Shown here in pieces: positions 1 to 64,000 of a stretch of 64,000 nucleotides of DNA. A program made the translations under genes and the position numbers. Position 1 is the stretch's first letter, and every line of letters starts with the position of its first letter. Origin of the DNA: Candidatus Accumulibacter sp. ACC003 (GTDB lineage Bacteria > Pseudomonadota > Gammaproteobacteria > Burkholderiales > Rhodocyclaceae); assembly GCF_907163085.1 (NCBI RefSeq), contig NZ_CAJQTX010000002.1:310001-374000 (forward strand). The letters are read 5' to 3'. The notes under the pieces are model-generated. The model was not told the origin of the DNA, made no database searches, and was given only the letters and a program-made list of their open reading frames with translations.

Positions 1-2090
1 GCGTCATCAGGGCTGTGAAAAACCGCATCCGACAGCGCCACGCTGAGGCCATCGCCGCGGATATCGAGCGGACCGTCGGGCAGCGCGACCAGTAACGAGC
101 TGGCGCCAAGCTTTGCCGTCGCGATGCGCGCGACTTCCGACGACGCGCCGAGAGCAACGGCGCCGAGCGCCTGCAACTTCAGCGCCACATCATCGAAGCG
201 CAGGTTCAAGCCCGAGGCCGACGATCGACCGAGCGTGGCGGCGACGGCACGCACCTTGAGAGCGGCGTCCTGCCAGCCAAGGCGATCGGCGCCCTGATGC
301 GCGGCCAGGCCGGCTATCGAAACCTGCGCGGCAGCCGCGGCGATCCGCATCGCCGCATCGCTCTGCGCCAGCGACAGCTTCTCGCTGGCGATCGAGAGCT
401 TAGCCAGATTGACGCCATCGGCCCCGCTCAACGCCTTGAGCGCGTCAAAGCGCGTTTGTGGTTGGTCGATGGCGAGGTCGAAACCAGTAGCAGCGATGAG
501 CATGGTGACCTTCTCACCGGCGATCGCGACCTTGCGCAGATCGACGCTGCCGGCCCCGCTCAGCGCCTTCAGCGCGTCAAAGCTCGTTTGTGGTTTGTCG
601 ATACCAAGCTCGAAACCACTGGCGGCGATGAGCATGGCGATCTTCTCGGCGGCGATCACCCCCTCTGGAACGACCAGCGTGTCCTTACCGCTCTTGAGCC
701 GCGTGTCGCTAAGCGACAATTTTGGCAGCCCCAGCTCGACGCGTGTCCCGGCCGCCGCCAGCTCAATCGACGGTGCAGCCTCGAAAGCAAGCGCGGCGAC
801 GTCGATGGCCAGCGCCTGCGCCGGGTCCGCGTAGGCGAACTCGACCTCCGAGATCTCGGCGCTGTCGATGACCACTCGCCACGCTCCTGGCACGGCCGCC
901 GCCCCTCCGGGTATCGCCGCAATCGCTGGGCCGTCGGCAGCGCCGGCCGCCGTTTTTGCAGCAGCGAGTGCAACCGTTTGCCGCTCGGTAGTCGCCATTA
1001 CCGGCGCTTTTGCCGCCGCCTCTGCAGCCACGGTTGCCGGCGCCTGCTCGGCAGGCGCCGTCGCGGTGGCACGCAGCAGTTTTTCCCAGTTGAGCTTGCC
1101 GTCGTCGTCGAAAGCGACGGCGACCCGGCCCTTCGCCAGGCGGATAGTGGGCAGAGTTGCTGCGCGTGCAGCGAGGTCGACGCGTCCCTGCTTCAATGAC
1201 AGCGTCTCCAGCGCCAGCAGCGGCGACGCCGCTCCGGCAGCGCTGAGCGACAAGCCGGCGATGTCGAAATCGAGTTCCTGCACGACACCGGCGAGCGTGC
1301 CGCCGGCATCGACGGCGAGGTCGAAGCGGCCGGCAAGATCGACCTTCCCGGCCGGCGAGTCGATCGCCAGAAGACGCGCCAGACTCCTGGCCACGGTCCT
1401 CAGCTGCAGACCGCTTAGCGTCAGCTGCCCCTTCGTGGCGATCGGATTGAGCGCCAGTTCGCCGCTCGTTTCGACCGTCTCGTCGCCGGCGGTTCGTGCC
1501 GACAGACGGTAGCTGGCGGCGTGCTCGGGCAAGCTCGAGAGATCGTCGATGTCGACCAAGAGCGGCTCGATGCGCGCCACCAGCGGCTCGTCGAGCAGCT
1601 GGTCGGAGAAGTCGAGGCGGCCATCGCTCAGCGCGACGCGCCGCACGATGAAGCGCGGCAAGCCAGCGTCGTCCTGATCGGGTTCACTTTTCGGCAGGCG
1701 TTCGAGTAGCGACGCGAAGTTGTTCCGGCCATCCTTGTCGAGCGCAAAGTGCACCACCGGCGCCTCGAGGCGCACTTCGGCGAAGGTCCACGCGCGATCG
1801 ATGATACTGCGCAGTTCGAAATCGATAAGCAGCCGCTTGAAGCCCAGCAGCGGCTGGCCAGCGGGGTCCGAGAGCGCGAGGTCGTCGACTTCGAACCTGA
1901 ACGACAGCGGGTTGAAGCGCACGGCGCCGACGCTGATCGCGTGCCCGAGCTGCGCGGGCACCTGTTTCTCGACCTGCCACTTGACAATCGCCGGCAGCGC
2001 GAAGAAGCCGCCGAGTACATACAGCGCGCACAGAGCGACGCCGATGATCAGCGGTTTTCTGAAAAAGAGGCTTCGCAAGCGGTTGAGCAT
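1..2090 (-). CDS. DUF748-family AsmA-like envelope protein (C-terminus beyond window)
   Basis: The minus-strand frame is open from an ATG at 2090 to the window edge, giving 696 residues without a stop. It starts MLNRLRSLFFRKPLIIG, followed by one hydrophobic helix at about residues 14-34 that anchors the protein in the inner membrane. The long periplasmic part has the pattern of DUF748/AsmA-like proteins: VGAVRFNPLSFRFEVDDL near residue 50, then many repeated beta-strand segments in which GKVDLAGRFDLAVDAGG-type phrases recur. Such proteins are thought to take part in envelope assembly or lipid transport between the membranes; the specific role here is unknown. The stretch encoded at about 421-660 is a tandem duplication. 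No neighbour on the same strand is visible, so its operon partners lie outside the window. Confidence 0.8.
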   Translation of the reverse strand, partial: MLNRLRSLFFRKPLIIGVALCALYVLGGFFALPAIVKWQVEKQVPAQLGHAISVGAVRFNPLSFRFEVDDLALSDPAGQPLLGFKRLLIDFELRSIIDRAWTFAEVRLEAPVVHFALDKDGRNNFASLLERLPKSEPDQDDAGLPRFIVRRVALSDGRLDFSDQLLDEPLVARIEPLLVDIDDLSSLPEHAASYRLSARTAGDETVETSGELALNPIATKGQLTLSGLQLRTVARSLARLLAIDSPAGKVDLAGRFDLAVDAGGTLAGVVQELDFDIAGLSLSAAGAASPLLALETLSLKQGRVDLAARAATLPTIRLAKGRVAVAFDDDGKLNWEKLLRATATAPAEQAPATVAAEAAAKAPVMATTERQTVALAAAKTAAGAADGPAIAAIPGGAAAVPGAWRVVIDSAEISEVEFAYADPAQALAIDVAALAFEAAPSIELAAAGTRVELGLPKLSLSDTRLKSGKDTLVVPEGVIAAEKIAMLIAASGFELGIDKPQTSFDALKALSGAGSVDLRKVAIAGEKVTMLIAATGFDLAIDQPQTRFDALKALSGADGVNLAKLSIASEKLSLAQSDAAMRIAAAAAQVSIAGLAAHQGADRLGWQDAALKVRAVAATLGRSSASGLNLRFDDVALKLQALGAVALGASSEVARIATAKLGASSLLVALPDGPLDIRGDGLSVALSDAVFHSPDD
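421..660 (-). repeat. 132-bp in-frame tandem duplication in the DUF748 gene
   Basis: The segment beginning at 421 recurs at 553, a period of exactly 132 bp (44 codons). Both units encode FDALKALSGA followed by an AGEK/AAEK...MLIAA(S/T)GF(D/E)L stretch and end in D(K/Q)PQT(S/R). A third, weaker phrase (SIASEKLSL) follows. The copies differ at several positions, so this is an old duplication. Confidence 0.8.
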
Positions 2091-2537
2091 GGTCAAAGCT
2101 TTCACGGCATGAACGACGATGGCAGCGCCGCGGTAATAAGGGCGGCCTGAGCCGCGCAGCGGACGGCAACGACGGATCGATTCGCCACTGGCGCCACTCG
2201 TTGCGCCGGGCGGGATAGCCCGTTCCGACAACTGGGCCTCGACGCTTGTTCCGAAAACCCGGCGGCCAGTCTTGACGAGCAGCGCTTGTCCAGTCCTGCG
2301 GAGTTCATGATAACGCGTTACGGCGTCGCTGGAAAAATGCGCATCGCACGCCGCTGGCTCTGGCTGTCCCGCGATCAGTGAAGAGCGACGGCCAGCCGGC
2401 ACGACAGCAGCGCCGAGCACCGGCCAAGGCTACAATGCGCCTTTGTGGCCCTCGCCAGCGCCGTCGCTGCGCCTCATCGCGCTAGCGCAGCGGCCGTGGG
2501 CCGCCCGCCCGCAATCGTCCTTTGAAAGCCCGTCCTC
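2091..2537. other. Intergenic region without a recognisable gene
   Basis: This 447-bp spacer separates the divergent DUF748 and racemase genes. Short open frames exist but none resembles a protein. A TACAAT box at 2431-2436 could be the -10 element for the racemase gene, leaving a leader of about 95 nt; no convincing -35 is visible. Confidence 0.5.
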
Positions 2538-3701
2538 ATGCGCCCACCTCCTCTCGCCGGCCTTCGCGTTCTCGACCTCACGCGGCTATTGCCGGGGCCT
2601 CTGGCAACCATGCACCTCGCCGACCTGGGTGCCGACGTGATCAAGATCGAGGACCCCGGCGGCGGTGACTACGCGCGCAGCGCCGGCGCCGTCCACGGTG
2701 GCGTCAGCTACTTCGAGATGGTCAATCGCAACAAGCGCAGCCTGATACTGGACCTCAAGCAGGCGGCCGGCGTCGCGGCCTTCATGCGCCTCGCCGCTGC
2801 GGCAGACGTCATCGTCGAGGGTTTTCGCCCGGGCGTCGTGGACAAGCTCGGCGTCGGCTATGCGGCGGTCGAGGCGACCAATGCCTGCGTCGTCTACTGC
2901 GCGATCACCGGCTATGGCCAGGACGGACCGTACCGCGACCGCGCCGGTCACGACCTCAACTACCTCGGCTACAGCGGCCTGCTCGACCAGATCGGCGTCG
3001 CTGGCGGTGCGCCGGCAATCCCCAACTTCCAGATCGGCGACATCCTCGGGGGCTCCTTGAACGCGCTCGTCGGACTGCTCGCCGCGGTCGTCGAGGCGCG
3101 CAGCAGCGGCCGTGGCCGCTACGTCGACGTGGCGATGACCGACGGCGTTTTCGCGCACACGCTGTTCCCGCTGCTGACGGTACTCGGCCTCGGTCAGTCG
3201 CTGCCGCGCGGTGAAGACCTGCTGTCGGGCGGCATGCCCAGCTACGGCGTCTATGCGACCGGCGACGGCCGCCACTTGGCGGTCAGCGCGATGGAGCCCA
3301 AATTCTGGCAGACGCTGTGCGCGACGCTCGAGCGCCCCGACCTCAGCGCCTTCGCTTTCGCCACCGGCAGCGAGGGACAAGGCATCCGCCGCGAGCTGGA
3401 GGCGATCTTCAGCTCGCGCACTTTCGCCGAATGGACGAGCATTTTTGAACACGTGGACTGCTGCGTGACGCCGGTGCTGCGTTTTGAGGAGAGTCTGGAG
3501 AACGAGCAGTTACGCGCCCGCGGCATGATCGTCGAGGTCGCTGGCGTCAAGCAGTTCGCACCGCCGTTCAAGATCAGCGACCGGCCTTTCACGGCGCCGC
3601 GCGCCGCACCGGCCGCTGGCGAGCACAGCGACGAGATCCTTGGCGAGGCCGGTTTCAGCGGTGCCGAGATCGCCACGCTGCGCGCGCAACGAGTCATCTG
3701 A
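2538..3701 (+). CDS. CaiB/BaiF family protein, probable alpha-methylacyl-CoA racemase
   Basis: A 387-residue class III CoA-transferase-fold protein. The N-terminus (LAGLRVLDLTRLLPGPLA, then LADLGADVIKIEDP) is the family signature. The segment GYGQDGPYRDRAGHDLNY with His138, together with Asp168 in QIGDILGG, matches the His/Asp pair that alpha-methylacyl-CoA racemases use to deprotonate and reprotonate the 2-methyl centre. Plain CoA-transferases use a single Asp. The likely reaction is epimerisation of 2-methyl-branched acyl-CoA so that beta-oxidation can proceed, in the cytoplasm. It precedes the AEC carrier by 24 bp. The second CaiB/BaiF protein at 13747-14967 lacks this His signature and looks like a true transferase. 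Substrate is not predictable. Confidence 0.8.
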   Translation: MRPPPLAGLRVLDLTRLLPGPLATMHLADLGADVIKIEDPGGGDYARSAGAVHGGVSYFEMVNRNKRSLILDLKQAAGVAAFMRLAAAADVIVEGFRPGVVDKLGVGYAAVEATNACVVYCAITGYGQDGPYRDRAGHDLNYLGYSGLLDQIGVAGGAPAIPNFQIGDILGGSLNALVGLLAAVVEARSSGRGRYVDVAMTDGVFAHTLFPLLTVLGLGQSLPRGEDLLSGGMPSYGVYATGDGRHLAVSAMEPKFWQTLCATLERPDLSAFAFATGSEGQGIRRELEAIFSSRTFAEWTSIFEHVDCCVTPVLRFEESLENEQLRARGMIVEVAGVKQFAPPFKISDRPFTAPRAAPAAGEHSDEILGEAGFSGAEIATLRAQRVI

Positions 3702-3725
3702 AACGCCGCAGCGGCGCCCGATAGC

Positions 3726-4625
3726 GTGCAAGGCATCCTGCTCCTGCTACCCGACTTCGGGCTGATCGTTCTCGGCTGGGCGCTTTACCGGCTGGTCGAT
3801 TTTGGCGAGCACTTCTGGAGCGGGCTGGAAAAACTGGTGTACTTCGTGCTCTTCCCGGCGCTGTTGTTCAAGGCCCTGGCCAGCACCCGCATCGACTTCG
3901 TTACTGCCGCGCCGCTGTTCGCCAGCGGCGCGGCGGCGCTCGCCTGCGGCGCCGTCCTCGGCCTGCTCGCCAAGCCACTGTTCGGGTCGAACAAAGCGGC
4001 CTTCGCGTCGCGCTTCCAGTGCGCCTTCCGCTTCAATTCATACATCGGCCTGGCGGTCATCGGCAAACTGCACGGCGCCGCAGGAATTGCGACGATGGGC
4101 ATCCTGATCGGCGCGATGGTGCCGCTGGCCAACATCGCCTCGGTGTGGATGCTGGCCCGCCACGGCAATCTCGGCGTGCTCCGAGAAATGGCCCGCAACC
4201 CGCTCTTGCTGGCGACTCTGGCCGGCTTTCTGTTCAGTAGTAGCGGCCTGACGCTGCCCGCCGCCGTCGCCGCGTCGCTGGGCCGGCTCAGCGACGCGGC
4301 GGTCGCCCTCGGGTTGCTGGCCGTCGGTGCGGCGCTCAAGCTGCGCGGCAGCTCGGGCTCACACGGCGCTTCGTGTTACCTGTTGGCGGTGAAACTGCTG
4401 GCGGTGCCGGCGACCGCCCTTTTTGCCGCGTCCAGCCTCGGCCTGAGCGGCGTCTATTTCGATACGGTGATCGTTTTCGGCGCGCTGCCGACGGCCACCT
4501 CGGCGTACATCCTGGCCGTGCGCATGGCTGGCGATGGCCCGGGAGTCGCCTGGCTGGTCTCGGCCAACACCGTCGTGGCGATGTTCACGCTGCCGGTCTG
4601 GCTGACGATCGCCTTGCGTTACTGA
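3726..4625 (+). CDS. AEC family (auxin efflux carrier-like) transporter
   Basis: A 299-residue integral membrane protein with about ten hydrophobic helices, starting at a GTG (MQGILLLLPDFGLIVLGWALYR). The layout of two five-helix halves and the C-terminal phrases VFGALPTATSAYILAVRMAGD and LVSANTVVAMFTLPVWL are typical of bacterial AEC carriers (the mdcF/YfdV group), which move organic anions across the inner membrane. It lies 24 bp after the racemase gene, so the two are probably co-transcribed. The 3' end overlaps the convergent phosphatase gene by 7 bp. The substrate cannot be told from sequence; a carboxylate is the family's usual guess. Confidence 0.85.
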   Translation: MQGILLLLPDFGLIVLGWALYRLVDFGEHFWSGLEKLVYFVLFPALLFKALASTRIDFVTAAPLFASGAAALACGAVLGLLAKPLFGSNKAAFASRFQCAFRFNSYIGLAVIGKLHGAAGIATMGILIGAMVPLANIASVWMLARHGNLGVLREMARNPLLLATLAGFLFSSSGLTLPAAVAASLGRLSDAAVALGLLAVGAALKLRGSSGSHGASCYLLAVKLLAVPATALFAASSLGLSGVYFDTVIVFGALPTATSAYILAVRMAGDGPGVAWLVSANTVVAMFTLPVWLTIALRY

Positions 4626-5446
4626 ACCGCCGCAGGCCGCGAGTGCCGGGCCGGCAGCGCCTGGCCAGCCGCTTCGATGGCCCGGATAACGATGACGCCG
4701 ACCGAAATATTGTCGCTGCCATCACGCTCGCGGGCGAGCTCGATCAGGCGCTGGCACGCTGCCTCGGGTTCCAGAGAGCCGACTATTTCGGCGATATCGG
4801 CAGGCTCGACAGATCCGTACAAGCCGTCCGAACAGAGGACGAAAGTGTCGCCGATGGCCGGCGCGTCGCAGCGCTGGACGGCGACGCGCAAGCCACAGAC
4901 CGTTCCAAGCGAGCGCAGGAGCATGTTGCGCAGCGGGTGGCGACGGGCCTCCTCGGCGCCGATCAGCCCGTCCTTGAGCATCTGCTCGACCAGGGTGTGG
5001 TCGTCGGTCAGCTGGCTGCAACGCCCCTGCGCGCAACGGTAGAGACGGCTGTCACCGACGTGCGCAAAGAATGCCCGCGTCGGCAGCAGAACCAATGCGG
5101 TCGCCGTCGTCCCCATCCCGGCCAGCGCCGGATCGGCCTGGCCGGCGCGATAGATGTCGCGGTTCGCCTGCAGTACCGCCAGCTCGATGGCGCGCAAGGG
5201 ATCCTGATCGGCCGGCGTCGCGAAATAGCTGCGGCAAATCGTCTCGATCGCCAGCGCACTCGCCACTTCGCCACCCAGGTGGCCACCCATGCCGTCGGCG
5301 ACGACCGCCAGGACGCCCAGCCGCTGCTGCAGATCGGCGTCGTCCGGGCAAACGAAGGCGACCGCGTCCTCGTTGCTCTCGCGCTGGCAGCCAATGTCGC
5401 TGGCCATGCACGCCTGGACCGTGAACTCCGCCGCTGACGTGCTCAT
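4619..5446 (-). CDS. PP2C-family serine/threonine protein phosphatase
   Basis: A 275-residue PPM/PP2C phosphatase of the bacterial Stp/PrpC type. The metal-binding and catalytic motifs are in order: CQRESNEDAVAF near residue 20, VVADGMGGHLGGEVAS near 48, GTTATALVLL, FAHVGDSRLYRC, LTDDHTLVEQM, VLCSDGLYG and the closing DNISVGVIVI. These coordinate two Mn/Mg ions and dephosphorylate Ser/Thr residues on cytoplasmic proteins. It sits alone on its strand and converges on the AEC gene. A cognate kinase is not adjacent, but a kinase with a cyclic-nucleotide-binding domain is encoded at 34966-36312; pairing them is only a suggestion. Confidence 0.9.
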   Translation of the reverse strand: MSTSAAEFTVQACMASDIGCQRESNEDAVAFVCPDDADLQQRLGVLAVVADGMGGHLGGEVASALAIETICRSYFATPADQDPLRAIELAVLQANRDIYRAGQADPALAGMGTTATALVLLPTRAFFAHVGDSRLYRCAQGRCSQLTDDHTLVEQMLKDGLIGAEEARRHPLRNMLLRSLGTVCGLRVAVQRCDAPAIGDTFVLCSDGLYGSVEPADIAEIVGSLEPEAACQRLIELARERDGSDNISVGVIVIRAIEAAGQALPARHSRPAAVQ

Positions 5447-5752
5447 CGCTCGCCGCCGACCGCAGCCGGCATCTGGTGCTGCGCCTGGGGTATTGAAACC
5501 GCGCCGACAATCACTGGCAACTCCTTTTCGAAGATAGCGCTCATTGTGCCATCAGCGGCGCCGATCGCCGCTCAGCAGCAATCGACGACTGCCGAGCGCC
5601 GACGATCGCCGGCCGACCGTTCCGAAATTTCGGAATAGGCGAGGCGAACGGTTCTGCAATTCCGCCAAAGATGTCAGAATCGTTTCCAGCTGTTTCAGGC
5701 CAGTCGCCAGGAGGCCGACGCCTGGCGGCGTATCTTCTGGTGGCGCTGGCGA
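5447..5752. other. Intergenic control region upstream of the TRAP operon
   Basis: The space between the phosphatase gene and the TAXI gene holds no convincing protein gene. It carries the palindrome at 5620-5635, a weaker copy at 5652-5667 and, just after, a sigma-54 promoter. I read it as the enhancer region of the TRAP-TAXI operon. Confidence 0.6.
5620..5635. promoter_or_regulatory. Perfect 16-bp palindrome, candidate activator binding site
   Basis: TTCCGAAATTTCGGAA is fully self-complementary. It lies about 120-135 bp upstream of the sigma-54 promoter at 5753-5768, the usual distance for an enhancer bound by a DctD/NtrC-type activator. A related sequence at 5652-5667 matches it at 11 of 16 positions, with centres 32 bp (about three helical turns) apart. 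The regulator encoded at 11175-12521 is the natural candidate; this is inference. Confidence 0.65.
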
Positions 5753-5768
5753 TGGCACGGTGCTTGCT
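5753..5768 (+). promoter_or_regulatory. Sigma-54 (-24/-12) promoter of the TRAP-TAXI operon
   Basis: TGGCACG at 5753-5759, then four bases and TTGCT at 5764-5768, matches the sigma-54 consensus TGGCACG-N4-TTGCW completely. Transcription should start near 5780, about 45 nt before the TAXI start codon. A sigma-54-dependent activator is encoded at the end of the same gene group. Confidence 0.85.
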
Positions 5769-5825
5769 TAACATTCAGGGACCGCCAATGGGTCGATAAA
5801 TTAAAACTTTATATGGAGACTGCTG

Positions 5826-6776
<951 letters not shown>

Positions 6777-6876
6777 GCGCGCCCTTCCGTAGGTCCTGCC
6801 GGTGCGTCCCTCGGGCCGCCCGGCAATGCGCTTGCCAGCTGGATTTTCCCGCCGACGTCCTGTCCCGGAGTTCGCC

Positions 6877-8913
6877 ATGACCAGTTCCGTTTCCGCGTCG
6901 TCCGCCGAAGGTGGTGGCGGTATCCCGCGCCTCGTTTTCTATGTCGCGATCGTGTTTTCCGTGTTCCAGCTGGTGACCTCGGCGTTCAGCCCACTGTCGA
7001 GCACCGTCGTACGAGCCGTGCACGTCGGCTTCCTGCTGTTGCTGACCTTCCTCATCCACCCCTGGCGTGGCGGTGCGTACGCCGGCACCAGCGTGCTCGG
7101 CAAGGCCGTCGGCTTCGGCGCTTTCGTCCTGGCCAGCTATCACTGGGTCTTCGAAGCCGAGCTGGTGCAGCGCGCCGGCGAGATGACCGACGCCGACATG
7201 TTCGTCGGCATCGTCACCCTGGTCCTGGTCTTCGAAGCGGCGCGACGGATCATGGGCTTTGCGCTACCGCTGATCTGCCTGTGCTTTCTCGGCTACGCGA
7301 TGTTCGGCGAATATTTTCCGGGCGTCCTGCAGCATCGCGGCTATGGATTCGACCAGATCGTCGGCCAGCTCGCCTTCGGTGCCGAAGGCATCTACGGCAC
7401 GCCGATCTATGTGTCTTCGAGCTACATCTTCCTGTTCATTCTTTTCGGTGCCTTCCTCGAGCAGGCCGGCATGATTCAGCTGTTCACCGATTTTGCGCTC
7501 GGCACGGTCGGTCACACCAAGGGCGGTCCAGCCAAGGTTGCGGTGGTGTCGTCGGGACTGATGGGGACGATCAACGGCTCCGGTGTCGCCAACGTCGTGA
7601 CCACCGGCCAGTTCACGATCCCGCTGATGAAGAAATTCGGCTACCGCGCCGACTTTGCCGGCGCGGTCGAGGCCACCAGTTCGATGGGCGGCCAGATCAT
7701 GCCGCCAGTGATGGGCGCCGTGGCCTTCATCATGGCCGAGACGATCAACGTGCCCTACGTCGACATCGCCAAAGCGGCGGCGATCCCGGCGATGCTCTAC
7801 TTCTTCACGGTCGTCTGGATGGTGCACCTCGAAGCCGGCCGTGCCGGCCTGTTCGGGATGCCCAAGGAGCAATGCCCCGACCCCTGGGTGGCACTGCGCA
7901 AGCGCTGGTACCTGCTGCTGCCTCTGATCAGCCTGGTCTATCTGCTGTTTGCCGGCTTCACGCCGATGTTCTCGGGGATGGTCGGGCTGGCGCTGACGGT
8001 AGTCCTGATCTTCGGCGCCTCGTTCAGCCGCGGCTTGAACGGCACCGCGCTGCGGATGCTGTTCTGGATTGCCCTGGGGCTGGCGTGTTCGGCGTTTGTG
8101 TCGCTGGGCATCATCGCGGTGATCGCCGTGATCGCCACGCTGGCGGTCCTGCTGGCGCCACGCCAGGATGGCCGCGCGACGCTCCGCCTGGCGGTGCAGG
8201 CGCTCGCCGACGGTGCGCTACACGCCTTGCCGGTGGGCGTGGCGTGTGCGCTGGTCGGGGTGATCATCGGCTCGCTGACGCTGACCGGTGGCGCGACGAC
8301 CTTCGCCGGCTACATCATCCAGGTCGGCGAAAGCAGCCTGTTCATGTCGCTGCTGCTGACCATGCTGACCTGCCTGATTCTCGGCATGGGAATCCCGACG
8401 ATTCCCAACTACATCATCACCAGTTCGATCGCCGCGCCAGCGCTGCTCGACCTCGGCGTGCCGCTGATCGTTTCGCACATGTTCGTCTTCTATTTCGGGA
8501 TCATGGCCGACCTGACGCCGCCGGTGGCGCTCGCCGCTTTCGCCGCGGCGCCGATCGCCCAGGAGTCCGGCCTGAAGATCGGCGTCCGCGCCGTGCAGAT
8601 CGCCATCGCCGGCTTCGTCGTCCCGTACATGGCGGTCTATGCGCCGGAACTGATGCTGCAGGGCGACAAAGGCCTCATGGCGACCGCTTACGTGGTGTTC
8701 AAGGCCTTGCTGGCGGTGACCCTCTGGGGAACGGCAGTGGTCGGCTACTTCCATACGCCGATGAACCTCGTCGAACGCGTGCTGGCCTTCGCCGCCGCGT
8801 CGCTGCTGGTGGTTGCACTGCCGATCAGCGACGAGGCGGGTTTTGCTCTCGCGGCAGCCGTCCTCGGCTGGCACGTGTGGCGTTCGCGCCGCCTGGCGCC
8901 GCTGCGCAGCTGA
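6877..8913 (+). CDS. TRAP transporter permease, fused 4TM/12TM subunits (TAXI type)
   Basis: A 678-residue inner-membrane protein in which the small (DctQ-like) and large (DctM-like) TRAP subunits are fused, the arrangement normal for TAXI systems. About sixteen or more hydrophobic helices are visible. GLMGTINGSGVANVVTTGQF, then SSMGGQIMPPVMGAVAF, and later MGIPTIPNYIITSS and ADLTPPVALAAFAAA, are the conserved loops of the DctM half. I chose the ATG at 6877 because CGGAG stands 6 bp before it and an upstream in-frame ATG at 6802 adds only an arginine-rich, non-conserved tail. The protein uses the sodium gradient to import the solute bound by the preceding TAXI protein. It overlaps the DUF1850 gene by one base. 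Confidence 0.92.
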   Translation: MTSSVSASSAEGGGGIPRLVFYVAIVFSVFQLVTSAFSPLSSTVVRAVHVGFLLLLTFLIHPWRGGAYAGTSVLGKAVGFGAFVLASYHWVFEAELVQRAGEMTDADMFVGIVTLVLVFEAARRIMGFALPLICLCFLGYAMFGEYFPGVLQHRGYGFDQIVGQLAFGAEGIYGTPIYVSSSYIFLFILFGAFLEQAGMIQLFTDFALGTVGHTKGGPAKVAVVSSGLMGTINGSGVANVVTTGQFTIPLMKKFGYRADFAGAVEATSSMGGQIMPPVMGAVAFIMAETINVPYVDIAKAAAIPAMLYFFTVVWMVHLEAGRAGLFGMPKEQCPDPWVALRKRWYLLLPLISLVYLLFAGFTPMFSGMVGLALTVVLIFGASFSRGLNGTALRMLFWIALGLACSAFVSLGIIAVIAVIATLAVLLAPRQDGRATLRLAVQALADGALHALPVGVACALVGVIIGSLTLTGGATTFAGYIIQVGESSLFMSLLLTMLTCLILGMGIPTIPNYIITSSIAAPALLDLGVPLIVSHMFVFYFGIMADLTPPVALAAFAAAPIAQESGLKIGVRAVQIAIAGFVVPYMAVYAPELMLQGDKGLMATAYVVFKALLAVTLWGTAVVGYFHTPMNLVERVLAFAAASLLVVALPISDEAGFALAAAVLGWHVWRSRRLAPLRS

Positions 8914-9308
8914 TGGCGCTCTGCCTGGCGACGGCAGTGGCCAGCGTGCTGCTGGCCAGCAACGCCTTTACTCTGGCGTGGACGCATTCGATCGAAAAGA
9001 TCCGCTGGGAGGAAGACTGGATCGTGCATGGCAAGGAGCTACTGCTCGAGTCGGTACGGGTACGCGGGCACGGCGCCGGCATGGAACCGCCGGCCGGCGC
9101 GGTGCTGCGCAACGGCGTCTGGCAATGGCATCCGCGCAGCACGCACAGCGTCTTGCGGCTGACGCGCTCGCCCTACACCGCCGACTATGACTGGTGCGCC
9201 GATGGCGGCACCTGCGTGTCGCTGGCGACGCTGCTGCCGTCCGATGGCGGCGTCACCGAGGTCCGCGCCTGCAGCGACGCGCCGCCGCCCGGCCAGCACG
9301 GCGATTGA
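8913..9308 (+). CDS. DUF1850 domain-containing protein
   Basis: A 131-residue protein whose ATG shares its first base with the last base of the TRAP permease stop codon (TGATG), so translation is coupled. It begins with a hydrophobic stretch (CLATAVASVLLASNAF) that looks like a signal peptide or anchor. It continues THSIEKIRWEEDWIV, the DUF1850 opening, then PRSTHSVLRLTRSPYTADYDWC. DUF1850 genes are very often found beside TAXI-TRAP genes and probably encode a periplasmic accessory factor, but no biochemical role is known to me. Confidence 0.85.
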   Translation: MALCLATAVASVLLASNAFTLAWTHSIEKIRWEEDWIVHGKELLLESVRVRGHGAGMEPPAGAVLRNGVWQWHPRSTHSVLRLTRSPYTADYDWCADGGTCVSLATLLPSDGGVTEVRACSDAPPPGQHGD

Positions 9309-9312
9309 CACC

Positions 9313-11163
9313 ATGCCGGGGCCAGGCAAAGCGCGCCAGCGCAAGCTTCGCAAGGTCCTGGCGGCGTTCGCGCTGGCGCTGCCGCTGCTCTTTGCGACCT
9401 ACCACTACCGCTTTCACGCCGGCGTCGACGAACTCTCGACGCACGCCAGCCAGCGCCTGGCGCTGGCGTCGGCCAGCCTGAATGCCGAGCTGCAGCGCTT
9501 CGCCAGCCTGCCGGCGGTGCTCGCCGAGCATCCGGCGCTCCGCAAGTTGCTCGCCGACCCCGGCAAGCCGACGCGCATCGCCGAGGTCAACGACCTGCTC
9601 GAACGGATGCGGCAGCGCAGCGACGCGGCGATGCTGTACCTGATGGACCCGACCGGCAAGACCCTGGCGGCCAGCAACTGGCGTGGCGCCGACAGTTTCG
9701 TCGGTCAGAACTACGGCTTCCGACCGTACTTTCGCGTCGCCCTGGCGGGCGGCAGCGGGATGTTCTTCGGCGTCGGGGTGACGACGCGCGTGCCCGGTTT
9801 TTTTATTGCCCACCCGGTTCTCGACGACGGCCGGGTCGTCGGCGTGCTGGCCGTCAAGGTCGAACTCGACGTGCTCGAAAGCACCTGGGCCGAGAGCGGC
9901 GAGTCGCTGATGGTCGTCGACCAGCACGGCGTCGTCGCGCTGTCGTCCAACGCGGCCTGGAACTTCGCCACCCTGACGCTCCTGACGGCCGAGTCACGAC
10001 GGCAGTTGCAGGAAACCCGCCAGTATTTCACCGAAAGGCTCGCGCCACTGCCGCTGCAGTGGCTGGACGAGCAGCGCGTGGCGCTCGACGGACGCCAATT
10101 CGTCGTTCAGCAGCGGCAGCTGCAGTGGATCGACTGGCGCATGCTGATCCTCGCCGATACCGCGCCGGCGGCGGCCGCCGCACGTTCGCTGACGCTGGCC
10201 GTCGGGCTCGGCTTGTGCGTCGTGGTCGTTGGTAGCCTGTACTGGCGGCAGCGCGCCCGCCGGCTGCGCGAGCGCTTGAGCGCGCAGAGCGTACTCGAGC
10301 GAACGGTCAGCGAACGCACCGCCGACCTGGCGGCCACCAACGACCGCCTGCAGCGCGAGATCGACGAGCGCGTCAGCGCCGAGCAGAAGTTGCGCGTTGC
10401 CCAACGCGCACTGATCGAAGCCAACCGACTGGCGGCGCTCGGCCAGATGGCCGCCGGTGTGGCGCATGAACTCAATCAGCCGCTGTCGGCGCTGCGTGGC
10501 TTTGCCGGCAACAGTCTGACTTTCATCGAACGTCGCCGCTTCGAACCGCTGCAGGATAATCTGCACCAGATCATCGAGCTGATCGAGCGCATGGCGCGCC
10601 TGACGGCGCAGCTGAAGGTTTTCGCGTCGCGCCAGAGTACCTCGCTGCGGCGTTCGCCAGCCGGCCGTGCGCCGGTACGGCCGACGATCGCCACGGTCGC
10701 CGGCTGGTTCGCCAGGCGGCTCGAAGACGCGGGAATCAGCCTGCGGGTGTCGGCAGAGCCGATCGAGTTTCCGCTCGAAGCGCAGGCACTCGAGCAGGTC
10801 TTGTCGAATCTTCTCGGCAACGCCGTCGATGCGCTTGCCGGCCGGGCCGACGCGGTCATCGAATTGCGGGCATCGCTCAGCAACGGCGAGCGGCGGCTGG
10901 AAGTCGCCGACAATGGCCCGGGAATCCCCGCCGAATTGCGCGAGCGGATCAGCCAGCCGTTCTTTTCAACGAAGCCGCTTGGCCAGGGTCTCGGGCTGGG
11001 CCTGCCGATCGTCAGCGATCTCGTCGAGGGTTCGGGCGGGCGCTTCGAAATCGCTGCCGGCGACGGCGGTGAAGGGAGCGGAACAGTGGTTCGCGCGCGC
11101 TGGCCGGCGAGCACCTTGCAGCCGGCGGCCGAGTCCGCCGTCGCAAACGAGACAATCGAGTGA
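9313..11163 (+). CDS. DctB-type sensor histidine kinase
   Basis: A 616-residue membrane sensor kinase. There is a transmembrane helix at about residues 12-30 and a periplasmic double-Cache-like sensing region to about residue 285 containing the DctB-like phrase SFVGQNYGFRPYF. A second helix follows near 290-310, then a coiled coil and the kinase core. His385 in AAGVAHELNQPLSAL is the phosphoacceptor. The N box (NLLGNAVDAL), G1 (DNGPGIP), F box (FFSTKPLGQGLGLGL) and G2 complete the ATPase. The ATG at 9313 lies 4 bp after the DUF1850 stop. It should phosphorylate the regulator encoded immediately downstream. Given the TRAP-TAXI genes upstream, the sensed molecule is probably the transported solute. 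Confidence 0.9.
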   Translation: MPGPGKARQRKLRKVLAAFALALPLLFATYHYRFHAGVDELSTHASQRLALASASLNAELQRFASLPAVLAEHPALRKLLADPGKPTRIAEVNDLLERMRQRSDAAMLYLMDPTGKTLAASNWRGADSFVGQNYGFRPYFRVALAGGSGMFFGVGVTTRVPGFFIAHPVLDDGRVVGVLAVKVELDVLESTWAESGESLMVVDQHGVVALSSNAAWNFATLTLLTAESRRQLQETRQYFTERLAPLPLQWLDEQRVALDGRQFVVQQRQLQWIDWRMLILADTAPAAAAARSLTLAVGLGLCVVVVGSLYWRQRARRLRERLSAQSVLERTVSERTADLAATNDRLQREIDERVSAEQKLRVAQRALIEANRLAALGQMAAGVAHELNQPLSALRGFAGNSLTFIERRRFEPLQDNLHQIIELIERMARLTAQLKVFASRQSTSLRRSPAGRAPVRPTIATVAGWFARRLEDAGISLRVSAEPIEFPLEAQALEQVLSNLLGNAVDALAGRADAVIELRASLSNGERRLEVADNGPGIPAELRERISQPFFSTKPLGQGLGLGLPIVSDLVEGSGGRFEIAAGDGGEGSGTVVRARWPASTLQPAAESAVANETIE

Positions 11164-11174
11164 AGGAAGCAGCG

Positions 11175-12521
11175 ATGCGGGTCATTTACGTCGAGGACGA
11201 CGACGCGGTACGCGCCGCCGGCTGCCAGACCTTTGCGCTGGCCGACCTGCCGGTGGACGATTTTGCGCGCGCCGAGCCGGCGCTGGCCCGGCTGACGGCC
11301 GCTCAGGCGGTGGTCCTGGTCACCGACGTTCGTTTACCGGGAATCGACGGCCTGGAGCTGCTGCGCCGCGTTGTCGCCGTCGACGCCGACCTGCCGGTGA
11401 TTCTGGTCACCGGCCACGGCGACGTCTCGATGGCCGTCGACGCGATGCGCGCCGGCGCCTACGATTTCATCGAAAAGCCGTTCGCCCCCGAGCGACTCGT
11501 CGACGTCGTCCGCCGCGCCATCGAAAAGCGCCGCCTGGTGCTCGAGAACCGGGCCTTGAAAGCGCGCCTGGCGCAAAACTCCGGCGTCGCTGGCCTGCTC
11601 GGTAATAGCCCGGCGATGTGCCAGCTGCGCACCTTGATCGCCGAGCTGGGCGATACCGAAGTCGACGTATTGATCCACGGCGAAACCGGTACCGGCAAGG
11701 AACGCGTCGCCCGCGGTTTGCATCAGGCCGGGCGACGACGGAGTGGCCACTTCGTCGCCGTCAATTGCGCGGCGCTGCCGGAAGCGATCTTCGAGAGCGA
11801 GATGTTCGGCGTCGAGCCCGGCGCCTATACCGGCGCCACGCGCAGCCGCGCCGGCAAGATCGAACACGCCAGCGGCGGTACACTGTTCCTCGACGAGATC
11901 GAAGGCATGCCGCTCGGCCTGCAGGCCAAGTTGCTGCGCGTGCTGCAGGAGCGTGTCGTCGAGCGCCTGGGATCGAATCGCCTACTGCCGCTCGACTGCC
12001 GCGTCGTCGCGGCGACCAAGGTCGACCTCAAGGCGGCCAGCGAGGCCGGCCACTTTCGCGCCGATCTCTATTACCGCCTGAATGTCGTCACCTTGCTGGC
12101 GCCACCGCTACGCGAAAGGCGCGAGGATATCGAGCCGCTGTTCAAGGTTTTCTGTCTCGAGGCGGCCGACCGCTACGGCCGTGCGCTGCCGGCCATGCCA
12201 GTGGCCATCGCTGACTGGCTGATGGCGCAGGACTGGCCGGGTAATGTCCGCGAACTGCAGCACGCCGCCGAGCGCTTCGTGCTCGGCGTCTGGCGGCCGC
12301 ATGCCCATTCGCCCGACGCTCCCGACAGCGGCTTGAGCATGCCACAACGCGTCGCGGCCTTTGAACTACTGCTGATCGAGAACGCCCTGCAAGAAACGCA
12401 AGGCGAGATCGCCGGCGCCGCGGCGACGCTCGGCATCCCGCGCAAGACGCTCTACGACAAGCTCGCCAAGCTCGAGGTCGACGTCACACGTTTTCGCGCC
12501 GCGCCGCCGCCAGCGCGCTGA
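11175..12521 (+). CDS. DctD-type sigma-54-dependent response regulator
   Basis: A 448-residue NtrC-class activator. The receiver domain has the acidic pocket VEDDD, the phosphorylation site Asp51 in VTDVRLPG and the lysine in FIEKPF. The AAA+ domain has Walker A GETGTGKE, the sigma-54 contact loop GAYTGA at residues 216-221 (Tyr replaces the common Phe) and Walker B GTLFLDEIE. A Fis-type helix-turn-helix ends the protein (GEIAGAAATLGIPRKTLYDKL). The ATG at 11175 has GAAGGAAG before it. A GTG at 11160 overlapping the kinase stop as GTGA is an alternative. Its target is most likely the sigma-54 promoter at 5753, with the palindrome at 5620 as enhancer. Confidence 0.9.
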   Translation: MRVIYVEDDDAVRAAGCQTFALADLPVDDFARAEPALARLTAAQAVVLVTDVRLPGIDGLELLRRVVAVDADLPVILVTGHGDVSMAVDAMRAGAYDFIEKPFAPERLVDVVRRAIEKRRLVLENRALKARLAQNSGVAGLLGNSPAMCQLRTLIAELGDTEVDVLIHGETGTGKERVARGLHQAGRRRSGHFVAVNCAALPEAIFESEMFGVEPGAYTGATRSRAGKIEHASGGTLFLDEIEGMPLGLQAKLLRVLQERVVERLGSNRLLPLDCRVVAATKVDLKAASEAGHFRADLYYRLNVVTLLAPPLRERREDIEPLFKVFCLEAADRYGRALPAMPVAIADWLMAQDWPGNVRELQHAAERFVLGVWRPHAHSPDAPDSGLSMPQRVAAFELLLIENALQETQGEIAGAAATLGIPRKTLYDKLAKLEVDVTRFRAAPPPAR

Positions 12522-12560
12522 GCAGCGGCCGCTGGCGATCGGCGAACGCCGGCGGCAATC

Positions 12561-12585
12561 GGCCAGCGCAGCGCCGCTGCGCGCC
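12561..12585. terminator. Possible bidirectional hairpin between convergent genes
   Basis: GCGCAG (12566-12571) pairs with CTGCGC (12577-12582) around a 5-base loop, in the short space left of the IS element. No T-run follows, so termination is uncertain. Before the insertion it would have served the regulator gene and the CoA-transferase gene, which converge here. Confidence 0.3.
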
Positions 12586-12603
12586 AGCTTGATCGGCGCA
12601 CTC

Positions 12604-13749
12604 TAGTGTCTAATTGCATTATTAACCGGTAGTAACTATCATGCTTCTCCATTGCTTCGTGGTGGAGGAGATGTGGTGGGACGTGTGGCGGTGGCGCTGT
12701 CTTGCACAGCGGAGGTGAAGGAGGAATTGGAGCGTATGTCACGGAGTCGCAGTGGCGAGGTTCGCTTGGCCGAGCGAGCGAGAATCGTGCTGGGTTGTTT
12801 GGAGGGTCTGCGAAACGACGAGGTTGCCCGCGCAGTTGGCGTACGTGCGAACACGGTGGGGCTGTGGCGTCGGCGCTTTGCCGAGCATGGTTTGTCGGGC
12901 TTGCGTGATGCTGCGCGGCCGGGCAAGCCGGCGAAGTACGGGCAGGATCTGCGTGACCGCATTCTGGCGCAACTCGAACGGACACCGCCGGAAGGTATGG
13001 CAAGTTGGGATGGTGGTTCGCTGGCGAAGGCGCTGGAAGTATCGGACGATGCCGTGTGGCGCGTGTTGCGTCGGGAGGGCATCCAGCTGCAGCGGCATCG
13101 CTCCTGGTGCGTGAGCACGGACCCAGAGTTCGCCGCCAAAGCAGCGGATGTCATCGGGTTGTACCTTAACCCACCTGAAAACGCGCTGGTCCTGAGCGTC
13201 GACGAGAAACCCTCGATCCAGGCTCTGGAGCGTCGGCGCGGCTATGTCCAAACCAGTAGCGGAAAGGTGGTTCAGGGACTGAAAAGCACCTACAAACGCC
13301 ATGGCACGGTCAACCTGTTCGCCGCCCTCGAAGTGGCCACCGGCGTCATTCGAGGCAAGACTACCCTAACCAAGAAGCGCGCTGATTTCCAGGCCTTCAT
13401 GGAGGAGACCATCGCTGATGAACCCGTCGACCGTGAGATCCACGTCATCTTGGACAACCTCAACACGCACAAGAAAAACGACGAGTGGCTCGCCGCTCAC
13501 CCCAACGTCACCTTTCACTTCACGCCCACCAGCGCCAGTTGGCTAAACCAAGTGGAGATTTGGTTCGGCATCTTCCAGCGCAAGACCCTGAGAAACGCCA
13601 GCTTCTCGAGCCTGGATCAACTCGTTGCCGCCATTCACAGCTTCACCGCGGCTTACAACCAGAACGCCGCCCCATTCGCCTGGCGAAAGCGAGAGGTCAA
13701 GGGCGCGCAGCTGCGGAATACTATCGTTAATCTATGCAATTAAACACTA
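12604..13749 (+). mobile_element. IS630-family insertion sequence, complete
   Basis: The element is bounded by TA dinucleotides (12604-12605 and 13748-13749), the target duplication produced by IS630/mariner-type transposition. Its ends are inverted repeats: TAGTGTCTAATTGCAT on the left against TAGTGTTTAATTGCAT read inward from the right, with further matches (ATTAAC) inside. It carries one intact transposase gene. The left flank is the 3' end of the DctD-like gene region and the right flank is the stop codon of the CoA-transferase gene. The AT-rich ends stand out from the GC-rich surroundings. Confidence 0.92.
12676..13743 (+). CDS. IS630-family DDE transposase
   Basis: A 355-residue transposase. 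The N-terminal half carries a helix-turn-helix of the winged Psq/Lrp style (LRNDEVARAVGVRANTVGLWRRRF) and the phrase HGLSGLRDAARPGKP typical of IS630. The catalytic DDE triad follows: Asp in LSVDEKPSIQALE, Asp in VILDNLNTHK and Glu in SWLNQVEIWFGIFQRK. The frame is intact, so the element may still be active. GGAGGAG at 12664-12670 lies 5 bp before the GTG at 12676, which decides the start; a TTG at 12652 is upstream in the same frame. The stop lies just inside the right terminal repeat. Confidence 0.92.
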   Translation: MGRVAVALSCTAEVKEELERMSRSRSGEVRLAERARIVLGCLEGLRNDEVARAVGVRANTVGLWRRRFAEHGLSGLRDAARPGKPAKYGQDLRDRILAQLERTPPEGMASWDGGSLAKALEVSDDAVWRVLRREGIQLQRHRSWCVSTDPEFAAKAADVIGLYLNPPENALVLSVDEKPSIQALERRRGYVQTSSGKVVQGLKSTYKRHGTVNLFAALEVATGVIRGKTTLTKKRADFQAFMEETIADEPVDREIHVILDNLNTHKKNDEWLAAHPNVTFHFTPTSASWLNQVEIWFGIFQRKTLRNASFSSLDQLVAAIHSFTAAYNQNAAPFAWRKREVKGAQLRNTIVNLCN

Positions 13750-14967
13750 GACGACGCCGGCTCGCCGCAGCGCGGCGATCCGGCTGTCGCTGTAGCCGAG
13801 GCTACGCAATACGGCGTCGCTATCCTCGCCGAGCGTCGGCGGCGCCTTGCGGTATTCGACCGGCGTCGCCGATAGCTGGATCGGATTGGCGACCTGTGGT
13901 GCCAAGCCGCCGCTGGCGTGCGGCATCGCGAGGCGCAGGCCGCGCGCCAGCACCTGCGGGTCGGCGAAGACGCCGGCCAGGTCGTTGATCGGACCACAGG
14001 GCACCGCCGCTTGCTCGAGCGCGGCGATCCATTCGGCGGTCGTCCGGAGAACGGTATTCTGCCGCAGCAGCGGGATCAACTGCTGGCGGTTCTTGACGCG
14101 CGCTGCGTTGCTCGCGAAACGCTCGTCGCTGGCCCATTCGGGATGCCCGGCAACGGCGCAGAAGCGCGCGAACTGGCCGTCGTTGCCGACCGCCAGGATC
14201 ATGTCGCCGTCGGCGGTCGGAAAATCCTGATACGGGACGATGTTCGGGTGGGCGTTGCCCATCCGCCTGGGCGCGCTGCCGGAAACCAGATAATTCATCG
14301 CCTGGTTGGCCAGGCAGGCGACCTGCACGTCGAGCAGCGCCAGGTCGATGTGCTGGCCTTCGCCGCTGCGCCAACCCGCACGGTCACGATGCGCCAGCGC
14401 GGCGAGAATGGCGTTGCCGGCGTAGAGACCGGTGAGGATGTCGGTCAGGGCGACGCCGACCTTCTGCGGCCCGGCGCCGGGCTCGCCGTCGGGCGTGCCG
14501 CTCAGGCTCATCAGTCCACCCATGCCCTGGATCAGGAAGTCGTAGCCGGCGCGCGGCGCGTACGGTCCGCTGTGGCCAAAGCCGGTGATCGAGCAATAGA
14601 CGAGTTGCCGATTGAGCGCGTGCAGGCTGGGGTAGTCGAGGCCGTAGCCGGCGAGGCCGCCGAGCTTGAAATTTTCGATCAGCACATCGGCGTCGCGCGC
14701 CAGTTGGCGAACGATTTCCTGTCCCTCGGGACGCGTGATGTCGACCGTCAGCGAGTACTTGTTACGGTTGGTGCACAAGAAATACGCCGCCTCGCGCGTC
14801 GGCTGGCCGTCGCCATCGGCCAGCCACGGCGGCCCCCAGCTACGCGTGTCGTCGCCGCAGCCAGGGCGCTCGACCTTGATCACCTCGGCGCCGAGGTCGG
14901 CCAGCAACTGGCTGGCCCACGGTCCGGCGAGGACGCGCGACAGGTCGAGCACGCGCAGGTGCGACAA
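13747..14967 (-). CDS. CaiB/BaiF CoA-transferase, probable succinyl-CoA:glutarate-type transferase
   Basis: A 406-residue class III CoA-transferase. MSHLRVLDLSRVLAGPWASQ, then LADLGAEVIKVERPG, open the protein. Asp176 in VALTDILTG is at the position of the catalytic aspartate that forms the acyl anhydride. The gene follows glutaryl-CoA dehydrogenase on the same strand, and this pairing suggests that it makes or exchanges glutaryl-CoA. I chose the TTG at 14967 because residues before it are not family-like and no ATG or GTG precedes it; a CTG at 15018 overlapping the upstream stop is an alternative. The stop codon TAG (13749-13747) includes the TA of the IS630 target site. Confidence 0.85.
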   Translation of the reverse strand: MSHLRVLDLSRVLAGPWASQLLADLGAEVIKVERPGCGDDTRSWGPPWLADGDGQPTREAAYFLCTNRNKYSLTVDITRPEGQEIVRQLARDADVLIENFKLGGLAGYGLDYPSLHALNRQLVYCSITGFGHSGPYAPRAGYDFLIQGMGGLMSLSGTPDGEPGAGPQKVGVALTDILTGLYAGNAILAALAHRDRAGWRSGEGQHIDLALLDVQVACLANQAMNYLVSGSAPRRMGNAHPNIVPYQDFPTADGDMILAVGNDGQFARFCAVAGHPEWASDERFASNAARVKNRQQLIPLLRQNTVLRTTAEWIAALEQAAVPCGPINDLAGVFADPQVLARGLRLAMPHASGGLAPQVANPIQLSATPVEYRKAPPTLGEDSDAVLRSLGYSDSRIAALRRAGVV

Positions 14968-15014
14968 TGCGCCGCGCTGGCTCGCCGCGTCGGCCGGAAG
15001 CTCGGTCGGCGGAT

Positions 15015-16199
15015 TCAGAAGGCGGCGATGCCGGTCTGCGCCCGGCCGAGGATCAGGGCGTGCACGTCGTGCGTCCCTTCGTAGGTGTTGACCACCTCGA
15101 GGTTGACCATATGGCGGATGACGCCGAACTCGTCCGAGATACCGTTGCCACCCAGCATGTCGCGTGCGCAGCGGGCAATGTCCAGCGACTTGCCGCAGGA
15201 GTTGCGCTTCATCATCGAGGTCATCTCGGGGGTCGCGCTGCCGTCGTCCTTCATCCGTCCGAGGCGCAGACAGCCTTGCAGCGCCAGCGTTATTTCGCTC
15301 TGCATGTCGGCCAGCTTCTTCTGGATCAGCTGATTGGCTGCCAGCGGACGACCGAACTGCTGGCGGTCTAGCGTGTATTGCCGCGCCGTGTGCCAACAGA
15401 ACTCGGCAGCGCCGAGCGCGCCCCAGGAGATGCCGTAGCGCGCCGAATCGAGGCAGGTGAACGGCCCTTTGAGGCCGCGAACGTCCGGCAAGGCGTTCTC
15501 CTCGGGAACGAACACCTCGTCCATGACGATCTCGCCGGTGATCGACGTGCGCAAGCCGACCTTGCCGTGGATCGCCGGCGCCGACAGGCCGCTCATTCCC
15601 TTGTCGAGGATGAAGCCACGAATCGTACCGGCGTCGTCCTTGGCCCAGACGATGAAGACGTCGGCGATCGGTGAATTGGTGATCCACATCTTGCTGCCCG
15701 ACAGTCGATAGCCGCCGTCGACCCGGCGCGCGCGGCTGATCATGCTGCCGGGATCGGAGCCGTGATTGGGCTCGGTCAGGCCGAAGCAGCCGATCAACTC
15801 GCCGCTCGCCAGTTGCGGTAGGTACCTGCGCTTCTGCTCCTCGGTGCCGAAGACGTAGATCGGCACCATCACCAGCGACGACTGCACGCTCATCATCGAG
15901 CGATAGCCCGAATCGACGCGCTCGACCTCGCGGGCGACCAGGCCATAACTGACGTAGTTGAGCCCGGCACCGCCATACTCGGGTGGAATCGTCGAACCGA
16001 GCAGGCCCATTTCGCCCATTTCGCGGAAAATCGCCGGGTCGGTCCGCTCGTGCCGAAACGAATCCTGGACGCGCGGCAGCAGGCTTCCCTGGCAGTAGTC
16101 GCGCGCCGCATCGCGCAACAGGCGCTCGTCCTCACTGAGCTGCGCCTCGAGCAGCAAGGGGTCGGCCCAATCAAATCTCGCTTTCGCTGTCTTGCTCAT
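15015..16199 (-). CDS. gcdH: Glutaryl-CoA dehydrogenase
   Basis: A 394-residue acyl-CoA dehydrogenase. The sequence is typical of the decarboxylating glutaryl-CoA enzyme: [19 protein letters not shown] carries the substrate-carboxylate arginine, [14 protein letters not shown] and [13 protein letters not shown] line the FAD site, and [15 protein letters not shown] is the group's signature. Glu374 in [11 protein letters not shown] is the catalytic base. The reaction is glutaryl-CoA to crotonyl-CoA plus CO2, feeding beta-oxidation from lysine, tryptophan or benzoyl-CoA degradation. The ATG at 16199 is preceded by AGGGAGA. It is probably the first gene of an operon with the CoA-transferase, whose start lies 47 bp beyond the stop. 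No LysR-type regulator is adjacent. Confidence 0.92.
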
Positions 16200-16291
16200 G
16201 CACGTCTCCCTGCTGGTTTTCGCCACCGAAGCGGAGATCCGCGGAAGGCGATCGGCGGCAGCAAGAGTCGAGTATCGTTTGCTGACGGCAA

Positions 16292-16837
16292 TCAAGCAAG
16301 ACCTTGCGGACGCCGACGGCGGCGTCGCCAGGCACGGATCAGGTACAGGCGCCACACGGCCCGCGTCAGTAGGTAACCCGACACCGCCAGACCGCAGGCC
16401 AGCGCCAGCAGGCCCAGCGCCAACGGCTTGGCAACCAGCAGCATCCACGCCTGCATGGCCTCGGTCCAGCCGACGAAGGCCGTCACCGAGAACTCCGGCG
16501 GCGCGATGAAGCCAGCGCCATCACCGCTCAACAGGCGGCCAAGCTGATAAGCGAGCAGGTACAGCGGCACAATCGTCAGCGGGTTGGTGTACAGTGTCAC
16601 GAGCAAGGCCAGTGGCAGATTGACGCGGCAGATCAGCGCCGCGAGCGCCGCGCCGATCATTTGCAGCGGCCCGGGGATCAAGCCGCAAAACAGTCCGGCG
16701 GCAACCGCACCGGCGGCTGAATGGCGGTTGAGGTGCCATAAGCGCGGATGCAACAGCGACGACTGGAACGGACGCAAATACGCGTTGCGGCGAATCGTCT
16801 CCTGGTCGGGAAGGTATTTTGCAAGGTAGCGGCGCAT
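16292..16837 (-). CDS. DUF2062 domain-containing membrane protein
   Basis: A 181-residue protein with an N-terminal basic segment, then hydrophobic helices. [23 protein letters not shown] and [21 protein letters not shown] are the DUF2062 core, here with TNPLT as the conserved turn. Three to four membrane helices are visible and the C-terminus is rich in arginine. Function of the family is unknown; some members are fused to glycosyltransferases. The ATG at 16837 gives [18 protein letters not shown], the usual family start. It diverges from the DUF2249 gene, leaving 225 bp between them. Confidence 0.85.
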
Positions 16838-17062
16838 GCGGGCGATTATCCTGGAAACTGCCGACGGCGAGGAGGAAAGCCGACGCGGCACGAGCGGTCG
16901 TGGCGCCTCGTCCACAGGCGTTCCGGCAACGGCTTCCTGGGCAGAGCTGACGCCCGCGTGCCGCGTACGGCTATTGCCGGCCCAGATCAAAGACAGCGCC
17001 ACGGCAGCGTCGGAGAATGCGCCGGTAACCCTACCCTTAGCCTTTTTCTCGCGGAGACCGCC

Positions 17063-17320
17063 ATGCATGCTTGTGACCAACCCACTATGGAAGCCATCTA
17101 CCCCTTCGACGCACGCGGCGTCGCCAAACGCTTTCGGCACGCGGCGATTTTTGGCGCGCTCGACGCGCTGCTGCCCGGCGAAACCATGCGCTTCTGCAAC
17201 GACCACGATCCGCTGCCCTTGCTCGCGCAGCTGCAGGCCCGCTATGGCGACGCACTGGCGATCAACTACGTGCAGCGTGAAGCCGGCGCGATCGTCATCG
17301 ATTTCGCCAGAAAAGCCTGA
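17063..17320 (+). CDS. DUF2249 domain-containing small protein
   Basis: An 85-residue protein. IYPFDARGVAKRFRHAAIFGALDALLPGETMRFCNDHDPLPLLAQL is a typical DUF2249 core (a TusA-like small fold) with the conserved NDHDPxPL motif. The ATG at 17063 follows GCGGAGA at the right distance. DUF2249 genes are common near nitrite, nitric oxide and other respiratory genes, and the family is suspected to help metal or sulfur handling; no activity is established to my knowledge. The following membrane-protein gene begins 105 bp later. Confidence 0.85.
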   Translation: MHACDQPTMEAIYPFDARGVAKRFRHAAIFGALDALLPGETMRFCNDHDPLPLLAQLQARYGDALAINYVQREAGAIVIDFARKA

Positions 17321-17425
17321 CGCAATCACGGCATCACGCTTTCGCCCCGGCATCACGCCCGTGGCGAAAGCGAGCGCCGCGCCGCTGCGCTGCCGCCGGC
17401 GCCGCTTCCTTGTTCAGGACCAGGC

Positions 17426-18559
17426 GTGCTGATCTACCTGGGTTTTTCGACCGTCGCCGTGTTCATCGCGGCGCTGCTCCTTGCCGATGCCGGCGGCACG
17501 TCGGCGCCAGCGCTCGCCCATCTGGTCTTCGCCGTCGGCATCGTGCCCTTGATCTTTGCGGCGATCGCTCATTTCGTTCCGGTCCTGACTCGCGGCCGCG
17601 CGGCGCCGCGAACCGTGCGACTGCTGCCGCTGCTCCTGCAATTGACCGGCGTACTGGTTTTTCGCGCTTTCATCGGCCAGGCGCCAGCGAACGCCCTGGC
17701 CGCGGCGGCGGCCAGCACCGCGCTGCTCGCCCTCGGCTTCGTCGGCTGGCTGATGTGCCGCGCCAAAGCGACGCTCGGCACGCCGCATCCCGGCTGGCTC
17801 TGGTACCTGCTGGCCATCCTCTTCCTGGCAACAGCGCTACTGCTGGTACCGGCGATGAGCGCGTGGCCACCACTACGACCACAGTTGCGTCTGCTGCATC
17901 TGCATCTGAACACCCTCGGCTTCATCGGCCTGAGCGCATTGGGAACGCTGCAGGTGCTGCTGCCGACGGCCTTGAGGACTCCCGATAGCGCCGCCGCCGG
18001 CAGGCTGCGCAGGCAGTTGCCGCTGGCCGCCGGAGGCGTCCTGGCGGTCGGCATCGGCGCCGCCTTCTGGACGCCGGCGGCACTGGTCGGCGCCGCCATG
18101 CTGCTGGCCATCACGCTCGAGACCGCTTTCTCGTGGTTGCGGCGTTACGGAGGGCAACGGCTGCTGCTCGATCCTGCGGCAGCGACGCTGCTCGCGGCAC
18201 TGGCCGGCTTCGTGCTGCTCATCGGCCTGGGCGTCGCGCACGCCTTCGGCGTCCTCGCTGGCGACGACGCGGTACCGGCCTTCGTCGTCGCCTTCCTGTT
18301 GCCGCTGGTCAGCGGTGCGCTGACGCAGTTGCTGCCGGTCTGGTACCTCCCCGGCAAGCGCACGCCAGCGCGTGACCGCATGCACAGCGCGCTGCGTGCC
18401 GGTGGCGTTCTGCGCGCGCTACTGTTCGTCGTCGGCGGCGTCCTGCTGGCGCTCGGCATCGCCGACGCGCTGTGGCTGGCTGCGGTGGCGACGCTGTCCT
18501 TCGCCGTCGCCATACTGCGTTCGCTACTGCGGGCTCGCGAAGAGCGTGCACCGTCCTGA
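17426..18559 (+). CDS. Polytopic membrane protein of unknown function
   Basis: A 377-residue, strongly hydrophobic protein with about eleven to twelve predicted helices from a GTG start (MLIYLGFSTVAVFIAALLLAD). Several histidines lie in or near helices: ALAHLVFAVG, IAHFVPVLTRG and LLHLHLNTLGFIGLSALGTLQVL. This spacing resembles haem- or copper-binding membrane proteins such as NnrS or subunit I of haem-copper oxidases, but I do not recognise the family with confidence. It follows a DUF2249 gene, a pairing that favours a role in respiration or nitrogen-oxide metabolism. No strong ribosome binding site is visible (only CAGGAC upstream). Confidence 0.75.
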   Translation: MLIYLGFSTVAVFIAALLLADAGGTSAPALAHLVFAVGIVPLIFAAIAHFVPVLTRGRAAPRTVRLLPLLLQLTGVLVFRAFIGQAPANALAAAAASTALLALGFVGWLMCRAKATLGTPHPGWLWYLLAILFLATALLLVPAMSAWPPLRPQLRLLHLHLNTLGFIGLSALGTLQVLLPTALRTPDSAAAGRLRRQLPLAAGGVLAVGIGAAFWTPAALVGAAMLLAITLETAFSWLRRYGGQRLLLDPAAATLLAALAGFVLLIGLGVAHAFGVLAGDDAVPAFVVAFLLPLVSGALTQLLPVWYLPGKRTPARDRMHSALRAGGVLRALLFVVGGVLLALGIADALWLAAVATLSFAVAILRSLLRAREERAPS

Positions 18560-18679
18560 TTTGTCGTCTATAAACGGGTAGTTACGGATTACTTGTGAAT
18601 TAAGTCTCAAGATCTGCGAAAGCGATCCGTTTCCTGGCACATGGCCGCCTCACAGCGCCCCCCCGACGGAGCCCGCAAG

Positions 18680-19417
18680 ATGTTCAAGCACGACCAATCA
18701 CCTCTGCTGCAATCGTCCCGGCACCTCTCGCGCCGGCTGCACCGGCGTCCCGCTGGCGCGGCCAAGCCAGCGTCTGGCCAGGGCCACGTCGTATCGCCGA
18801 AGGCCAGCGGCCGTCCGCAACACAGCCACCTGCGGCGGGCCGAAAACGCCGGCCCGAGCGCGGCCATACTCGAACTGCTGGCCGCCGAAGCACGCATCGG
18901 CGAACTTGAGAGCGCGCTCGCCGAGGCCCGTATGGCGGCCTTTACCGACACCCTGACCGGCGCCCTCAACCGCCGCGGCTTTGCCGACGCTTACCAACGC
19001 GAATTGGCGCGCTCGCGGCGCAACGGCAGTCAGCTGGCGATTGCCCTGATCGATCTCGACGACTTCAAGCGTCTGAACGACAGCCTCGGCCACCAGGTCG
19101 GCGACGAGGCTCTGGTCCATCTGGTCAAGGGCTTGCGCGCCGCGCTGCGCCCGTCGGACATCCTGTGCCGTTTCGGTGGCGAAGAGTTCGTCGTGCTGCT
19201 GCCGGAAACGGCGCTGCCCGAAGCGGTCGCCGCGATATCGCGTTTTCAGCGACAGTTCGCCGCCCGGGCGCTGCCCGACCGCGACATCGTCGTCACCTTC
19301 AGCGCCGGCGTAGTGGTCAATGAATCCGCCGAATCGGTCGAGGACGCGATTCTCCGCGCCGACGCGGCGACCTACGCGGCCAAGCGCGCCGGCAAGAACT
19401 GCGTCGTCAGCGGCTGA
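18680..19417 (+). CDS. Diguanylate cyclase (GGDEF domain)
   Basis: A 245-residue protein. The N-terminal 65 residues are basic and low in complexity, followed by a short coiled coil (LAAEARIGELESALAEARM). The GGDEF domain begins at TDTLTGALNRRGF. The catalytic signature is RFGGEEFVVLLPE, and RPSD five residues before GGEEF is an intact inhibitory I-site. It should condense two GTP to cyclic-di-GMP and be feedback-inhibited. No transmembrane or sensory domain is present. The ATG at 18680 has GGAG before it; an in-frame ATG at 18641 has none. It lies 120 bp downstream of the unknown membrane protein. Confidence 0.88.
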   Translation: MFKHDQSPLLQSSRHLSRRLHRRPAGAAKPASGQGHVVSPKASGRPQHSHLRRAENAGPSAAILELLAAEARIGELESALAEARMAAFTDTLTGALNRRGFADAYQRELARSRRNGSQLAIALIDLDDFKRLNDSLGHQVGDEALVHLVKGLRAALRPSDILCRFGGEEFVVLLPETALPEAVAAISRFQRQFAARALPDRDIVVTFSAGVVVNESAESVEDAILRADAATYAAKRAGKNCVVSG

Positions 19418-19515
19418 GCTCGTCGCCGACGGCAGCAGCCGCAGAGCAAGGCCGCCGGCGCAGAGTCGGAGAGTGGCGAAGGAGGCCGCGCGGCGCCGGT
19501 GCGGCGCGGCGGGCA

Positions 19516-19524
19516 TGGTAAACT
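19516..19524 (+). promoter_or_regulatory. Candidate extended -10 promoter of thrC
   Basis: TGGTAAACT contains the TGn extension followed by a TAAACT -10 box. It would start transcription about 40 nt before the thrC ATG. No clear -35 is seen, which is usual for extended -10 promoters. Confidence 0.4.
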
Positions 19525-19569
19525 GCATCGCTCTCGGCAGCTCCCTGGACCTCCCTTACGGCCATCCTC

Positions 19570-21054
19570 ATGCGCTACGTCTCAACTCGCGGCTCCTCGC
19601 CCGATGCACAGCATTCGTCGGCTCCGACGTTCACTGAAATCCTGCTCGGCGGTCTGGCTCCAGACGGCGGCCTCTACCTCCCCGAGTCGTACCCGCAGGT
19701 CACCGCCAGCGAGCTCGCGCAGTGGCGGCGACTGTCGTATGCCGATCTGGCGTTTGCCGTGCTCGGCAGATTCATCACCGATATCCCGCCAGCTGATCTG
19801 CAGGCGCTGATCAGACGAACTTACACGCCACAGGTGTACAGCAACGGCCGCAGCGATTCGCCGGCCGGCGATATCACACCCTTGCGCTGGCTGGAGCGGC
19901 CAAACGCGGCCAGCGGCGAAGGCGGGCTGGCGATCCTCGAGCTGTCCAATGGCCCGACGCTGGCCTTCAAGGACATGGCCATGCAGTTGCTCGGCAACCT
20001 CTTCGAGTATGTGCTGGCCAAGCGCGGCGAACAGATCAATATCCTCGGTGCGACCTCGGGAGACACCGGCTCGGCAGCCGAATATGCGATGCGCGGAAAA
20101 GCCGGCGTGCACGTCTTCATGCTCTCGCCACACCAGCGGATGAGCGCTTTTCAGCGCGCGCAAATGTATTCGCTGCAAGACGACAACATCCACAACATCG
20201 CCGTACGGGGAATGTTTGACGACGCCCAGGATATCGTCAAGGCGGTGTCGAACGACCACGCTTTCAAGGCCAGGTACAAGATCGGCGCGGTCAACTCGAT
20301 CAACTGGGCGCGCGTGGCGGCGCAGGTCGTCTACTATTTCAAGGGCTATTTCGCGGCCACCGAGGGTCTCGGCGACAGCGAGGATCAGCAAGTCGCTTTT
20401 GCCGTCCCTTCAGGCAATTTCGGCAATATCTGCGCCGGCCACATCGCGCGCATGATGGGTCTGCCGATCGGTCGTCTGGTTCTGGCAACCAACGAGAACG
20501 ACGTGCTTGATGAGTTCTTCCGCAGCGGCGTTTATCGCCCGCGGGCGACCGGCGAAACGCACGCCACGTCGAGCCCGTCGATGGACATTTCGAAGGCTTC
20601 CAATTTCGAACGATTCGTCTTCGACCTGCTGGGCCGCGACGCCGCCATGGTCCGCAAATTGTGGGCCGAGGTCGACGCCGGCCGAAGCTTCGATCTTTCG
20701 GCCACGCCGTTCTTCGCCCGCCTGCCGGAATTCGCCTTCGTTTCCGGCAACAGCACGCACGCCGACCGCCTGCAGACGATCCGCCAGACCTTCGCGACCT
20801 ACGGCGTGATGATCGATACGCACACCGCCGACGGACTCAAGGTCGGCAGTGAACTGCGTAGCGCCGACATGCCAATGATCGTTCTCGAGACCGCCTTGCC
20901 GGCCAAGTTCGAAGAAACGATTGTCGAGGCTCTGGGCCGCAAACCCGAACGGCCAGCCGGCCTGCAGGGTATCGAAGACCTGCCGCAACGTGTCGAGGTA
21001 ATCGACGTCAGTGTCGACGCGGTCAAACAGATCATCGAGCGACAGCTAGGCTGA
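19570..21054 (+). CDS. thrC: Threonine synthase
   Basis: A 494-residue PLP enzyme that turns O-phosphohomoserine into threonine and phosphate. The N-terminus (MRYVSTRGS, then LGGLAPDGGLYLPESYP) is the typical opening of the long bacterial class. Lys134 in TLAFKDMAMQLLGN binds PLP. LGATSGDTGSAAEYA and AVPSGNFGNICAGHIARMMGLP form the phosphate and cofactor sites. It stands alone here; homoserine dehydrogenase, its usual neighbour, is not in the window. A hairpin follows the stop. Confidence 0.95.
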   Translation: MRYVSTRGSSPDAQHSSAPTFTEILLGGLAPDGGLYLPESYPQVTASELAQWRRLSYADLAFAVLGRFITDIPPADLQALIRRTYTPQVYSNGRSDSPAGDITPLRWLERPNAASGEGGLAILELSNGPTLAFKDMAMQLLGNLFEYVLAKRGEQINILGATSGDTGSAAEYAMRGKAGVHVFMLSPHQRMSAFQRAQMYSLQDDNIHNIAVRGMFDDAQDIVKAVSNDHAFKARYKIGAVNSINWARVAAQVVYYFKGYFAATEGLGDSEDQQVAFAVPSGNFGNICAGHIARMMGLPIGRLVLATNENDVLDEFFRSGVYRPRATGETHATSSPSMDISKASNFERFVFDLLGRDAAMVRKLWAEVDAGRSFDLSATPFFARLPEFAFVSGNSTHADRLQTIRQTFATYGVMIDTHTADGLKVGSELRSADMPMIVLETALPAKFEETIVEALGRKPERPAGLQGIEDLPQRVEVIDVSVDAVKQIIERQLG

Positions 21055-21078
21055 TCAGCGATCGCCGCTGCAATAACA

Positions 21079-21101
21079 GAAGGGCGCCAGCGGCGCCCTT
21101 C
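21079..21101 (+). terminator. Hairpin terminator after thrC
   Basis: GAAGGGCGCC (21079-21088) and GGCGCCCTTC (21092-21101) form a perfect 10-bp stem around AGC. Only a short T-rich stretch (TCATTT) follows, so it may be a partly Rho-assisted terminator. It lies 24 bp after the thrC stop. Confidence 0.75.
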
Positions 21102-21145
21102 TCATTTGCGTTCGTGGACCAAAGATGCAATACCGCCACCGCCTC

Positions 21146-21283
21146 CTAGAGGTAGATCACAGCCGGGAAAACGGCGGCGGCCAAGACCAGCACCAGCCAC
21201 TCGATATTGTGGCGAGCCAGGAATCCAGTGAAATGCATGATCAGAATCACGATAGCCAACACGTAAAACAGTGCAAATAGCAT
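21146..21283 (-). CDS. Small membrane protein, 45 residues
   Basis: A short minus-strand gene reads MLFALFYVLAIVILIMHF, then TGFLARHNIEW and LVLVLAAAVFPAVIYL before TAG. Two hydrophobic helices are joined by a short charged turn. A purine-rich AAAAGGGGGCT stands just upstream of the ATG at 21283, a strong ribosome binding site. Composition is clearly protein-like and unlike the surrounding non-coding sequence. I do not recognise a family. It sits between thrC and nadC, in the opposite direction to thrC. Confidence 0.65.
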   Translation of the reverse strand: MLFALFYVLAIVILIMHFTGFLARHNIEWLVLVLAAAVFPAVIYL

Positions 21284-21437
21284 CCGAGCCCCCTTTTCTC
21301 TTTTCTACGCAGACCGCAAGTGCCAGCCCGCTTCGCATCGCTCGCAGCGCATTATATAACGCCATTCCCCGCGCATCACCGCCGTTGCGCACAGCCGCCG
21401 CAAGCCTTGCAGCTGCGCGCACTTTTCCCGCGTTTCC

Positions 21438-22295
21438 CTAATCCTGGAAACGCATTGACAGGTCGAGTGCGCGCACGTCCTTGGTCAAACCACCAATCGA
21501 GATGCGGTCGACGCCGGTCCCGGCAATTCCCCGCACGGTGTCAACATTGACGTTGCCCGACGCTTCGAGAACGGCCCGACCGGCGTTGATCGCCACCGCC
21601 GCCCGCAACTGCTCAAGACTCAGGTTGTCAAGCAAAATCATCTTCGCGCCGGCGTCGAGCGCTTGTTGCAACTCGGCCAGCGTTTCGACCTCGATCTGAA
21701 CGAACTGACAACGTCCGGCCGCTTCCTCAGCAATCTGCCTGGCCGCCTGCAGGGCAGCAGCGATACTGCCGGCCGCGTGAATGTGGTTTTCCTTGATCAG
21801 GATACCGTCGTACAAGCCCAGTCGGTGATTACCGCCACCGCCACAGCCGACCGCGTATTTCTGTGCCAGACGCAGGCCGGGAATCGTCTTGCGCGTATCG
21901 ACCACCTGCGCTCGCGTACCGACGACCAGATCGGCGTACTGCCGCGCCGTGCTGGCGACTCCGGACAGGAGTTGCAGGAAGTTGAGTGCGCAGCGTTCGC
22001 CGGTCAGCAGCGCCCGCGCTGGCCCCTCGATCTCGCAGAGCACCTGCTCGGCGCCGACGCGCTGTCCGTCCTGCACCCGCCAGTCGATGGCAATCGTCGC
22101 GTCGAGCGTCGTGAAGCAGCGCGTGAACCAGGCGCAGCCGCAGACGATGGCGTTCTCGCGGGCGACGACCGTCGCCCGGCTGCGTACCGCGCCAGGAACG
22201 AGTTTTGCGGTCAGGTCACCGCTGCCGACATCCTCGGCGAGCGCGGCAGCGACGTTGCGCTCGATTTCGGCATCGAGCAGAGCGGCATTGATCAT
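21438..22295 (-). CDS. nadC: Nicotinate-nucleotide pyrophosphorylase (carboxylating)
   Basis: A 285-residue quinolinate phosphoribosyltransferase, which converts quinolinate and PRPP to nicotinate mononucleotide, CO2 and PPi in de novo NAD synthesis. EDVGSGDLTAKLVP opens the protein. LLTGERCALNFLQLLSG, VVDTRKTIPGLR, YAVGCGGGGNHRLGLYDGILIKENH and the C-terminal EASGNVNVDTVRGIAGTGVDRISIGGLT are the conserved PRPP- and substrate-binding stretches. I use the ATG at 22295; a TTG directly before it adds one residue. It diverges from the glutamate-synthase-like gene. nadA and nadB are not in the window. Confidence 0.95.
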   Translation of the reverse strand: MINAALLDAEIERNVAAALAEDVGSGDLTAKLVPGAVRSRATVVARENAIVCGCAWFTRCFTTLDATIAIDWRVQDGQRVGAEQVLCEIEGPARALLTGERCALNFLQLLSGVASTARQYADLVVGTRAQVVDTRKTIPGLRLAQKYAVGCGGGGNHRLGLYDGILIKENHIHAAGSIAAALQAARQIAEEAAGRCQFVQIEVETLAELQQALDAGAKMILLDNLSLEQLRAAVAINAGRAVLEASGNVNVDTVRGIAGTGVDRISIGGLTKDVRALDLSMRFQD

Positions 22296-22354
22296 CAAAA
22301 TTCCCGTAAACTAAGGACTTAGGCGCTCGATTTTATCACTGAAGGGACGTACCG

Positions 22355-23836
22355 ATGCTTGACGTACTGCTTGCTGGCCTGGGCGTATTACTGGCCATAT
22401 CGCTCACCGGAGCCCTGCTCTTTCTTTACGTGCAGGACGTCACGCAGGAGAAGCACGCGGTCTTGCGAAACTTTCCGCTGGTCGGCCACCTGCGCTATTT
22501 CTTCGAGAAACTCGGCGAGTACTTCCGCCAGTACTTCTTTCTCGGCGACCGCGAGGAAATGCCATTCGACCGCGCGACGCGCAGTTGGGCTTACCGCCTG
22601 GCCAAGAACGAGGGCGGCATCGTCGGCTTCGGGTCGACCTACCCGATGCACCAGCCGGGCGCAGTGCTGTTCGTCAATGCCCCTTTCCCGATCCTCGAGG
22701 AAGAGCAGCAGGACGCACCCGCACTGTTGATCGGCGAAGGCTACTGTGCGACGCCTTTCGTCGGCCGCTCGCTGGTGAACATCAGCGCCATGAGTTTCGG
22801 TGCCATTTCGCAACCGGCGGTGCGCGCGCTGTCGCGCGGTGCGGCAGCCGCCGGCTGCTGGCTGGATACCGGCGAGGGCGGCCTGTCGCCGCATCATCTC
22901 GAAGGCGGCTGCGACATCATCTTCCAGATCGGCACGGCGAAATACGGCGTCCGCGACGAACTCGGTCAACTGGCCGATGAAAAGCTGCTCGCGGTGGCCG
23001 CGCACGCGAGCGTACGCGCTTTCGAAATAAAGCTGTCGCAAGGCGCCAAACCGGGCAAGGGCGGCGTCCTGCCGGGCAACAAGGTGACTCCCGAAATCGC
23101 CCGCATTCGCGGTATCGCCGTCGGCCGCGACTCGCTGAGCCCGAACCGTCACCCGGACATCGGCGACATCGACGCCTTGCTCGACCGCGTCGAGCATATT
23201 CGCACGCTGACCGGCAAGCCGGTGGGAATCAAGACCGCCATCGGCAGCAGCCGCTTCATCGACGAGCTGACGGCGGCGGTGACACGCCGCGGCCTGCACG
23301 CAGCGCCTGACTTCCTGACGCTCGATGGCGGCGAGGGTGGCAGCGGCGCGGCGCCACAGGCGCTGGCCGACCACATGGCGATGTCGATCGACGAAGCGCT
23401 ACCGCTGGTCGTCGACGCGCTGCTGGCCAGCGGCCTGAAGGAACGGATCAGGCTGATCGCTGCCGGCCAGCTGGTGACCCCGGCGCGAGTCGCCTGGGCG
23501 CTATCGGCAGGTGCCGACTTCGTTAATACGGCGCGCGGTTTCATGTTCTCGCTGGGCTGCATCCAGGCCTTGCGCTGCCACACCAACACCTGCCCGACCG
23601 GCATCACGACGCACGACGCACGCCTGCAACGCGGTCTGGTCGTCGAAGACAAGGCGGCGCGCGTCGCGTCGTACTGCCGCAACATGAACAAGGAGGTGGC
23701 GATGATCGCTCACTCCTGCGGCCTGCGGCAGGCGCGCGAATTGCGGCGCGGACACGTGCGTATCGTCCAGGCTGGCGGACGCAGCGTCGCCCTCGACACG
23801 CTGTACCCCTATCCGGAACCGCCGGCGACTTCCTGA
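22355..23836 (+). CDS. FMN-binding glutamate synthase family protein
   Basis: A 493-residue protein with one N-terminal membrane helix (LLAGLGVLLAISLTGALLFLY), then a glutamate-synthase FMN/alpha domain. SAMSFGAISQPAVRALSRGA, WLDTGEGGLSPHHLEGG, GAKPGKGGVLPGNKV and SPNRHPDIGDIDAL are conserved positions of this group. GLHAAPDFLTLDGGEGGSGAAP binds FMN, and the cysteines in LRCHTNTCPTGITT match the iron-sulfur ligands of GltB-type proteins. It lacks the amidotransferase domain. The family is found in many proteobacteria without a defined reaction; a membrane-bound glutamate- or archaeal-type GltB-like oxidoreductase is the best guess. It diverges from nadC and converges on recQ. Confidence 0.88.
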   Translation: MLDVLLAGLGVLLAISLTGALLFLYVQDVTQEKHAVLRNFPLVGHLRYFFEKLGEYFRQYFFLGDREEMPFDRATRSWAYRLAKNEGGIVGFGSTYPMHQPGAVLFVNAPFPILEEEQQDAPALLIGEGYCATPFVGRSLVNISAMSFGAISQPAVRALSRGAAAAGCWLDTGEGGLSPHHLEGGCDIIFQIGTAKYGVRDELGQLADEKLLAVAAHASVRAFEIKLSQGAKPGKGGVLPGNKVTPEIARIRGIAVGRDSLSPNRHPDIGDIDALLDRVEHIRTLTGKPVGIKTAIGSSRFIDELTAAVTRRGLHAAPDFLTLDGGEGGSGAAPQALADHMAMSIDEALPLVVDALLASGLKERIRLIAAGQLVTPARVAWALSAGADFVNTARGFMFSLGCIQALRCHTNTCPTGITTHDARLQRGLVVEDKAARVASYCRNMNKEVAMIAHSCGLRQARELRRGHVRIVQAGGRSVALDTLYPYPEPPATS

Positions 23837-23841
23837 AACGC

Positions 23842-25671
23842 TCAGTGGCCGCTGGCGACGATCGCCAGCAAGGCCTCACCATAGCGTTGCGCCTTGGCGA
23901 CGCCGATCCCCGGAACGGCGAGTAGCGCCTCCGGCGAAGCAGGCAGCAGGGCAGCGATTTCGCGCAAGGTACGGTCGTGCAGGATGACGTAAGCCGGAAC
24001 GCCTTGCTCGCGGGCCTGCTCGAGACGCCAGCTACGCAAGCTGTCGACCAGCGGTGAGTCCGGCGGCGCATCGACGACCCGCGCGACGCTGCCGACCGCC
24101 GCCCTGCTCCTGCTGGCCTTGGCTGGCGGCCGTTCGACCTGGCGTCGCAGCTGCAGACTGGTCTCGCCCTTGAGCACCGGCCGGGCGGCGTCGGTCAGCT
24201 TCAGCGCGCCGTAGGCGCTGGCGTCGGCGTCGAGCAGGCCGCCAGCGAGCAGCTGGCGAAAAACCGAGCGCCAGCCGCGCTCGTCGAGGTCGGCGCCAAC
24301 ACCGAAGGTTGGTAGCCGGTCGTGGCCGAACTGTTGCACTTTCTCGGTGCTCTTGCCACGCAGGATGTCGATCAGGTGCACCGCGCCAAACCGCTGGCCG
24401 GTTCGCAAGGCGGCGGAAAGCGCTTTCTGCGCCGCCACCGTACCATCCCAGAGTACCGGCGGATCAACGCAGACGTCGCAGTTGCCGCAAGCGGCGGCCT
24501 GCTCGCCAAAGTAGTTGAGCAGGATCACCCGCCGGCACCTCGCCGATTCGCAATAGGCCAGCATGCTTTCGAGCTTCTGCCGTTCGACGCGTTTCTGTTC
24601 GAGCGGCGCCGACGATTCTTCGATCATCTGACGATGGATCACGACGTCATTGAGCCCGTAGGTCATCCACGCTTCCGAGGGCTCGCCGTCGCGACCGGCG
24701 CGACCGGTTTCCTGGTAATACGCTTCGAGGCTCTTCGGCAGGTCGAGATGGGCGACGAAACGCACGTCGGGCTTGTCGATTCCCATCCCGAAAGCGATCG
24801 TCGCGACCATCACCACGCCCTCCTCACGCAAGAAGCGTTGCTGGTGGCGCTGGCGGTCGGCGGCCGGCAGTCCCGCGTGGTAAGGCAAAGCCGTCACGCC
24901 CTGCGCATTCAGCCACAGTGCCGTCTCGTCGACCTTGCGGCGCGATAGACAATAGACGATCCCGGCGTTGCCGCGGTGCGCGCCGAGGAAGGCCAGCAGC
25001 TGTTTGCGCGGGTTGTCACGCTCGACGATCGTATAGCGGATATTCGGCCGATCGAAGCTGGCAACGAAGACCCTTGCCTCATTGAGGCCGAGGCGCGTTC
25101 TGATTTCCTGTCGCGTCAGCTGGTCGGCGGTGGCCGTCAGAGCGATCCGCGGTACGCTGGGGAAGCGTTCGTGCAACTGCGACAGCTGGATATACTCGGG
25201 ACGGAAGTCGTGCCCCCACTGCGAGACACAGTGCGCTTCGTCGATGGCGAACAGCGCCAGCTGCTGGCGCGCGATCAGCTCTTCGAGCAGACCGATGAAG
25301 CGCTCGGTGAGCAGCCGTTCGGGGGCCACGTAGATCAGGTCGAGCTCGCCGCGCAGCAGCGCGCGCTCGGTATCGACCACCGCCCGGTAATCGAGCGACG
25401 AGTTGAGGAAAGCGGCCTTGACGCCGGCCTGCCGCAAGGCGTCGACCTGGTCCTGCATGAGCGCGATCAGCGGCGAAACGACGACGCCGACGCCGGCCCG
25501 CAAGAGCGCCGGAATCTGATAGCACAGCGATTTGCCGCCGCCGGTCGGCATCAGGACCAGCGCGTCGCCGCCGCCGACGATGTGGTCCACGATCTCGGCC
25601 TGCTGGCCACGAAACGAGGGATAGCCGAAAACCCGCCGCAGGACCTCGGCAGCCGCTGTCGGCGTGCTCAC
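23842..25671 (-). CDS. recQ: ATP-dependent DNA helicase RecQ
   Basis: A 609-residue 3'-5' helicase acting in recombination and fork repair. Helicase motifs: [19 protein letters not shown] (Walker A), [20 protein letters not shown] (DEAH plus the RecQ aromatic loop), [17 protein letters not shown] and [13 protein letters not shown]. The zinc cysteines are in [10 protein letters not shown] and ACGNCDVC, followed by the winged helix and a C-terminal HRDC domain ([20 protein letters not shown]). I chose the GTG at 25671 ([22 protein letters not shown]); the longer frame upstream is not RecQ-like and overlaps lpxH. It follows lpxH by 28 bp on the same strand. Confidence 0.93.
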
Positions 25672-25699
25672 GGCCGCGGCCGTCCAGGCAAGAAAGCAT

Positions 25700-26431
25700 T
25701 CAAGGCAGGCATTCCCGGCGCAAGGATTCGCCGTCCCAGCACAGGCATTCACCGCGCTGCTCGTGCCAGTCCGACAAGACCCAGCGCTCGACATGAATGC
25801 CGTCAACCAGGTGCTCATGCCGGGCCGGGCGATGCGTATGGCCATGGATCAGCGTGGCGTAAGCGTTGGCGCGCAGGAAATCGTCGGTGGCCGCGGCATT
25901 GACGTCCATCACGAAGCTGGCCTTGTCGCGCTTCGCCGACTCGCTTTGCTGACGCAGCGCGGCGATCGTCGCCTGGCGCTCGCGCAAGGGCTTGGCCAGG
26001 AAGTCCGACTGCCACTGCGGCTGGCGAACGAGCGAACGGAATTCCTGGTAATCGTGGTCGTCGGTGCACAGCGCATCGCCATGCGACAGAACGAACTGCC
26101 AGGTCGGCACCGACAGCACGCAGGGGTCAGGCCGCAGGCGCGCGCCGCTGCGCGCGGCAAAAGCGCTGCCGAGCAGGAAATCGCGGTTGCCGTGCAGCAC
26201 CGATAGCGACACGCCGGCGCGCACCAGTTCGTGCAGCGCATCGACGATCAGCGTGGCGAAGGAATCGTTCGGATCGTCCAGACAGTCGTCGCCAGGCCAG
26301 GCGTCGAAAAGATCGCCGAGGATGAACAACTGCTCGGCGGCACGCGCACGGCCGCCGAGAAAGTCGAGAAAGATGCGGCTGGCGCCCGGCGCTTGCGGCG
26401 CCAGGTGCAGGTCCGAGATGAAATAGATCAA
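25700..26431 (-). CDS. lpxH: UDP-2,3-diacylglucosamine diphosphatase
   Basis: A 243-residue calcineurin-like phosphoesterase that hydrolyses UDP-2,3-diacylglucosamine to lipid X and UMP in lipid A synthesis, on the cytoplasmic face of the inner membrane. Metal-binding motifs in order: ISDLHL (start), [35 protein letters not shown] and [13 protein letters not shown]. The length is that of the proteobacterial enzyme. The gene lies 57 bp after ppiB and just before recQ. Its presence confirms a Gram-negative outer membrane. Confidence 0.95.
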
Positions 26432-26488
26432 GGAGACGGAGCGCGCTAGCGAGCGGACGCGACTATCAGACTAACGCGAGCGACGGCC

Positions 26489-26980
26489 TCAGCAGACTTC
26501 GGCGCGCTCGATCAACACGTCGTCGACCGGCACATCGCCATGGCCGCCCGATGAACCGGTCTTGACGCCCTTGATCTTGTCGACCACCTCGGTGCCTTCG
26601 ACGACCTTGCCGAAGACGCAGTAACCCCAGCCTTGCGAAGTCGGCGAACGGTAATTGAGCGAGGCGTTATCGGTGACGTTGATGAAGAACTGCGCCGTCG
26701 CCGAGTGCGGATCGCTGGTCCGCGCCATGGCCAGCGTATAGGCGTCGTTCTTGAGACCATTGTCGGCCTCGTTCTTGATCGGCGCCTTGCACGCTTTCTG
26801 TTTCATTCCCGGGGCAAAGCCGCCACCCTGGATCATGAAGCCCGGGATGACGCGATGGAAGATAGTGTTGTCGTAGTGGCCAGCCTCGACGTAAGCGATG
26901 AAATTGCTGGCGGAAAGGGGCGCCTTGTCGGCGTCCACTTCGATAGCGATGACGCCGAAATTGGTGTGCAGCTTGATCAT
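26489..26980 (-). CDS. ppiB: Cytoplasmic peptidyl-prolyl cis-trans isomerase (cyclophilin)
   Basis: A 163-residue cyclophilin without a signal peptide ([21 protein letters not shown]). The active-site stretch [15 protein letters not shown], then [21 protein letters not shown] and [20 protein letters not shown], give the catalytic arginine and the peptide-binding groove. It speeds proline isomerisation in cytoplasmic protein folding. It lies 8 bp downstream of a secreted paralogue on the same strand, so the two are co-transcribed and probably arose by duplication. Confidence 0.95.
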
Positions 26981-26988
26981 GAGTTTCC

Positions 26989-27552
26989 TTATTTTTTCTC
27001 GGGGAGAATTTTGACCGACTGGATGACAACGGCTTCAAGAGGAACATTTTCGTACCTCCCGCGCATGCCGGTTGGGACCTTGGCGATCCGGTCGACGACC
27101 TCGGTACCCTGCGTCACTTTACCAAAAACAGCGTAACCCCACCCGTCGGAGCCCGGATAATTGAGAGCCGCGTTGTCCTGGTGGTTGATGAAAAACTGTG
27201 CGCTGGCGGAATGCGGGTCGCCGGTGCGGGCCATGGCAATCGTCCAGCGCTGGTTCTTCAGGCCATTTTTGGCCTCGTTTTCAACCGTTCGGCTGGCCGA
27301 CTTCTGTTCCATGGCCGGCGTGAAGCCACCACCCTGGATCATGAAGCCGGGAATCACGCGGTGGAAAACGGTACCGTCATAAAAACCCTCTTTGGCGTAC
27401 TGGACGAAGTTCTGTACCGTTTTTGGTGCTTTCGCGGAATCGAGTTCGATGATGATCGTTCCCGCGCTGGTCTGCATTTCGACCGTCGGCGCGGCCAGCG
27501 CCGCCCAGGAGAACGACAAAGCGGCGGCAATCGAGGCAAGCGTCTTGTACAT
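26989..27552 (-). CDS. ppiA: Periplasmic peptidyl-prolyl cis-trans isomerase (cyclophilin)
   Basis: A 187-residue cyclophilin with a Sec signal peptide at residues 1-20 ([20 protein letters not shown]). The mature part has [36 protein letters not shown] and [20 protein letters not shown], the same active-site layout as its neighbour. It should act in the periplasm on folding outer-membrane and secreted proteins. In related bacteria a TPR-protein gene commonly lies just upstream (from memory); here only its remnant is found at 27622-28053. Confidence 0.93.
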
Positions 27553-27621
27553 CAGGCAGTCCCTTCATAATGGTCATGGCAATTGGCAACATCCCGACGA
27601 TGAAAGGTATGACCGTTTCCC

Positions 27622-28053
27622 TCATCGCCGGCCCCTTTCCCACCGCGGTGAGAAGAGAGCTTCGTGGGTCGCCAACGCGACTTCCACATTGAGTCTATTT
27701 ATATCAAATAAAACAGCACCTTGCTTGTCTTTTGAGCCTTCTTCCGTGTGGCGACGACCGTTACATCGTTCACGCAACCCCGGACCAGTCCGGATCGCCA
27801 TCTCGAGAACCGCGCGAGACTGCTCGAACGGTTTCGGCAGCGCATGGAGCTCGGACAGCTCCGGATAATCGTCGGCGAGCTGGCTGAACACCCGTGCCGC
27901 GTCGGCCAAACGTCCCATCTCGAAAAGAATCACGCCAGGCAGGAAGCGCGCCTGTACGTCCAAGCGCTGCATCTGGGGTGCGCGTCGCCCTTCCCGAGAG
28001 CCCCTGAACATACCGCTGCCCCTCGGGGAAAAAGTCGACACGCCCTTGCACAC
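27622..28053 (-). pseudogene. Degraded tetratricopeptide-repeat protein gene
   Basis: An open minus-strand frame contains a core that looks like the end of a TPR protein: ARFLPGVILFEMGRLADAARVFSQL, then ADDYPELSELHAL and SRAVLEMAIRTGPGL (about 27766-27990). The flanking residues are not protein-like. Relative to TPR proteins I recall at this site, about ten residues that should sit between the PEL and the LEMAIRT segments are missing. The N-terminal signal peptide and earlier repeats are absent and the C-terminus reads into unrelated sequence. I therefore call a remnant left by deletions. A shortened functional protein is possible but less likely. The base composition drops near 27690-27730. 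Confidence 0.55.
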
Positions 28054-28082
28054 GGACTGCGGAAAGAGCCAGCAGACCGTTA

Positions 28083-28091
28083 TGGTATACT
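28083..28091 (+). promoter_or_regulatory. Extended -10 promoter of cysS
   Basis: TGGTATACT carries the TGn extension and a TATACT -10 box. It would start transcription near 28098, about 110 nt before the cysS ATG. A recognisable -35 is lacking. Confidence 0.5.
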
Positions 28092-28207
28092 GCCGGCCGC
28101 TGCGGCTGGGTGCCGACTTAGCCGGTCGATTCTAACAAGAACTGCGTCGAAACCAAAGCACTCCACACTCGCGCTGGTCGGCGCGGCGCTCTCTCGTGAG
28201 CCTGAAA

Positions 28208-29596
28208 ATGCTGAAAATCTACAACTCGCTGGCCCGGGAAAAGCAGGCCTTCGTGCCGATCACCCCGGGCAGCGTCCGCATGTACGTCTGCGGCATGACC
28301 GTCTACGACTACTGCCATCTTGGTCACGCCCGCGTACTGGTGGTCTTCGACATGGTTCAACGCTGGCTGCGGGCGAGCGGATTGCACGTCACCTACGTCC
28401 GCAACATCACCGATATCGACGACAAGATCATCAAGCGCGCGCACGACAACCAGCAGAGCATCGGCGAGCTGACGGCGCGCTTCATCGCCTGCATGGACGA
28501 GGACGCCGCAGCGCTTGGCGTCGACAAGCCCGATCACGAGCCCCGCGCGACGGCCTACGTGCCACAAATGCTCGAGTTGATCGGGCAACTCGAAAGGAAC
28601 GGGCTGGCCTACCAGGCCGCCGGCGGCGACGTGAATTTCTCTGTCCGCAAATTCCCTGACTACGGCAAACTCTCGGGCAAGTCGATTGACGACCTGCGCG
28701 CCGGCGACCGCGTCGAGGTCGATGGTGCGAAAGAAGATCCGCTGGACTTCGTTCTCTGGAAAACCGCCAGGGAGGGCGAGCCATCGTGGCCGTCGCCCTG
28801 GGGCAATGGCCGCCCAGGCTGGCATATCGAGTGCTCGGCGATGAGCTCGGAGCTGCTCGGCAAGCACTTCGATATTCACGGTGGCGGGCAGGATCTGCAG
28901 TTTCCACACCACGAAAACGAGATCGCGCAATCCGAGGGAGCGCATCGCTGCCACTTCGTGAACTACTGGATGCACAACGGCTTCGTCCGCGTCGCCGACG
29001 AGAAAATGTCGAAGTCGCTCGGCAATTTCTTCACCATTCGCGAAATTCTCAAGAAGTACGATCCCGAGGTGCTGCGCTTCTTCATCTTGCGCGCGCACTA
29101 CCGCAGTCCGCTCAACTATTCCGACAGCCATCTCGACGACGCCCGGCAAGCGCTGAGCCGACTCTATACCGCATTGAAGGCGGCCGACGCCGCTGTCAAG
29201 GTCGAGGTCGAGGTCGAGGTCGATTGGCATGAACCGCACGCACAGCGCTTCAAGCAGGCAATGAACGACGACTTCAACACGCCCGAAGCCTGCGCCGTGC
29301 TTTTTGATCTGGCTGGCGAAATCAACCGCCAGCACTCGTCGGCGCTGGTCAGCCAGTTGCGCGGCCTGGCAGGTTTGCTGGGCCTGCTCAAGCGCGACCC
29401 GCAGGCCTTCCTGCAGGCGGCGCCCGCCAGCGACGGCGAAACTTCGGTCGAGCACATCGAGGCGCTTATCGCCGATCGCCTGACCGCCAAGCAGCGCAAG
29501 GACTACGGCGCGGCGGACCGCATCCGGGGCGAGTTGCAGGCAGCCGGCATCATTCTCGAAGATGGCGCCAGCGGAACGACCTGGCGACGCTCCTGA
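28208..29596 (+). CDS. cysS: Cysteinyl-tRNA synthetase
   Basis: A 462-residue class I aminoacyl-tRNA synthetase that charges tRNA-Cys. It has [18 protein letters not shown] (zinc cysteine and HIGH-type motif), [15 protein letters not shown] and [12 protein letters not shown] (remaining zinc ligands), and [11 protein letters not shown] (KMSKS loop). The C-terminal part carries the anticodon-binding helices. I use the ATG at 28208 ([13 protein letters not shown]), the usual start; a GTG four codons upstream is possible. A run of four GTCGAG hexamers at about 29198-29221 encodes VEVEVEV, a low-complexity insertion. Confidence 0.95.
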
Positions 29597-29638
29597 TGGC
29601 AGCTCCGGCGACCGCCGCCGGTCGGCTTGAGCAGGCTG

Positions 29639-30784
29639 TTAGTGCATGATCCGGCCACCGGCGCCGATGACCGTCAGGTCCACAAAACGCGAGCCCAGCC
29701 GGTCGTTGGCTGAATAGCTGACGCGATAACCACCCAGATCGTGGTTCTGCATGCTTTCGAGAGCGCCAACAAGCTTCTCGCGGCTGAGATCGCGGCCCGC
29801 GTTGCGGATCGCATCGACCAGCACTTTCGCCATCGCGTAGGCCTCCAGGCCATAGTAGGACGGCTTTCCCTGCGGACCGAGCAACTTCTGGTAGGCGTGC
29901 ACCAGCGGCCTGGTGTCGTTCCACGGTGACGGCATGACCTGCGAAATGCCGATGCCACGCGCCTGTTCGGCCAGCTCCTGCACCAGCAAATCGGCGCCGA
30001 CCGGCGAAAGCGTCATGAACTGCGGCATCTGATCGGCCTTCTTCATGGCTCGCACGAAGGCCGCTGTCGGCTTGTAAAGGGTGACCATGATCACCGCCTG
30101 CGGGTTGAGCCTGGCGATCTGCTGCACGGCCTGCGTGACATCGACCGAGTTGCGCTCCACCGTGGCGACCACCGACGGCGCGTGCTGGTGCGTCTTCAGC
30201 GCCGCCACGACGCCTTCCAGCCCGGATTTTCCGAAACCGTCGTTCTGGTAGAGGACCGCGATGTTGTTCATCCCGAGCGACACCAGGTGATTGACGATCG
30301 CTTCGGTCTCGTTGGCGTAGCTCGCGCGGACGTTGAACATGTAGCGATTTTTTGGATTCTCGCGGGGCGACTGGCGAAGCGAATCGGCGCCGGAAATGGT
30401 ACCCACAAGGGGCACCCTGGCGTCGCCGAAGACCTCGTTCATCGCCGCCGTCGTCGGACTCGATCCGTAAGACGCCAGCAAGGCAAATACTTTTTCTTTT
30501 TTTATCAGCTCGCTGGTATTGGCCACGGCGCGCTCGGTCTCGTAGCCGTCGTCGAGCGCGCGCAGCTCGAGGCTTCTGCCATGAACGCCGCCGGCGTCGT
30601 TGACCTGGCGAAAATAGGCCTGAATGACGCGCTTCATATCCAGACCGTAAGCGCCGTTCGGGCCCGAAAAAGGCGCCGTCATGCCGATCAGGATACTGTT
30701 GTCGGTAAGCCCCGGATCGGCCGCAGAAGCACCGGCGCAGTAGCCAAACAGGGCAGCGCACAGCAGCGCTCTAGCCAACTTCAT
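29639..30784 (-). CDS. ABC transporter substrate-binding protein, branched-chain amino acid type
   Basis: A 381-residue periplasmic binding protein of the LivJ/Peripla_BP_6 group. A signal peptide (MKLARALLCAALFGYCAGASA) is followed by LTDNSILIGMTAPFSGPNGAYG, then RALDDGYETERAVANT and LLASYGSSPTTAAMNEVF, the ligand-binding strands of this family. The ATG at 30784 has AGGAGG at 6 bp; a longer frame upstream is not needed. No permease or ATPase gene lies nearby, so this is an orphan receptor that either uses a distant LIV transporter or serves sensing. It faces the cysS 3' end and lies downstream of dnaJ. The ligand is unknown. Confidence 0.88.
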   Translation of the reverse strand: MKLARALLCAALFGYCAGASAADPGLTDNSILIGMTAPFSGPNGAYGLDMKRVIQAYFRQVNDAGGVHGRSLELRALDDGYETERAVANTSELIKKEKVFALLASYGSSPTTAAMNEVFGDARVPLVGTISGADSLRQSPRENPKNRYMFNVRASYANETEAIVNHLVSLGMNNIAVLYQNDGFGKSGLEGVVAALKTHQHAPSVVATVERNSVDVTQAVQQIARLNPQAVIMVTLYKPTAAFVRAMKKADQMPQFMTLSPVGADLLVQELAEQARGIGISQVMPSPWNDTRPLVHAYQKLLGPQGKPSYYGLEAYAMAKVLVDAIRNAGRDLSREKLVGALESMQNHDLGGYRVSYSANDRLGSRFVDLTVIGAGGRIMH

Positions 30785-30994
30785 GCCATCCTCCTCGCGC
30801 CGGGTGCGCGAGTGGTCCATTATGGAGCACTCCCGGCAACGCACAAGAATGGCGAAACAAGCTGACACGCTGCTTACAAAGCAAGGCGTAGAAGGACTTT
30901 ACCGGGCTGGACTTTGCGGGGCGGAACTTTCCAGGGCTCGCCCGAGCAGTGGCACTGCCCGGCGAGGCGCCGACCGGCTGGCCGGCGAAACCGA

Positions 30995-32116
30995 TCAGGT
31001 CGCGGCGAAGAAATTCCGCACGCGATCCATCCACGACTTGGCGCGCGGGTTGTGGTGACCCGAATTTTCCCGGCTCGACTCCTCGAGCTCGCGCAACAAT
31101 TCCTTCTGGCGCTCGGTCAGATGCACCGGCGTTTCGACAACCACGTGACAGAGCAAATCGCCGTGCGCATGACTGCGCACGCTCTTGATGCCTTTGCCGC
31201 GCAAGCGGAAGGCCTTTCCCGACTGCGTCTCGGCGGGAATTCGCACCTTCGCCGCGCCATCGAGGGTCGGAATATCGATTTCGCCACCGAGAGCCGCAGT
31301 CGTAAAGCTGATCGGCATCTCGCAGTGCAGGTCGTTCTGCTCGCGATTGAAGACCGGATGCGCCTTGAGGTGAATCTGAACGTACAGATCGCCCGTCGGA
31401 CCGCCGTTGACGCCGTGTTCGCCTTCTCCGGAAAGGCGAATCCGATCACCCTCGTCCACGCCGGCCGGGATTTTGACGGCCAGCGTCTTGTGCTGCTTGA
31501 CGCGCCCGGCACCGTGACACGGCGGGCAAGGATCGGCAATGAAACGGCCGGTGCCGTGACACTTCGGACAGGTTTGCTGGATCGAGAAGAAACCCTGCTG
31601 CAGCCGGACCTGACCACTGCCCTGACACGTTGGGCAGGTCTTCGGCTGGGTACCGGCCTTGGCACCGTTGCCGTGACACGCTTCGCAAACCTCCATGGTC
31701 GGAATGCGAATTTTTGTTTCGGTGCCAAAGGCGGCTTGCTCAAGGGTGATTTCAAGGTTGTAGCGCAGATCGGCGCCACGATAGATATTTGACCGCCCAG
31801 CACCGCGAGTGCCGCCGAAAATCTCGTCGAAGATGCCGCCAAAAGCGTCCGAGAAGCCGCCCGCAGCGCCGCCGCCCATGCCCGCCTGCGGGTCGACGCC
31901 GGCATGCCCGTACTGGTCGTAAGCCGCCCGCTGCTGACCGTCCGAGAGAATCTCGTAGGCTTCCTTGGCCTCCTTGAAGTGCTCCTCCGCGCGCGGATTG
32001 TCCGGATTGCGGTCGGGATGATGCTTCATTGCCAGCCTGCGGTAAGCCTTCTTGATTTCCTCGTCGGAAGCGTCACGATTGACGCCCAGAATCTCGTAAA
32101 AGTCGCGTTTAGCCAT
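30995..32116 (-). CDS. dnaJ: Chaperone DnaJ
   Basis: A 373-residue type I Hsp40. The J domain opens with [37 protein letters not shown], with the HPD loop that stimulates the DnaK ATPase. A Gly/Phe-rich linker ([21 protein letters not shown]) follows. Four CxxCxGxG zinc repeats ([32 protein letters not shown]) and the substrate-binding C-terminal domains complete it. It is the last gene of grpE-dnaK-dnaJ, 68 bp after dnaK with two hairpins between. Confidence 0.97.
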
Positions 32117-32143
32117 CAGTTCTCGAACACCATGTGGGACGGA

Positions 32144-32187
32144 GCGAGGCGCGATTATACGCCTCGCCCCTTAGGCAGAAATGCCTA
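32144..32187 (-). promoter_or_regulatory. Two consecutive hairpins between dnaK and dnaJ
   Basis: On the minus strand the dnaK stop codon is part of TAGGCA-TTTC-TGCCTA (32187-32172). It is followed by an 8-bp stem GCGAGGCG/CGCCTCGC (32167-32160 with 32151-32144) around an 8-base loop. No T-run follows either, so they look like RNA processing or stability elements, or a partial attenuator lowering dnaJ expression, rather than full terminators. Confidence 0.5.
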
Positions 32188-34128
32188 CTTCTTGTCTTTT
32201 ACTTCAGTGAACTCGGCGTCGACAACGTCGCTATCGTCCTTCTTCGCCGCACCAGCGGAAGCCGCGTCGCCCGCTCCGGCGGCCTGCTCGGCGCCACCCG
32301 CCTGTGCCTGCTGTTCGGCGTACATCTTCTCGCCAAGCTTCTGGGCGGCCGTACCAAGAGCCTCGGTCTTGCCCTTGATGGCCTCGATATCGTTGCCGCG
32401 GATCGCTTCCTCGGCATCCTTTACCGCCGCTTCGATGACGGCCTTCTCGGCGTGGTCGAGCTTTTCACCGTACTCGGTCAGCGACTTCTTGACCGTATGA
32501 ATCATGCCGTCGCACTGATTGCGGGCGTCCGCCAGCTCGCGCGCCTGACGGTCTTCTTCGGCGTGCGCCTCGGCGTCCTGGACCATGCGCTGCACTTCCT
32601 CCTCGCTGAGGCCCGACGAAGCCTGGATCTTGATCTTGTTTTCCTTGCCCGTTGCCTTGTCCTTGGCCGATACGTGCAGGATGCCGTTGGCGTCGATATC
32701 GAAGGTCACTTCGATCTGCGGCATGCCGCGCGGTGCCGGCGGGATGTCCGAGAGGTTGAACTGTCCGAGGCTCTTGTTGCCGCCGGCCATTTCGCGCTCG
32801 CCCTGCAAGACGTGAATGGTGACCGCCGACTGGCCGTCGTCGGCCGTCGAGAAGACCTGATTGGCCTTGGTCGGGATGGTCGTATTCTTCTTGATCAGCT
32901 TGGTCATCACGCCGCCAAGCGTCTCGATCCCGAGCGACAAGGGCGTCACGTCGAGCAGCAGCACATCCTTGACCTCGCCCTGCAGCACGCCACCCTGGAT
33001 CGCCGCACCAACGGCGACAGCCTCATCGGGATTGACGTCCCGGCGCGGCTCCCGGCCGAAGAAGGCCTTCACTTTTTCCTGCACCTTGGGCATCCGCGAC
33101 TGGCCGCCGACAAGGATCACGTCGTCGATATCGCCGATCTTGCAGCCGGCATCCTTGAGCGCGATGCGGCAAGGCTCGATGGTCCGCTCGACCAGTTCGT
33201 CGACCAGTGACTCGAACTTGGCGCGCGTAATTTTCTGCGTCAGGTGCTTGGGACCCGAACTGTCGGCCGTGATGTACGGCAGGTTGATCTCGGTCTGCTG
33301 ACCCGACGAGAGTTCGACTTTGGCTTTTTCGGCAGCGTCCTTGAGACGCTGCAGGGCGAGCACGTCGGCCTTCAGGTTGACCCCCGATTCCTTCTTGAAC
33401 TCGTCGATGATGTAGTCGATCAGGCGCTGGTCGAAGTCCTCGCCGCCGAGGAAGGTATCGCCGTTGGTCGACAACACCTCGAACTGATGCTCGCCCTCGA
33501 CCTGGGCAATTTCGATGATCGAAATGTCGAAAGTGCCGCCACCGAGGTCGTAGACGGCGATCTTCTTGTCGCCCTGCTTCTTGTCCATGCCGAAGGCCAG
33601 CGCCGCAGCCGTCGGTTCGTTGATGATCCGCTTGACCTCGAGGCCGGCGATACGACCGGCATCCTTGGTCGCCTGCCGCTGGCTGTCGTTGAAGTACGCC
33701 GGCACGGTAATCACCGCTTCGGTTACTTCCTCGCCAAGGTAATCCTCGGCGGTTTTCTTCATCTTGCGCAGCACTTCGGCGGAGACCTGCGGCGGCGCCA
33801 CCTTGCTGCCGCGTGCCTCGACCCAGGCGTCACCATTGTCGGCCTTGACGATCTTGAACGGCATCAGGGCAATATCCTTCTGCACTTCTTTCTCTTCGAA
33901 GCGCCGACCGATCAGCCGCTTGACCGCGTACAGCGTGTTTCTCGGATTGGTCACCGCCTGCCGCTTGGCCGGAGCGCCGCAGAGAATCTCACCCTCTTCG
34001 GGATAGGCAACGACCGACGGCGTCGTGCGGGCGCCTTCAGAGTTCTCGATAACCTTCGGTTTGCCGTTTTCCATGACGGCGACGCACGAGTTGGTCGTGC
34101 CCAGATCAATGCCGATGATCTTGCCCAT
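32185..34128 (-). CDS. dnaK: Chaperone DnaK (Hsp70)
   Basis: A 647-residue Hsp70. The ATPase domain starts [19 protein letters not shown], with [31 protein letters not shown] and [16 protein letters not shown]. The [15 protein letters not shown] linker leads into the peptide-binding domain, and the lid ends in an alanine- and glycine-rich tail closing [14 protein letters not shown], the proteobacterial C-terminal motif. With GrpE and DnaJ it refolds proteins in the cytoplasm. It lies 98 bp after grpE, a spacer that holds a strong hairpin. Control is expected from the sigma-32 promoter before grpE. Confidence 0.98.
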
Positions 34129-34170
34129 TGCAGAATCCTTTCAGTATTTCAGTAATTTTTTGACGACACT

Positions 34171-34214
34171 CGCCAGCTGGCGGAATGCCTGGTAACAAGC
34201 CCCAACTGGGGCTT
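34171..34214 (-). promoter_or_regulatory. Hairpins between grpE and dnaK
   Basis: AAGCCCC/GGGGCTT (34197-34203 and 34208-34214) forms a 7-bp stem with a 4-base loop just after grpE. CGCCAGCTGGCG (34171-34182) is a second perfect palindrome before dnaK. Neither has a T-run on the minus strand. They probably affect mRNA processing between the two genes. Confidence 0.5.
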
Positions 34215-34226
34215 ATCACGAGAATT

Positions 34227-34787
34227 TCAAGTCTTGGCTTTGCTCACGACGACCATCGCCGGACGCAGGACGCGATCGGCCAGCAGGTAGCCCTTCTGCA
34301 TCACCGTCAGCACCGTGTTCGGCTCATCGGGAGAGTCGATGACGCTGATCGCCTGGTGGCGATGCGGGTCAAACTTCTCGCCGAGCGGATTGACTTCGGT
34401 GAGTGCCGATTTCTCGAAGGCCGCGGCCAGTTGCTTGAGGGTGACCTCGGTGCCCGAGCGCAGACTGTCGACGCTCGGTGCTTCGCTGGCCAGCGCCATT
34501 TCGAGACTGTCCTTGACGGCCAGCAACTCGCGGGCAAAACGATCGATCGCGAACCTCGAGGCCTTGGCGATATCCTCCTGAGCGCGCCGTCGTACATTCT
34601 CGGTTTCTGCCTTCGCGCGCAGCCACGCGTCGTGATGCTCGACAGCCTTCAGCTCGGCCTGGCGAAGCGCTTCTTCGAGGGTCGGTGTGCTGCCTGTCGG
34701 GGGTGTGGCGGCAGCGCTGGCGTCAAGGCTGTCGGCGACTTCGGCCGCCACATTGGCCTCGTCGGATGGTTGCTCATTTGCTTGCAT
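34227..34787 (-). CDS. grpE: Nucleotide exchange factor GrpE
   Basis: A 186-residue exchange factor that releases ADP from DnaK. The acidic N-terminus ([20 protein letters not shown]) is followed by a long helix ([28 protein letters not shown]) that dimerises. The beta domain has [18 protein letters not shown] and [27 protein letters not shown], the GrpE signature. I place the start at the ATG at 34787; the frame extends upstream but with non-conserved sequence that overlaps the promoter. It is the first gene of grpE-dnaK-dnaJ. Confidence 0.95.
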
Positions 34788-34819
34788 ACGTGTTGGTCTC
34801 CCAGAAAACCTGACCGAGT

Positions 34820-34844
34820 TTGGGGCGAGTTTGCCGATTTCAAG
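34820..34844 (-). promoter_or_regulatory. Sigma-32 heat-shock promoter of grpE-dnaK-dnaJ
   Basis: On the minus strand CTTGAA (34844-34839) is followed, after 13 bp, by CCCCAA (34825-34820). This matches the sigma-32 elements CTTGAA and CCCCAT with normal spacing. It lies about 35-55 bp upstream of the grpE start. No CIRCE inverted repeat was seen here although hrcA is encoded nearby. Confidence 0.75.
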
Positions 34845-34965
34845 CCTTTCAGTCGGTGCGCGCAGCGCAAACACCGGCGCAATTCGCGCATAATTCGGAA
34901 TCGCCCGGCAGTTTCGCTGCCAGCATTTCAATTTCCTGTGTTCCTCGACAGCGCGTGGTACTGGC

Positions 34966-36312
34966 ATGACGGAGACGATCGGTAAATATCAGATCATTCG
35001 CACCCTTGGCAAGGGCGCGACGGCGACCGTCTATCTGGCCGACGATCCGGATATGCGCCGCCAGGTGGCCATCAAACTGATCCTCTTTGGCGAAAATTCG
35101 GCGATGTCGCGGCGCCTGCGGAAAATCTTCCAGACCGAGGACGCCATCGGCCGCCGGCTCGATCACCCGAACATCGTCAAGGTGTACGACGCGGTCGTCG
35201 AAAAAGATCGAGCGTACCTGGTGATGGAGTTCGTCGATGGCGGCGCCCTCGACCAATTCTGTGCGATCAATCGCCTGCTGCCGATGCATCGCGTCATCGG
35301 CATCATCTTCAAGTGTTGCCTGGCGCTCGACTACGCCTTCCGCCAGGGCGTCGTGCATCGCGACATCAAGCCCGCCAACATCCTCCTTGGCCCCGACGAC
35401 AATCCGCGAATCTCCGATTTTGGCCTCGGTCTCAACCTGCAAAAAGACATGGGCAAGGACTCGACCTTCGTGATGGGCGTCGGCTCACCCGCCTACATGT
35501 CGCCCGAGCAGGTCAAGAACTATCCCCTCAATCACAAGACCGACCTCTATTCGCTTGGCGTCCTGCTCTTTCAATTGCTGACCGGGCGCCTGCCGTTTCG
35601 CGCCAACAATCCGGCGACGCTGGTCTACAAAATCGTCAACATGGACTCACCGTCGGTCTGTGCGCTGAACCCCAACCTGCCGCCCGGCCTCGATCCGATT
35701 ATCAAGAAAGCGCTCGAAAAGGACCTCTACAGCCGCTACCGCAACGGTGCAGCGTTCGCCAAGGACCTGTCGACGGTGCGCTACCAGATGCTCGACGACG
35801 ACCAGACGCAGCAGGATCTGACTCACTTCGAAGCGCTGCGCAAGATGGAATTCTTCGTCGAATTCGAGGACATCGAGTTGTGGGAGGTCCTGCGCATCAG
35901 CGTCTGGCGAGAACTGTCCGAAAAAGTGACGCTGATCCGCGAAGGCGACAAGCACCGCAAGTTCGGCGTCATCATCGACGGCTTTGTCGAAGTGTCGTCC
36001 AACGGACGAGTCATCTGCCGCCTTGGTTCGAGCGAGGTCGTCGGCGAAATGGCCTTCCTGCACCCGACCGACACGCTGCGCCACGCCACCGTCGTGACTC
36101 TGGAAACAACCAAGTTCCTGGAAATCAACAGCGCCGCGCTCGAACTCAGTTCGGACGAAGTGCAGGAGCGTTTCAACAAGGTCTTGTTGAGCAAGATCCT
36201 CGGTCGCTTGCGCGAGGCCAACAAGGTGCTCGCCAAACTGGGTCAGACGGCCGTGCAAGGCAGCCTGTCGACTTCTTCGATCGGACTGACACCGCCTCTG
36301 GAATTACTTTGA
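34966..36312 (+). CDS. Serine/threonine protein kinase fused to a cyclic-nucleotide-binding domain
   Basis: A 448-residue two-domain protein. Residues about 7-265 are a Hanks-type kinase: glycine loop [13 protein letters not shown], Lys37 in VAIKLI, catalytic Asp133 in [11 protein letters not shown], Asp151 of the DFG motif and [10 protein letters not shown] in the activation segment. Residues about 295-410 form a CRP-like cNMP-binding domain; [18 protein letters not shown] supplies the Glu and Arg expected in the phosphate-binding cassette. No membrane helix or PASTA domain is present, so it is cytoplasmic. Kinase activity may respond to cAMP or cGMP; this is inference. It diverges from grpE and converges on hemH. 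A PP2C phosphatase is encoded at 4619-5446. Confidence 0.88.
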
Positions 36313-36317
36313 ACACC

Positions 36318-37421
36318 TCAGGACGATGCGCCCAACGCCTTGGCGCGCAAGGCGGCGATCTCCAGGCTGGCCTGATCGGGAACGGTCTGCGTCGGCCAGC
36401 CCTGCAGGTGGCTGGTGGCAATGTCGGCCAGGGCGTGCAGCCAGTCGTCGCGCTCGTTGAGACATGGCAGGTAGTGATATTCCTTGCCGCCGGCCTCAAT
36501 GAACTCGGCGCGGCCTTCGATGGCGATTTCTTCGAGTGTTTCAAGGCAGTCGGCGGGAAACCCCGGGCAGATTATGTCGACCCGCTGCAGTCCTTGCTTG
36601 CCCAGCGCCTTGAGCGTTGACGCGGTATAGGGCCGCAGCCACTCGGCGCGGCCGAAACGCGACTGGAAACAGACCTGGTATTGTTCGGCGCGCAGACCCA
36701 GCGCCTCGGCGAGCAAGCGACCGCTCTTCTGGCACTCGCAGTGATAGGGGTCGCCCTTTTCCAGCGTGTACCGCGGCAGCCCGTGAAAACTCATGATCAG
36801 GCGATACGAGTCGCCTGGCCGGCCACTGCTGGCCCAGTGCTGACGAACACTGGCGGCCAGCGCTGCGATGTAACCCGGGTGATCGGCAAAGCTTCGGACG
36901 CTACGGATTTCCGGCTGATTGCGAACGCTCTGCAGCCACACGCAAGCCGCATCAAGCGCCGTCGCGGTGGTGCTCGCCGCGTACTGCGGATACAGCGGCA
37001 ACAACAGGATTCGCGTGCAGCCCGCCGCCTTGAGCCGCGACAAAGTAGCGGCGATCGACGGCTCACCATAACGCATCGCGTAGTCGACCAGTACGCGATG
37101 CCCGGCCTGACCGAGAAAACCGCGCAACAGCTTGGCCTGGCGCTCGACATGTACTTTCAGCGGCGAACCGTCGGCGGTCCAGATCGCGGCATATTTTTCG
37201 GCCGAGCGCCGTGGTCTGACGCTGAGAATGATCGCGTTCAGAATCAGCCACCAGAGCGCGCGTGGAATCTCGACTACCCGCGGGTCGGAGAGGAACTCCT
37301 TGAGGTAGCGCCGTACCGCCGCTGCCGTCGGCGCCTCGGGGGTCCCCAGGTTGATCAGCAGCACGGCAGTTTGCGGCGGCGAACCGTGGCGGTACGCCGG
37401 CTCGGGAAGGAAACGGGGCAT
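36318..37421 (-). CDS. hemH: Ferrochelatase
   Basis: A 367-residue enzyme that inserts ferrous iron into protoporphyrin IX, the last step of haem synthesis, at the inner face of the membrane. Recognisable segments are [67 protein letters not shown] (active-site His) and [28 protein letters not shown] near the end. The ATG at 37421 uses the last base of the hrcA stop (TGATG), so the two are co-translated. Upstream in-frame sequence belongs to hrcA in another frame. Confidence 0.95.
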
Positions 37422-38449
37422 CAGGAGTTGGCCTGGTAGGTCAGCGCCGAAGACAGCAATTTGGCGGTAATGTCGACGATCGGAATGACGCGATCGTAGG
37501 CCATGCGCGTCGGCCCGATGACACCAACCGACCCGACGACCTGACCGTCCACCTCGTACGACGCCGTCACCACGCTGCATTCATCGAGGGGCGCCAGGCC
37601 CGATTCGCCACCGATGAAGATCTGCACGCCGTCGGCGCGGTGCGAGAGGTCGAGCAACTGCATCAGCGAAGTCCGCTGCTCGAAGAGGTCGAACAGCTCG
37701 CGCAGCCGCTTCATGTTCGACGAGAACTCCTCGACTTCGAGCAGGTTGCGCTCGCCCGAGATGACGTAACGGTCTTCGGGGCCCTTGATCGCCTCGTCGC
37801 CAGCGGCCAGAGCGGCCGCCATCAGTGCTTGCAGGTCACCGCGCAGCTTCTGGAGCTCATCCTGAACGCGGCGGCGGATGTGCTCGAAATCGCGGCCGAC
37901 GAAATGCTGGTTGAGGTAGTTGGTCGCGGTGACCAGTTCTGACGGCGAATACGAGCGGCCGGGAAACAGCAGGCGATTCTGCACGTCGCCATCGGACGTC
38001 ACGAGGATCAGCAGAATTCGTTTCTCGGACAGGCTGACGAATTCGATCTGGCGAATCTGCGGCACCCGCCGACGCGGGGTCAGGACGATGCCCGCAAAAC
38101 GGGTCAGCCCGGACAGCAGGTGCGAGGCGTTGCTGATCAATTTACGGGGTTGCGACAGCAGCAACTGGCCCTCGATGGCGTCGACTCTCGCCTTGTCGAG
38201 CGGCTCGACGGTGAGCAGGCTGTCGACGAAAAAACGGTAACCGCGTGAAGTTGGCACACGCCCGGCGGAGGTATGTGGGCTGGTGATGAGGCCGCTGTCC
38301 TCGAGGTCGGCCATGACATTGCGCACCGTCGCCGCCGACAGATCAAGACCCGAGAACTTTGACAAGGCACGCGAACCGACCGGCTGCCCGTCGGCGACGT
38401 AGCGTTCGATCAAGGTCTTGAGTAGTGTTCTCGCGCGTTCGTCTAGCAT
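37421..38449 (-). CDS. hrcA: Heat-inducible transcription repressor HrcA
   Basis: A 342-residue repressor. The N-terminal winged helix ([31 protein letters not shown], then [19 protein letters not shown]) binds CIRCE operators; [20 protein letters not shown] is the family signature. The GAF-like central domain and [36 protein letters not shown] complete it. HrcA usually controls groESL, and the chaperonin genes are not in this window. It forms a two-gene unit with hemH and is transcribed away from nadK. Confidence 0.96.
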
Positions 38450-38456
38450 GGCCCCG

Positions 38457-38462
38457 ATTCTA
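38457..38462 (-). promoter_or_regulatory. -10 box of hrcA, leaderless or near-leaderless start
   Basis: TAGAAT on the minus strand ends 7 nt before the hrcA ATG, so transcription would begin at or next to the start codon. No Shine-Dalgarno sequence can fit between. A T-run (ATTTTTTG) precedes the box. Confidence 0.45.
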
Positions 38463-38511
38463 CAAAAAATCGTCCGCTCGCGGGGCGCCGCGGAAGGCCG
38501 CTGAAGTGTGG

Positions 38512-38517
38512 TCTAAT
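38512..38517 (+). promoter_or_regulatory. -10 box of nadK, leaderless or near-leaderless start
   Basis: TCTAAT with a TGG extension ends 7 nt before the nadK ATG at 38525, the same geometry as the hrcA promoter on the other strand. No ribosome binding site is present. Confidence 0.45.
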
Positions 38518-38524
38518 TCGTGCC

Positions 38525-39451
38525 ATGGACAATGTCTTTCCTCAAGAGTCAGCCGACTGCGCCAATCTACCCAAAACGATTGCACTGATCGGCAAGTACC
38601 ACAGTCAGGAAATCGCCGATTCAATACGCCAGCTGGCCAGATACTTGCACGAACGCGGCATGACCGTGCTGATCGAGGAAGAAACGGCGCGCAATCTGGT
38701 CAGCCAGCTCGACCTGCGCAGCTGGGCCAGCGGCAGTTTTTCCTGGCTCGGTGCGCACGCCGACATGGCGATCGTCGTCGGCGGCGACGGCACCATGCTC
38801 AACGCCGCACGCCAACTGGCACGCTACCGCGTGCCGCTGGTCGGCGTGAACCAGGGCCGCCTCGGCTTCATGACCGACATCGCGCGCAACGACATGTTGA
38901 CCTGCATGGACGACCTGCTCGACGGCAAATTCCTTCCCGAAACGCGGATGCTGCTGGATGCCGAGATCGTGAGCGACGAGCGCAGCGTCGCAGCCAACCT
39001 GGCCTTGAATGACGTCGTCGTTGACAAGGGCGCGATCGGTCGGATGATCGAACTCGAACTGTTCGTCGACGGCGAATTCATCTACCACCTGCGCGCCGAC
39101 GGCTTGATCGTCGCCACGTCGACCGGCTCGACCGCCTACGCCCTGTCGGCCAATGGCCCGATCCTGCATCCGCGGATCTCGGCGATCGCGCTGGTGCCGC
39201 TGTGTCCGCACGCGCTGAGCAATCGGCCAATCGTCGTCAGCGACCGTAGCGAGATCGAAATCCGGATCGTCTACGCGACCGATTCGCGCGCCCACTTCGA
39301 CGGTCAACTGGCGGTCGATCTCAAGAATGGCGATTGCATTCGCATCCGCCGCTCCGAATACTCGATCTGCCTGCTGCACCCGCCGGGCTACAGCTACTTC
39401 GCCATGCTGCGCCAGAAGCTGCATTGGAGCGAGCGGCCCAAGGAACATTGA
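38525..39451 (+). CDS. nadK: NAD kinase
   Basis: A 308-residue ATP-NAD kinase making NADP from NAD. The catalytic motif [11 protein letters not shown] is followed by [39 protein letters not shown] and [18 protein letters not shown], the NAD-binding signatures. It lies 20 bp upstream of recN on the same strand, a conserved pair in proteobacteria, and diverges from hrcA. Confidence 0.97.
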
Positions 39452-39471
39452 GCGATTCCCGAGACGACAAC

Positions 39472-41124
39472 ATGCTACGCCGCTTGACGATCCGCGACTT
39501 CGTTCTGGTTGATCGCCTGGAACTCGACTTTCAGGAGGGATTTGGCACCCTGACCGGCGAAACCGGCGCCGGCAAGTCGATTCTTGTCGATGCGCTGGCC
39601 TTCGCGCTTGGCGAGCGCGCCGATGCCGGCCTGGTGCGCGCCGGCAGCGAGCGTGCCGAAGTGACTGCCGAGTTTGCGGTCGCCGGCTCGTCGGCCGCCG
39701 AATGGTTGGTAGACCATGATCTGGATAGTGAAGGCAGCTTGCTGCTGCGGCGACTGGTCGACGCCAACGGTCGCTCACGCGCCTATCTGAATGGCTCGCC
39801 GGTGACTGTCCAGCAACTGCGTGAAGTCGCCGAGCGCCTGGTAGACATTCACGGCCAGCACGCACATCAATCGCTGCTGCGCAGCGAAGCGCAACGAGTG
39901 CTGCTCGATTCGCACGCCAGACTCGATCCACTGGCGGCCGACGTCGTCGCCGCCTGGCGGCACTGGCGCGAAGCTAAAACCCGCCTTGACGCCGCCACCG
40001 ACGGCGTCGAGGCGCTGGCCGCAGAACGTGAGCAGCTCAGCTGGCAGCTCAGCGAACTCGAAGCACTGGGCTTCTCCAACGAAGAATGGCTGACCCTCAA
40101 TGACGACCACCGGCGCTTGGCACACGCCGCGAGCCTCGTCGAAGGCGCGCAGTTTTCCTTGCAACTGCTGGCCGAAGGCGATGCCGCTTGTGAAGCGCAG
40201 GTGGCCACCGTAGCCAACCGCCTGGAAGGTCTTGCCGAGTACGACCCCGAACTCTCTGAAGTCGCTTCGCTGCTGCAATCGGCGCAGGCTGAACTGGCCG
40301 AAGCGATCTCGGCGCTACGTCGCTACGCCAGCCGCGTCGACCTCGATCCCCGGCGCCTGACAGAACTCGAACACCGCCTCGAGGCCGTTCTCGACTGTTC
40401 GCGGAAATTCCGCTGCAGCCCGGACGAGCTGCCCGCCTTGCTGGCGCGCTGCCAGCAGCGTTTGGCGGTGATTGTCGACGCCGCGGACCTCGCCGGTCTG
40501 GCGGAACGTGTAACGACTGCCGGCAAGCAGTATGAGAAACTGGCGCGGCGCCTGTCGGCCGGCCGCGCGCAGGCCGCCGAAGCACTTGGCCGCGAGGTTA
40601 GTTTGGTGATGCAACAACTGTCGCTTGGCGGCGGCCGCTTCGACGTGGCGCTGCTGCCGATCGAAGGTGGCAATGCATGCGGGCTCGAACAGATCGAATT
40701 CCGCATTGCCGGGCTCGCCGGCACCGAGTCGCGATCGCTGGCCAAGGTCGCCTCGGGTGGCGAACTGTCGCGGATCAGTCTGGCCATCCAGGTGGTGACC
40801 AGTCAGGCGGCACGCGTCCCAACGCTGATCTTCGACGAAGTCGACGTCGGCATTGGTGGCGGCGTCGCCGAGGTGGTCGGTCGCTTGCTGCGCGAATTGG
40901 GCGCCGAACGCCAGGTCCTTTGCGTCACCCACTTGCCACAGGTGGCGGCCCGCGCCAACTGGCAATGGCTGGTCAGCAAGAGCTCCGAAGCCGGCCAGGT
41001 ACGTAGCCGTGTGGTGGCTATCGCCGGCGACGCACGCGTGGACGAAATCGCACGCATGCTCGGTGGTATCGAGATGACGACGATCACCCGACAGCACGCC
41101 AGGGAGATGCTCGAACTCCCCTGA
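39472..41124 (+). CDS. recN: DNA repair protein RecN
   Basis: A 550-residue SMC-like ATPase for double-strand-break repair. Walker A is in TLTGETGAGKSILVDALAFALGERAD. Two coiled-coil arms follow, with VDIHGQHAHQSLLR near residue 130. The C-terminal half has LAKVASGGELSRISLAIQVV (signature motif) and TLIFDEVDVGIGGGVAEVVGRLL (Walker B), then VLCVTHLPQVAARA. The ATG at 39472 (MLRRLTIRDFVLVDRLELDF) is the family start; the longer frame upstream lies in nadK. Confidence 0.97.
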   Translation: MLRRLTIRDFVLVDRLELDFQEGFGTLTGETGAGKSILVDALAFALGERADAGLVRAGSERAEVTAEFAVAGSSAAEWLVDHDLDSEGSLLLRRLVDANGRSRAYLNGSPVTVQQLREVAERLVDIHGQHAHQSLLRSEAQRVLLDSHARLDPLAADVVAAWRHWREAKTRLDAATDGVEALAAEREQLSWQLSELEALGFSNEEWLTLNDDHRRLAHAASLVEGAQFSLQLLAEGDAACEAQVATVANRLEGLAEYDPELSEVASLLQSAQAELAEAISALRRYASRVDLDPRRLTELEHRLEAVLDCSRKFRCSPDELPALLARCQQRLAVIVDAADLAGLAERVTTAGKQYEKLARRLSAGRAQAAEALGREVSLVMQQLSLGGGRFDVALLPIEGGNACGLEQIEFRIAGLAGTESRSLAKVASGGELSRISLAIQVVTSQAARVPTLIFDEVDVGIGGGVAEVVGRLLRELGAERQVLCVTHLPQVAARANWQWLVSKSSEAGQVRSRVVAIAGDARVDEIARMLGGIEMTTITRQHAREMLELP

Positions 41125-41297
41125 CCGGAACCCCGAAAGCTAGCCGGCGACCGCTGCCGCTGAGCGGCGGTCAGCCACGAGTCAGCGGAGCATTCGGGGA
41201 ATCTTTGGCGAAGACGCCGACGCCAAATCTGGACATCTGCCGGGCACACCAGCCAAGCGCTGACCGCTCAGCCCGCAAGATCCTCGCCAAGCGCAAG

Positions 41298-41320
41298 AAA
41301 AACCGGCCTGCCGGCGGGCC
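41298..41320 (-). terminator. Probable terminator of the XRE gene
   Basis: Read on the minus strand, a GC-rich inverted repeat (GGCC at 41320-41317 with GGCC at 41308-41305) is followed by CGG and TTTTT. It abuts the stop codon at 41321. The stem is short, so efficiency is uncertain. Confidence 0.45.
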
Positions 41321-41626
41321 TTAGACGGCTTTCTTGCTCTTGCTCTTGGCAGCTTTCCTGAGGGCCTTGAATTGCTCGGGGTCTTCCGCCTTCAGATACT
41401 CGACAACCTCGAAGTCTTCACGCTTGAGCCGCTGGATGTCGATCTGCTCGACATGCACCAGGCGCAGCAGCTCGCGCACCGGCTTGGGCATGTTGCGGCC
41501 ACTTTCGTAGCGCGAACCACCACTTTGTGTCACCCCGATTTTTGACCAGAACTGCTGCTGATTCAGGCCAAGCTTGCGACGAATTTCGCGGGGATCGACC
41601 CTCTCGACGACTTTGACGGTGCTCAT
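41321..41626 (-). CDS. Small XRE-family helix-turn-helix regulator
   Basis: A 101-residue DNA-binding protein. The helix-turn-helix is RRKLGLNQQQFWSKIGVTQSGGSRYESGRNMPKPVRELLRLVHV (residues about 13-57). The C-terminus is very basic (LRKAAKSKSKKAV). FWSKIGVTQSGGSRYESGR is typical of a betaproteobacterial group of short regulators. The ATG at 41626 has AAAGGA upstream. No toxin gene is adjacent, so I do not call it an antitoxin. It lies between recN and lysC in the opposite direction, with its own promoter and a palindrome in the leader. Confidence 0.8.
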   Translation of the reverse strand: MSTVKVVERVDPREIRRKLGLNQQQFWSKIGVTQSGGSRYESGRNMPKPVRELLRLVHVEQIDIQRLKREDFEVVEYLKAEDPEQFKALRKAAKSKSKKAV

Positions 41627-41684
41627 GACAATCCTTTCACAAATACTCCACGCGAACCAGCAGAAGACCCGCTTCCTGCCCCAT

Positions 41685-41699
41685 ATATCGACACGATAT
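41685..41699. promoter_or_regulatory. Palindrome in the leader of the XRE gene, candidate operator
   Basis: ATATCG-ACA-CGATAT is an inverted repeat of two 6-bp arms. It lies about 15-30 bp downstream of the predicted start of transcription. XRE regulators often bind such sites and repress themselves; binding here is a guess. Confidence 0.4.
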
Positions 41700-41720
41700 G
41701 ACCTTGGTAAAGCACGGCAC

Positions 41721-41748
41721 ACTATAAGCGAAACAGTCAGGATTGCAA
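41721..41748 (-). promoter_or_regulatory. Sigma-70-type promoter of the XRE gene
   Basis: On the minus strand TTGCAA (41748-41743) and TATAGT (41726-41721) are separated by 16 bp. Transcription would start near 41714, leaving a leader of about 88 nt. Confidence 0.5.
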
Positions 41749-41869
41749 GTAGCATTAGAATAGAACATTTGACTAATGCCGACCGGCTCGATAAAGCTGC
41801 CGGGCCCGCGCCGCCGCGTCACGCAATGCTTTAGAATGCTGATTCTTTGAACCTCAAATTGGATGGGCA

Positions 41870-43150
41870 ATGGCGCTGATAGTTCAGAAGTTCGGCGGCA
41901 CGTCTGTAGCATCGACAGAACGTATCAAGAACGTGGCAAAACGTGTCGCTCGCTGGCAGACGCAAGGGCACGACGTAATCGTTGTTCCATCGGCAATGGC
42001 CGGAGAAACCAACCGCCTGATCGGCCTGGCCAAGGAAATCTCACCCTCGCCCGACCCACGCGAACTCGATGTCATCGCCTCAACGGGCGAACAGGTGACC
42101 ATTGCCCTGCTGGCCATGGCCATGCACGCCGAGGGCATAAAGGCCAAGAGTTTCACCGGCTCGCAGGTCACCGTGCTGACCGATAGCACCTTCACCAAGG
42201 CGCGCATTCTCAAGATCGACGAAACGCGGATCCGCAAGGCGCTGGCTGAAGGCAACGTCGTCGTCGTTGCCGGCTTCCAGGGCGCCGACGAGGACGGCAA
42301 CATCACCACCCTCGGTCGCGGCGGCTCCGACACTTCGGCCGTTGCCCTGGCCGCCGCGCTGAAGGCCGACGAGTGCCAGATCTACACCGACGTCGATGGC
42401 GTCTACACCACCGACCCGCGCGTCGTGCCGGAAGCGCGCAAGCTCGAGACGATCACCTTCGAGGAGATGCTGGAAATGGCCAGCCTTGGCTCCAAGGTAC
42501 TGCAGATCCGCTCGGTCGAGTTCGCCGGCAAGTACAAGGTCAAACTTCGTGTGCTCTCGAGCTTTGAAGACGAAGGAGACGGCACGCTGATTACTGTTGA
42601 GGAAAAGAGCACCATGGAACAACCTGTCATCTCCGGGATCGCCTTCAATCGCGACGAAGCCAAACTCACCATGCTCGGCGTTCCCGATCGTCCGGGCATC
42701 GCCTACCAGATCCTGGGGCCGATCGCCGACGCCAACATCGACGTCGACATGATCATCCAGAACATCGGCCGCGACGACACCACCGACTTCTCATTTACGG
42801 TCAATCGCAGCGATTACAGCAAAGCCATGGCGATCCTTGAAAAAGTTAGGGAAAAGATCGGCGCCCGCGACCTCAGTGGCGATACCACCACCTGCAAGGT
42901 CTCGGCGGTCGGCGTCGGCATGCGCTCGCATCCAGGCGTCGCCAGCAAGATGTTCGGCGCCCTGGCCGCTGAAGGCATCAACCTGCAAATGATCTCGACT
43001 TCCGAGATCAAGATCTCGATCGTCATCGAGGAAAAGTACCTCGAACTCGCCGTACGCGTGCTGCACAAGGCCTTCGGCCTGGAAAAGCCGCAAAAGTCGA
43101 AGTTGAGTTTGACCGGCCGTGACGAAACCGATATCATCACGCCCTCCTAG
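41870..43150 (+). CDS. lysC: Aspartate kinase
   Basis: A 426-residue kinase that phosphorylates aspartate, the first step to lysine, threonine and methionine. It opens MALIVQKFGGTSVASTERI, with VVPSAMAGETNRL, VVAGFQGADEDGNITTLGRGGSDTSAVALA and IYTDVDGVYTTDPRVV as catalytic and nucleotide-binding parts. Two ACT domains follow (GIAFNRDEAKLTMLGVPDRPGIA; VGVGMRSHPGVASKMFGALAAEGINLQMIS), the site of lysine/threonine feedback. The length and single-domain form match the monofunctional type. A TAGAAT box at 41832-41837 may be its -10. Its stop codon shares the final G with the tRNA-Ser gene that follows. Confidence 0.96.
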   Translation: MALIVQKFGGTSVASTERIKNVAKRVARWQTQGHDVIVVPSAMAGETNRLIGLAKEISPSPDPRELDVIASTGEQVTIALLAMAMHAEGIKAKSFTGSQVTVLTDSTFTKARILKIDETRIRKALAEGNVVVVAGFQGADEDGNITTLGRGGSDTSAVALAAALKADECQIYTDVDGVYTTDPRVVPEARKLETITFEEMLEMASLGSKVLQIRSVEFAGKYKVKLRVLSSFEDEGDGTLITVEEKSTMEQPVISGIAFNRDEAKLTMLGVPDRPGIAYQILGPIADANIDVDMIIQNIGRDDTTDFSFTVNRSDYSKAMAILEKVREKIGARDLSGDTTTCKVSAVGVGMRSHPGVASKMFGALAAEGINLQMISTSEIKISIVIEEKYLELAVRVLHKAFGLEKPQKSKLSLTGRDETDIITPS

Positions 43151-43243
43151 GAGACGTGGCCGAGAGGTCGAAGGCACTCCCCTGCTAAGGGAGCATGCGG
43201 GCATAAACCTGCATCAAGGGTTCGAATCCCTTCGTCTCCGCCA
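43150..43243 (+). tRNA. tRNA-Ser (anticodon GCT)
   Basis: A 94-nt class II tRNA including an encoded CCA (43241-43243). The acceptor arms GGAGACG and CGTCTCC pair. The anticodon stem CTCCC/GGGAG encloses CTGCTAA with GCT at 43184-43186. A long variable arm (GCATGCGGG...CCTGCATC) and the T arm AAGGG-TTCGAAT-CCCTT follow. It reads AGC/AGU codons. It begins on the last base of the lysC stop codon, so it is probably processed from the lysC transcript. Confidence 0.97.
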
Positions 43244-43274
43244 GGAACGTCGCAGCATAGCTCTGTGACAAAAA

Positions 43275-43313
43275 ACGAACACCCCGCTGAACGCCATGTT
43301 CCGCGGGGTTTTT
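43275..43313 (+). terminator. Rho-independent terminator after tRNA-Ser
   Basis: ACCCCGC (43281-43287) pairs with GCGGGGT (43303-43309) and is followed by a run of T. An outer match between AAACGA before and TCGTTT after the stem extends it. It ends the lysC-tRNA unit. Confidence 0.8.
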
Positions 43314-43319
43314 CGTTTA

Positions 43320-43653
43320 TACCTGTGGACCTCGCCACCCCCACAAATGTCATTTCTGGCCGACTTCGGCGTCTTCGGGGCCGTTTCTCTCGAAACCTCG
43401 TGACTTCGCGATTTTGGTGCAAAAAACTCACCGTTGCTCGACGGTTTTGCGAGATTTGTGAGAGGCCAGTAGAGGCGGACCAGGTCGGCGCTTCGGCGGG
43501 GGCTGGACGCGGCATGCCGCCGGCTACCCGATTAGCCAACTGGGACGAAGCCTCTCCGACCAAGCCTGGTACCGGTAAAGGCGATACAGTTGGCTGAGTC
43601 TCCGAGGTCTGGCTACGCTTTGCCAGCACCACCGGGAGGGCCGGGCCGTGGTC
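43320..43653. other. Intergenic region without a recognisable gene
   Basis: The space between the tRNA terminator and the SDR gene contains no protein-like frame. A minus-strand frame through the tRNA gives a well-known false protein (see rejected items). Nothing else was recognised. Confidence 0.5.
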
Positions 43654-44316
43654 TCACCACGGCAGGATTTCGCCATTCTGGTGCAGGAATCTTCCGCTGG
43701 TCTCGAGTTTGAGCTCATCGATGCGCTGCAAGATGCCGCCAACAGACTCGTCCGTCTCGATCATGCCCTGACCGCGGGTCATCTCGGTGCGCACCGCGCC
43801 CGGATGCAGAATGACTACCGCGACCCCTCGCGATTTGAGGTCATGCGCCAGGGAGGCAGCGGCCGCATTGAGCGCCGCCTTGCTCATACGGTAGCCGTAG
43901 TAGCGCCCGGAGCTGTTGTCGGCGATGGAACCCATGCGACTGGTGATCAGCGCGACCTTCGAGCCGGGATGGAGGCGCGAGGCCAGAGCCCGCGTGAGAA
44001 AGAGCGGCGCGATGGCGTTGAGTTCGAACTGCGCGCGCACCGCGTCGAGATCAACGTCTTCGAGTGAGTCGGCAATGAGCAGGCCGGCGTTCTGAACCAG
44101 GAGGTCAATGTCGTCGTGCGCGAGGCGTTCGGCGAGCTTCGACCACGCTGCTGACTCAGTGACGTCGATCTCGCATTCGACACGCACTCCGAGCGCGTCG
44201 AGTTCCGGCGAGCTCTTGCGACACACCGCAACGACGATCGCTCCGCGTGCGTTGAGCTGCCGTACGAGTTCGAGACCGATCCCACGATTTGCGCCTGTGA
44301 CGACTGAAATACCCAT
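43654..44316 (-). CDS. SDR-family oxidoreductase (C-factor-like)
   Basis: A 220-residue short-chain dehydrogenase. The nucleotide site is VTGANRGIGLELVRQL, LVQNAGLL is the NAG motif, Ser in VALITSRMGSI and Tyr/Lys in YRMSKAAL form the catalytic set, and HPGAVRTEMTRG closes the core. The short length and sequence style resemble the C-factor/carbonyl-reductase-like group. Substrate is unknown. It lies 307 bp downstream of the larger operon ending at 44624, on the same strand; whether it belongs to that operon is unclear. Confidence 0.85.
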   Translation of the reverse strand: MGISVVTGANRGIGLELVRQLNARGAIVVAVCRKSSPELDALGVRVECEIDVTESAAWSKLAERLAHDDIDLLVQNAGLLIADSLEDVDLDAVRAQFELNAIAPLFLTRALASRLHPGSKVALITSRMGSIADNSSGRYYGYRMSKAALNAAAASLAHDLKSRGVAVVILHPGAVRTEMTRGQGMIETDESVGGILQRIDELKLETSGRFLHQNGEILPW

Positions 44317-44623
44317 ACCGTTGCTCCTCTTTGATCCGCATCAAACCAGCTGGTACGCGGCCCTCGCTGGCAGCCCTTGCCTTTCTTCTCGGCAGGAAAG
44401 GATAGGGTCATCGCCTGCGAGAATAGGACAGTTTGCAATCAGAAGCCAGACGCCAACACCGCCGCGCTACGCTAGGCCACCAAGCCCGAACTTGTTCTCG
44501 CTGCCCTGACCCCTACAGGCATCCATGCAGTGCCTCGCATTTCCCTTCTCCCGCGCGCGGGATAAGCGTCGGGAAGGAACGGTGACGACTGCCACGCTTG
44601 CCTGCCGGCAATTATCATGACCG
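44317..44623. other. Intergenic region, no gene seen
   Basis: No protein-like frame, RNA gene or clear promoter was recognised in this 307-bp space between two minus-strand SDR genes. Confidence 0.5.
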
Positions 44624-45397
44624 TCAGCGGTCGGCGAAGCGGCGAATCAACGCGAAATAGATGCGGTACGGCAAGTGCGCGAGCAGCTTGAGCAGCCATG
44701 TGAAGCGCTTCGGGTAGTGGATCTCGAAAGCGCTGCCGGCAAAGCCGGCGAGCGTCGCCCGCGCCGCCTGTTCGGGTGTCAGCAGCGCCGGCATGGCGAA
44801 GTCGTTTTGGGAAGTCAGCGGCGTCGCCACGAAGCCGGGGTTGATCACCCGGACGCCTATCCCTTTCGGCTGCAGGTCGAGATACAGCGCTTCGGCGAAA
44901 TTGATCAGCGCCGCCTTGGTCGGACCGTAAATCAGCGCTTTCGGCAGGCCTCGATAACCGGCGACGCTGGCGACGAAAGCGATCTGACCGCTGCCCTGCT
45001 GCAGCAGCTGCGGCACGACGCAAGCGGCGAAGGAAACCGCGCCGCCGAAGTTGACGGCGATCATCTGCCGTGCGCGTGCCGTATCGAGCTGCCAGGCACG
45101 CGTCGGCTGGTAGTCGCCGGCGAGGTACAGCGCCAGGTCGATGCCGTCCCACGTCGCCAGCAAGCGATCGCAGGCGGCGTGCAGACTCGCTTCGTCGGCG
45201 GCGTCGCAGGGCAGCAGCAAGGCCCTTCCGCCATGGCCATCACCGGCGACGGCAGCAAGGCCGGCGGCCTTGCGCGCCGACAAGGCGACGCGCGCGCCAC
45301 GCGCCAGCAGCAGCGTGCCGAGCGCCGCGCCAATGCCACTCGAGGCGCCAAGCAGCCAGACGCGCTTGCCTGACCAGTCGTCAATGCGTGCGTTCAT
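44624..45397 (-). CDS. SDR-family oxidoreductase, last gene of the photo-stress-type operon
   Basis: A 257-residue short-chain dehydrogenase. LLGASSGIGAALGTLLL binds NAD(P), LYLAGDY replaces the usual NNAG, Ser in FVASVAGYRG and Tyr/Lys in YGPTKAAL are catalytic, and INPGFVATPLT follows. It ends with basic, hydrophobic residues (WLLKLLAHLPYRIYFALIRRFAD) that may touch the membrane, which suits a lipid substrate. It begins 4 bp after the DUF3833 gene. SDR genes of this type recur beside DUF1365, CFA and FAD-oxidase genes in light- and singlet-oxygen-responsive clusters. The reaction is unknown. Confidence 0.85.
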   Translation of the reverse strand: MNARIDDWSGKRVWLLGASSGIGAALGTLLLARGARVALSARKAAGLAAVAGDGHGGRALLLPCDAADEASLHAACDRLLATWDGIDLALYLAGDYQPTRAWQLDTARARQMIAVNFGGAVSFAACVVPQLLQQGSGQIAFVASVAGYRGLPKALIYGPTKAALINFAEALYLDLQPKGIGVRVINPGFVATPLTSQNDFAMPALLTPEQAARATLAGFAGSAFEIHYPKRFTWLLKLLAHLPYRIYFALIRRFADR

Positions 45398-45401
45398 CGC
45401 C

Positions 45402-45944
45402 TCAGCGCTTGCTGAAACTCAGCGTCACTTCGCCGAGATCGAAGCCAAATTTGCGCATCTTCGAGCGGTTGAGCATCACCTTGTCGTCGATCAGGAACAT
45501 CCAGTCGTCGAAGTCGACGTTCCACACCCGGCCATCGATCGGCAAGGCCAGCACGTAGCGCCAGCGCAGGACGTTGCCCGCGGCTTCACCCTGCGCTTCG
45601 CCGACGACGTCATCGGCGCGACCGACGTAGCGCGCCGCGTCAACCCGGGTGATCGTCCACAGCCGCCGCGAAGTCGTTCCGTCCGACCATGAGAACTTTT
45701 CGTCGAGCGTGCCGACATCGACGCCATCGCGCTTTTCCCAGCGGGCGTCGATCAGTACGTGAAAGCGTTTGACCACCGCCCCCGAGCGATCCTGGAACAT
45801 TCCCCAGCCGTCGATCGTTCCGTCGAAGTAACGCGCCAGGTCGAGCACCGGCTGTTCGGCGCGGTAGCGCTCGACCGGCAGGTTCGAACAGCCACCGAGA
45901 CCGACAATGCCGCAAGCGAAACACGCCAGGCACAGGTTTTTCAT
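45402..45944 (-). CDS. DUF3833 family lipoprotein
   Basis: A 180-residue protein with a lipoprotein signal (CGIVGLGGCSN; lipidated Cys at residue 20). The mature part contains LARYFDGTIDGWGMFQDRSGAVVKRF and DVGTLDEKFSWSDGTTSRRLW, the DUF3833 core, then VDFDDWMFLIDDKVMLNRSKMRKFGFDLGEV. It probably sits in the outer membrane facing the periplasm. Its ATG overlaps the MFS stop by 4 bp. DUF3833 members usually occur in this same gene set; function is unknown. Confidence 0.88.
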   Translation of the reverse strand: MKNLCLACFACGIVGLGGCSNLPVERYRAEQPVLDLARYFDGTIDGWGMFQDRSGAVVKRFHVLIDARWEKRDGVDVGTLDEKFSWSDGTTSRRLWTITRVDAARYVGRADDVVGEAQGEAAGNVLRWRYVLALPIDGRVWNVDFDDWMFLIDDKVMLNRSKMRKFGFDLGEVTLSFSKR

Positions 45945-47230
45945 GACCAACCCTCCAGAGTAGTGCGCCAGCGCCAGGCGAGCAGCGCCGCCAGCGTCTT
46001 GAACAGTAAAGGCAGCAGGCAATAAATGGCGGCGAGACCGCTGCTGGTCGCGGCGACTCCCGGCTGATAGCCAACGACATCGAGCAATGGCAGCGACAGA
46101 CCGGCAGCCAGCGCCAGGTTGAGTTTTGCAACCAGATTCCACCACCCGAAGTAGGCGCCAGCGTGCGCCACTCTGCCGCCCGCTGGCGCCGCGTCACCGC
46201 GCTGCTCGGAGAGGTCGGCGAGCAACGCCGCCGGCAAGGTCAGGTCAGCGCCGAGCGCGGCGCCCGAGAGCAGGCAAACGGCGGCAAAAGGCCAGACGTC
46301 GCCAGCGCCCAGACCCCAGGCCCAGGCGAAGGAAACGACTGCCAGCAGCATCGCAGCGACCCAGGTGCGCACGCGACCGAAGCGCCTTGCGGCGATCACC
46401 CACAGCGGCAGGAAGACGACACCGCTGACGAAGTAAAGCGCCAAAAAAGCACCGCTCCAGGCTTCGGCGTTGAGGACGTCGGCGACGTAGAACAGGACCA
46501 GCGTCGCCGGTAAGGCGGCGGCGATGCCATTGACCACGAACACCGCCAGCAAGCGGCGAAAGCGGCCGTCGGCGGCTACTCCGCGCAGGTCGCCGACGAC
46601 ACTGCTGCTGGCCGGCAGGCGCGCTGCCGATGGCGGCGAGAACGACAGCGTGCACGCAGCCAGTGCCAGCAGGAGCAGCGGGAACAGTTGCGCCAGCGCC
46701 GCCAGGCCGCCAGCCAGATCGCTGGCGATCAAACCCGGCAGCGCCGCCGCCAGGACGACGCCGAGCAGACCAAAGCCCTCGCGACTGGCCGTCAGGCGCG
46801 TCCGCTCGCCGGCGTCACGACCGAGTTCGGCGCCCCAGGCCTGATAGGCGACGCTGGCCAGCGAAAAGCCGAAGTAGGTGAGCAGCAGCGAAGCGAGCAA
46901 CCACCACCCTGCGCCGCTGGCCGGCGGCTGCAGCAGCGCCAACATGCCGAGCGCCAGACACGGCAGCGCCAGCACGATCAGTCGCTGGCGATTCGCCGCC
47001 CGGTCGCTCCAGGCACCGAGCAGCGGGTCGATGCCGGCGTCAAGCAGGCGCGCACCCAACAGCAGCGCGCCGAGCACGCCCAGGCTCATGCCGGCGGCTT
47101 CGGCGTACAGGCGCGGCACATGCACATACACCGGCAAGGCGGCCATTGCCAGTGGCAGACCGAGCGCCCCGTAGGCGAGAAGCTGCCAGCGCGGCAGGTC
47201 GACTACCGGGGCGCTATCTGGCGACGACAC
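45941..47230 (-). CDS. MFS transporter (GPH-like)
   Basis: A 429-residue permease with about twelve helices. The sequence LLLGARLLDAGIDPLLGAWSDR, with the family's conserved acidic loop, and AYQAWGAELGRDAGERTRLTASREGF resemble the sugar-cation symporter (GPH) branch and the MelB-type loops. Transporters of this type accompany DUF1365/CFA/FAD-oxidase genes, where they may flip or export a lipid or its precursor; this is inference. It starts 2 bp after the chalcone-isomerase-fold gene stops. Confidence 0.85.
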   Translation of the reverse strand: MSSPDSAPVVDLPRWQLLAYGALGLPLAMAALPVYVHVPRLYAEAAGMSLGVLGALLLGARLLDAGIDPLLGAWSDRAANRQRLIVLALPCLALGMLALLQPPASGAGWWLLASLLLTYFGFSLASVAYQAWGAELGRDAGERTRLTASREGFGLLGVVLAAALPGLIASDLAGGLAALAQLFPLLLLALAACTLSFSPPSAARLPASSSVVGDLRGVAADGRFRRLLAVFVVNGIAAALPATLVLFYVADVLNAEAWSGAFLALYFVSGVVFLPLWVIAARRFGRVRTWVAAMLLAVVSFAWAWGLGAGDVWPFAAVCLLSGAALGADLTLPAALLADLSEQRGDAAPAGGRVAHAGAYFGWWNLVAKLNLALAAGLSLPLLDVVGYQPGVAATSSGLAAIYCLLPLLFKTLAALLAWRWRTTLEGWS

Positions 47231-47232
47231 GC

Positions 47233-47757
47233 TCAGAGCTCCGGACGCTTGAGCAACGCCGCGCGCAGCGCTGGGCTGCGGCTGCGCGAATCGAGCCAGA
47301 TGGCGAAGAACGCGCGGGCGAATTCGGCGTCGGCTATTTCGCCGATCGGCACGCCGCCGTAGAAGAACGCGGCGCCTCGCCCGGGGTAATGGACGCCGAC
47401 AATCGTCTCACCCTCCTGGACATTCGGTAAAACGCGCTGCAGCTCGGCCTGCCAGCGCTGCAACTGCGCCTCGTCAGCGCCGAGGCGGCGCATTTCGCCG
47501 ACACTGCTCTGCACCAGCCGCTCACGTGCGATATCGCGCCGGTACTCGAGCTGCAGCGCGCTTGGCGCGTCGGCCGGGAAAGCCGCGCCCGGCGGCGCGG
47601 CAACCCACAGCGTGGCGCGATAGAGCGCCACGCCAAACCAGCTCATTTCACCACTGCCCCACTGCCGCCAGCCGCTATCGCTGGCACGCAGCGCCTCGGG
47701 TAGGGCATGGACCAAGGTGCTACCAGCAAGCAGCAACAGCACGAGGAGTTTCTTCAT
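47233..47757 (-). CDS. Chalcone isomerase-fold family protein, secreted
   Basis: A 174-residue protein with a signal peptide (MKKLLVLLLLAGSTLVHA). The core ASDSGWRQWGSGEMSWFGVALYRATLWVA, then LEYRRDIARERLVQSSVGEMRRLG and GETIVGVHYPGRGAAFFYGG, matches bacterial chalcone-isomerase-like proteins. Members of this fold in plants bind fatty acids, so a lipid-binding periplasmic role fits the operon. Catalytic flavonoid activity is not expected. The ATG at 47757 overlaps the CFA gene stop by 4 bp; sequence upstream in frame lies inside the CFA gene. Confidence 0.82.
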   Translation of the reverse strand: MKKLLVLLLLAGSTLVHALPEALRASDSGWRQWGSGEMSWFGVALYRATLWVAAPPGAAFPADAPSALQLEYRRDIARERLVQSSVGEMRRLGADEAQLQRWQAELQRVLPNVQEGETIVGVHYPGRGAAFFYGGVPIGEIADAEFARAFFAIWLDSRSRSPALRAALLKRPEL

Positions 47758-49010
47758 CGCGCGTGTGCCAGCTCGAACTGCATGACGTCGGTGGCGCCGC
47801 TGTTGAAACCCGCCTGGCAATAGGCGAGATAGAAGCGCCACAAGCGGCGGAAGCGTTCGTCGAAACCTTGTGCGGCAATCGCCGGCCACTGCTGCTCGAA
47901 GTTGACGGACCATTCGGCGAGCGTCCGCGCGTAATCGCGACCGAAAGCAAAAGAGTCGCGAACGTCGAGTCCGGCGCGCGCCGCGCGCTTGCCGAAAACG
48001 CTCGGGCTGGGGAGCATGCCACCGGGGAAGACGTGCTGTTGAATGAAATCGGTGCCGCGCCGGTAACGGGCGAACAAGTCGTCACGGATGGTAATGCTCT
48101 GCACGACGGCGCGCCCGCCCGGCGCCAGCAAGCGCTGCAGGGTCGCGAAATACGTCGGCCACCAGCGTTCGCCGACGGCTTCGAACATCTCGATCGAAAC
48201 GATGTGGTCGAAGCGTTCGCCGCGTTCGGATCCTTCGCCAAGGAGTTCACGATAGTCGCGCAGTTCGATCTGCACCTGCTGCTCGACGCCGGCCAGGCGC
48301 ATGCGCTGGCCGGCAAACTGGTGCTGCGCCGGCGACAAGGTCAGGCCGACGACGTGCAAGCCCGCCTCACGCGCGGCGGTTTCGGCAAAGGCACCCCAGC
48401 CGCAACCGATTTCCAGCACCCGCTGGCCGCGACGGGCGTCGAGCTGCTTGATGATTCGCCGATACTTGGCGAGCTGCGCGGCGGCCATCGAGCGCGGCGC
48501 GTCGCTGCTGTAGAGGGCGCTCGAATAACTCATCGTCGGGTCGAGCCAGAGACGATAGAAATCGTTGCCAAGGTCGTAGTGGGCGATGATGTTGCGCCGC
48601 GCGCCGGCGCGCGTGTTGGCGTTCAGCAGGTGCCGCAGGCGCGCACTCAGCAGTCCCCACCAATGACCATAGACAGCCTGCGACAGCGACTGGCGGTTGT
48701 TGGCCAACAGCGTCAGCAGCGCGGTGAGGTCCGGGCTATGCCAGTGACCGTCGATCCAGGCCTCGGCGAAGCCGACGTCGCCGCGCTCGATAACCCGGTC
48801 GAAAGCGGACCAGCTGGCAATCTCGAGCAGCGCGCCAACGTCGCCGTCCGCCAGTTGACCGAAGCGCAGCCGGTCGCCGTCGGGCAAGCGCACTTCGAGC
48901 GCCCCGTGAGCAATTTTGTCGAGCAGGGCGAGTACCGCCCGCGCGCTGCGCGGCATGCGCTTGGCGGCAATCGCCGCCGGGAAAGTGAGCGTATTTTCGC
49001 TGGCATTCAT
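47754..49010 (-). CDS. cfa: Cyclopropane-fatty-acid synthase family methyltransferase
   Basis: A 418-residue SAM-dependent enzyme that methylenates or methylates unsaturated acyl chains of membrane phospholipids. The N-terminal lipid-binding part is followed by NIIAHYDLGNDFYRLWLDPTMSYSSALY and the SAM site VLEIGCGWGAFAETAAREAG. SIEMFEAVGERWWPTYFATLQRLLAPGG and FIQQHVFPGGMLPS are core CFA positions. In operons with an FAD oxidase and DUF1365 the related enzyme in Rhodobacter (UfaM-type) makes methylated fatty acids on the way to furan fatty acids, so the product here may not be a plain cyclopropane. Overlaps both neighbours by 4 bp. Confidence 0.92.
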   Translation of the reverse strand: MNASENTLTFPAAIAAKRMPRSARAVLALLDKIAHGALEVRLPDGDRLRFGQLADGDVGALLEIASWSAFDRVIERGDVGFAEAWIDGHWHSPDLTALLTLLANNRQSLSQAVYGHWWGLLSARLRHLLNANTRAGARRNIIAHYDLGNDFYRLWLDPTMSYSSALYSSDAPRSMAAAQLAKYRRIIKQLDARRGQRVLEIGCGWGAFAETAAREAGLHVVGLTLSPAQHQFAGQRMRLAGVEQQVQIELRDYRELLGEGSERGERFDHIVSIEMFEAVGERWWPTYFATLQRLLAPGGRAVVQSITIRDDLFARYRRGTDFIQQHVFPGGMLPSPSVFGKRAARAGLDVRDSFAFGRDYARTLAEWSVNFEQQWPAIAAQGFDERFRRLWRFYLAYCQAGFNSGATDVMQFELAHAR

Positions 49011-49789
49011 CGGGTCGTTTCCTCAAGTGGAGGTTCGGGTTTTCTGAAAAAGGGGACGCGCTTGCACCACAGCTTCAGTGCCTGCCAGTGAATTCGCAGG
49101 ACGATGCCAAGGGTCAGCAACGGCAAGTGGAAGAAGGCTTTCAACAGCGGTCCGCTGGCGAGCGCTGCGGCCTTGCCGGAAATCGCCGTGTGCAGCAAGT
49201 CGCCGGCCGCGTCGCCATAATCGATGCGCGTCAGGCGCCTGGCCGCGGCACCGTCGGCTCCGGCACGCCAGTGGAAGCGAAAGCGGTAATGACCGGCGAC
49301 GTCGATGAACGGCGAAACATGAAAGACCTTGCGCTGCTCGAGCGTCTCACCGTCGCGAATCGGTCGCCCGTCGGCGTGCGCCAGCAGGTAGTTGTGGCGC
49401 TCGCCGAAGGTGTTGCTCACCTCGGCGAGAACGGCGAGCAGTTGTCCGGCGCGGTCGTGACAGAACCACAAGCTGATCGGATTGAAGACAAAGCCGAGCA
49501 GGCGCGGAAAGCACTGCAGCCAGATCTCTCCGTCGGCGCTGATCCCGGCGCGCTGCAGCAGACTCTTGATCCACGGCAGCGGATGCGAGCCGTCGCGCGC
49601 GCCGTGGTCGGCGAAGTGGAAGCTGAAGAGATTCCAGCGGTTGACCGAGAACAACGCGCTGGCCGCTTGTTCAACGCGCGCGACCGGCAGCAGGCAGAAG
49701 TAAACCGGGTAGACAAAGCGGTTGACCGCCGGCCGCAGGCGGTGGTGCATGACCTGCCCGAAAAAGAGCCTGGCCGGGGTCGTGTTCAT
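49007..49789 (-). CDS. DUF1365 domain-containing protein
   Basis: A 260-residue protein. ARLFFGQVMHHRLRPAVNRFVYPVYFCLL is the family start. NLFSFHFADHGARDGSHPLPWI, then RLLGFVFNPISLWFCHDRAG and EVSNTFGERHNYLL, are the conserved core, with VFHVSPFIDVAGHYRFRF following. A hydrophobic tail (FFHLPLLTLGIVLRIHWQALKLW) suggests membrane contact. DUF1365 genes nearly always sit between a CFA-type methyltransferase and an FAD-dependent oxidase, as here; the protein is thought to take part in the same fatty-acid modification. Starts at the ATG at 49789, overlapping the FAD-oxidase stop by 4 bp. Confidence 0.9.
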   Translation of the reverse strand: MNTTPARLFFGQVMHHRLRPAVNRFVYPVYFCLLPVARVEQAASALFSVNRWNLFSFHFADHGARDGSHPLPWIKSLLQRAGISADGEIWLQCFPRLLGFVFNPISLWFCHDRAGQLLAVLAEVSNTFGERHNYLLAHADGRPIRDGETLEQRKVFHVSPFIDVAGHYRFRFHWRAGADGAAARRLTRIDYGDAAGDLLHTAISGKAAALASGPLLKAFFHLPLLTLGIVLRIHWQALKLWCKRVPFFRKPEPPLEETTR

Positions 49790-51150
49790 GCCACGAGTTG
49801 CGCGCTGCGCGCGGCTCCAGGCAGCAACGGGGCAGCGCCGTCGGCATCCTGCCACGGCGCACGGCAGCCCATGGCGTTGGCGACTTGCAGCGCCGACTTG
49901 AGGCCGTCTTCGTGGAAACCGTAGCCATTCCACGCGCCGCAGAACCAAACTCCGTGCGCACCGGAAATCGCCGGCAGACCACGTTGCGCGGTGACCGCCG
50001 CGCGGTCGAAAATCGGGTGCTGGTAGTCGAATTCGGCGATCACCCGCTCGGCCACCGGCTCGCGCTGCGGATTCAACGAGACCATCAGGGGCGTTTTGAA
50101 CGGCAGCGGCTGCAGGCGATTGATCAGATACGAGACGCTGACCGGACGCAGCTCGCGGTGCTCACCGCCGTGGCCACTGCCCTGGCGACTTTCCTGGCCG
50201 CTCGACAGATAGTTCCACGCCGACCACAGCGCCGGCGAACGCGGCAGCAGCGCGGCATCGGTGTGCAGCACGGCGCGGTTTGGCGCGTAGCGGATGGCGG
50301 CAAGCAGGCGACTCTCGGCGGACGTCGCCGCCTGGCCAAGGATCGCCAAGGCCTGATCGCTATGGCAGGCAAGGACGACCTGGTCGTAGTGCTCGACGCT
50401 GCTATCCGTATGCAGCAGCAGGCCCGCCGCAGTACGTTGCAGGGCGCGCACCGGCGTCGCCAGGCGAACGTCGTCGAGGGCGGCGGCGAGTTTTCTGACG
50501 TATTCGCGACCGCCACCACGCACCGTTCGCCACAGTGGCCGATCGAAAACCTGCAGCAGGCCGTGATTGCGGCAGAAGCTGACGAAGCTGGCCAGCGGGT
50601 AGTCGAGCATCGTCTGGGTCGGGCACGACCAGATCGCCGCGGCCATTGGCAGCAGGTACCAGTCGGCGAAGGGACGCGAATAGCCGCCCATGGCGAGAAA
50701 TTCGCGCAGACTTAGCTGGTCTTCGGGATGACTGACGATCCAGGCGACGCTGTCGCGGTTGAAGCGCACGATGTCGGACAGCATCCGCCAGAAGTCCGGC
50801 CGCAGGAGGTTCCTTTTCTGTCCGAAAAGTGTCGCCAGGCTGCTGCCCGCCCATTCCAGCCGTGGCTCGTCGAGGCTGACGGCGAAGGACATTTCGCTGT
50901 CCACGCTGACGACTCCGAGGTGGGCAAACATCGCCGTCAGATGCGGGTAGGTCCTGGTGTTGTAGACCAGAAAACCGGTGTCCACCGGGTGACAAACGCC
51001 GTCGAGCGTCACATCGACGGTATGGGTGTGGCCGCCGAGCGTGTCGGCCGCCTCAAAGAGCGTCACCTGATGTTTCTGCGACAGTAGCCAGGCGCTGGCC
51101 AGACCCGAAATCCCGGCGCCGACTACGGCGACCCGTTGTGCGCCGCGCAT
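49786..51150 (-). CDS. FAD-dependent oxidoreductase (amine-oxidase/desaturase-like)
   Basis: A 454-residue flavoprotein. VAVVGAGISGLASAWLLSQ and FEAADTLGGHTHTV bind the ADP part of FAD. PVDTGFLVYNTRTYPHLTAMF and ADWYLLPMAAAIWSCPTQTMLDYPLASF are conserved in this group, and GVWFCGAWNGYGFHEDGLKSAL closes the FAD site. The group is related to phytoene-desaturase-like enzymes. With the CFA-type gene it probably oxidises modified acyl chains. The ATG at 51150 has AAGGAGAT upstream; the frame extends beyond it into folE2 without family similarity. Starts 17 bp after folE2. Confidence 0.9.
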   Translation of the reverse strand: MRGAQRVAVVGAGISGLASAWLLSQKHQVTLFEAADTLGGHTHTVDVTLDGVCHPVDTGFLVYNTRTYPHLTAMFAHLGVVSVDSEMSFAVSLDEPRLEWAGSSLATLFGQKRNLLRPDFWRMLSDIVRFNRDSVAWIVSHPEDQLSLREFLAMGGYSRPFADWYLLPMAAAIWSCPTQTMLDYPLASFVSFCRNHGLLQVFDRPLWRTVRGGGREYVRKLAAALDDVRLATPVRALQRTAAGLLLHTDSSVEHYDQVVLACHSDQALAILGQAATSAESRLLAAIRYAPNRAVLHTDAALLPRSPALWSAWNYLSSGQESRQGSGHGGEHRELRPVSVSYLINRLQPLPFKTPLMVSLNPQREPVAERVIAEFDYQHPIFDRAAVTAQRGLPAISGAHGVWFCGAWNGYGFHEDGLKSALQVANAMGCRAPWQDADGAAPLLPGAARSAQLVA

Positions 51151-51167
51151 CTCGATCTCCTTGCCGT

Positions 51168-51968
51168 TCAGGCGTTTTCGCCGCTGATCTCGGCGTACGC
51201 CGAATGATTGTGAATCGACTCGAAGTTCTCCGATTTCACGGTCCATTGCGCGATTCGTTCGTCTTTCATCAGGCGCAGCGCGATATCGCGAACCAGGTCT
51301 TCGACGAACTTCGGGTTGTCGTAGGCGCGCTCGGTAACCCATTTCTCGTCCGGCCGCTTGAGCAGTCCGAAGACCTCGCACGAAGCCTCTTCCTCGGCCA
51401 GCCGCAGCAGCTCTTCGGGGCTCATCCCCGAACGCAGGCAGGCGCGGATGGTGATGTGCGAACGCTGGTTATGTGCGCCGTAGTCGCTGATCTCCCTGGA
51501 ACACGGGCACAGGCTGGTCACCGGCGCAACGATCTCCAGCGTCAATTCGCTGCGCTCGCCGGTGCGCTTTTCGACGATCATCCGCACGTCGTAGTCGAGC
51601 AGACTCGCGGCACTCGACACCGGTGCCTTCTTGGCGATGAAGGCGGGAAAAGCGAGTTCGATCTCACCGCTGTCGGCTTCCAGTCGCCGCAACATTTCGT
51701 CGAGCATGCGCAGCAGACGGTTGATGTTGAGCGGCGCGCGCGGCTGCTCGAGCAACTCGACGAAACGCGACATGTGCGTTCCCTTGACCGTCGGCGGCAA
51801 CCCCACCGACATCGACAGACTGGCAACGGTGTGCTGCACCTTGCCGGCGGCGTCGAGCAATGCCAGCGGATAGCGCAGGCCCTTGACGCCGACCTTGTCG
51901 ATCGCCAGTTGCCGGAGGTCGGGGCGGGCCTGCATGTCGGGAAGGAAAAAATGTTCGGGTGCATTCAT
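51168..51968 (-). CDS. folE2: GTP cyclohydrolase FolE2 (type IB)
   Basis: A 266-residue GTP cyclohydrolase of the FolE2 type, converting GTP to 7,8-dihydroneopterin triphosphate for folate and pterin cofactors. HFFLPDMQARPDLRQLAIDKVGVKGLRYP opens the protein. VTSLCPCSREISDYGAHNQRSHITI carries the active-site cysteine and histidine, EASCEVFGLLKRPDEKWVTERAYDNP and SENFESIHNHSAYAEISG are signatures. The ATG at 51968 follows CAGGAGAAC. GTP cyclohydrolase genes are also found in LitR-type light-induced gene sets, where pterins may feed photolyase or tetrahydrofolate needs; that link is from memory. Confidence 0.95.
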   Translation of the reverse strand: MNAPEHFFLPDMQARPDLRQLAIDKVGVKGLRYPLALLDAAGKVQHTVASLSMSVGLPPTVKGTHMSRFVELLEQPRAPLNINRLLRMLDEMLRRLEADSGEIELAFPAFIAKKAPVSSAASLLDYDVRMIVEKRTGERSELTLEIVAPVTSLCPCSREISDYGAHNQRSHITIRACLRSGMSPEELLRLAEEEASCEVFGLLKRPDEKWVTERAYDNPKFVEDLVRDIALRLMKDERIAQWTVKSENFESIHNHSAYAEISGENA

Positions 51969-52026
51969 GGCTGGTTCTCCTGGGAAGCGAAGCGATAATT
52001 GGGCGATGGCGGAGGCGAAAAGATGA

Positions 52027-52587
52027 TCACGGCTTGCCGAGGAATTCTTCGATCCTGGCGAGCAGCTCCGGGTCATCCGGCTTGACGCGGCTGTCGAAGC
52101 TCAGCACCTGCTTGCCGCTGCGGTCGATCAGGTACTTGTGGAAGTTCCATTGCGGCTCTTTGCCGCTCGCTTTGGCGAGTTGCGCGAAGAAGGGACTGGC
52201 ATTTACGCCAAGCACCGTCGCCTTGGCAAACATTGGGAACTGCACGCCGTAGGTCAGCCGGCAGAAGTCGGCGATTTCCTGATTGCTGCCGGGCTCCTGC
52301 TCGCCGAAGTCGTTCGACGGGAAGCCGACGACGACCAGGCCGCGATCCCTGAGTCTGGCGTAGAGCTTTTCCAGGCCGTCGTATTGCGAGGTGAAACCGC
52401 AGTAGCTGGCGGTATTGACCACCAGCAGTACCCTGCCCTGCCATTGGCACAAGGACTGATTCTTCTGGCCCTGCAGCGAAGCGAAGGCGTGATCGAGGAG
52501 CGGCGGACACGCCGCCGCTGCCGCCGCCGGCAGCGCACCGAAAGCGCCCAGGGCCAGAGCAAGGGCGGGGAAAAGCGACAGCGGCAT
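52027..52587 (-). CDS. Glutathione peroxidase family protein, periplasmic
   Basis: A 186-residue thiol peroxidase. A signal peptide (MPLSLFPALALALGAFGALPAAAAA) puts it in the periplasm, unlike most bacterial BtuE/Gpx proteins. NTASYCGFTSQYDGLEKLYARL carries the peroxidatic Cys, FPSNDFGEQEPGSNQEIADFC and WNFHKYLIDRSGKQV supply the other catalytic positions (Gln/Trp/Asn). It should reduce lipid or hydrogen peroxides using thioredoxin-like donors. It is the first gene of the nine-gene operon, and the TGTCC(A/T)GGACA sites lie upstream. The ATG at 52587 has GGAG upstream. Confidence 0.92.
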   Translation of the reverse strand: MPLSLFPALALALGAFGALPAAAAAACPPLLDHAFASLQGQKNQSLCQWQGRVLLVVNTASYCGFTSQYDGLEKLYARLRDRGLVVVGFPSNDFGEQEPGSNQEIADFCRLTYGVQFPMFAKATVLGVNASPFFAQLAKASGKEPQWNFHKYLIDRSGKQVLSFDSRVKPDDPELLARIEEFLGKP

Positions 52588-52665
52588 GGCGATCTCCTGG
52601 GCAAGGGCAACTGGCTTCGACTGGCCGCTGGAACAAGCAGCGGCGTATCGAGTGAAGGCAAGACG

Positions 52666-52676
52666 TGTCCAGGACA
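52666..52676. promoter_or_regulatory. Operator-like site 1, TGTCCAGGACA
   Basis: An 11-bp palindrome with a single central base, about 80 bp upstream of the gpx start codon. It is inside the predicted gpx leader, or overlaps a second promoter. Confidence 0.6.
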
Positions 52677-52749
52677 GCTGGCAGATCACGCCTTTTGCAG
52701 CCGACCTGGGCGGCAAGTCGGCGCGGATTCGGCAGGGCTGCGTCAATAT

Positions 52750-52762
52750 TTGTCCTGGACAA
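52750..52762. promoter_or_regulatory. Operator-like site 2, TTGTCCTGGACAA
   Basis: The longest copy, 13 bp of perfect symmetry apart from the central base. It lies just downstream of the predicted gpx-operon start of transcription, a place where a bound protein would block RNA polymerase. On the plus strand TGGACA (52756-52761) is 19 bp before GATACT (52781-52786), a spacing seen in MerR-regulated promoters. Confidence 0.65.
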
Positions 52763-52778
52763 TAAAGAGACAAATCAA

Positions 52779-52807
52779 AAGATACTGACGGGGCAGGCAT
52801 CTGTCAA
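52779..52807 (-). promoter_or_regulatory. Sigma-70 promoter of the gpx-folE2-...-SDR operon
   Basis: On the minus strand TTGACA (52807-52802) and TATCTT (52784-52779) are 17 bp apart, a near-consensus promoter. Transcription should start near 52772. Operator-like site 3 lies just upstream of the -35 and site 2 just downstream of the start. Confidence 0.65.
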
Positions 52808-52823
52808 TGAATTTTTTTAGCTT

Positions 52824-52834
52824 TGTCCAGGACA
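52824..52834. promoter_or_regulatory. Operator-like site 3, TGTCCAGGACA
   Basis: Same palindrome as sites 1, 2 and 4. It stands 16 bp upstream of the gpx-operon -35 box, separated from it by an A/T tract. Confidence 0.6.
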
Positions 52835-53286
52835 CTCTGCTCGTCGCACGGCGGCTGCAGGCCGCTGGCCCCGAGCGAGATGGCGTTTGCGGCGTGGCCG
52901 ACCAGAACGGTTCTCAGCGCAGGCCGCGCCGCCTGTTCGGGCGGTCGACCGGCGTGCCTCGACGCGCACACTCAAGGCAGATCCGCCGCGGCGAAAATCG
53001 GCGATCGATGGAAAACGCCACGCCACCGGCGTCAAGTCCGACCGGCTGCCAGCGCCTTTTTCGGTCGCAGGATCGAGGTGGATTGCAGCGGCCATGACGC
53101 TTGCCTCGCGTGCCTGCATGTCCGCCCGTGTAGCCCAAAGCGTCAGAACGGCCACGTCGAATACGTGCGGCGATCATGGCTGGCCATTCGTGCATCGCCG
53201 CCCGTCGGCGTATCGCCCGGCCCGCGAGCGCTGGCGTTTTCAGAGGTGCTCACGTGGCTCGCAAGAATGTCGACGAAAGCCGATGT

Positions 53287-53297
53287 TGTCCTGGACA
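53287..53297. promoter_or_regulatory. Operator-like site 4, TGTCCTGGACA, before the MerR/B12 gene
   Basis: The fourth copy lies about 80 bp upstream of the regulator's ATG. Its right half (TGGACA) could be the -35 of the regulator's own promoter, with TAAGTT 17 bp on as a weak -10. This would allow autoregulation. Confidence 0.6.
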
Positions 53298-53375
53298 TCA
53301 TGAGAGATCCAGATTAAGTTGTCGCCTCAATTGCGCCACATCTCGCGCGCCATTCAGGACTTTGCCCAAGACACC

Positions 53376-54305
53376 ATGAATAGTCACCCCGCCATGAACA
53401 TTAGCGCGGTCGAGCGCGATACCGGTCTCGGCAAGGATACGCTGCGCGTCTGGGAGCGTCGTTACGGCTTCCCGCGGCCGGCTCGCGACGAGCATGGCGA
53501 GCGTGTATACCCTGCCGATCAGGTCGAACGACTACGCTTGATGAAACGTTTGATCGATCAGGGGCACCGCCCCGGTCGGCTGTGCGCCGCCAGCGAGCAA
53601 GAGTTTGCCGAACTGTGCAGCGCCAGCGCGTCGCCAGCGCGAAACGACGGCGAACGCGGCGAGGGCTTGATCAGCCAGACGCTCGAACTGGTCAAGGCCA
53701 ATGACCTGCCGGCGCTGCGCCGGCTGCTCAAGCAAGCGATGCTACGCCTGGGCTTGCAGCGTTTCGTCATCGACGTCGTCGCGCCGCTCAATGACGGCAT
53801 TGGCGAAGCGTGGATGAGCGGCAAGTTCGCGGTCTTCGAGGAACACCTCTATACCGAGCAGATCAAGTCGCTGCTGCGCCAGGCGATCGGCGATCTGCCG
53901 ACCGGCGGCGGCCGTCCGCGCATCGTGCTGACGACGCCACCCGATGAACAACACGTGCTCGGCGTCTTGATGGCCGAAGCCTTGCTCGTTCTTGATGGCG
54001 CGACGTGCATTTCGCTGGGCACCCAGACGCCACTGGTTGACATCCGGATGGCGTCGCAGGCGCACCGCGCCGACATCGTCGCGCTGTCGCTTTCGGCGGC
54101 GTTTCCGGGACGACAGGTCGCCGCGCTGGTCAGCCAGTTACGACAGATGCTGCCCGCTGACGTCGAACTGTGGGTTGGTGGTGCCGGCGCTCAGCGCGCG
54201 ACACCGGAGCCGGGCATCGTCGTGCTGGCGACTTTGCAGGCGGCGCTCGACGCCCTCGCCGCCTGGCAAAACGCTCGTTCCGGCGCACCTGGAGTCAATC
54301 GCTGA
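53376..54305 (+). CDS. MerR-family regulator with B12-binding light-sensor domain (LitR/CarH type)
   Basis: A 309-residue regulator. Residues 7-70 are a MerR-type winged helix (ISAVERDTGLGKDTLRVWERRYGFPRP, then GERVYPADQVERLRLMKRLIDQGHRPG). Residues about 95-170 form the four-helix cap with Trp146, Glu156 and His157 in WMSGKFAVFEEH, the W-x9-EH signature of CarH-type photoreceptors. Residues 180-300 are the cobalamin-binding Rossmann domain; His193 in PPDEQHVLG is the expected lower cobalt ligand. Such proteins bind adenosylcobalamin in the dark, repress as tetramers and fall apart in light. I use the ATG at 53376; an in-frame TTG lies at 53319 and another ATG at 53394. It diverges from the nine-gene operon it probably controls. 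Confidence 0.92.
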   Translation: MNSHPAMNISAVERDTGLGKDTLRVWERRYGFPRPARDEHGERVYPADQVERLRLMKRLIDQGHRPGRLCAASEQEFAELCSASASPARNDGERGEGLISQTLELVKANDLPALRRLLKQAMLRLGLQRFVIDVVAPLNDGIGEAWMSGKFAVFEEHLYTEQIKSLLRQAIGDLPTGGGRPRIVLTTPPDEQHVLGVLMAEALLVLDGATCISLGTQTPLVDIRMASQAHRADIVALSLSAAFPGRQVAALVSQLRQMLPADVELWVGGAGAQRATPEPGIVVLATLQAALDALAAWQNARSGAPGVNR

Positions 54306-54554
54306 GCGCGCCTTGCCGATCAACAAGCGCTCGTCCAGCAGGCGTCGCGACGGATCCGCCCGGTGCAAGAAAGATCGCCTCTTGCACCAGGACGGGGCGG
54401 CGCTGCCCGCTTTCGCCGTAAAAATGGTATGGCTATCAAGCACACACCGTAGGAAAAACGACATTTCCGAACAGCCGCAAGCCGCCTGACCGCCAGCCTC
54501 GATACTTGGCATGCTACTTGCTGGACAAGTGCCATGGAACGACAGGAGATCACC

Positions 54555-54680
54555 ATGACAAATATTCCCCATCGGACCGGCGATCTGCTGTTCGCCGCCG
54601 ACGAGATCAACAACGATGGCGGTAAAGGCGTTGGCTGCCTGCCTGAAGAGCTGTCGCAAGTGCGGGCTTTGGCGGCGTGA
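54555..54680 (+). CDS. Small ORF, 41 residues, coupled to the flavodoxin gene
   Basis: MTNIPHRTGDLLFAADEINN, then DGGKGVGCLPEELSQVRALAA. A good ribosome binding site (CAGGAGAT) precedes the ATG. The stop overlaps a GTG of the flavodoxin frame (GTGA), which suggests translational coupling. The peptide is soluble, acidic and has one cysteine. I do not recognise a family. It could be a short real protein, a leader peptide, or the remains of a longer gene. Confidence 0.5.
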   Translation: MTNIPHRTGDLLFAADEINNDGGKGVGCLPEELSQVRALAA

Positions 54681-54685
54681 CGACG

Positions 54686-55219
54686 ATGGCAAAAATTGGC
54701 ATTTTCTTCAGCAGCGAAACCGGCCGAACGCAGCTGGTCGCGCAGTACATCGCCAAGAGCCTGGGTGGCGCAGCCGCTTCCCCGGTCAATATCGAGAACG
54801 CGACGCTAAGCGACTTCCTCGCTCACGACGCGCTGATTCTCGGCAGCCCGACGCACGGCAGCGGCCAGCCGCATGGCCCCGCTTTCGGATTGTGCCCGCC
54901 GACCTGGCAGGCTTTTCTGGCGCAGCTCGCGGGCGCCGACCTGTCTGGCAAAGTGGTGGCGATCTACGGCGTCGGCGATCAGAAAAAATACCCCGGTGCC
55001 TTCGTCAATGCCATCGCCGTCATTCAAGACGCGCTGCTGGCAGGCGGCGCGCGCGTCGTCGGCCGCTGGCCGACCACCGGTTACGATTTCACCGCCTCAC
55101 AGGCCGTCGACGGAGGACAGTTCGTCGGGCTGGCTCTTGACCAGACCAACCAGCCGGGATTGACCGGACAACGCGTGGAAAGCTGGCTGGCGCAAGTCCG
55201 CAGCGAGTTGCTGCCGTGA
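54686..55219 (+). CDS. Flavodoxin
   Basis: A 177-residue long-chain flavodoxin. AKIGIFFSSETGRTQLVAQYIAKSLGG contains the FMN-phosphate loop, ALILGSPTHGSGQ and VAIYGVGDQKKYPGAF surround the isoalloxazine ring, and GRWPTTGYDFTASQAVDGGQFVGLALDQTNQ is typical of the long-chain class. It carries electrons in the cytoplasm; the style resembles NifF-like flavodoxins, but no nif genes are in the window. I give the ATG at 54686; a GTG at 54677, coupled to the small ORF's stop, is equally possible. Confidence 0.9.
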   Translation: MAKIGIFFSSETGRTQLVAQYIAKSLGGAAASPVNIENATLSDFLAHDALILGSPTHGSGQPHGPAFGLCPPTWQAFLAQLAGADLSGKVVAIYGVGDQKKYPGAFVNAIAVIQDALLAGGARVVGRWPTTGYDFTASQAVDGGQFVGLALDQTNQPGLTGQRVESWLAQVRSELLP

Positions 55220-55337
55220 TCAAGGTTGCGCTCGCTGCGAGGTAGCCGGGCCGGCGCCGCAGCGGCTCAAGGGCACGACGCTCGTCGGCGCTTGCCGGCC
55301 GCCTGGCGTGGCGCGCCGTCAGTTCTTCGCGCACGGC

Positions 55338-56096
55338 CTAATCGGACGAGTTCTGTTCAGCGCGTTTACTGTGGCGACTCAGGCTACCACTCAGCTGCCC
55401 GACGATTTCCGACGCCGCGTTGATGATCTGGCTCGAGCCGAAACCGGCACGGGTCATTTCCTTGTAGAACGACTTGGCCAGGATCCTGGCGACTTGATCG
55501 GGGTGGTCGACGGCACTCGCCAGCGCGCTGGCGATATCCTTTTCGGCAAACTGCATCAGCGCCAACTGGGCGAAGCGCGACTTCAGAATATTCTGCAGTT
55601 GCACGACTTGAATCGCTTTGCCGACAAACAGCGCGACGACCTCGAGCAGATTCAGGTCATTGCTTTTGAAGCTGCGCCCGCCGACGTGGCCGCTGACATT
55701 GATCACGCCGACGATCCGGCCGTTGATGCCGATCGGCGACGACAGCAAGCTCGTGCGGGGATCATCGGGACGGCGTGCGCACGCGGCAAAGTCGGAGCGG
55801 GCGATGTCCTCGACCAGCAAAGACGCACCCGTGGCGACCACGCGCCCGGCAATGCCTTCGCCGCTATGCGCCGACTCCTTGTAGGCGGCAGCCGGTAGCG
55901 GGCCATAGCTGCCACAGACGCGCAGGCACAGCGTGCCCAGCTCGTCGTCGCCCAACAGCATCAGCGAACAGTTTTCGGCGTTGAGAACCTTGGCCGAAAT
56001 GGCTGCCAGCTGGCGCATGTTGTCGTCGAAGCTACCTTCATCGAGACAGGTGGCCAAGTCCTGGAGCTTGACCAGTACGTTTTCCTTCTCACCCAT
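55338..56096 (-). CDS. GAF domain-containing protein
   Basis: A 252-residue cytoplasmic protein. A GAF domain covers residues about 20-170: VLNAENCSLMLLGDDELGTLCLRVCGSYG, GEGIAGRVVATGASLLVEDIA, SLLSSPIGINGRIVGVINVSGHVGGRSF and DLNLLEVVALFVGKAIQVVQLQ. The C-terminal part is helical and has no recognised output domain. GAF domains bind small ligands or haem, so this looks like a sensor or adaptor. It lies 57 bp beyond the periplasmic-binding-protein gene on the same strand, and could be part of one unit with it and the permease. Confidence 0.8.
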   Translation of the reverse strand: MGEKENVLVKLQDLATCLDEGSFDDNMRQLAAISAKVLNAENCSLMLLGDDELGTLCLRVCGSYGPLPAAAYKESAHSGEGIAGRVVATGASLLVEDIARSDFAACARRPDDPRTSLLSSPIGINGRIVGVINVSGHVGGRSFKSNDLNLLEVVALFVGKAIQVVQLQNILKSRFAQLALMQFAEKDIASALASAVDHPDQVARILAKSFYKEMTRAGFGSSQIINAASEIVGQLSGSLSRHSKRAEQNSSD

Positions 56097-56153
56097 GATC
56101 TTTCCCGAGAGCTGCCCGGCACCTGGATTATAGGCGCTCGACGAGAATTGAGG

Positions 56154-56969
56154 TCACTGCTGCCACACCGGTTGGCTGAAGCGCCGGCGCATGTCATCAG
56201 GTATCGGCTCGATCTTCAGGCGATTGTATTGGTCGGCGATGCGCTGATACGTGCCATCGGCCCTGACCTCCGCAAGCGCCTTCTGCCATTTCTGCACCTC
56301 GGCGTCTGGCAGGTCTTTCGAACCGGCGAGGTAGATCTCGCTCTTGCGCACGATCTCACCGAAGTTGAGCGCCTCAAGGTTGGCACCGACCTCGCGCATA
56401 CCGTAGATGATCATCAGGCGCGGCGCCAGCCAGGCGTCGATCCGGCGCTGCTGCATCAGGCGCGCGTTCATCCACTCCTCGTGCAGCGGCCGAATCCGCT
56501 TGAATCCGCGCTCTTCGAGCAGCGCTTCGGCACCAGAGTTGCTGAGCACGCCGATCGGCCGGTCCTTGACCTTGTCAAGGCTGGACACGTCGATGCCGGC
56601 GCCGCCAACGACGACCAGATCGTCGGTGTAGATCCTTGCCAGCCAGCTGTACTTGGCTTCTCGCTCGGGGCTGCGGGTCAGAGCCAGGATGCCGATGTTC
56701 GGCCGTGTCTGGGCAATTCGCTGCGCTGCTTCCCAGGGCATGAACTCGATCAGACCCGAGTGGCCGACGCGCTTGGCCATCTCGGTCACCACCTCATAAA
56801 CAAAGCCCTGCTTGACTCCAGGCGTCTCGGTCACGCTGACCGGCGGGATCTGGAAGGTGTAAGGCGGCAGCTCCGCGGCCAGCAGCCGCAACTCCTTCGC
56901 CGGCTCTTGTGCGCCCAGCCGCGGCGCCCAGGCCAGCAGCGTGGCCAGGAAAACGATAAGGATGCGCAC
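56154..56969 (-). CDS. Periplasmic substrate-binding protein (amino-acid ABC type)
   Basis: A 271-residue protein with a signal peptide (MRILIVFLATLLAWAPRLGAQ) and a PBPb/SBP_bac_3 fold: LRLLAAELPPYTFQ, VYEVVTEMAKRVGH, FMPWEAAQRIAQTRPNIGILALTRSPERE and a C-terminal hinge (DAEVQKWQKALAEVRADGTYQRIADQY). Such proteins either feed an ABC importer or act as sensory receptors. No ABC genes are nearby; the 5' neighbour is a GntP-type permease 11 bp upstream. The ligand is unknown. Confidence 0.85.
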   Translation of the reverse strand: MRILIVFLATLLAWAPRLGAQEPAKELRLLAAELPPYTFQIPPVSVTETPGVKQGFVYEVVTEMAKRVGHSGLIEFMPWEAAQRIAQTRPNIGILALTRSPEREAKYSWLARIYTDDLVVVGGAGIDVSSLDKVKDRPIGVLSNSGAEALLEERGFKRIRPLHEEWMNARLMQQRRIDAWLAPRLMIIYGMREVGANLEALNFGEIVRKSEIYLAGSKDLPDAEVQKWQKALAEVRADGTYQRIADQYNRLKIEPIPDDMRRRFSQPVWQQ

Positions 56970-56980
56970 GGGCCTGCTCC

Positions 56981-58381
56981 TCAGAAAGTACCAAACATGC
57001 CGTCGAGAACAATCACCAGAATCAGCGACAGCAGCGGAAAAGCGACGGCGACCATGAAGATGTCGAAGTAGGACTGCTTGTGGTTCAGCCCGCAGATCGC
57101 CAGCAGCGTGATCACCGCGCCGTTGTGCGGCAGCGCGTCGAGGCCGCCTGATGCGAGCGCCGCGACTCGGTGCAGGATCTGCGGGTTGATACCCGCCGCC
57201 TGCGCCAGTTCGAGGTAGGTCTGACCGACCGCCTGCAGGGCGATACTCATGCCACCCGACGCCGATCCGGTGATACCGGCGAGAACGTTGACGACGATCG
57301 CCAGGCCGATCACCGGGTTGTCGGTCAGTGCCATCAGCCAGTCCCTGATGAACAGGAACGACGCCAGACTGGCGATCACCGCGCCATAGGCAACCTCGGA
57401 ACCGACGTTGAGGATCGGCAGCATCGAACCGAGCGCGCCATCGGTCAGCGACTGGCGGACGTTATTGAAACGCTTCCAGGTCAGGCCGATGAGCACGGCG
57501 CAGGCGATCAGCATGGCCATAATGATCGCCCAGATGCCACCGACCGCCGATACCGTCGTCTTGCCATATTTGGGCAACGCCAGATAGTCGGTATCCATGG
57601 CCGGAATGAAGTACTTGCTGAAGACGAAGTTGAGGACCAGGACCAGCACCACCGGGACGATGGCCACGGCGAACGACGGCATGTTCCCCGCCGGTGTCGG
57701 CGCCGGATCGTCGGCGACGGGCAGCCGATCGTCTTCACCGTAGCCTTCTCCGGCATTGCGCGCGCGCCGGGCGCGCATCATCAGCCAGGCGCTGCCGCAA
57801 CCAAACATCAGCAACCCGGCGATAATTCCCAGACCAGGCGCGGCGAAGGCGTCGGTATGGAAATACGGCATCGGAATGGCGTTCTGGATCGCTGGCGAAC
57901 CCGGCAGCGCCGACATCGTGAAGGTGAACGAGCCGAGGGCAATCGCCGCCGGGATCAGTCGTTTCGGCAGGTTGCCCTCGCGGAACATCTGAATGGCCAC
58001 CGGGAAGACGGCGAAAGCGACGACAAAAAGCGACACGCCGCCATAGGTGAGGACGCCGCAGGCGAGGATGATGGCGATGATCGCGCGTTCCTTGCCGGTC
58101 CACTCGACGATCTTGTGGGCGATGGTCCGCGCGCAGCCGGAGTCGTCCATCAGCTTGCCAAAGACGGCACCCAACAGGAACAGCGGGAAGAACTTGATCA
58201 GGTAGTTGCCCAGGGCGGGCATGAAGACCTGCGTATAGGTGGCGATGACCGGCGGGTCGAGTCCGCCGAACAGCAGCCCGACGAGGGCACAGATCGGCGC
58301 GATGATGATCACGTTCCAGCCGCGATAGGCAAGAGCAATCAGCAGCACCAGCGAGAGGACAATCCCCACAATACCAAACAT
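56981..58381 (-). CDS. GntP-family permease
   Basis: A 466-residue inner-membrane protein with about twelve to fourteen helices. It starts MFGIVGIVLSLVLLIALAYRGWNVIIIAPICALVG, and FKLPLFLLGAVFGKLMDDSG-type and GGVSLFVVAFAVFPVAIQMF segments, plus GITGSASGGMSIALQAVG, belong to the GntP/gluconate and related hydroxy-acid transporter group. GGLDALPHNGAVITLLAICGL is a further conserved loop. I chose the ATG at 58381, which has AAGGGG at 6 bp; a GTG two codons upstream is possible. It is the first gene of a short unit with the binding protein, and perhaps the GAF gene. The substrate is a carboxylate by family. Confidence 0.88.
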   Translation of the reverse strand: MFGIVGIVLSLVLLIALAYRGWNVIIIAPICALVGLLFGGLDPPVIATYTQVFMPALGNYLIKFFPLFLLGAVFGKLMDDSGCARTIAHKIVEWTGKERAIIAIILACGVLTYGGVSLFVVAFAVFPVAIQMFREGNLPKRLIPAAIALGSFTFTMSALPGSPAIQNAIPMPYFHTDAFAAPGLGIIAGLLMFGCGSAWLMMRARRARNAGEGYGEDDRLPVADDPAPTPAGNMPSFAVAIVPVVLVLVLNFVFSKYFIPAMDTDYLALPKYGKTTVSAVGGIWAIIMAMLIACAVLIGLTWKRFNNVRQSLTDGALGSMLPILNVGSEVAYGAVIASLASFLFIRDWLMALTDNPVIGLAIVVNVLAGITGSASGGMSIALQAVGQTYLELAQAAGINPQILHRVAALASGGLDALPHNGAVITLLAICGLNHKQSYFDIFMVAVAFPLLSLILVIVLDGMFGTF

Positions 58382-58712
58382 GCGCACCCCCTTCTTTTAA
58401 CATGGAAATCAGACACTTTCGTAGTGCCGCGCGGAGTATCGCGCTGTTTATCACGAACCGTCAATCGATTATTCTTTTGGCAATTTCGTCGATCCGATCG
58501 CCGCCGGCGCCGCGTCCAAGACCCGCCGCCGGCGCGCTGTCGCTGCCGCCGCGCGAACGCAGACGAGTGCCGAAGCCGCTCGGCGTGCTGGTGTAGAATG
58601 GCGCCGCGCCAGCAACCGCGACCCGGCGGCTCGGTGATGTTGCGGACGTGCAGCGCCTTGACCACCCGACGGGCCTGACCGGCGACTGCCGGCAAGCCGT
58701 TTTTCCTGACCG
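58382..58712. other. Intergenic region between permease and hrpA
   Basis: A 331-bp divergent spacer without a protein-like frame. A TAGAAT box at 58594-58599 could be the -10 of hrpA, about 115 nt before its ATG; no clear -35 is present. Nothing else was seen. Confidence 0.45.
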
Positions 58713-61700
58713 ATGACCCCAAAGACGACCCCTTCCCCCTCCCCTGACCCAATCCCGCCGCGCGACATGTTTGCCGACTGCCTGGCGGTCGATCAGCGTC
58801 GTCTGCGCGCGCTGACGCGCGATCTGCGGCATTTGTTCGGTGCCAAGCGCGACGCCCGGCTGGCCGAGCGCGACAGCTTGCGCGAACGCTCGCAGGCGGC
58901 CGTCGCGGCGCGGCGGGCGCGGTTGCCAAAACCGGTCTTTGCCGACGAGCTGCCGGTCAATGGCCGACGCGCCGAGATCGCCGAGCTGATCGCCGCCAAC
59001 CAGGTGCTGATCGTTTGCGGCGAAACCGGCTCGGGCAAGACCACGCAGATCCCGAAGATCTGCCTCGAGATCGGGCGCGGCAGCGCCGGCCTGATCGGCC
59101 ACACGCAACCGCGGCGGATCGCCGCGCGGTCCACCGCCGCACGTATCGCGCACGAATTGCAGAGCCAGGTCGGCGGCCTGGTGGGTTACAAGATCCGCTT
59201 CAGCGATCGCACCTCGCCCGATGCCTTCGTCAAGCTGATGACCGACGGCATCCTGCTGGCCGAGACGCAAGGCGACGCCTGGCTCGAACAATACGACACG
59301 CTGATCATCGACGAGGCGCACGAGCGCAGCCTGAATATCGACTTTCTGCTCGGCTACCTCAAGCAGCTGCTGCCCAAGCGTCGCGACCTGAAATTGATCA
59401 TCACTTCGGCGACGATCGACGCCGAACGTTTTTCGCAGCACTTCGACGACGCGCCGGTGATCGAGGTCTCGGGACGACTACATCCGGTCGAGTTGCGCTA
59501 TCGACCGCTACAGAGCCAGGAAGACGACAAGGCCGGCGACGACGAGGGTGATCTGTATCAGGCGATCGTCGACGCCTGCGACGAACTGCATCGGGCCGGC
59601 CCGGGCGACGTGCTGGTCTTTCTGCCCGGCGAACGCGAGATCCGCGAGGCCGCCGAGGCCTTGCGCAAGCATCACCCGCCGCATACCGAAATCCTGCCAC
59701 TGTTCGCGCGCCTGTCGGTCGAGGAGCAGGGGCGGATTTTCAAACCGCACGTTGGTCGCCGCATCGTCCTGGCGACCAACGTCGCCGAGACCTCGCTGAC
59801 CGTTCCGGGTATCCGCTACGTCGTCGATTCCGGGCTGGCGCGCGTCAAACGCTATTCGTACCGCAACAAGGTCGAGCAACTGCAGATCGAGAAGATCGCG
59901 CAAGCGTCGGCCAACCAGCGCGCCGGACGCTGCGGCCGCGTCGCCGCCGGGGTCTGCATCCGCCTCTACGACGAGCAGGACTTCAGCTTGCGGCCGGCGT
60001 ATTCGGAACCCGAGATCCTGCGCTCGTCGCTGGCCGGCGTCATCCTGCGCATGAAGGCCGTGCGCCTCGGCGACGTCGAGGATTTTCCCTTCCTCGAAGC
60101 GCCGCCGGCGAAGGCGATCAGCGACGGCTACCAGTTGCTGCTCGAACTCGGTGCGGTTAACGACGAGCATGCGCTGACAGCAATCGGCCAGGAGCTGGCG
60201 AAACTGCCGCTGGATCCACGCCTCGGGCGGATGATCGTCGCCGCCCGCGACGAAGGCTGTCTGCGCGAGGTGCTGGTCATCGCCGCTGCGCTGAGCGTGC
60301 AGGACCCGCGCGAACGTCCGCAGGAGCGACAGGGCAGCGCCGACGCCGCGCACCGCAAGTTCGCCGACGAAAAGTCGGAATTCCTCTCTTGGCTGAAGCT
60401 CTGGGACTGGTATCAGGCCGAGGTCGAGCACCGCAAGTCGCAGCGCAAGCTGGTCGAGGCGTGCCACGCCAACTTCCTGTCAGCACTGCGCATGCGTGAG
60501 TGGCGCGACATCCACGGGCAACTGCACGCCTTCGCCGCCGAGCAGCAATGGCGCGAGAACCAGCTGCCGGCGACTTACGACGCGATTCACCGCGCGCTCC
60601 TCGCCGGGCTGCTCGGCAACATTGGCTGCAAGTCGGAAGATTCAGCGTATTACCTCGGCGCGCGCGGCATCAAGCTGCTGATCCATCCGGGGTCGACGCT
60701 GCAGAAGAAGGCCGGCAAGTGGATCGTCGCCGCCGAAATCAGCGAAACAACGAGGCTGTTCGCGCGCTGCGTGGCGCGCGTCGAACCCGAGTGGCTGGAA
60801 CGTGTCGGCGCACACCTGCTCAAGCGCAGCTACTTCGACCCGCACTGGGAGAAAAAGGCGATGCAGGCAATCGCCTTCGAGCGGATCACGCTCTATGGCA
60901 TCGTCGTCGACCCGCGCCGGCGAGTCAATTTCGGGCCGCTCAACCCGCCGGCGGCACGCGAAGTCTTTATCCGGCAGGCACTGGTCGAAGGCGAGGTCAG
61001 CGACGAGTTCCAGCGACGCTGGGATTTCTTCACCCACAATCAACAGCTGGCGCTCGATATCGAGACGCTCGAACACAAATCGCGCCGGCCCGACGTGCTG
61101 GTCGACGACGAGCTGATCTACACCTTCTACGACCAGATCATTCCCGAGGGCATCTACAGCGGCGCCAGTTTTGACAAGTGGCTGCGCGATGCCGAACGCG
61201 AACAGCCGCGCCTCCTGCATTTGCTGCGCGAAGACCTGATGCGCCATGAGGCCGCAGGCATCACCAGCGAGGCGTTTCCACATCAGCTGCAACTGGGCGG
61301 CGTCGACTACCAGCTGGCGTATCACTTCGAACCCGGCAGCGCTCGCGATGGCGTGACGCTGACGCTGCCACTGGCGCAGCTCAACCAGCTGCCAGCGGCG
61401 CGCTGCGAGTGGCTGGTACCCGGGCTACTCAAGGAAAAGGTCCAGCAGCTGGTGAAAACGCTGCCGCAGCGGATCCGCGCCAAGCTGGTGCCGGTCCCGG
61501 AGTTCGCCGCCGACTTCGTCGCGCAAGTGCCGGCGGTGGACAAACCGCTGGTGATGGCGCTGATCGGATTCATCGTGCATACACGCGGGCTCAATACACG
61601 CGGTTGGGAGATCACGCCCGACGCTTTCCGTCCCGACGCTGTACCGGCACACCTGCACTTCAACTTCCGCCTGATCGACGAGAACGGGCGCCAGCTCGGC

Positions 61701-62651
61701 GTCAGCCGCAAGCTCAGCGATCTGCGCAGCGAATGGGGGCGCGAAGCGAAGCAGGAGTTCGCCGAGCTGCACGAGACGCCGGCCGAATTGTCTGGACTGA
61801 CCGACTGGACTTTTGGCGAGCTGGCAGAGATCATCGAAGTCGATGTCGGTAACGGCCAAACGGTGGTCGGCTACCCCGGGCTGGCCGACGATGGCGACAG
61901 CGTCTCGGTGTGCGTCTTCGATTCGCCCGGTGAGGCGCTGCAGTCGCATTCGGCGGGTCTGCTGCGGCTGTTCATGCTGCACTTTCGCGAGCAGCAGAAA
62001 TACCTGGAGAAGAATCTACCGGGGCTGACCCAGATGGCGATGCAATTCATGGCGCTTGGAACGTTCGACGAGCTGCGGCGGCAGTTGCTCGAACTGACGT
62101 TCGCACGCGCCTGCCTGAGCGATCCGTGGCCAAGCGACGCCGCCAGTTTCGCGGCGCGCTGCCTGGAGGCCAAACCACGGGTGGGCTTGCTGGCACAGGA
62201 AATTTGCCGTCTGCTTGGGCAGATCCTCGACGATTGGCTGGCGCTGCACAAGAAACTGCTGGCGTGCAAGAGCTCGGGCAGCACAGTGCACGATATCGAG
62301 GGACAATTGGCACGGCTGATCGGCAAGCACTTCATCACCGAAACACCCTTCGAGCGTCTGCAGCACTTCCCCCGCTACCTGAAAGCGATCGCGCTGCGGC
62401 TCGACAAACTGAAAGCGGGCGGCGCCCAGGGCGCGGCGCGCGATAGCCGCTTGCTGGCCGAGTACCTGCCGCTGTGGACAAACTATCAGCGACGCGCCAC
62501 GGTGTTGGCCAAACAGGGAGTCGGCGACGCGCAGCTCGAACAGTTTCGCTGGTTACTCGAAGAACTGCGCGTGCACCTGTTCGCGCAGGAGCTGCGCACG
62601 CCGACGCCGATTTCGAGCAAACGTCTGCAGAAGATGTGGGAAGGCATGTAA
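58713..62651 (+). CDS. hrpA: ATP-dependent RNA helicase HrpA
   Basis: A 1312-residue DEAH-box helicase, full length for HrpA. Motifs: VLIVCGETGSGKTTQIPK (Walker A), HTQPRRIAARSTAARIA, LIIDEAHERSLNIDFLLG (DEAH), LIITSATIDAERFS, VVDSGLARVKRY and SANQRAGRCGRVAAGVC (motif VI). The HA2 and OB domains follow, and the C-terminal DUF3418 half ends in KRLQKMWEGM. HrpA unwinds RNA and in Escherichia coli helps mRNA processing and rescue of stalled ribosomes. The EI24 gene starts 32 bp later. Confidence 0.96.
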   Translation: MTPKTTPSPSPDPIPPRDMFADCLAVDQRRLRALTRDLRHLFGAKRDARLAERDSLRERSQAAVAARRARLPKPVFADELPVNGRRAEIAELIAANQVLIVCGETGSGKTTQIPKICLEIGRGSAGLIGHTQPRRIAARSTAARIAHELQSQVGGLVGYKIRFSDRTSPDAFVKLMTDGILLAETQGDAWLEQYDTLIIDEAHERSLNIDFLLGYLKQLLPKRRDLKLIITSATIDAERFSQHFDDAPVIEVSGRLHPVELRYRPLQSQEDDKAGDDEGDLYQAIVDACDELHRAGPGDVLVFLPGEREIREAAEALRKHHPPHTEILPLFARLSVEEQGRIFKPHVGRRIVLATNVAETSLTVPGIRYVVDSGLARVKRYSYRNKVEQLQIEKIAQASANQRAGRCGRVAAGVCIRLYDEQDFSLRPAYSEPEILRSSLAGVILRMKAVRLGDVEDFPFLEAPPAKAISDGYQLLLELGAVNDEHALTAIGQELAKLPLDPRLGRMIVAARDEGCLREVLVIAAALSVQDPRERPQERQGSADAAHRKFADEKSEFLSWLKLWDWYQAEVEHRKSQRKLVEACHANFLSALRMREWRDIHGQLHAFAAEQQWRENQLPATYDAIHRALLAGLLGNIGCKSEDSAYYLGARGIKLLIHPGSTLQKKAGKWIVAAEISETTRLFARCVARVEPEWLERVGAHLLKRSYFDPHWEKKAMQAIAFERITLYGIVVDPRRRVNFGPLNPPAAREVFIRQALVEGEVSDEFQRRWDFFTHNQQLALDIETLEHKSRRPDVLVDDELIYTFYDQIIPEGIYSGASFDKWLRDAEREQPRLLHLLREDLMRHEAAGITSEAFPHQLQLGGVDYQLAYHFEPGSARDGVTLTLPLAQLNQLPAARCEWLVPGLLKEKVQQLVKTLPQRIRAKLVPVPEFAADFVAQVPAVDKPLVMALIGFIVHTRGLNTRGWEITPDAFRPDAVPAHLHFNFRLIDENGRQLGVSRKLSDLRSEWGREAKQEFAELHETPAELSGLTDWTFGELAEIIEVDVGNGQTVVGYPGLADDGDSVSVCVFDSPGEALQSHSAGLLRLFMLHFREQQKYLEKNLPGLTQMAMQFMALGTFDELRRQLLELTFARACLSDPWPSDAASFAARCLEAKPRVGLLAQEICRLLGQILDDWLALHKKLLACKSSGSTVHDIEGQLARLIGKHFITETPFERLQHFPRYLKAIALRLDKLKAGGAQGAARDSRLLAEYLPLWTNYQRRATVLAKQGVGDAQLEQFRWLLEELRVHLFAQELRTPTPISSKRLQKMWEGM

Positions 62652-62683
62652 GGCCATGGCCACGCTGGGCAAGGAGAGGAACA

Positions 62684-63436
62684 ATGACTGAGATCGTGCT
62701 GGCGATGGGGCGCAGCCTGCGGACGCTGGGCCGCGGCCGCGTCTGGCTGCTGTTTTTCGGGCCGGCGGTGGTCGCCCTGCTGGTCTGGATCGCGCTGACG
62801 GTGTTCGCCCTTGAGAGTCTGATCGGCGCCCTCATCGAGCAGCCGCCATTGACCTGGCTGGTCGGCTGGGGAGTGGCGTGGCTGGCCAAGCTCGGCGCCG
62901 TACTCGGCGGCTGGCTGCTGATTCTCGCCGCCGCCTTCGTCACGGCGATGCTGCTGGCGGCGATCTTCGTAATGCCGCTGCTGCTCGACCACGTCGCCCT
63001 GGCTGATTACCCGGAACTGGCACGCCTCGGCAAGGACAGCGTCGCAGCGGGCGCCTGGAACAGCATTGCCGCGGTCGTCCTGTACCTGATCGGCTGGCTG
63101 CTGACGCTGCCGCTGTGGTTGATCCCGGGCCTTGGCCTGCTGCTGCCGATCCTGTGGATGGCCTGGTTGACGCGTCGGACCTTTGCCTTCGACGCGCTCA
63201 CCGTGCACGCCACCGAGCAGGAATGGCGCGAGCTGCGTCGCCAGCATGGCCTGCCGCTGCTGCTCCTCGGTGTCGTCCTGGCGCTGCTGGCGCATATCCC
63301 GATCCTCGGCCTGCTGACGCCGACGCTGGCCGCCCTGGCGTTTACGCACTTCTGCCTCGAGGCCTTGCGACGCTTGCGGCAAGGAGCGCTGGTGGCGGTG
63401 ATCAACGAACAGCCGGCGCTGGAGGAAGTGAAATGA
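62684..63436 (+). CDS. EI24 (CysZ-like) domain membrane protein
   Basis: A 250-residue protein with about six hydrophobic segments, starting MTEIVLAMGRSLRTLGRGRVWLLFFGPAVVALL. LADYPELARLGKDSVAAGAWNSIAAVVLYLIGWLL and LLPILWMAWLTRRTFAFDAL are the core of the EI24/CysZ family, in which some members move sulfate. The ATG at 62684 follows AAGGAGAGGA. It overlaps the next gene by 4 bp, so the two are co-translated. Function in this group is not defined. Confidence 0.85.
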   Translation: MTEIVLAMGRSLRTLGRGRVWLLFFGPAVVALLVWIALTVFALESLIGALIEQPPLTWLVGWGVAWLAKLGAVLGGWLLILAAAFVTAMLLAAIFVMPLLLDHVALADYPELARLGKDSVAAGAWNSIAAVVLYLIGWLLTLPLWLIPGLGLLLPILWMAWLTRRTFAFDALTVHATEQEWRELRRQHGLPLLLLGVVLALLAHIPILGLLTPTLAALAFTHFCLEALRRLRQGALVAVINEQPALEEVK

Positions 63437-64000
63437 GTTTCGGAGCAATCATCATCGGTGACGAGCTCCTCTCGGGAAAGCGCAGCGACCAGCACTTTGC
63501 CAAGATCGCCGAGTTGCTGGCGGCGCGCGGCCTGCGCCTGTCGTGGGTCGAATACCTCGGCGACGACGCGGCGCGCATCGCCGCGACCCTGCGGCGCAGC
63601 CTGGCCGCTGGCGACGTCGTTTTCAGTTTTGGCGGTATCGGCAATACGCCGGACGACCAGACGCGGCAAGCGGCGGCCGCCGCGCTGGGTGTTGACCTGG
63701 TCTTGCATGCCGACGCCGAACGCGAGATTCGCGGCCGTTTCGGCGACCAGACCAACGCCGTTCGCCTGCTGCTCGGCACCTTCCCGCGCGGCGTGGACAT
63801 CATTCCCAACCCGTTCAACCGTATTCCGGGCTTTCGCGTACGCGACCATCACTTCGTACCGGGTTTCCCGCAGATGGCGCACCCGATGGTTGAATGGGCG
63901 CTCGACACCTTCTATGGCGATCTTTTTCACCGCCAGCCGAGCGTCGAAAAAGCCTTCCTGTTGACCGGAGCCAACTGCTACGAAAGCGCGCTACTCGATC
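63433..64000 (+). CDS. Molybdopterin-binding (MoCF/CinA-type) protein, N-terminal part
   Basis: The first 189 residues of a protein cut by the window end. MSFGAIIIGDELLSGKRSDQHFAKIAELLAARG and VVFSFGGIGNTPDDQTRQAAA are the MoCF/CinA fold, with the GDE and GGxGxTxDD motifs. HHFVPGFPQMAHPMVEWAL matches the short CinA-like group in proteobacteria. Such proteins bind molybdopterin- or ADP-ribose-like ligands; this group lacks a defined reaction. Its ATG overlaps the EI24 stop (ATGA). Confidence 0.85.
   Translation, partial: MSFGAIIIGDELLSGKRSDQHFAKIAELLAARGLRLSWVEYLGDDAARIAATLRRSLAAGDVVFSFGGIGNTPDDQTRQAAAAALGVDLVLHADAEREIRGRFGDQTNAVRLLLGTFPRGVDIIPNPFNRIPGFRVRDHHFVPGFPQMAHPMVEWALDTFYGDLFHRQPSVEKAFLLTGANCYESALLD

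Follow-up and report, generated by a model that had tools for sequence, protein, structure and literature searches.

A B12-type LitR regulator and paired palindromic operators at a predicted furan-fatty-acid and lipid-repair operon in Candidatus Accumulibacter

We analysed a 64,000-nucleotide stretch of the genome of Candidatus Accumulibacter sp. ACC003 (named the window), in which nine minus-strand genes are read away from litR, a gene for a MerR-type B12-binding regulator. We infer that the locus probably encodes an adenosylcobalamin (AdoB12)-dependent dark repressor, LitR, together with a furan-fatty-acid and lipid-repair regulon that would respond to light; B12 binding and the lipid product are likewise predicted. 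The genes, the operators, the operator spacing, and the link between operators and LitR across genomes are established by computation. Judged from the sequence, what is new at the locus is the control DNA, in which paired palindromes flank the promoter. The features of the locus are as follows (positions in the window).

44624-45397, minus strand: SDR (short-chain dehydrogenase/reductase), final operon gene (Pfam PF00106 adh_short, E=6.3e-36)
45402-45944, minus strand: DUF3833 protein (PF12915, E=2.5e-62), with a lipobox-like LGGC by sequence reading
45941-47230, minus strand: MFS_2 transporter (PF13347, E=1.1e-53)
47233-47757, minus strand: chalcone-isomerase-fold (CHI) protein, candidate fatty-acid binder (PF16036 Chalcone_3)
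47754-49010, minus strand: CMAS-family SAM methyltransferase, candidate UfaM (PF02353, E=4.2e-78)
49007-49789, minus strand: DUF1365 protein, candidate UfaO, a furan-forming oxygenase (PF07103, E=4.3e-75)
49786-51150, minus strand: FAD-dependent amine-oxidase-type oxidoreductase, candidate UfaD, a fatty acyl desaturase (PF01593 Amino_oxidase and PF13450)
51168-51968, minus strand: folE2, GTP cyclohydrolase FolE2 (PF02649 GCHY-1, E=1.5e-86; NCBIfam FolE2 equivalog, 273.2 bits, above the cut-off of 215)
52027-52587, minus strand: gpx, glutathione peroxidase (PF00255 GSHPx, E=3.2e-32), Cys type by sequence reading
52666-52676, unstranded: extra palindrome TGTCCAGGACA between promoter and gpx, without flanking TT/AA and absent from the PWM list at score 8
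52751-52761, unstranded: downstream operator palindrome TGTCCTGGACA, centred at 52756, at a distance of 73 bp from its upstream counterpart and of 51 bp from where the -35 begins
52779-52807, minus strand: operon promoter, TTGACA (52807-52802), N17, TATCTT (52784-52779), by sequence reading and measured spacing
52824-52834, unstranded: upstream operator palindrome TGTCCAGGACA, centred at 52829, two 11-bp units (22 bp) ahead of the -35
53287-53297, unstranded: palindrome TGTCCTGGACA, 78 bp ahead of the litR start codon, by pattern search
53376-54305, plus strand: litR, MerR-type B12-binding regulator of 309 aa, LitR/CarH family, B12 type (Pfam, phmmer, and alignment)

All ten genes, the nine of the operon and litR, were found at these coordinates with agreeing Pfam identities, as the sequence-only reading had described them, the nine being tightly packed on the minus strand with a largest gap of 58 bp. 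From SDR to gpx, the gene junctions are +4, -4, +2, -4, -4, -4, +17, and +58 bp. N-terminal export signals are predicted, and likely, for both Gpx and the CHI-fold protein. In the PDB, the AlphaFold2 model of the CHI-fold protein (pLDDT 90.2) best matches AtFAP1, which binds fatty acids in Arabidopsis (4doo, E=3.8e-7, TMq 0.62), and chalcone isomerases rank just after it. The DUF3833 model (pLDDT 91.4, ten strands) is a beta barrel, perhaps calycin-like; its PDB matches are weak and spread over several barrel folds, including lipocalins (TMq no higher than 0.60). The CMAS protein scores 255.8 bits against the NCBIfam Cfa equivalog, below the cut-off of 400, and UfaM presumably belongs to the same CMAS family. 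UfaM is described as a SAM-dependent fatty acyl methylase, UfaD as a desaturase, and UfaO as a protein containing DUF1365 (PMC7380195). By Pfam, the operon holds family-level counterparts of all three as known from Rhodobacter sphaeroides and R. palustris (methylase, FAD desaturase, and DUF1365 families; PMC7380195), which sustains the furan-fatty-acid link proposed earlier. In the window, the three Ufa-type genes are adjacent with 4-bp overlaps and share one operon with the genes for the CHI-fold protein, MFS, DUF3833, and SDR, and with folE2 and gpx.

This combination of genes had been called unusual. It is not, because the seven-gene core from the FAD oxidoreductase to SDR lies complete beside litR in 46 of 57 related loci, these being the ones among 80 named loci with at least 9 kb upstream of litR. 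All nine genes are present in 14 of the 57 loci, FolE2 in 29, and Gpx in 24. At three Accumulibacter loci (L043-L045), litR is present and the fetched flank lacks the operon, and L045 has no operator site.

The start codon of litR is most likely the ATG at 53376, the mechanical open reading frame beginning at 53319. LitR exceeds the Pfam cut-offs for MerR_1 (E=1.6e-13) and B12-binding_2 (PF02607); the Rossmann B12-binding model PF02310 gives 28.3 bits, under its cut-off of 32.1, and the NCBIfam CarH model gives 137.9 bits, its cut-off of 400 not being reached. By phmmer, residues 3-274 align to Thermus CarH (E=3.4e-29), to which LitR is approximately 32 percent identical, and this alignment together with PF02607 places a four-helix and Rossmann cobalamin-binding module in the protein. 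The W-x9-EH signature (Trp146, Glu156, His157) and the His of DEQHVLG, both noticed earlier, were verified in the 309-residue numbering, the latter being His193. The family alignment has 111 rows, with the window protein entered twice, the stop-flagged rows L016, L027, L036, and L038 retained, and none dropped. W146, E156, H157, H193, G215, and P219 (W-x9-EH, lower-axial His, GxxW, and GxxxP) are invariant in 111 of 111 rows, as are R24, W26, E27, R28, R29, and Y30 of the RxWERRY recognition helix. In light-exposed Thermus CarH, the His that follows the Trp is the upper cobalt ligand, a residue common but not universal in CarH. A His directly after Trp146 occurs in 0 of the 111 aligned rows. 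The published light-receptor signature also includes the Gly of GxxH (PMC11796333), which is replaced by Asp in the window LitR and is present in just 8 of 111 rows. A cobalamin adenosyltransferase gene was found in the window's genome. We predict the regulator to be AdoB12-binding and light-responsive.

The 788-bp intergenic region contains four TGTCCWGGACA palindromes, where 0.55 are expected with one mismatch allowed and 1 of 100 shuffles reaches four; taken alone, this count is modest evidence, and the operator claim is carried by the cross-genome comparison. Beyond these four, the 5.39-Mb genome has two further exact copies and no more. The exact palindrome at C4:89630 falls within a PAS-kinase reading frame and was rejected as an operator. 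The palindrome at 53287-53297 is a possible autoregulation site of litR. Operator pairs occur at two places only in the genome, ahead of the nine-gene operon and ahead of a lipocalin gene, where the two sites are 74 bp apart and no TTGACA was seen by eye at the 11 or 22 register. The window has no tandem 11-bp TnnACA pair, the middle 11-bp unit being degenerate; the -35 nonetheless stands in the 22-bp register.

Among 109 loci, drawn from two overlapping collections and not independent of one another, TTGTC-N3-GACAA was the top de novo palindrome (78 loci). Of 110 regions, 103 have the palindrome TTTGTCYWRGACAAA upstream of litR, with 221 sites by PWM and controls of 0 (shuffled) and 1 (reversed). 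Neighbouring sites 50-100 bp apart fall into two classes, 74 of 86 pairs being spaced 62-64 or 72-75 bp. The spacing periodicity peaks at 10.75 bp (R 0.77), yet reaches 0.68 at 12 bp; because there is no clean period, the helical phase of the paired palindromes rests on the two spacing classes. In 55 of the 110 regions, a TTGAC[AG] -35 begins at a distance of exactly 11 bp (32 loci) or 22 bp (23 loci) from the centre of the upstream palindrome, and no -35 was found at these distances on the other strand. In 30 of these 55 regions the -35 is followed by N17-TATCTT; the remaining 55 of the 110 have no TTGAC[AG] in register. The distance from the start of the -35 to the centre of the downstream palindrome is 52 bp in 51 of the 54 cases. 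Two tandem 11-bp TnnACA repeats occur in 45 of 110 regions and three in 15, compared with a mean of 1.25 and with 0 cases, respectively, after shuffling. A purely palindromic operator was rejected, since 11-bp direct repeats are also present across loci.

We compared 150 genomes of the family, 60 with a LitR match (LitR+) and 90 without (LitR-). The strict operator form TTGTCYWRGACAA occurs in 58 of 60 LitR+ and 12 of 90 LitR- genomes, compared with 13 of 60 and 24 of 90 for the reversed control pattern, the Fisher statistics for such counts ignoring shared descent. Within the 20 genera that contain both kinds, the operator is present in 27 of 27 LitR+ and 4 of 29 LitR- genomes. Operator pairs were detected in 45 of 60 LitR+ and 1 of 90 LitR- genomes (control 0 of 150), and 15 of the 60 show no pair by the pattern used. 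In G018, a genome of the same genus, the whole operon lies 1.8 Mb from litR, yet it stands behind an operator pair 74 bp apart. Collectively, the evidence at the DNA level ties the B12-type LitR/CarH regulator to the operon. The strict single site is absent from two LitR+ genomes (G021 and G065), and a looser pattern detected an operator pair in G021 despite this. Twelve site regions were fetched from LitR- genomes; two lie at operon genes on short contigs (L143 and L145), and nine of the other ten are inside frames called with a simple gene caller. G068 is the sole LitR- genome with an operator pair. G052 has five sites and no LitR match, and four of the sites share identical 15 bases and resemble a dispersed repeat; G101 and G136 have a single site each, inside called frames. 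Two Caballeronia plasmid loci with LitR (L171 and L172, 43-45 percent identity) have no operon match, and their one or two sites are weaker.

Distal sites were studied in 23 regions from LitR+ genomes, among the matches listed, with Pfam run on one or a few members per cluster and the others assigned by BLAST clustering. Fourteen of these listed regions belong either to the core operon or to gene types that recur (L119, L121, L122, L123, L126, L127, L130, L132, L134-L138, and L140), the recurrent types being gpx, lipocalin, fasciclin, DUF3429-UbiB sets, photolyase, and DPRP. Three of the 23 listed sites are inside unrelated reading frames (L128, L129, and L133), and the remaining six comprise five at other genes (L120, L124, L125, L131, and L139) and L141, which adjoins litR. 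The sites of L122 and L123 lie within the longest ORF, in its N-terminal part ahead of the Pfam domain, and a later true start was assumed; the DUF3429 gene of L127 was uncalled and was assigned by likeness to L123. The photolyase region of the window's genome (8 kb) has no operator.

LitR control of ufaM operons is already known in Pseudomonas, where it is of class II and LOV-coupled (PMC9758184), and the window arrangement therefore counts as a variant of it. In that paper, the LitR-controlled Pseudomonas cluster contains phrB, SDR, FAD oxidoreductase, and ufaM, with folE weakly light-induced; the window would likewise place a LitR-family repressor, as PplR of P. putida and PmlR of P. mendocina, over SDR, FAD oxidoreductase, and UfaM genes. 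The window operon differs in having no phrB, but CHI, MFS, DUF3833, gpx, and folE2. Class II LitR proteins are described as retaining only the four-helix bundle, without the B12 Rossmann domain, and are controlled by a short LOV protein (PMC9758184), whereas the window LitR has the full B12 residues; the class is termed AdoB12-dependent in PMC11417400. That the window LitR also requires a separate photoreceptor is quite improbable. The shared target gene types (PMC9758184) and the missing CarH His ligand would suit such a scheme, but both parts of the B12-binding module are present in the protein, as is the invariant His of the lower ligand, and the Pseudomonas operator TGTACA-N12-TGTACA, searched as T(G/A)TACA-N12-TGTACA, is absent from either strand of the 788-bp intergenic region, which carries a different operator. 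Like the class I LitR proteins (CarH of Thermus thermophilus and of myxobacteria), the window LitR combines a MerR HTH, a two-part B12 module, W-x9-EH, and the lower-ligand His; the CarH core TnnACA comes in 11-bp units that may embed the -35 (PMC9304148), an arrangement seen across the related loci. Unlike CarH, it has no His after the Trp and has Asp for the Gly of GxxH, its control DNA has added palindromes and a second operator past the -10, and its predicted targets in the window are membrane-lipid rather than carotenoid genes. Those residue differences, with the light-state His missing in 111 of 111 rows and the GxxH Gly replaced in 103 of 111, would also fit a sensor of AdoB12 level or redox that uses the same repressor and operators, light being incidental in turbid sludge, and the host lives in turbid wastewater. 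We regard this explanation as unlikely, given the photolyase (L137) and photolyase-related DPRP genes (L123, L127, and L130) near distal sites, among the matches listed, and the presence of the LitR regulator in Rhodocyclus species, which are phototrophs.

The binding of LitR to the operators is itself predicted, and 12 of 90 genomes without a LitR match carry sites, as would be expected if the palindromes served another regulator and lay near litR by chance. The half-site (T)GGACA nevertheless agrees with the TnnACA core of CarH (PMC9304148), whose 11-bp register is also found here. The distribution of sites (58 of 60 versus 12 of 90 genomes, and 27 of 27 versus 4 of 29 within mixed genera) and the position of those in LitR- genomes (2 of 12 regions at operon genes, 9 of the other 10 inside called frames) make such a coincidence very unlikely. 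In Rhodobacter, sigmaE drives the furan-fatty-acid genes under the ChrR anti-sigma/ECF sigma system, whereas the window operon is predicted to be under LitR. Furan-fatty-acid products increase in Rhodobacter without ChrR (PMC7380195), and a response of the window operon to singlet oxygen in the same style can be envisaged. We give it very little probability, as the intergenic region contains no TGATC-N16-18-CGTA, a sigmaE-type motif taken from Vibrio cholerae work (PMC5241685), and a conserved sigma-70-like promoter is found there instead.

Light control had been considered unexpected in the absence of phototrophy genes, a view that lacks support: LitR/CarH proteins have been described as regulating light responses in diverse non-phototrophs (PMC9758184). 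Host phototrophy was rejected, no Photo_RC being found in the genome. As a whole, the sequence-only reading stands for the B12-type regulator tied to the operon and for the Ufa-like genes, and lacks support for the unusual combination and the unexpected light control.

For the preferred AdoB12-dependent dark repressor, we propose the following mechanism. In the dark, LitR with adenosylcobalamin would oligomerise on a composite operator. This operator starts with a palindrome and a run of CarH-type direct repeats (one or two units of 11 bp) that finishes in the -35 TTGACA; another palindrome follows approximately 52 bp past the start of the -35, probably on the same helix face. The oligomer would clamp the sigma-70-type promoter TTGACA-N17-TATCTT, and further LitR sites may act ahead of litR itself and of the distant lipocalin gene. 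Light would break the Co-C bond, the oligomer would dissociate, and the operon would be turned on. Its products would then serve membrane remodelling and repair. The UfaM-, UfaD-, and UfaO-like enzymes may produce methylated or furan fatty acids, and Gpx would reduce lipid hydroperoxides. Binding or carriage of lipids at the envelope may fall to the lipocalin and to the CHI-fold and DUF3833 proteins, and FolE2 may supply folate or pterin synthesis. AdoB12 binding, the light response, repression, the oligomeric state, and the lipid product are predicted parts of this scheme. No description of such a composite operator for CarH or LitR was found in the open-licence literature. More tentatively, but as a serious possibility, the locus may represent a B12 photoreceptor lineage, mostly in Betaproteobacteria, with a palindrome, an 11-bp array ending in the -35, and a second palindrome approximately 52 bp downstream. 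With the second palindrome in helical phase, one dark-state oligomer may clamp or loop the promoter; with no His at the CarH light-state position, the lit state would be reached through a photoproduct unlike that of Thermus CarH, and the regulon would cover furan-fatty-acid synthesis, envelope lipid binders (lipocalin, CHI-fold, and DUF3833), fasciclin, and photolyases.

The exact operator, the promoter, and a candidate regulon list (lipocalin, fasciclin, DUF3429, SDR, UbiB/ABC1, and photolyase) are now available, and cultured relatives, for example Azoarcus sp. KH32C or Rhodocyclus, would allow the candidates to be tested. Since probable operator sites recur in many relatives, the switch is directly testable. 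For optogenetics, it is a candidate for a natural light repressor whose operator layout is new, and the CHI-fold and DUF3833 envelope proteins gain the hypothesis that they handle modified lipids. This regulon would link photoreception by B12 with the use of furan fatty acids against singlet oxygen, in bacteria that are mostly non-phototrophs and that include relatives of a key wastewater phosphorus-removing organism.

The layout described by the sequence-only reading is present in the window, whose genome assembly spans 5.39 Mb in 13 contigs: nine minus-strand genes with the Pfam families stated, and the divergent regulator gene litR. The operon junctions measure, in order, +4, -4, +2, -4, -4, -4, +17, and +58 bp, and a 788-bp intergenic region separates the operon from litR, for which the ATG at 53376 is the best start. 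The nearest seven named LitR loci (65-78 percent identity) come from six Candidatus Accumulibacter MAGs and one Pseudomonadota MAG; by this criterion the host is probably a relative of Accumulibacter. The operon promoter and two neighboring genes are located as follows.

43654-44316, minus strand: second short-chain dehydrogenase gene (PF00106), about 300 bp past the operon end on the operon strand
52807-52802 (TTGACA) and 52784-52779 (TATCTT), minus strand: operon promoter
54677-55219, plus strand: flavodoxin gene (PF00258), about 370 bp downstream of litR on the litR strand

The window proteins were compared by tblastn with 109 loci carrying a LitR orthologue, namely 80 named loci and 29 from a search of 150 family genomes, in which 30 loci were retained and the remaining one, L009, is the window. 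A LitR match at E up to 1e-20 was identified in 60 of these 150 genomes, the window's own counted. The 29 family-genome loci have a flank of only about 1.5 kb, and the gene-content counts rest on the 57 named loci in which the flank upstream of litR spans 9 kb or more. The core from the FAD oxidase through DUF1365, CMAS, CHI (chalcone-isomerase fold), MFS, and DUF3833 to the SDR is complete in 46 of the 57, and the full nine-gene set in 14. Gene content thus marks the combination, earlier called unusual, as a standard module of this group, its variable leading genes being gpx (24 of 57) and folE2 (29 of 57). Azoarcus sp. KH32C has the same core on its plasmid pAZKH; at three Accumulibacter loci (L043-L045), litR is present and the fetched flank lacks all nine operon genes.

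Four TGTCCWGGACA palindromes lie in the intergenic region and six in the whole genome, the other two being upstream of a lipocalin gene and inside a PAS-kinase gene. When the regions upstream of litR, 1.2 kb at most, were searched in the 109 loci, TTGTC-N3-GACAA ranked top (78 loci), followed by other windows of the same motif; the first unrelated palindromes reached only 27 loci. A PWM built from such sites, trained on part of the same regions it scores, gave 221 sites at score 8, spread over 103 of 110 regions (shuffled 0, reversed 1). The genome-wide counts were made without the PWM. The pattern TTGTCYWRGACAA is present in 58/60 genomes with LitR (124 sites) versus 12/90 without it (19 sites), while the reversed control occurs in 13/60 (16 sites) and 24/90 (27 sites). 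The association has a Fisher p of 7e-27, a statistic that ignores shared descent; within the 20 genera holding both kinds of genome, the pattern is found in 27/27 with LitR and 4/29 without. Furthermore, pairs of looser sites with centers 62-76 bp apart occur in 45/60 genomes with LitR versus 1/90 without (control, 0/150). One genome without a LitR match (G052) has five operator-like palindromes (L159, L162-L165), four of which are identical over 15 bases and resemble a dispersed repeat in intergenic DNA.

The paired palindromes flank a promoter that runs on the operon strand and reads TTGACA-N17-TATCTT in the window. TTGAC[AG] starts exactly 11 bp after the upstream palindrome center in 32 and 22 bp after it in 23 of the 110 regions; in 14 more cases it lies at a different distance of no more than 60 bp, and the litR strand has none at 11 or 22 bp. 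Among the 55 regions in either register, 30 have TATCTT as the -10 after N17, and the -35 start and the downstream palindrome center are separated by 52 bp in 51 of 54 cases and by 51 bp in the window. The unit intervening in the 22-bp class is TnnACA in 16/23. Tandem TnnACA units at 11 bp were found in 45/110 regions (60 cases versus a shuffled mean of 1.25), and three in a row in 15. The window uses the 22-bp register, its middle unit is degenerate, and a tandem TnnACA pair at 11 bp was not found in it. CarH operators are built of TnnACA-core repeats, 11 bp long and in tandem, and the -35 can be embedded in them (PMC9304148); the arrangement here therefore looks like a CarH-type array to which palindromes have been added to give a composite operator. 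The palindrome spacings form two classes, 42 pairs at 62-64 bp and 32 pairs at 72-75 bp, roughly one 11-bp unit apart. Scanned for periodicity, the spacings score highest at 10.75 bp (R 0.77) yet still reach 0.68 at 12 bp, so that a common helical phase can only be inferred from them.

The operators may also act in trans. In G018, placed in the window's genus, a complete nine-gene operon starts near C1:568.5 kb and is preceded by an operator pair with a spacing of 74 bp; litR (C1:2,403,766) is 1.8 Mb away. An FAD oxidase gene fragment, matched in two pieces, is left beside that litR (L204, G018:C1:2396000-2406000, at about 7186-7601) and may be a relic of an earlier divergent layout. Twenty-three distal regions from genomes with LitR, a sample among the matches listed, comprise 14 at the core operon or recurrent gene types, 3 in-frame chance matches, and 6 others, several gene assignments being by clustering only; in genomes without LitR, 2 of 12 fetched site regions lie at operon genes.

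Recurrent genes at distal operator sites, with the fetched loci.
L121, L130: lipocalin, beside the site
L122, L126, L134: fasciclin, beside the site
L123, L130, L132, L136: DUF3429, alone or in SDR-DUF3429-UbiB or DUF3429-UbiB sets, beside the site
L135: gpx, beside the site
L137: DNA photolyase, beside the site
L123, L127, L130: DPRP, a photolyase-related protein, near the site

In two genomes of one genus (L124, L125) the operator adjoins the gene of a PAS-LytTR regulator, and genes for a CO-dehydrogenase-type flavoprotein and for XdhC/CoxI are close by; light input to another regulator is possible there. On an Eleftheria terrae plasmid (L168), a fasciclin gene diverges from LitR with two operators 62 bp apart, and genes for an error-prone polymerase, a Y-family polymerase, and ImuA follow downstream.

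In the residue alignment (111 rows: 109 loci and the window twice), every row keeps GxxW, EH, the lower-ligand His, and GxxxP. The signature published for light receptors consists of GxxW, EH, GxxH, and GxxxP (PMC11796333); the Gly of GxxH is Asp in the window and is kept in only 8 rows. The residue after the Trp is His in many CarH proteins, and in Thermus CarH this His becomes a cobalt ligand upon illumination (PMC9304148); here the position is His in none of the 111 rows. The window genome has cobalamin adenosyltransferase and photolyase genes, with no operator in the 8 kb examined around the latter, and no reaction-centre gene was found in it. The invariant residues and the adenosyltransferase make B12 binding by LitR likely; light sensing is likely too, with a lit state that should differ from that of Thermus CarH.

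In Rhodobacter, vaccenyl chains are converted to a furan fatty acid via UfaM, UfaD, and UfaO, of which UfaO contains DUF1365 and UfaD is a predicted FAD binder (PMC7380195). The adjacent CMAS, DUF1365, and FAD genes of the window fit as candidate UfaM, UfaO, and UfaD at family level. For the CHI-fold model (pLDDT 90.2), the top match is AtFAP1, a fatty-acid-binding protein of plants, closely followed by chalcone isomerases, and the DUF3833 model (pLDDT 91.4) is a ten-strand barrel weakly matched by several barrel folds. In Pseudomonas, a class II LitR, described as having no B12 Rossmann domain and being governed by a LOV protein, controls a cluster of phrB, SDR, FAD oxidoreductase, and ufaM, and folE is also light-induced (PMC9758184). 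Control of ufaM by LitR is thus already known, and several targets are shared, whereas the regulator here is of the B12 type. We found no description in the open-licence literature of a B12-type LitR with this operon, the composite paired operator, or the trans targets, which appear to be new here. The window genome has exactly two operator pairs, at the operon and lipocalin promoters, and because the lipocalin gene is the second paired target, envelope lipid handling would be the simplest theme for the predicted targets.
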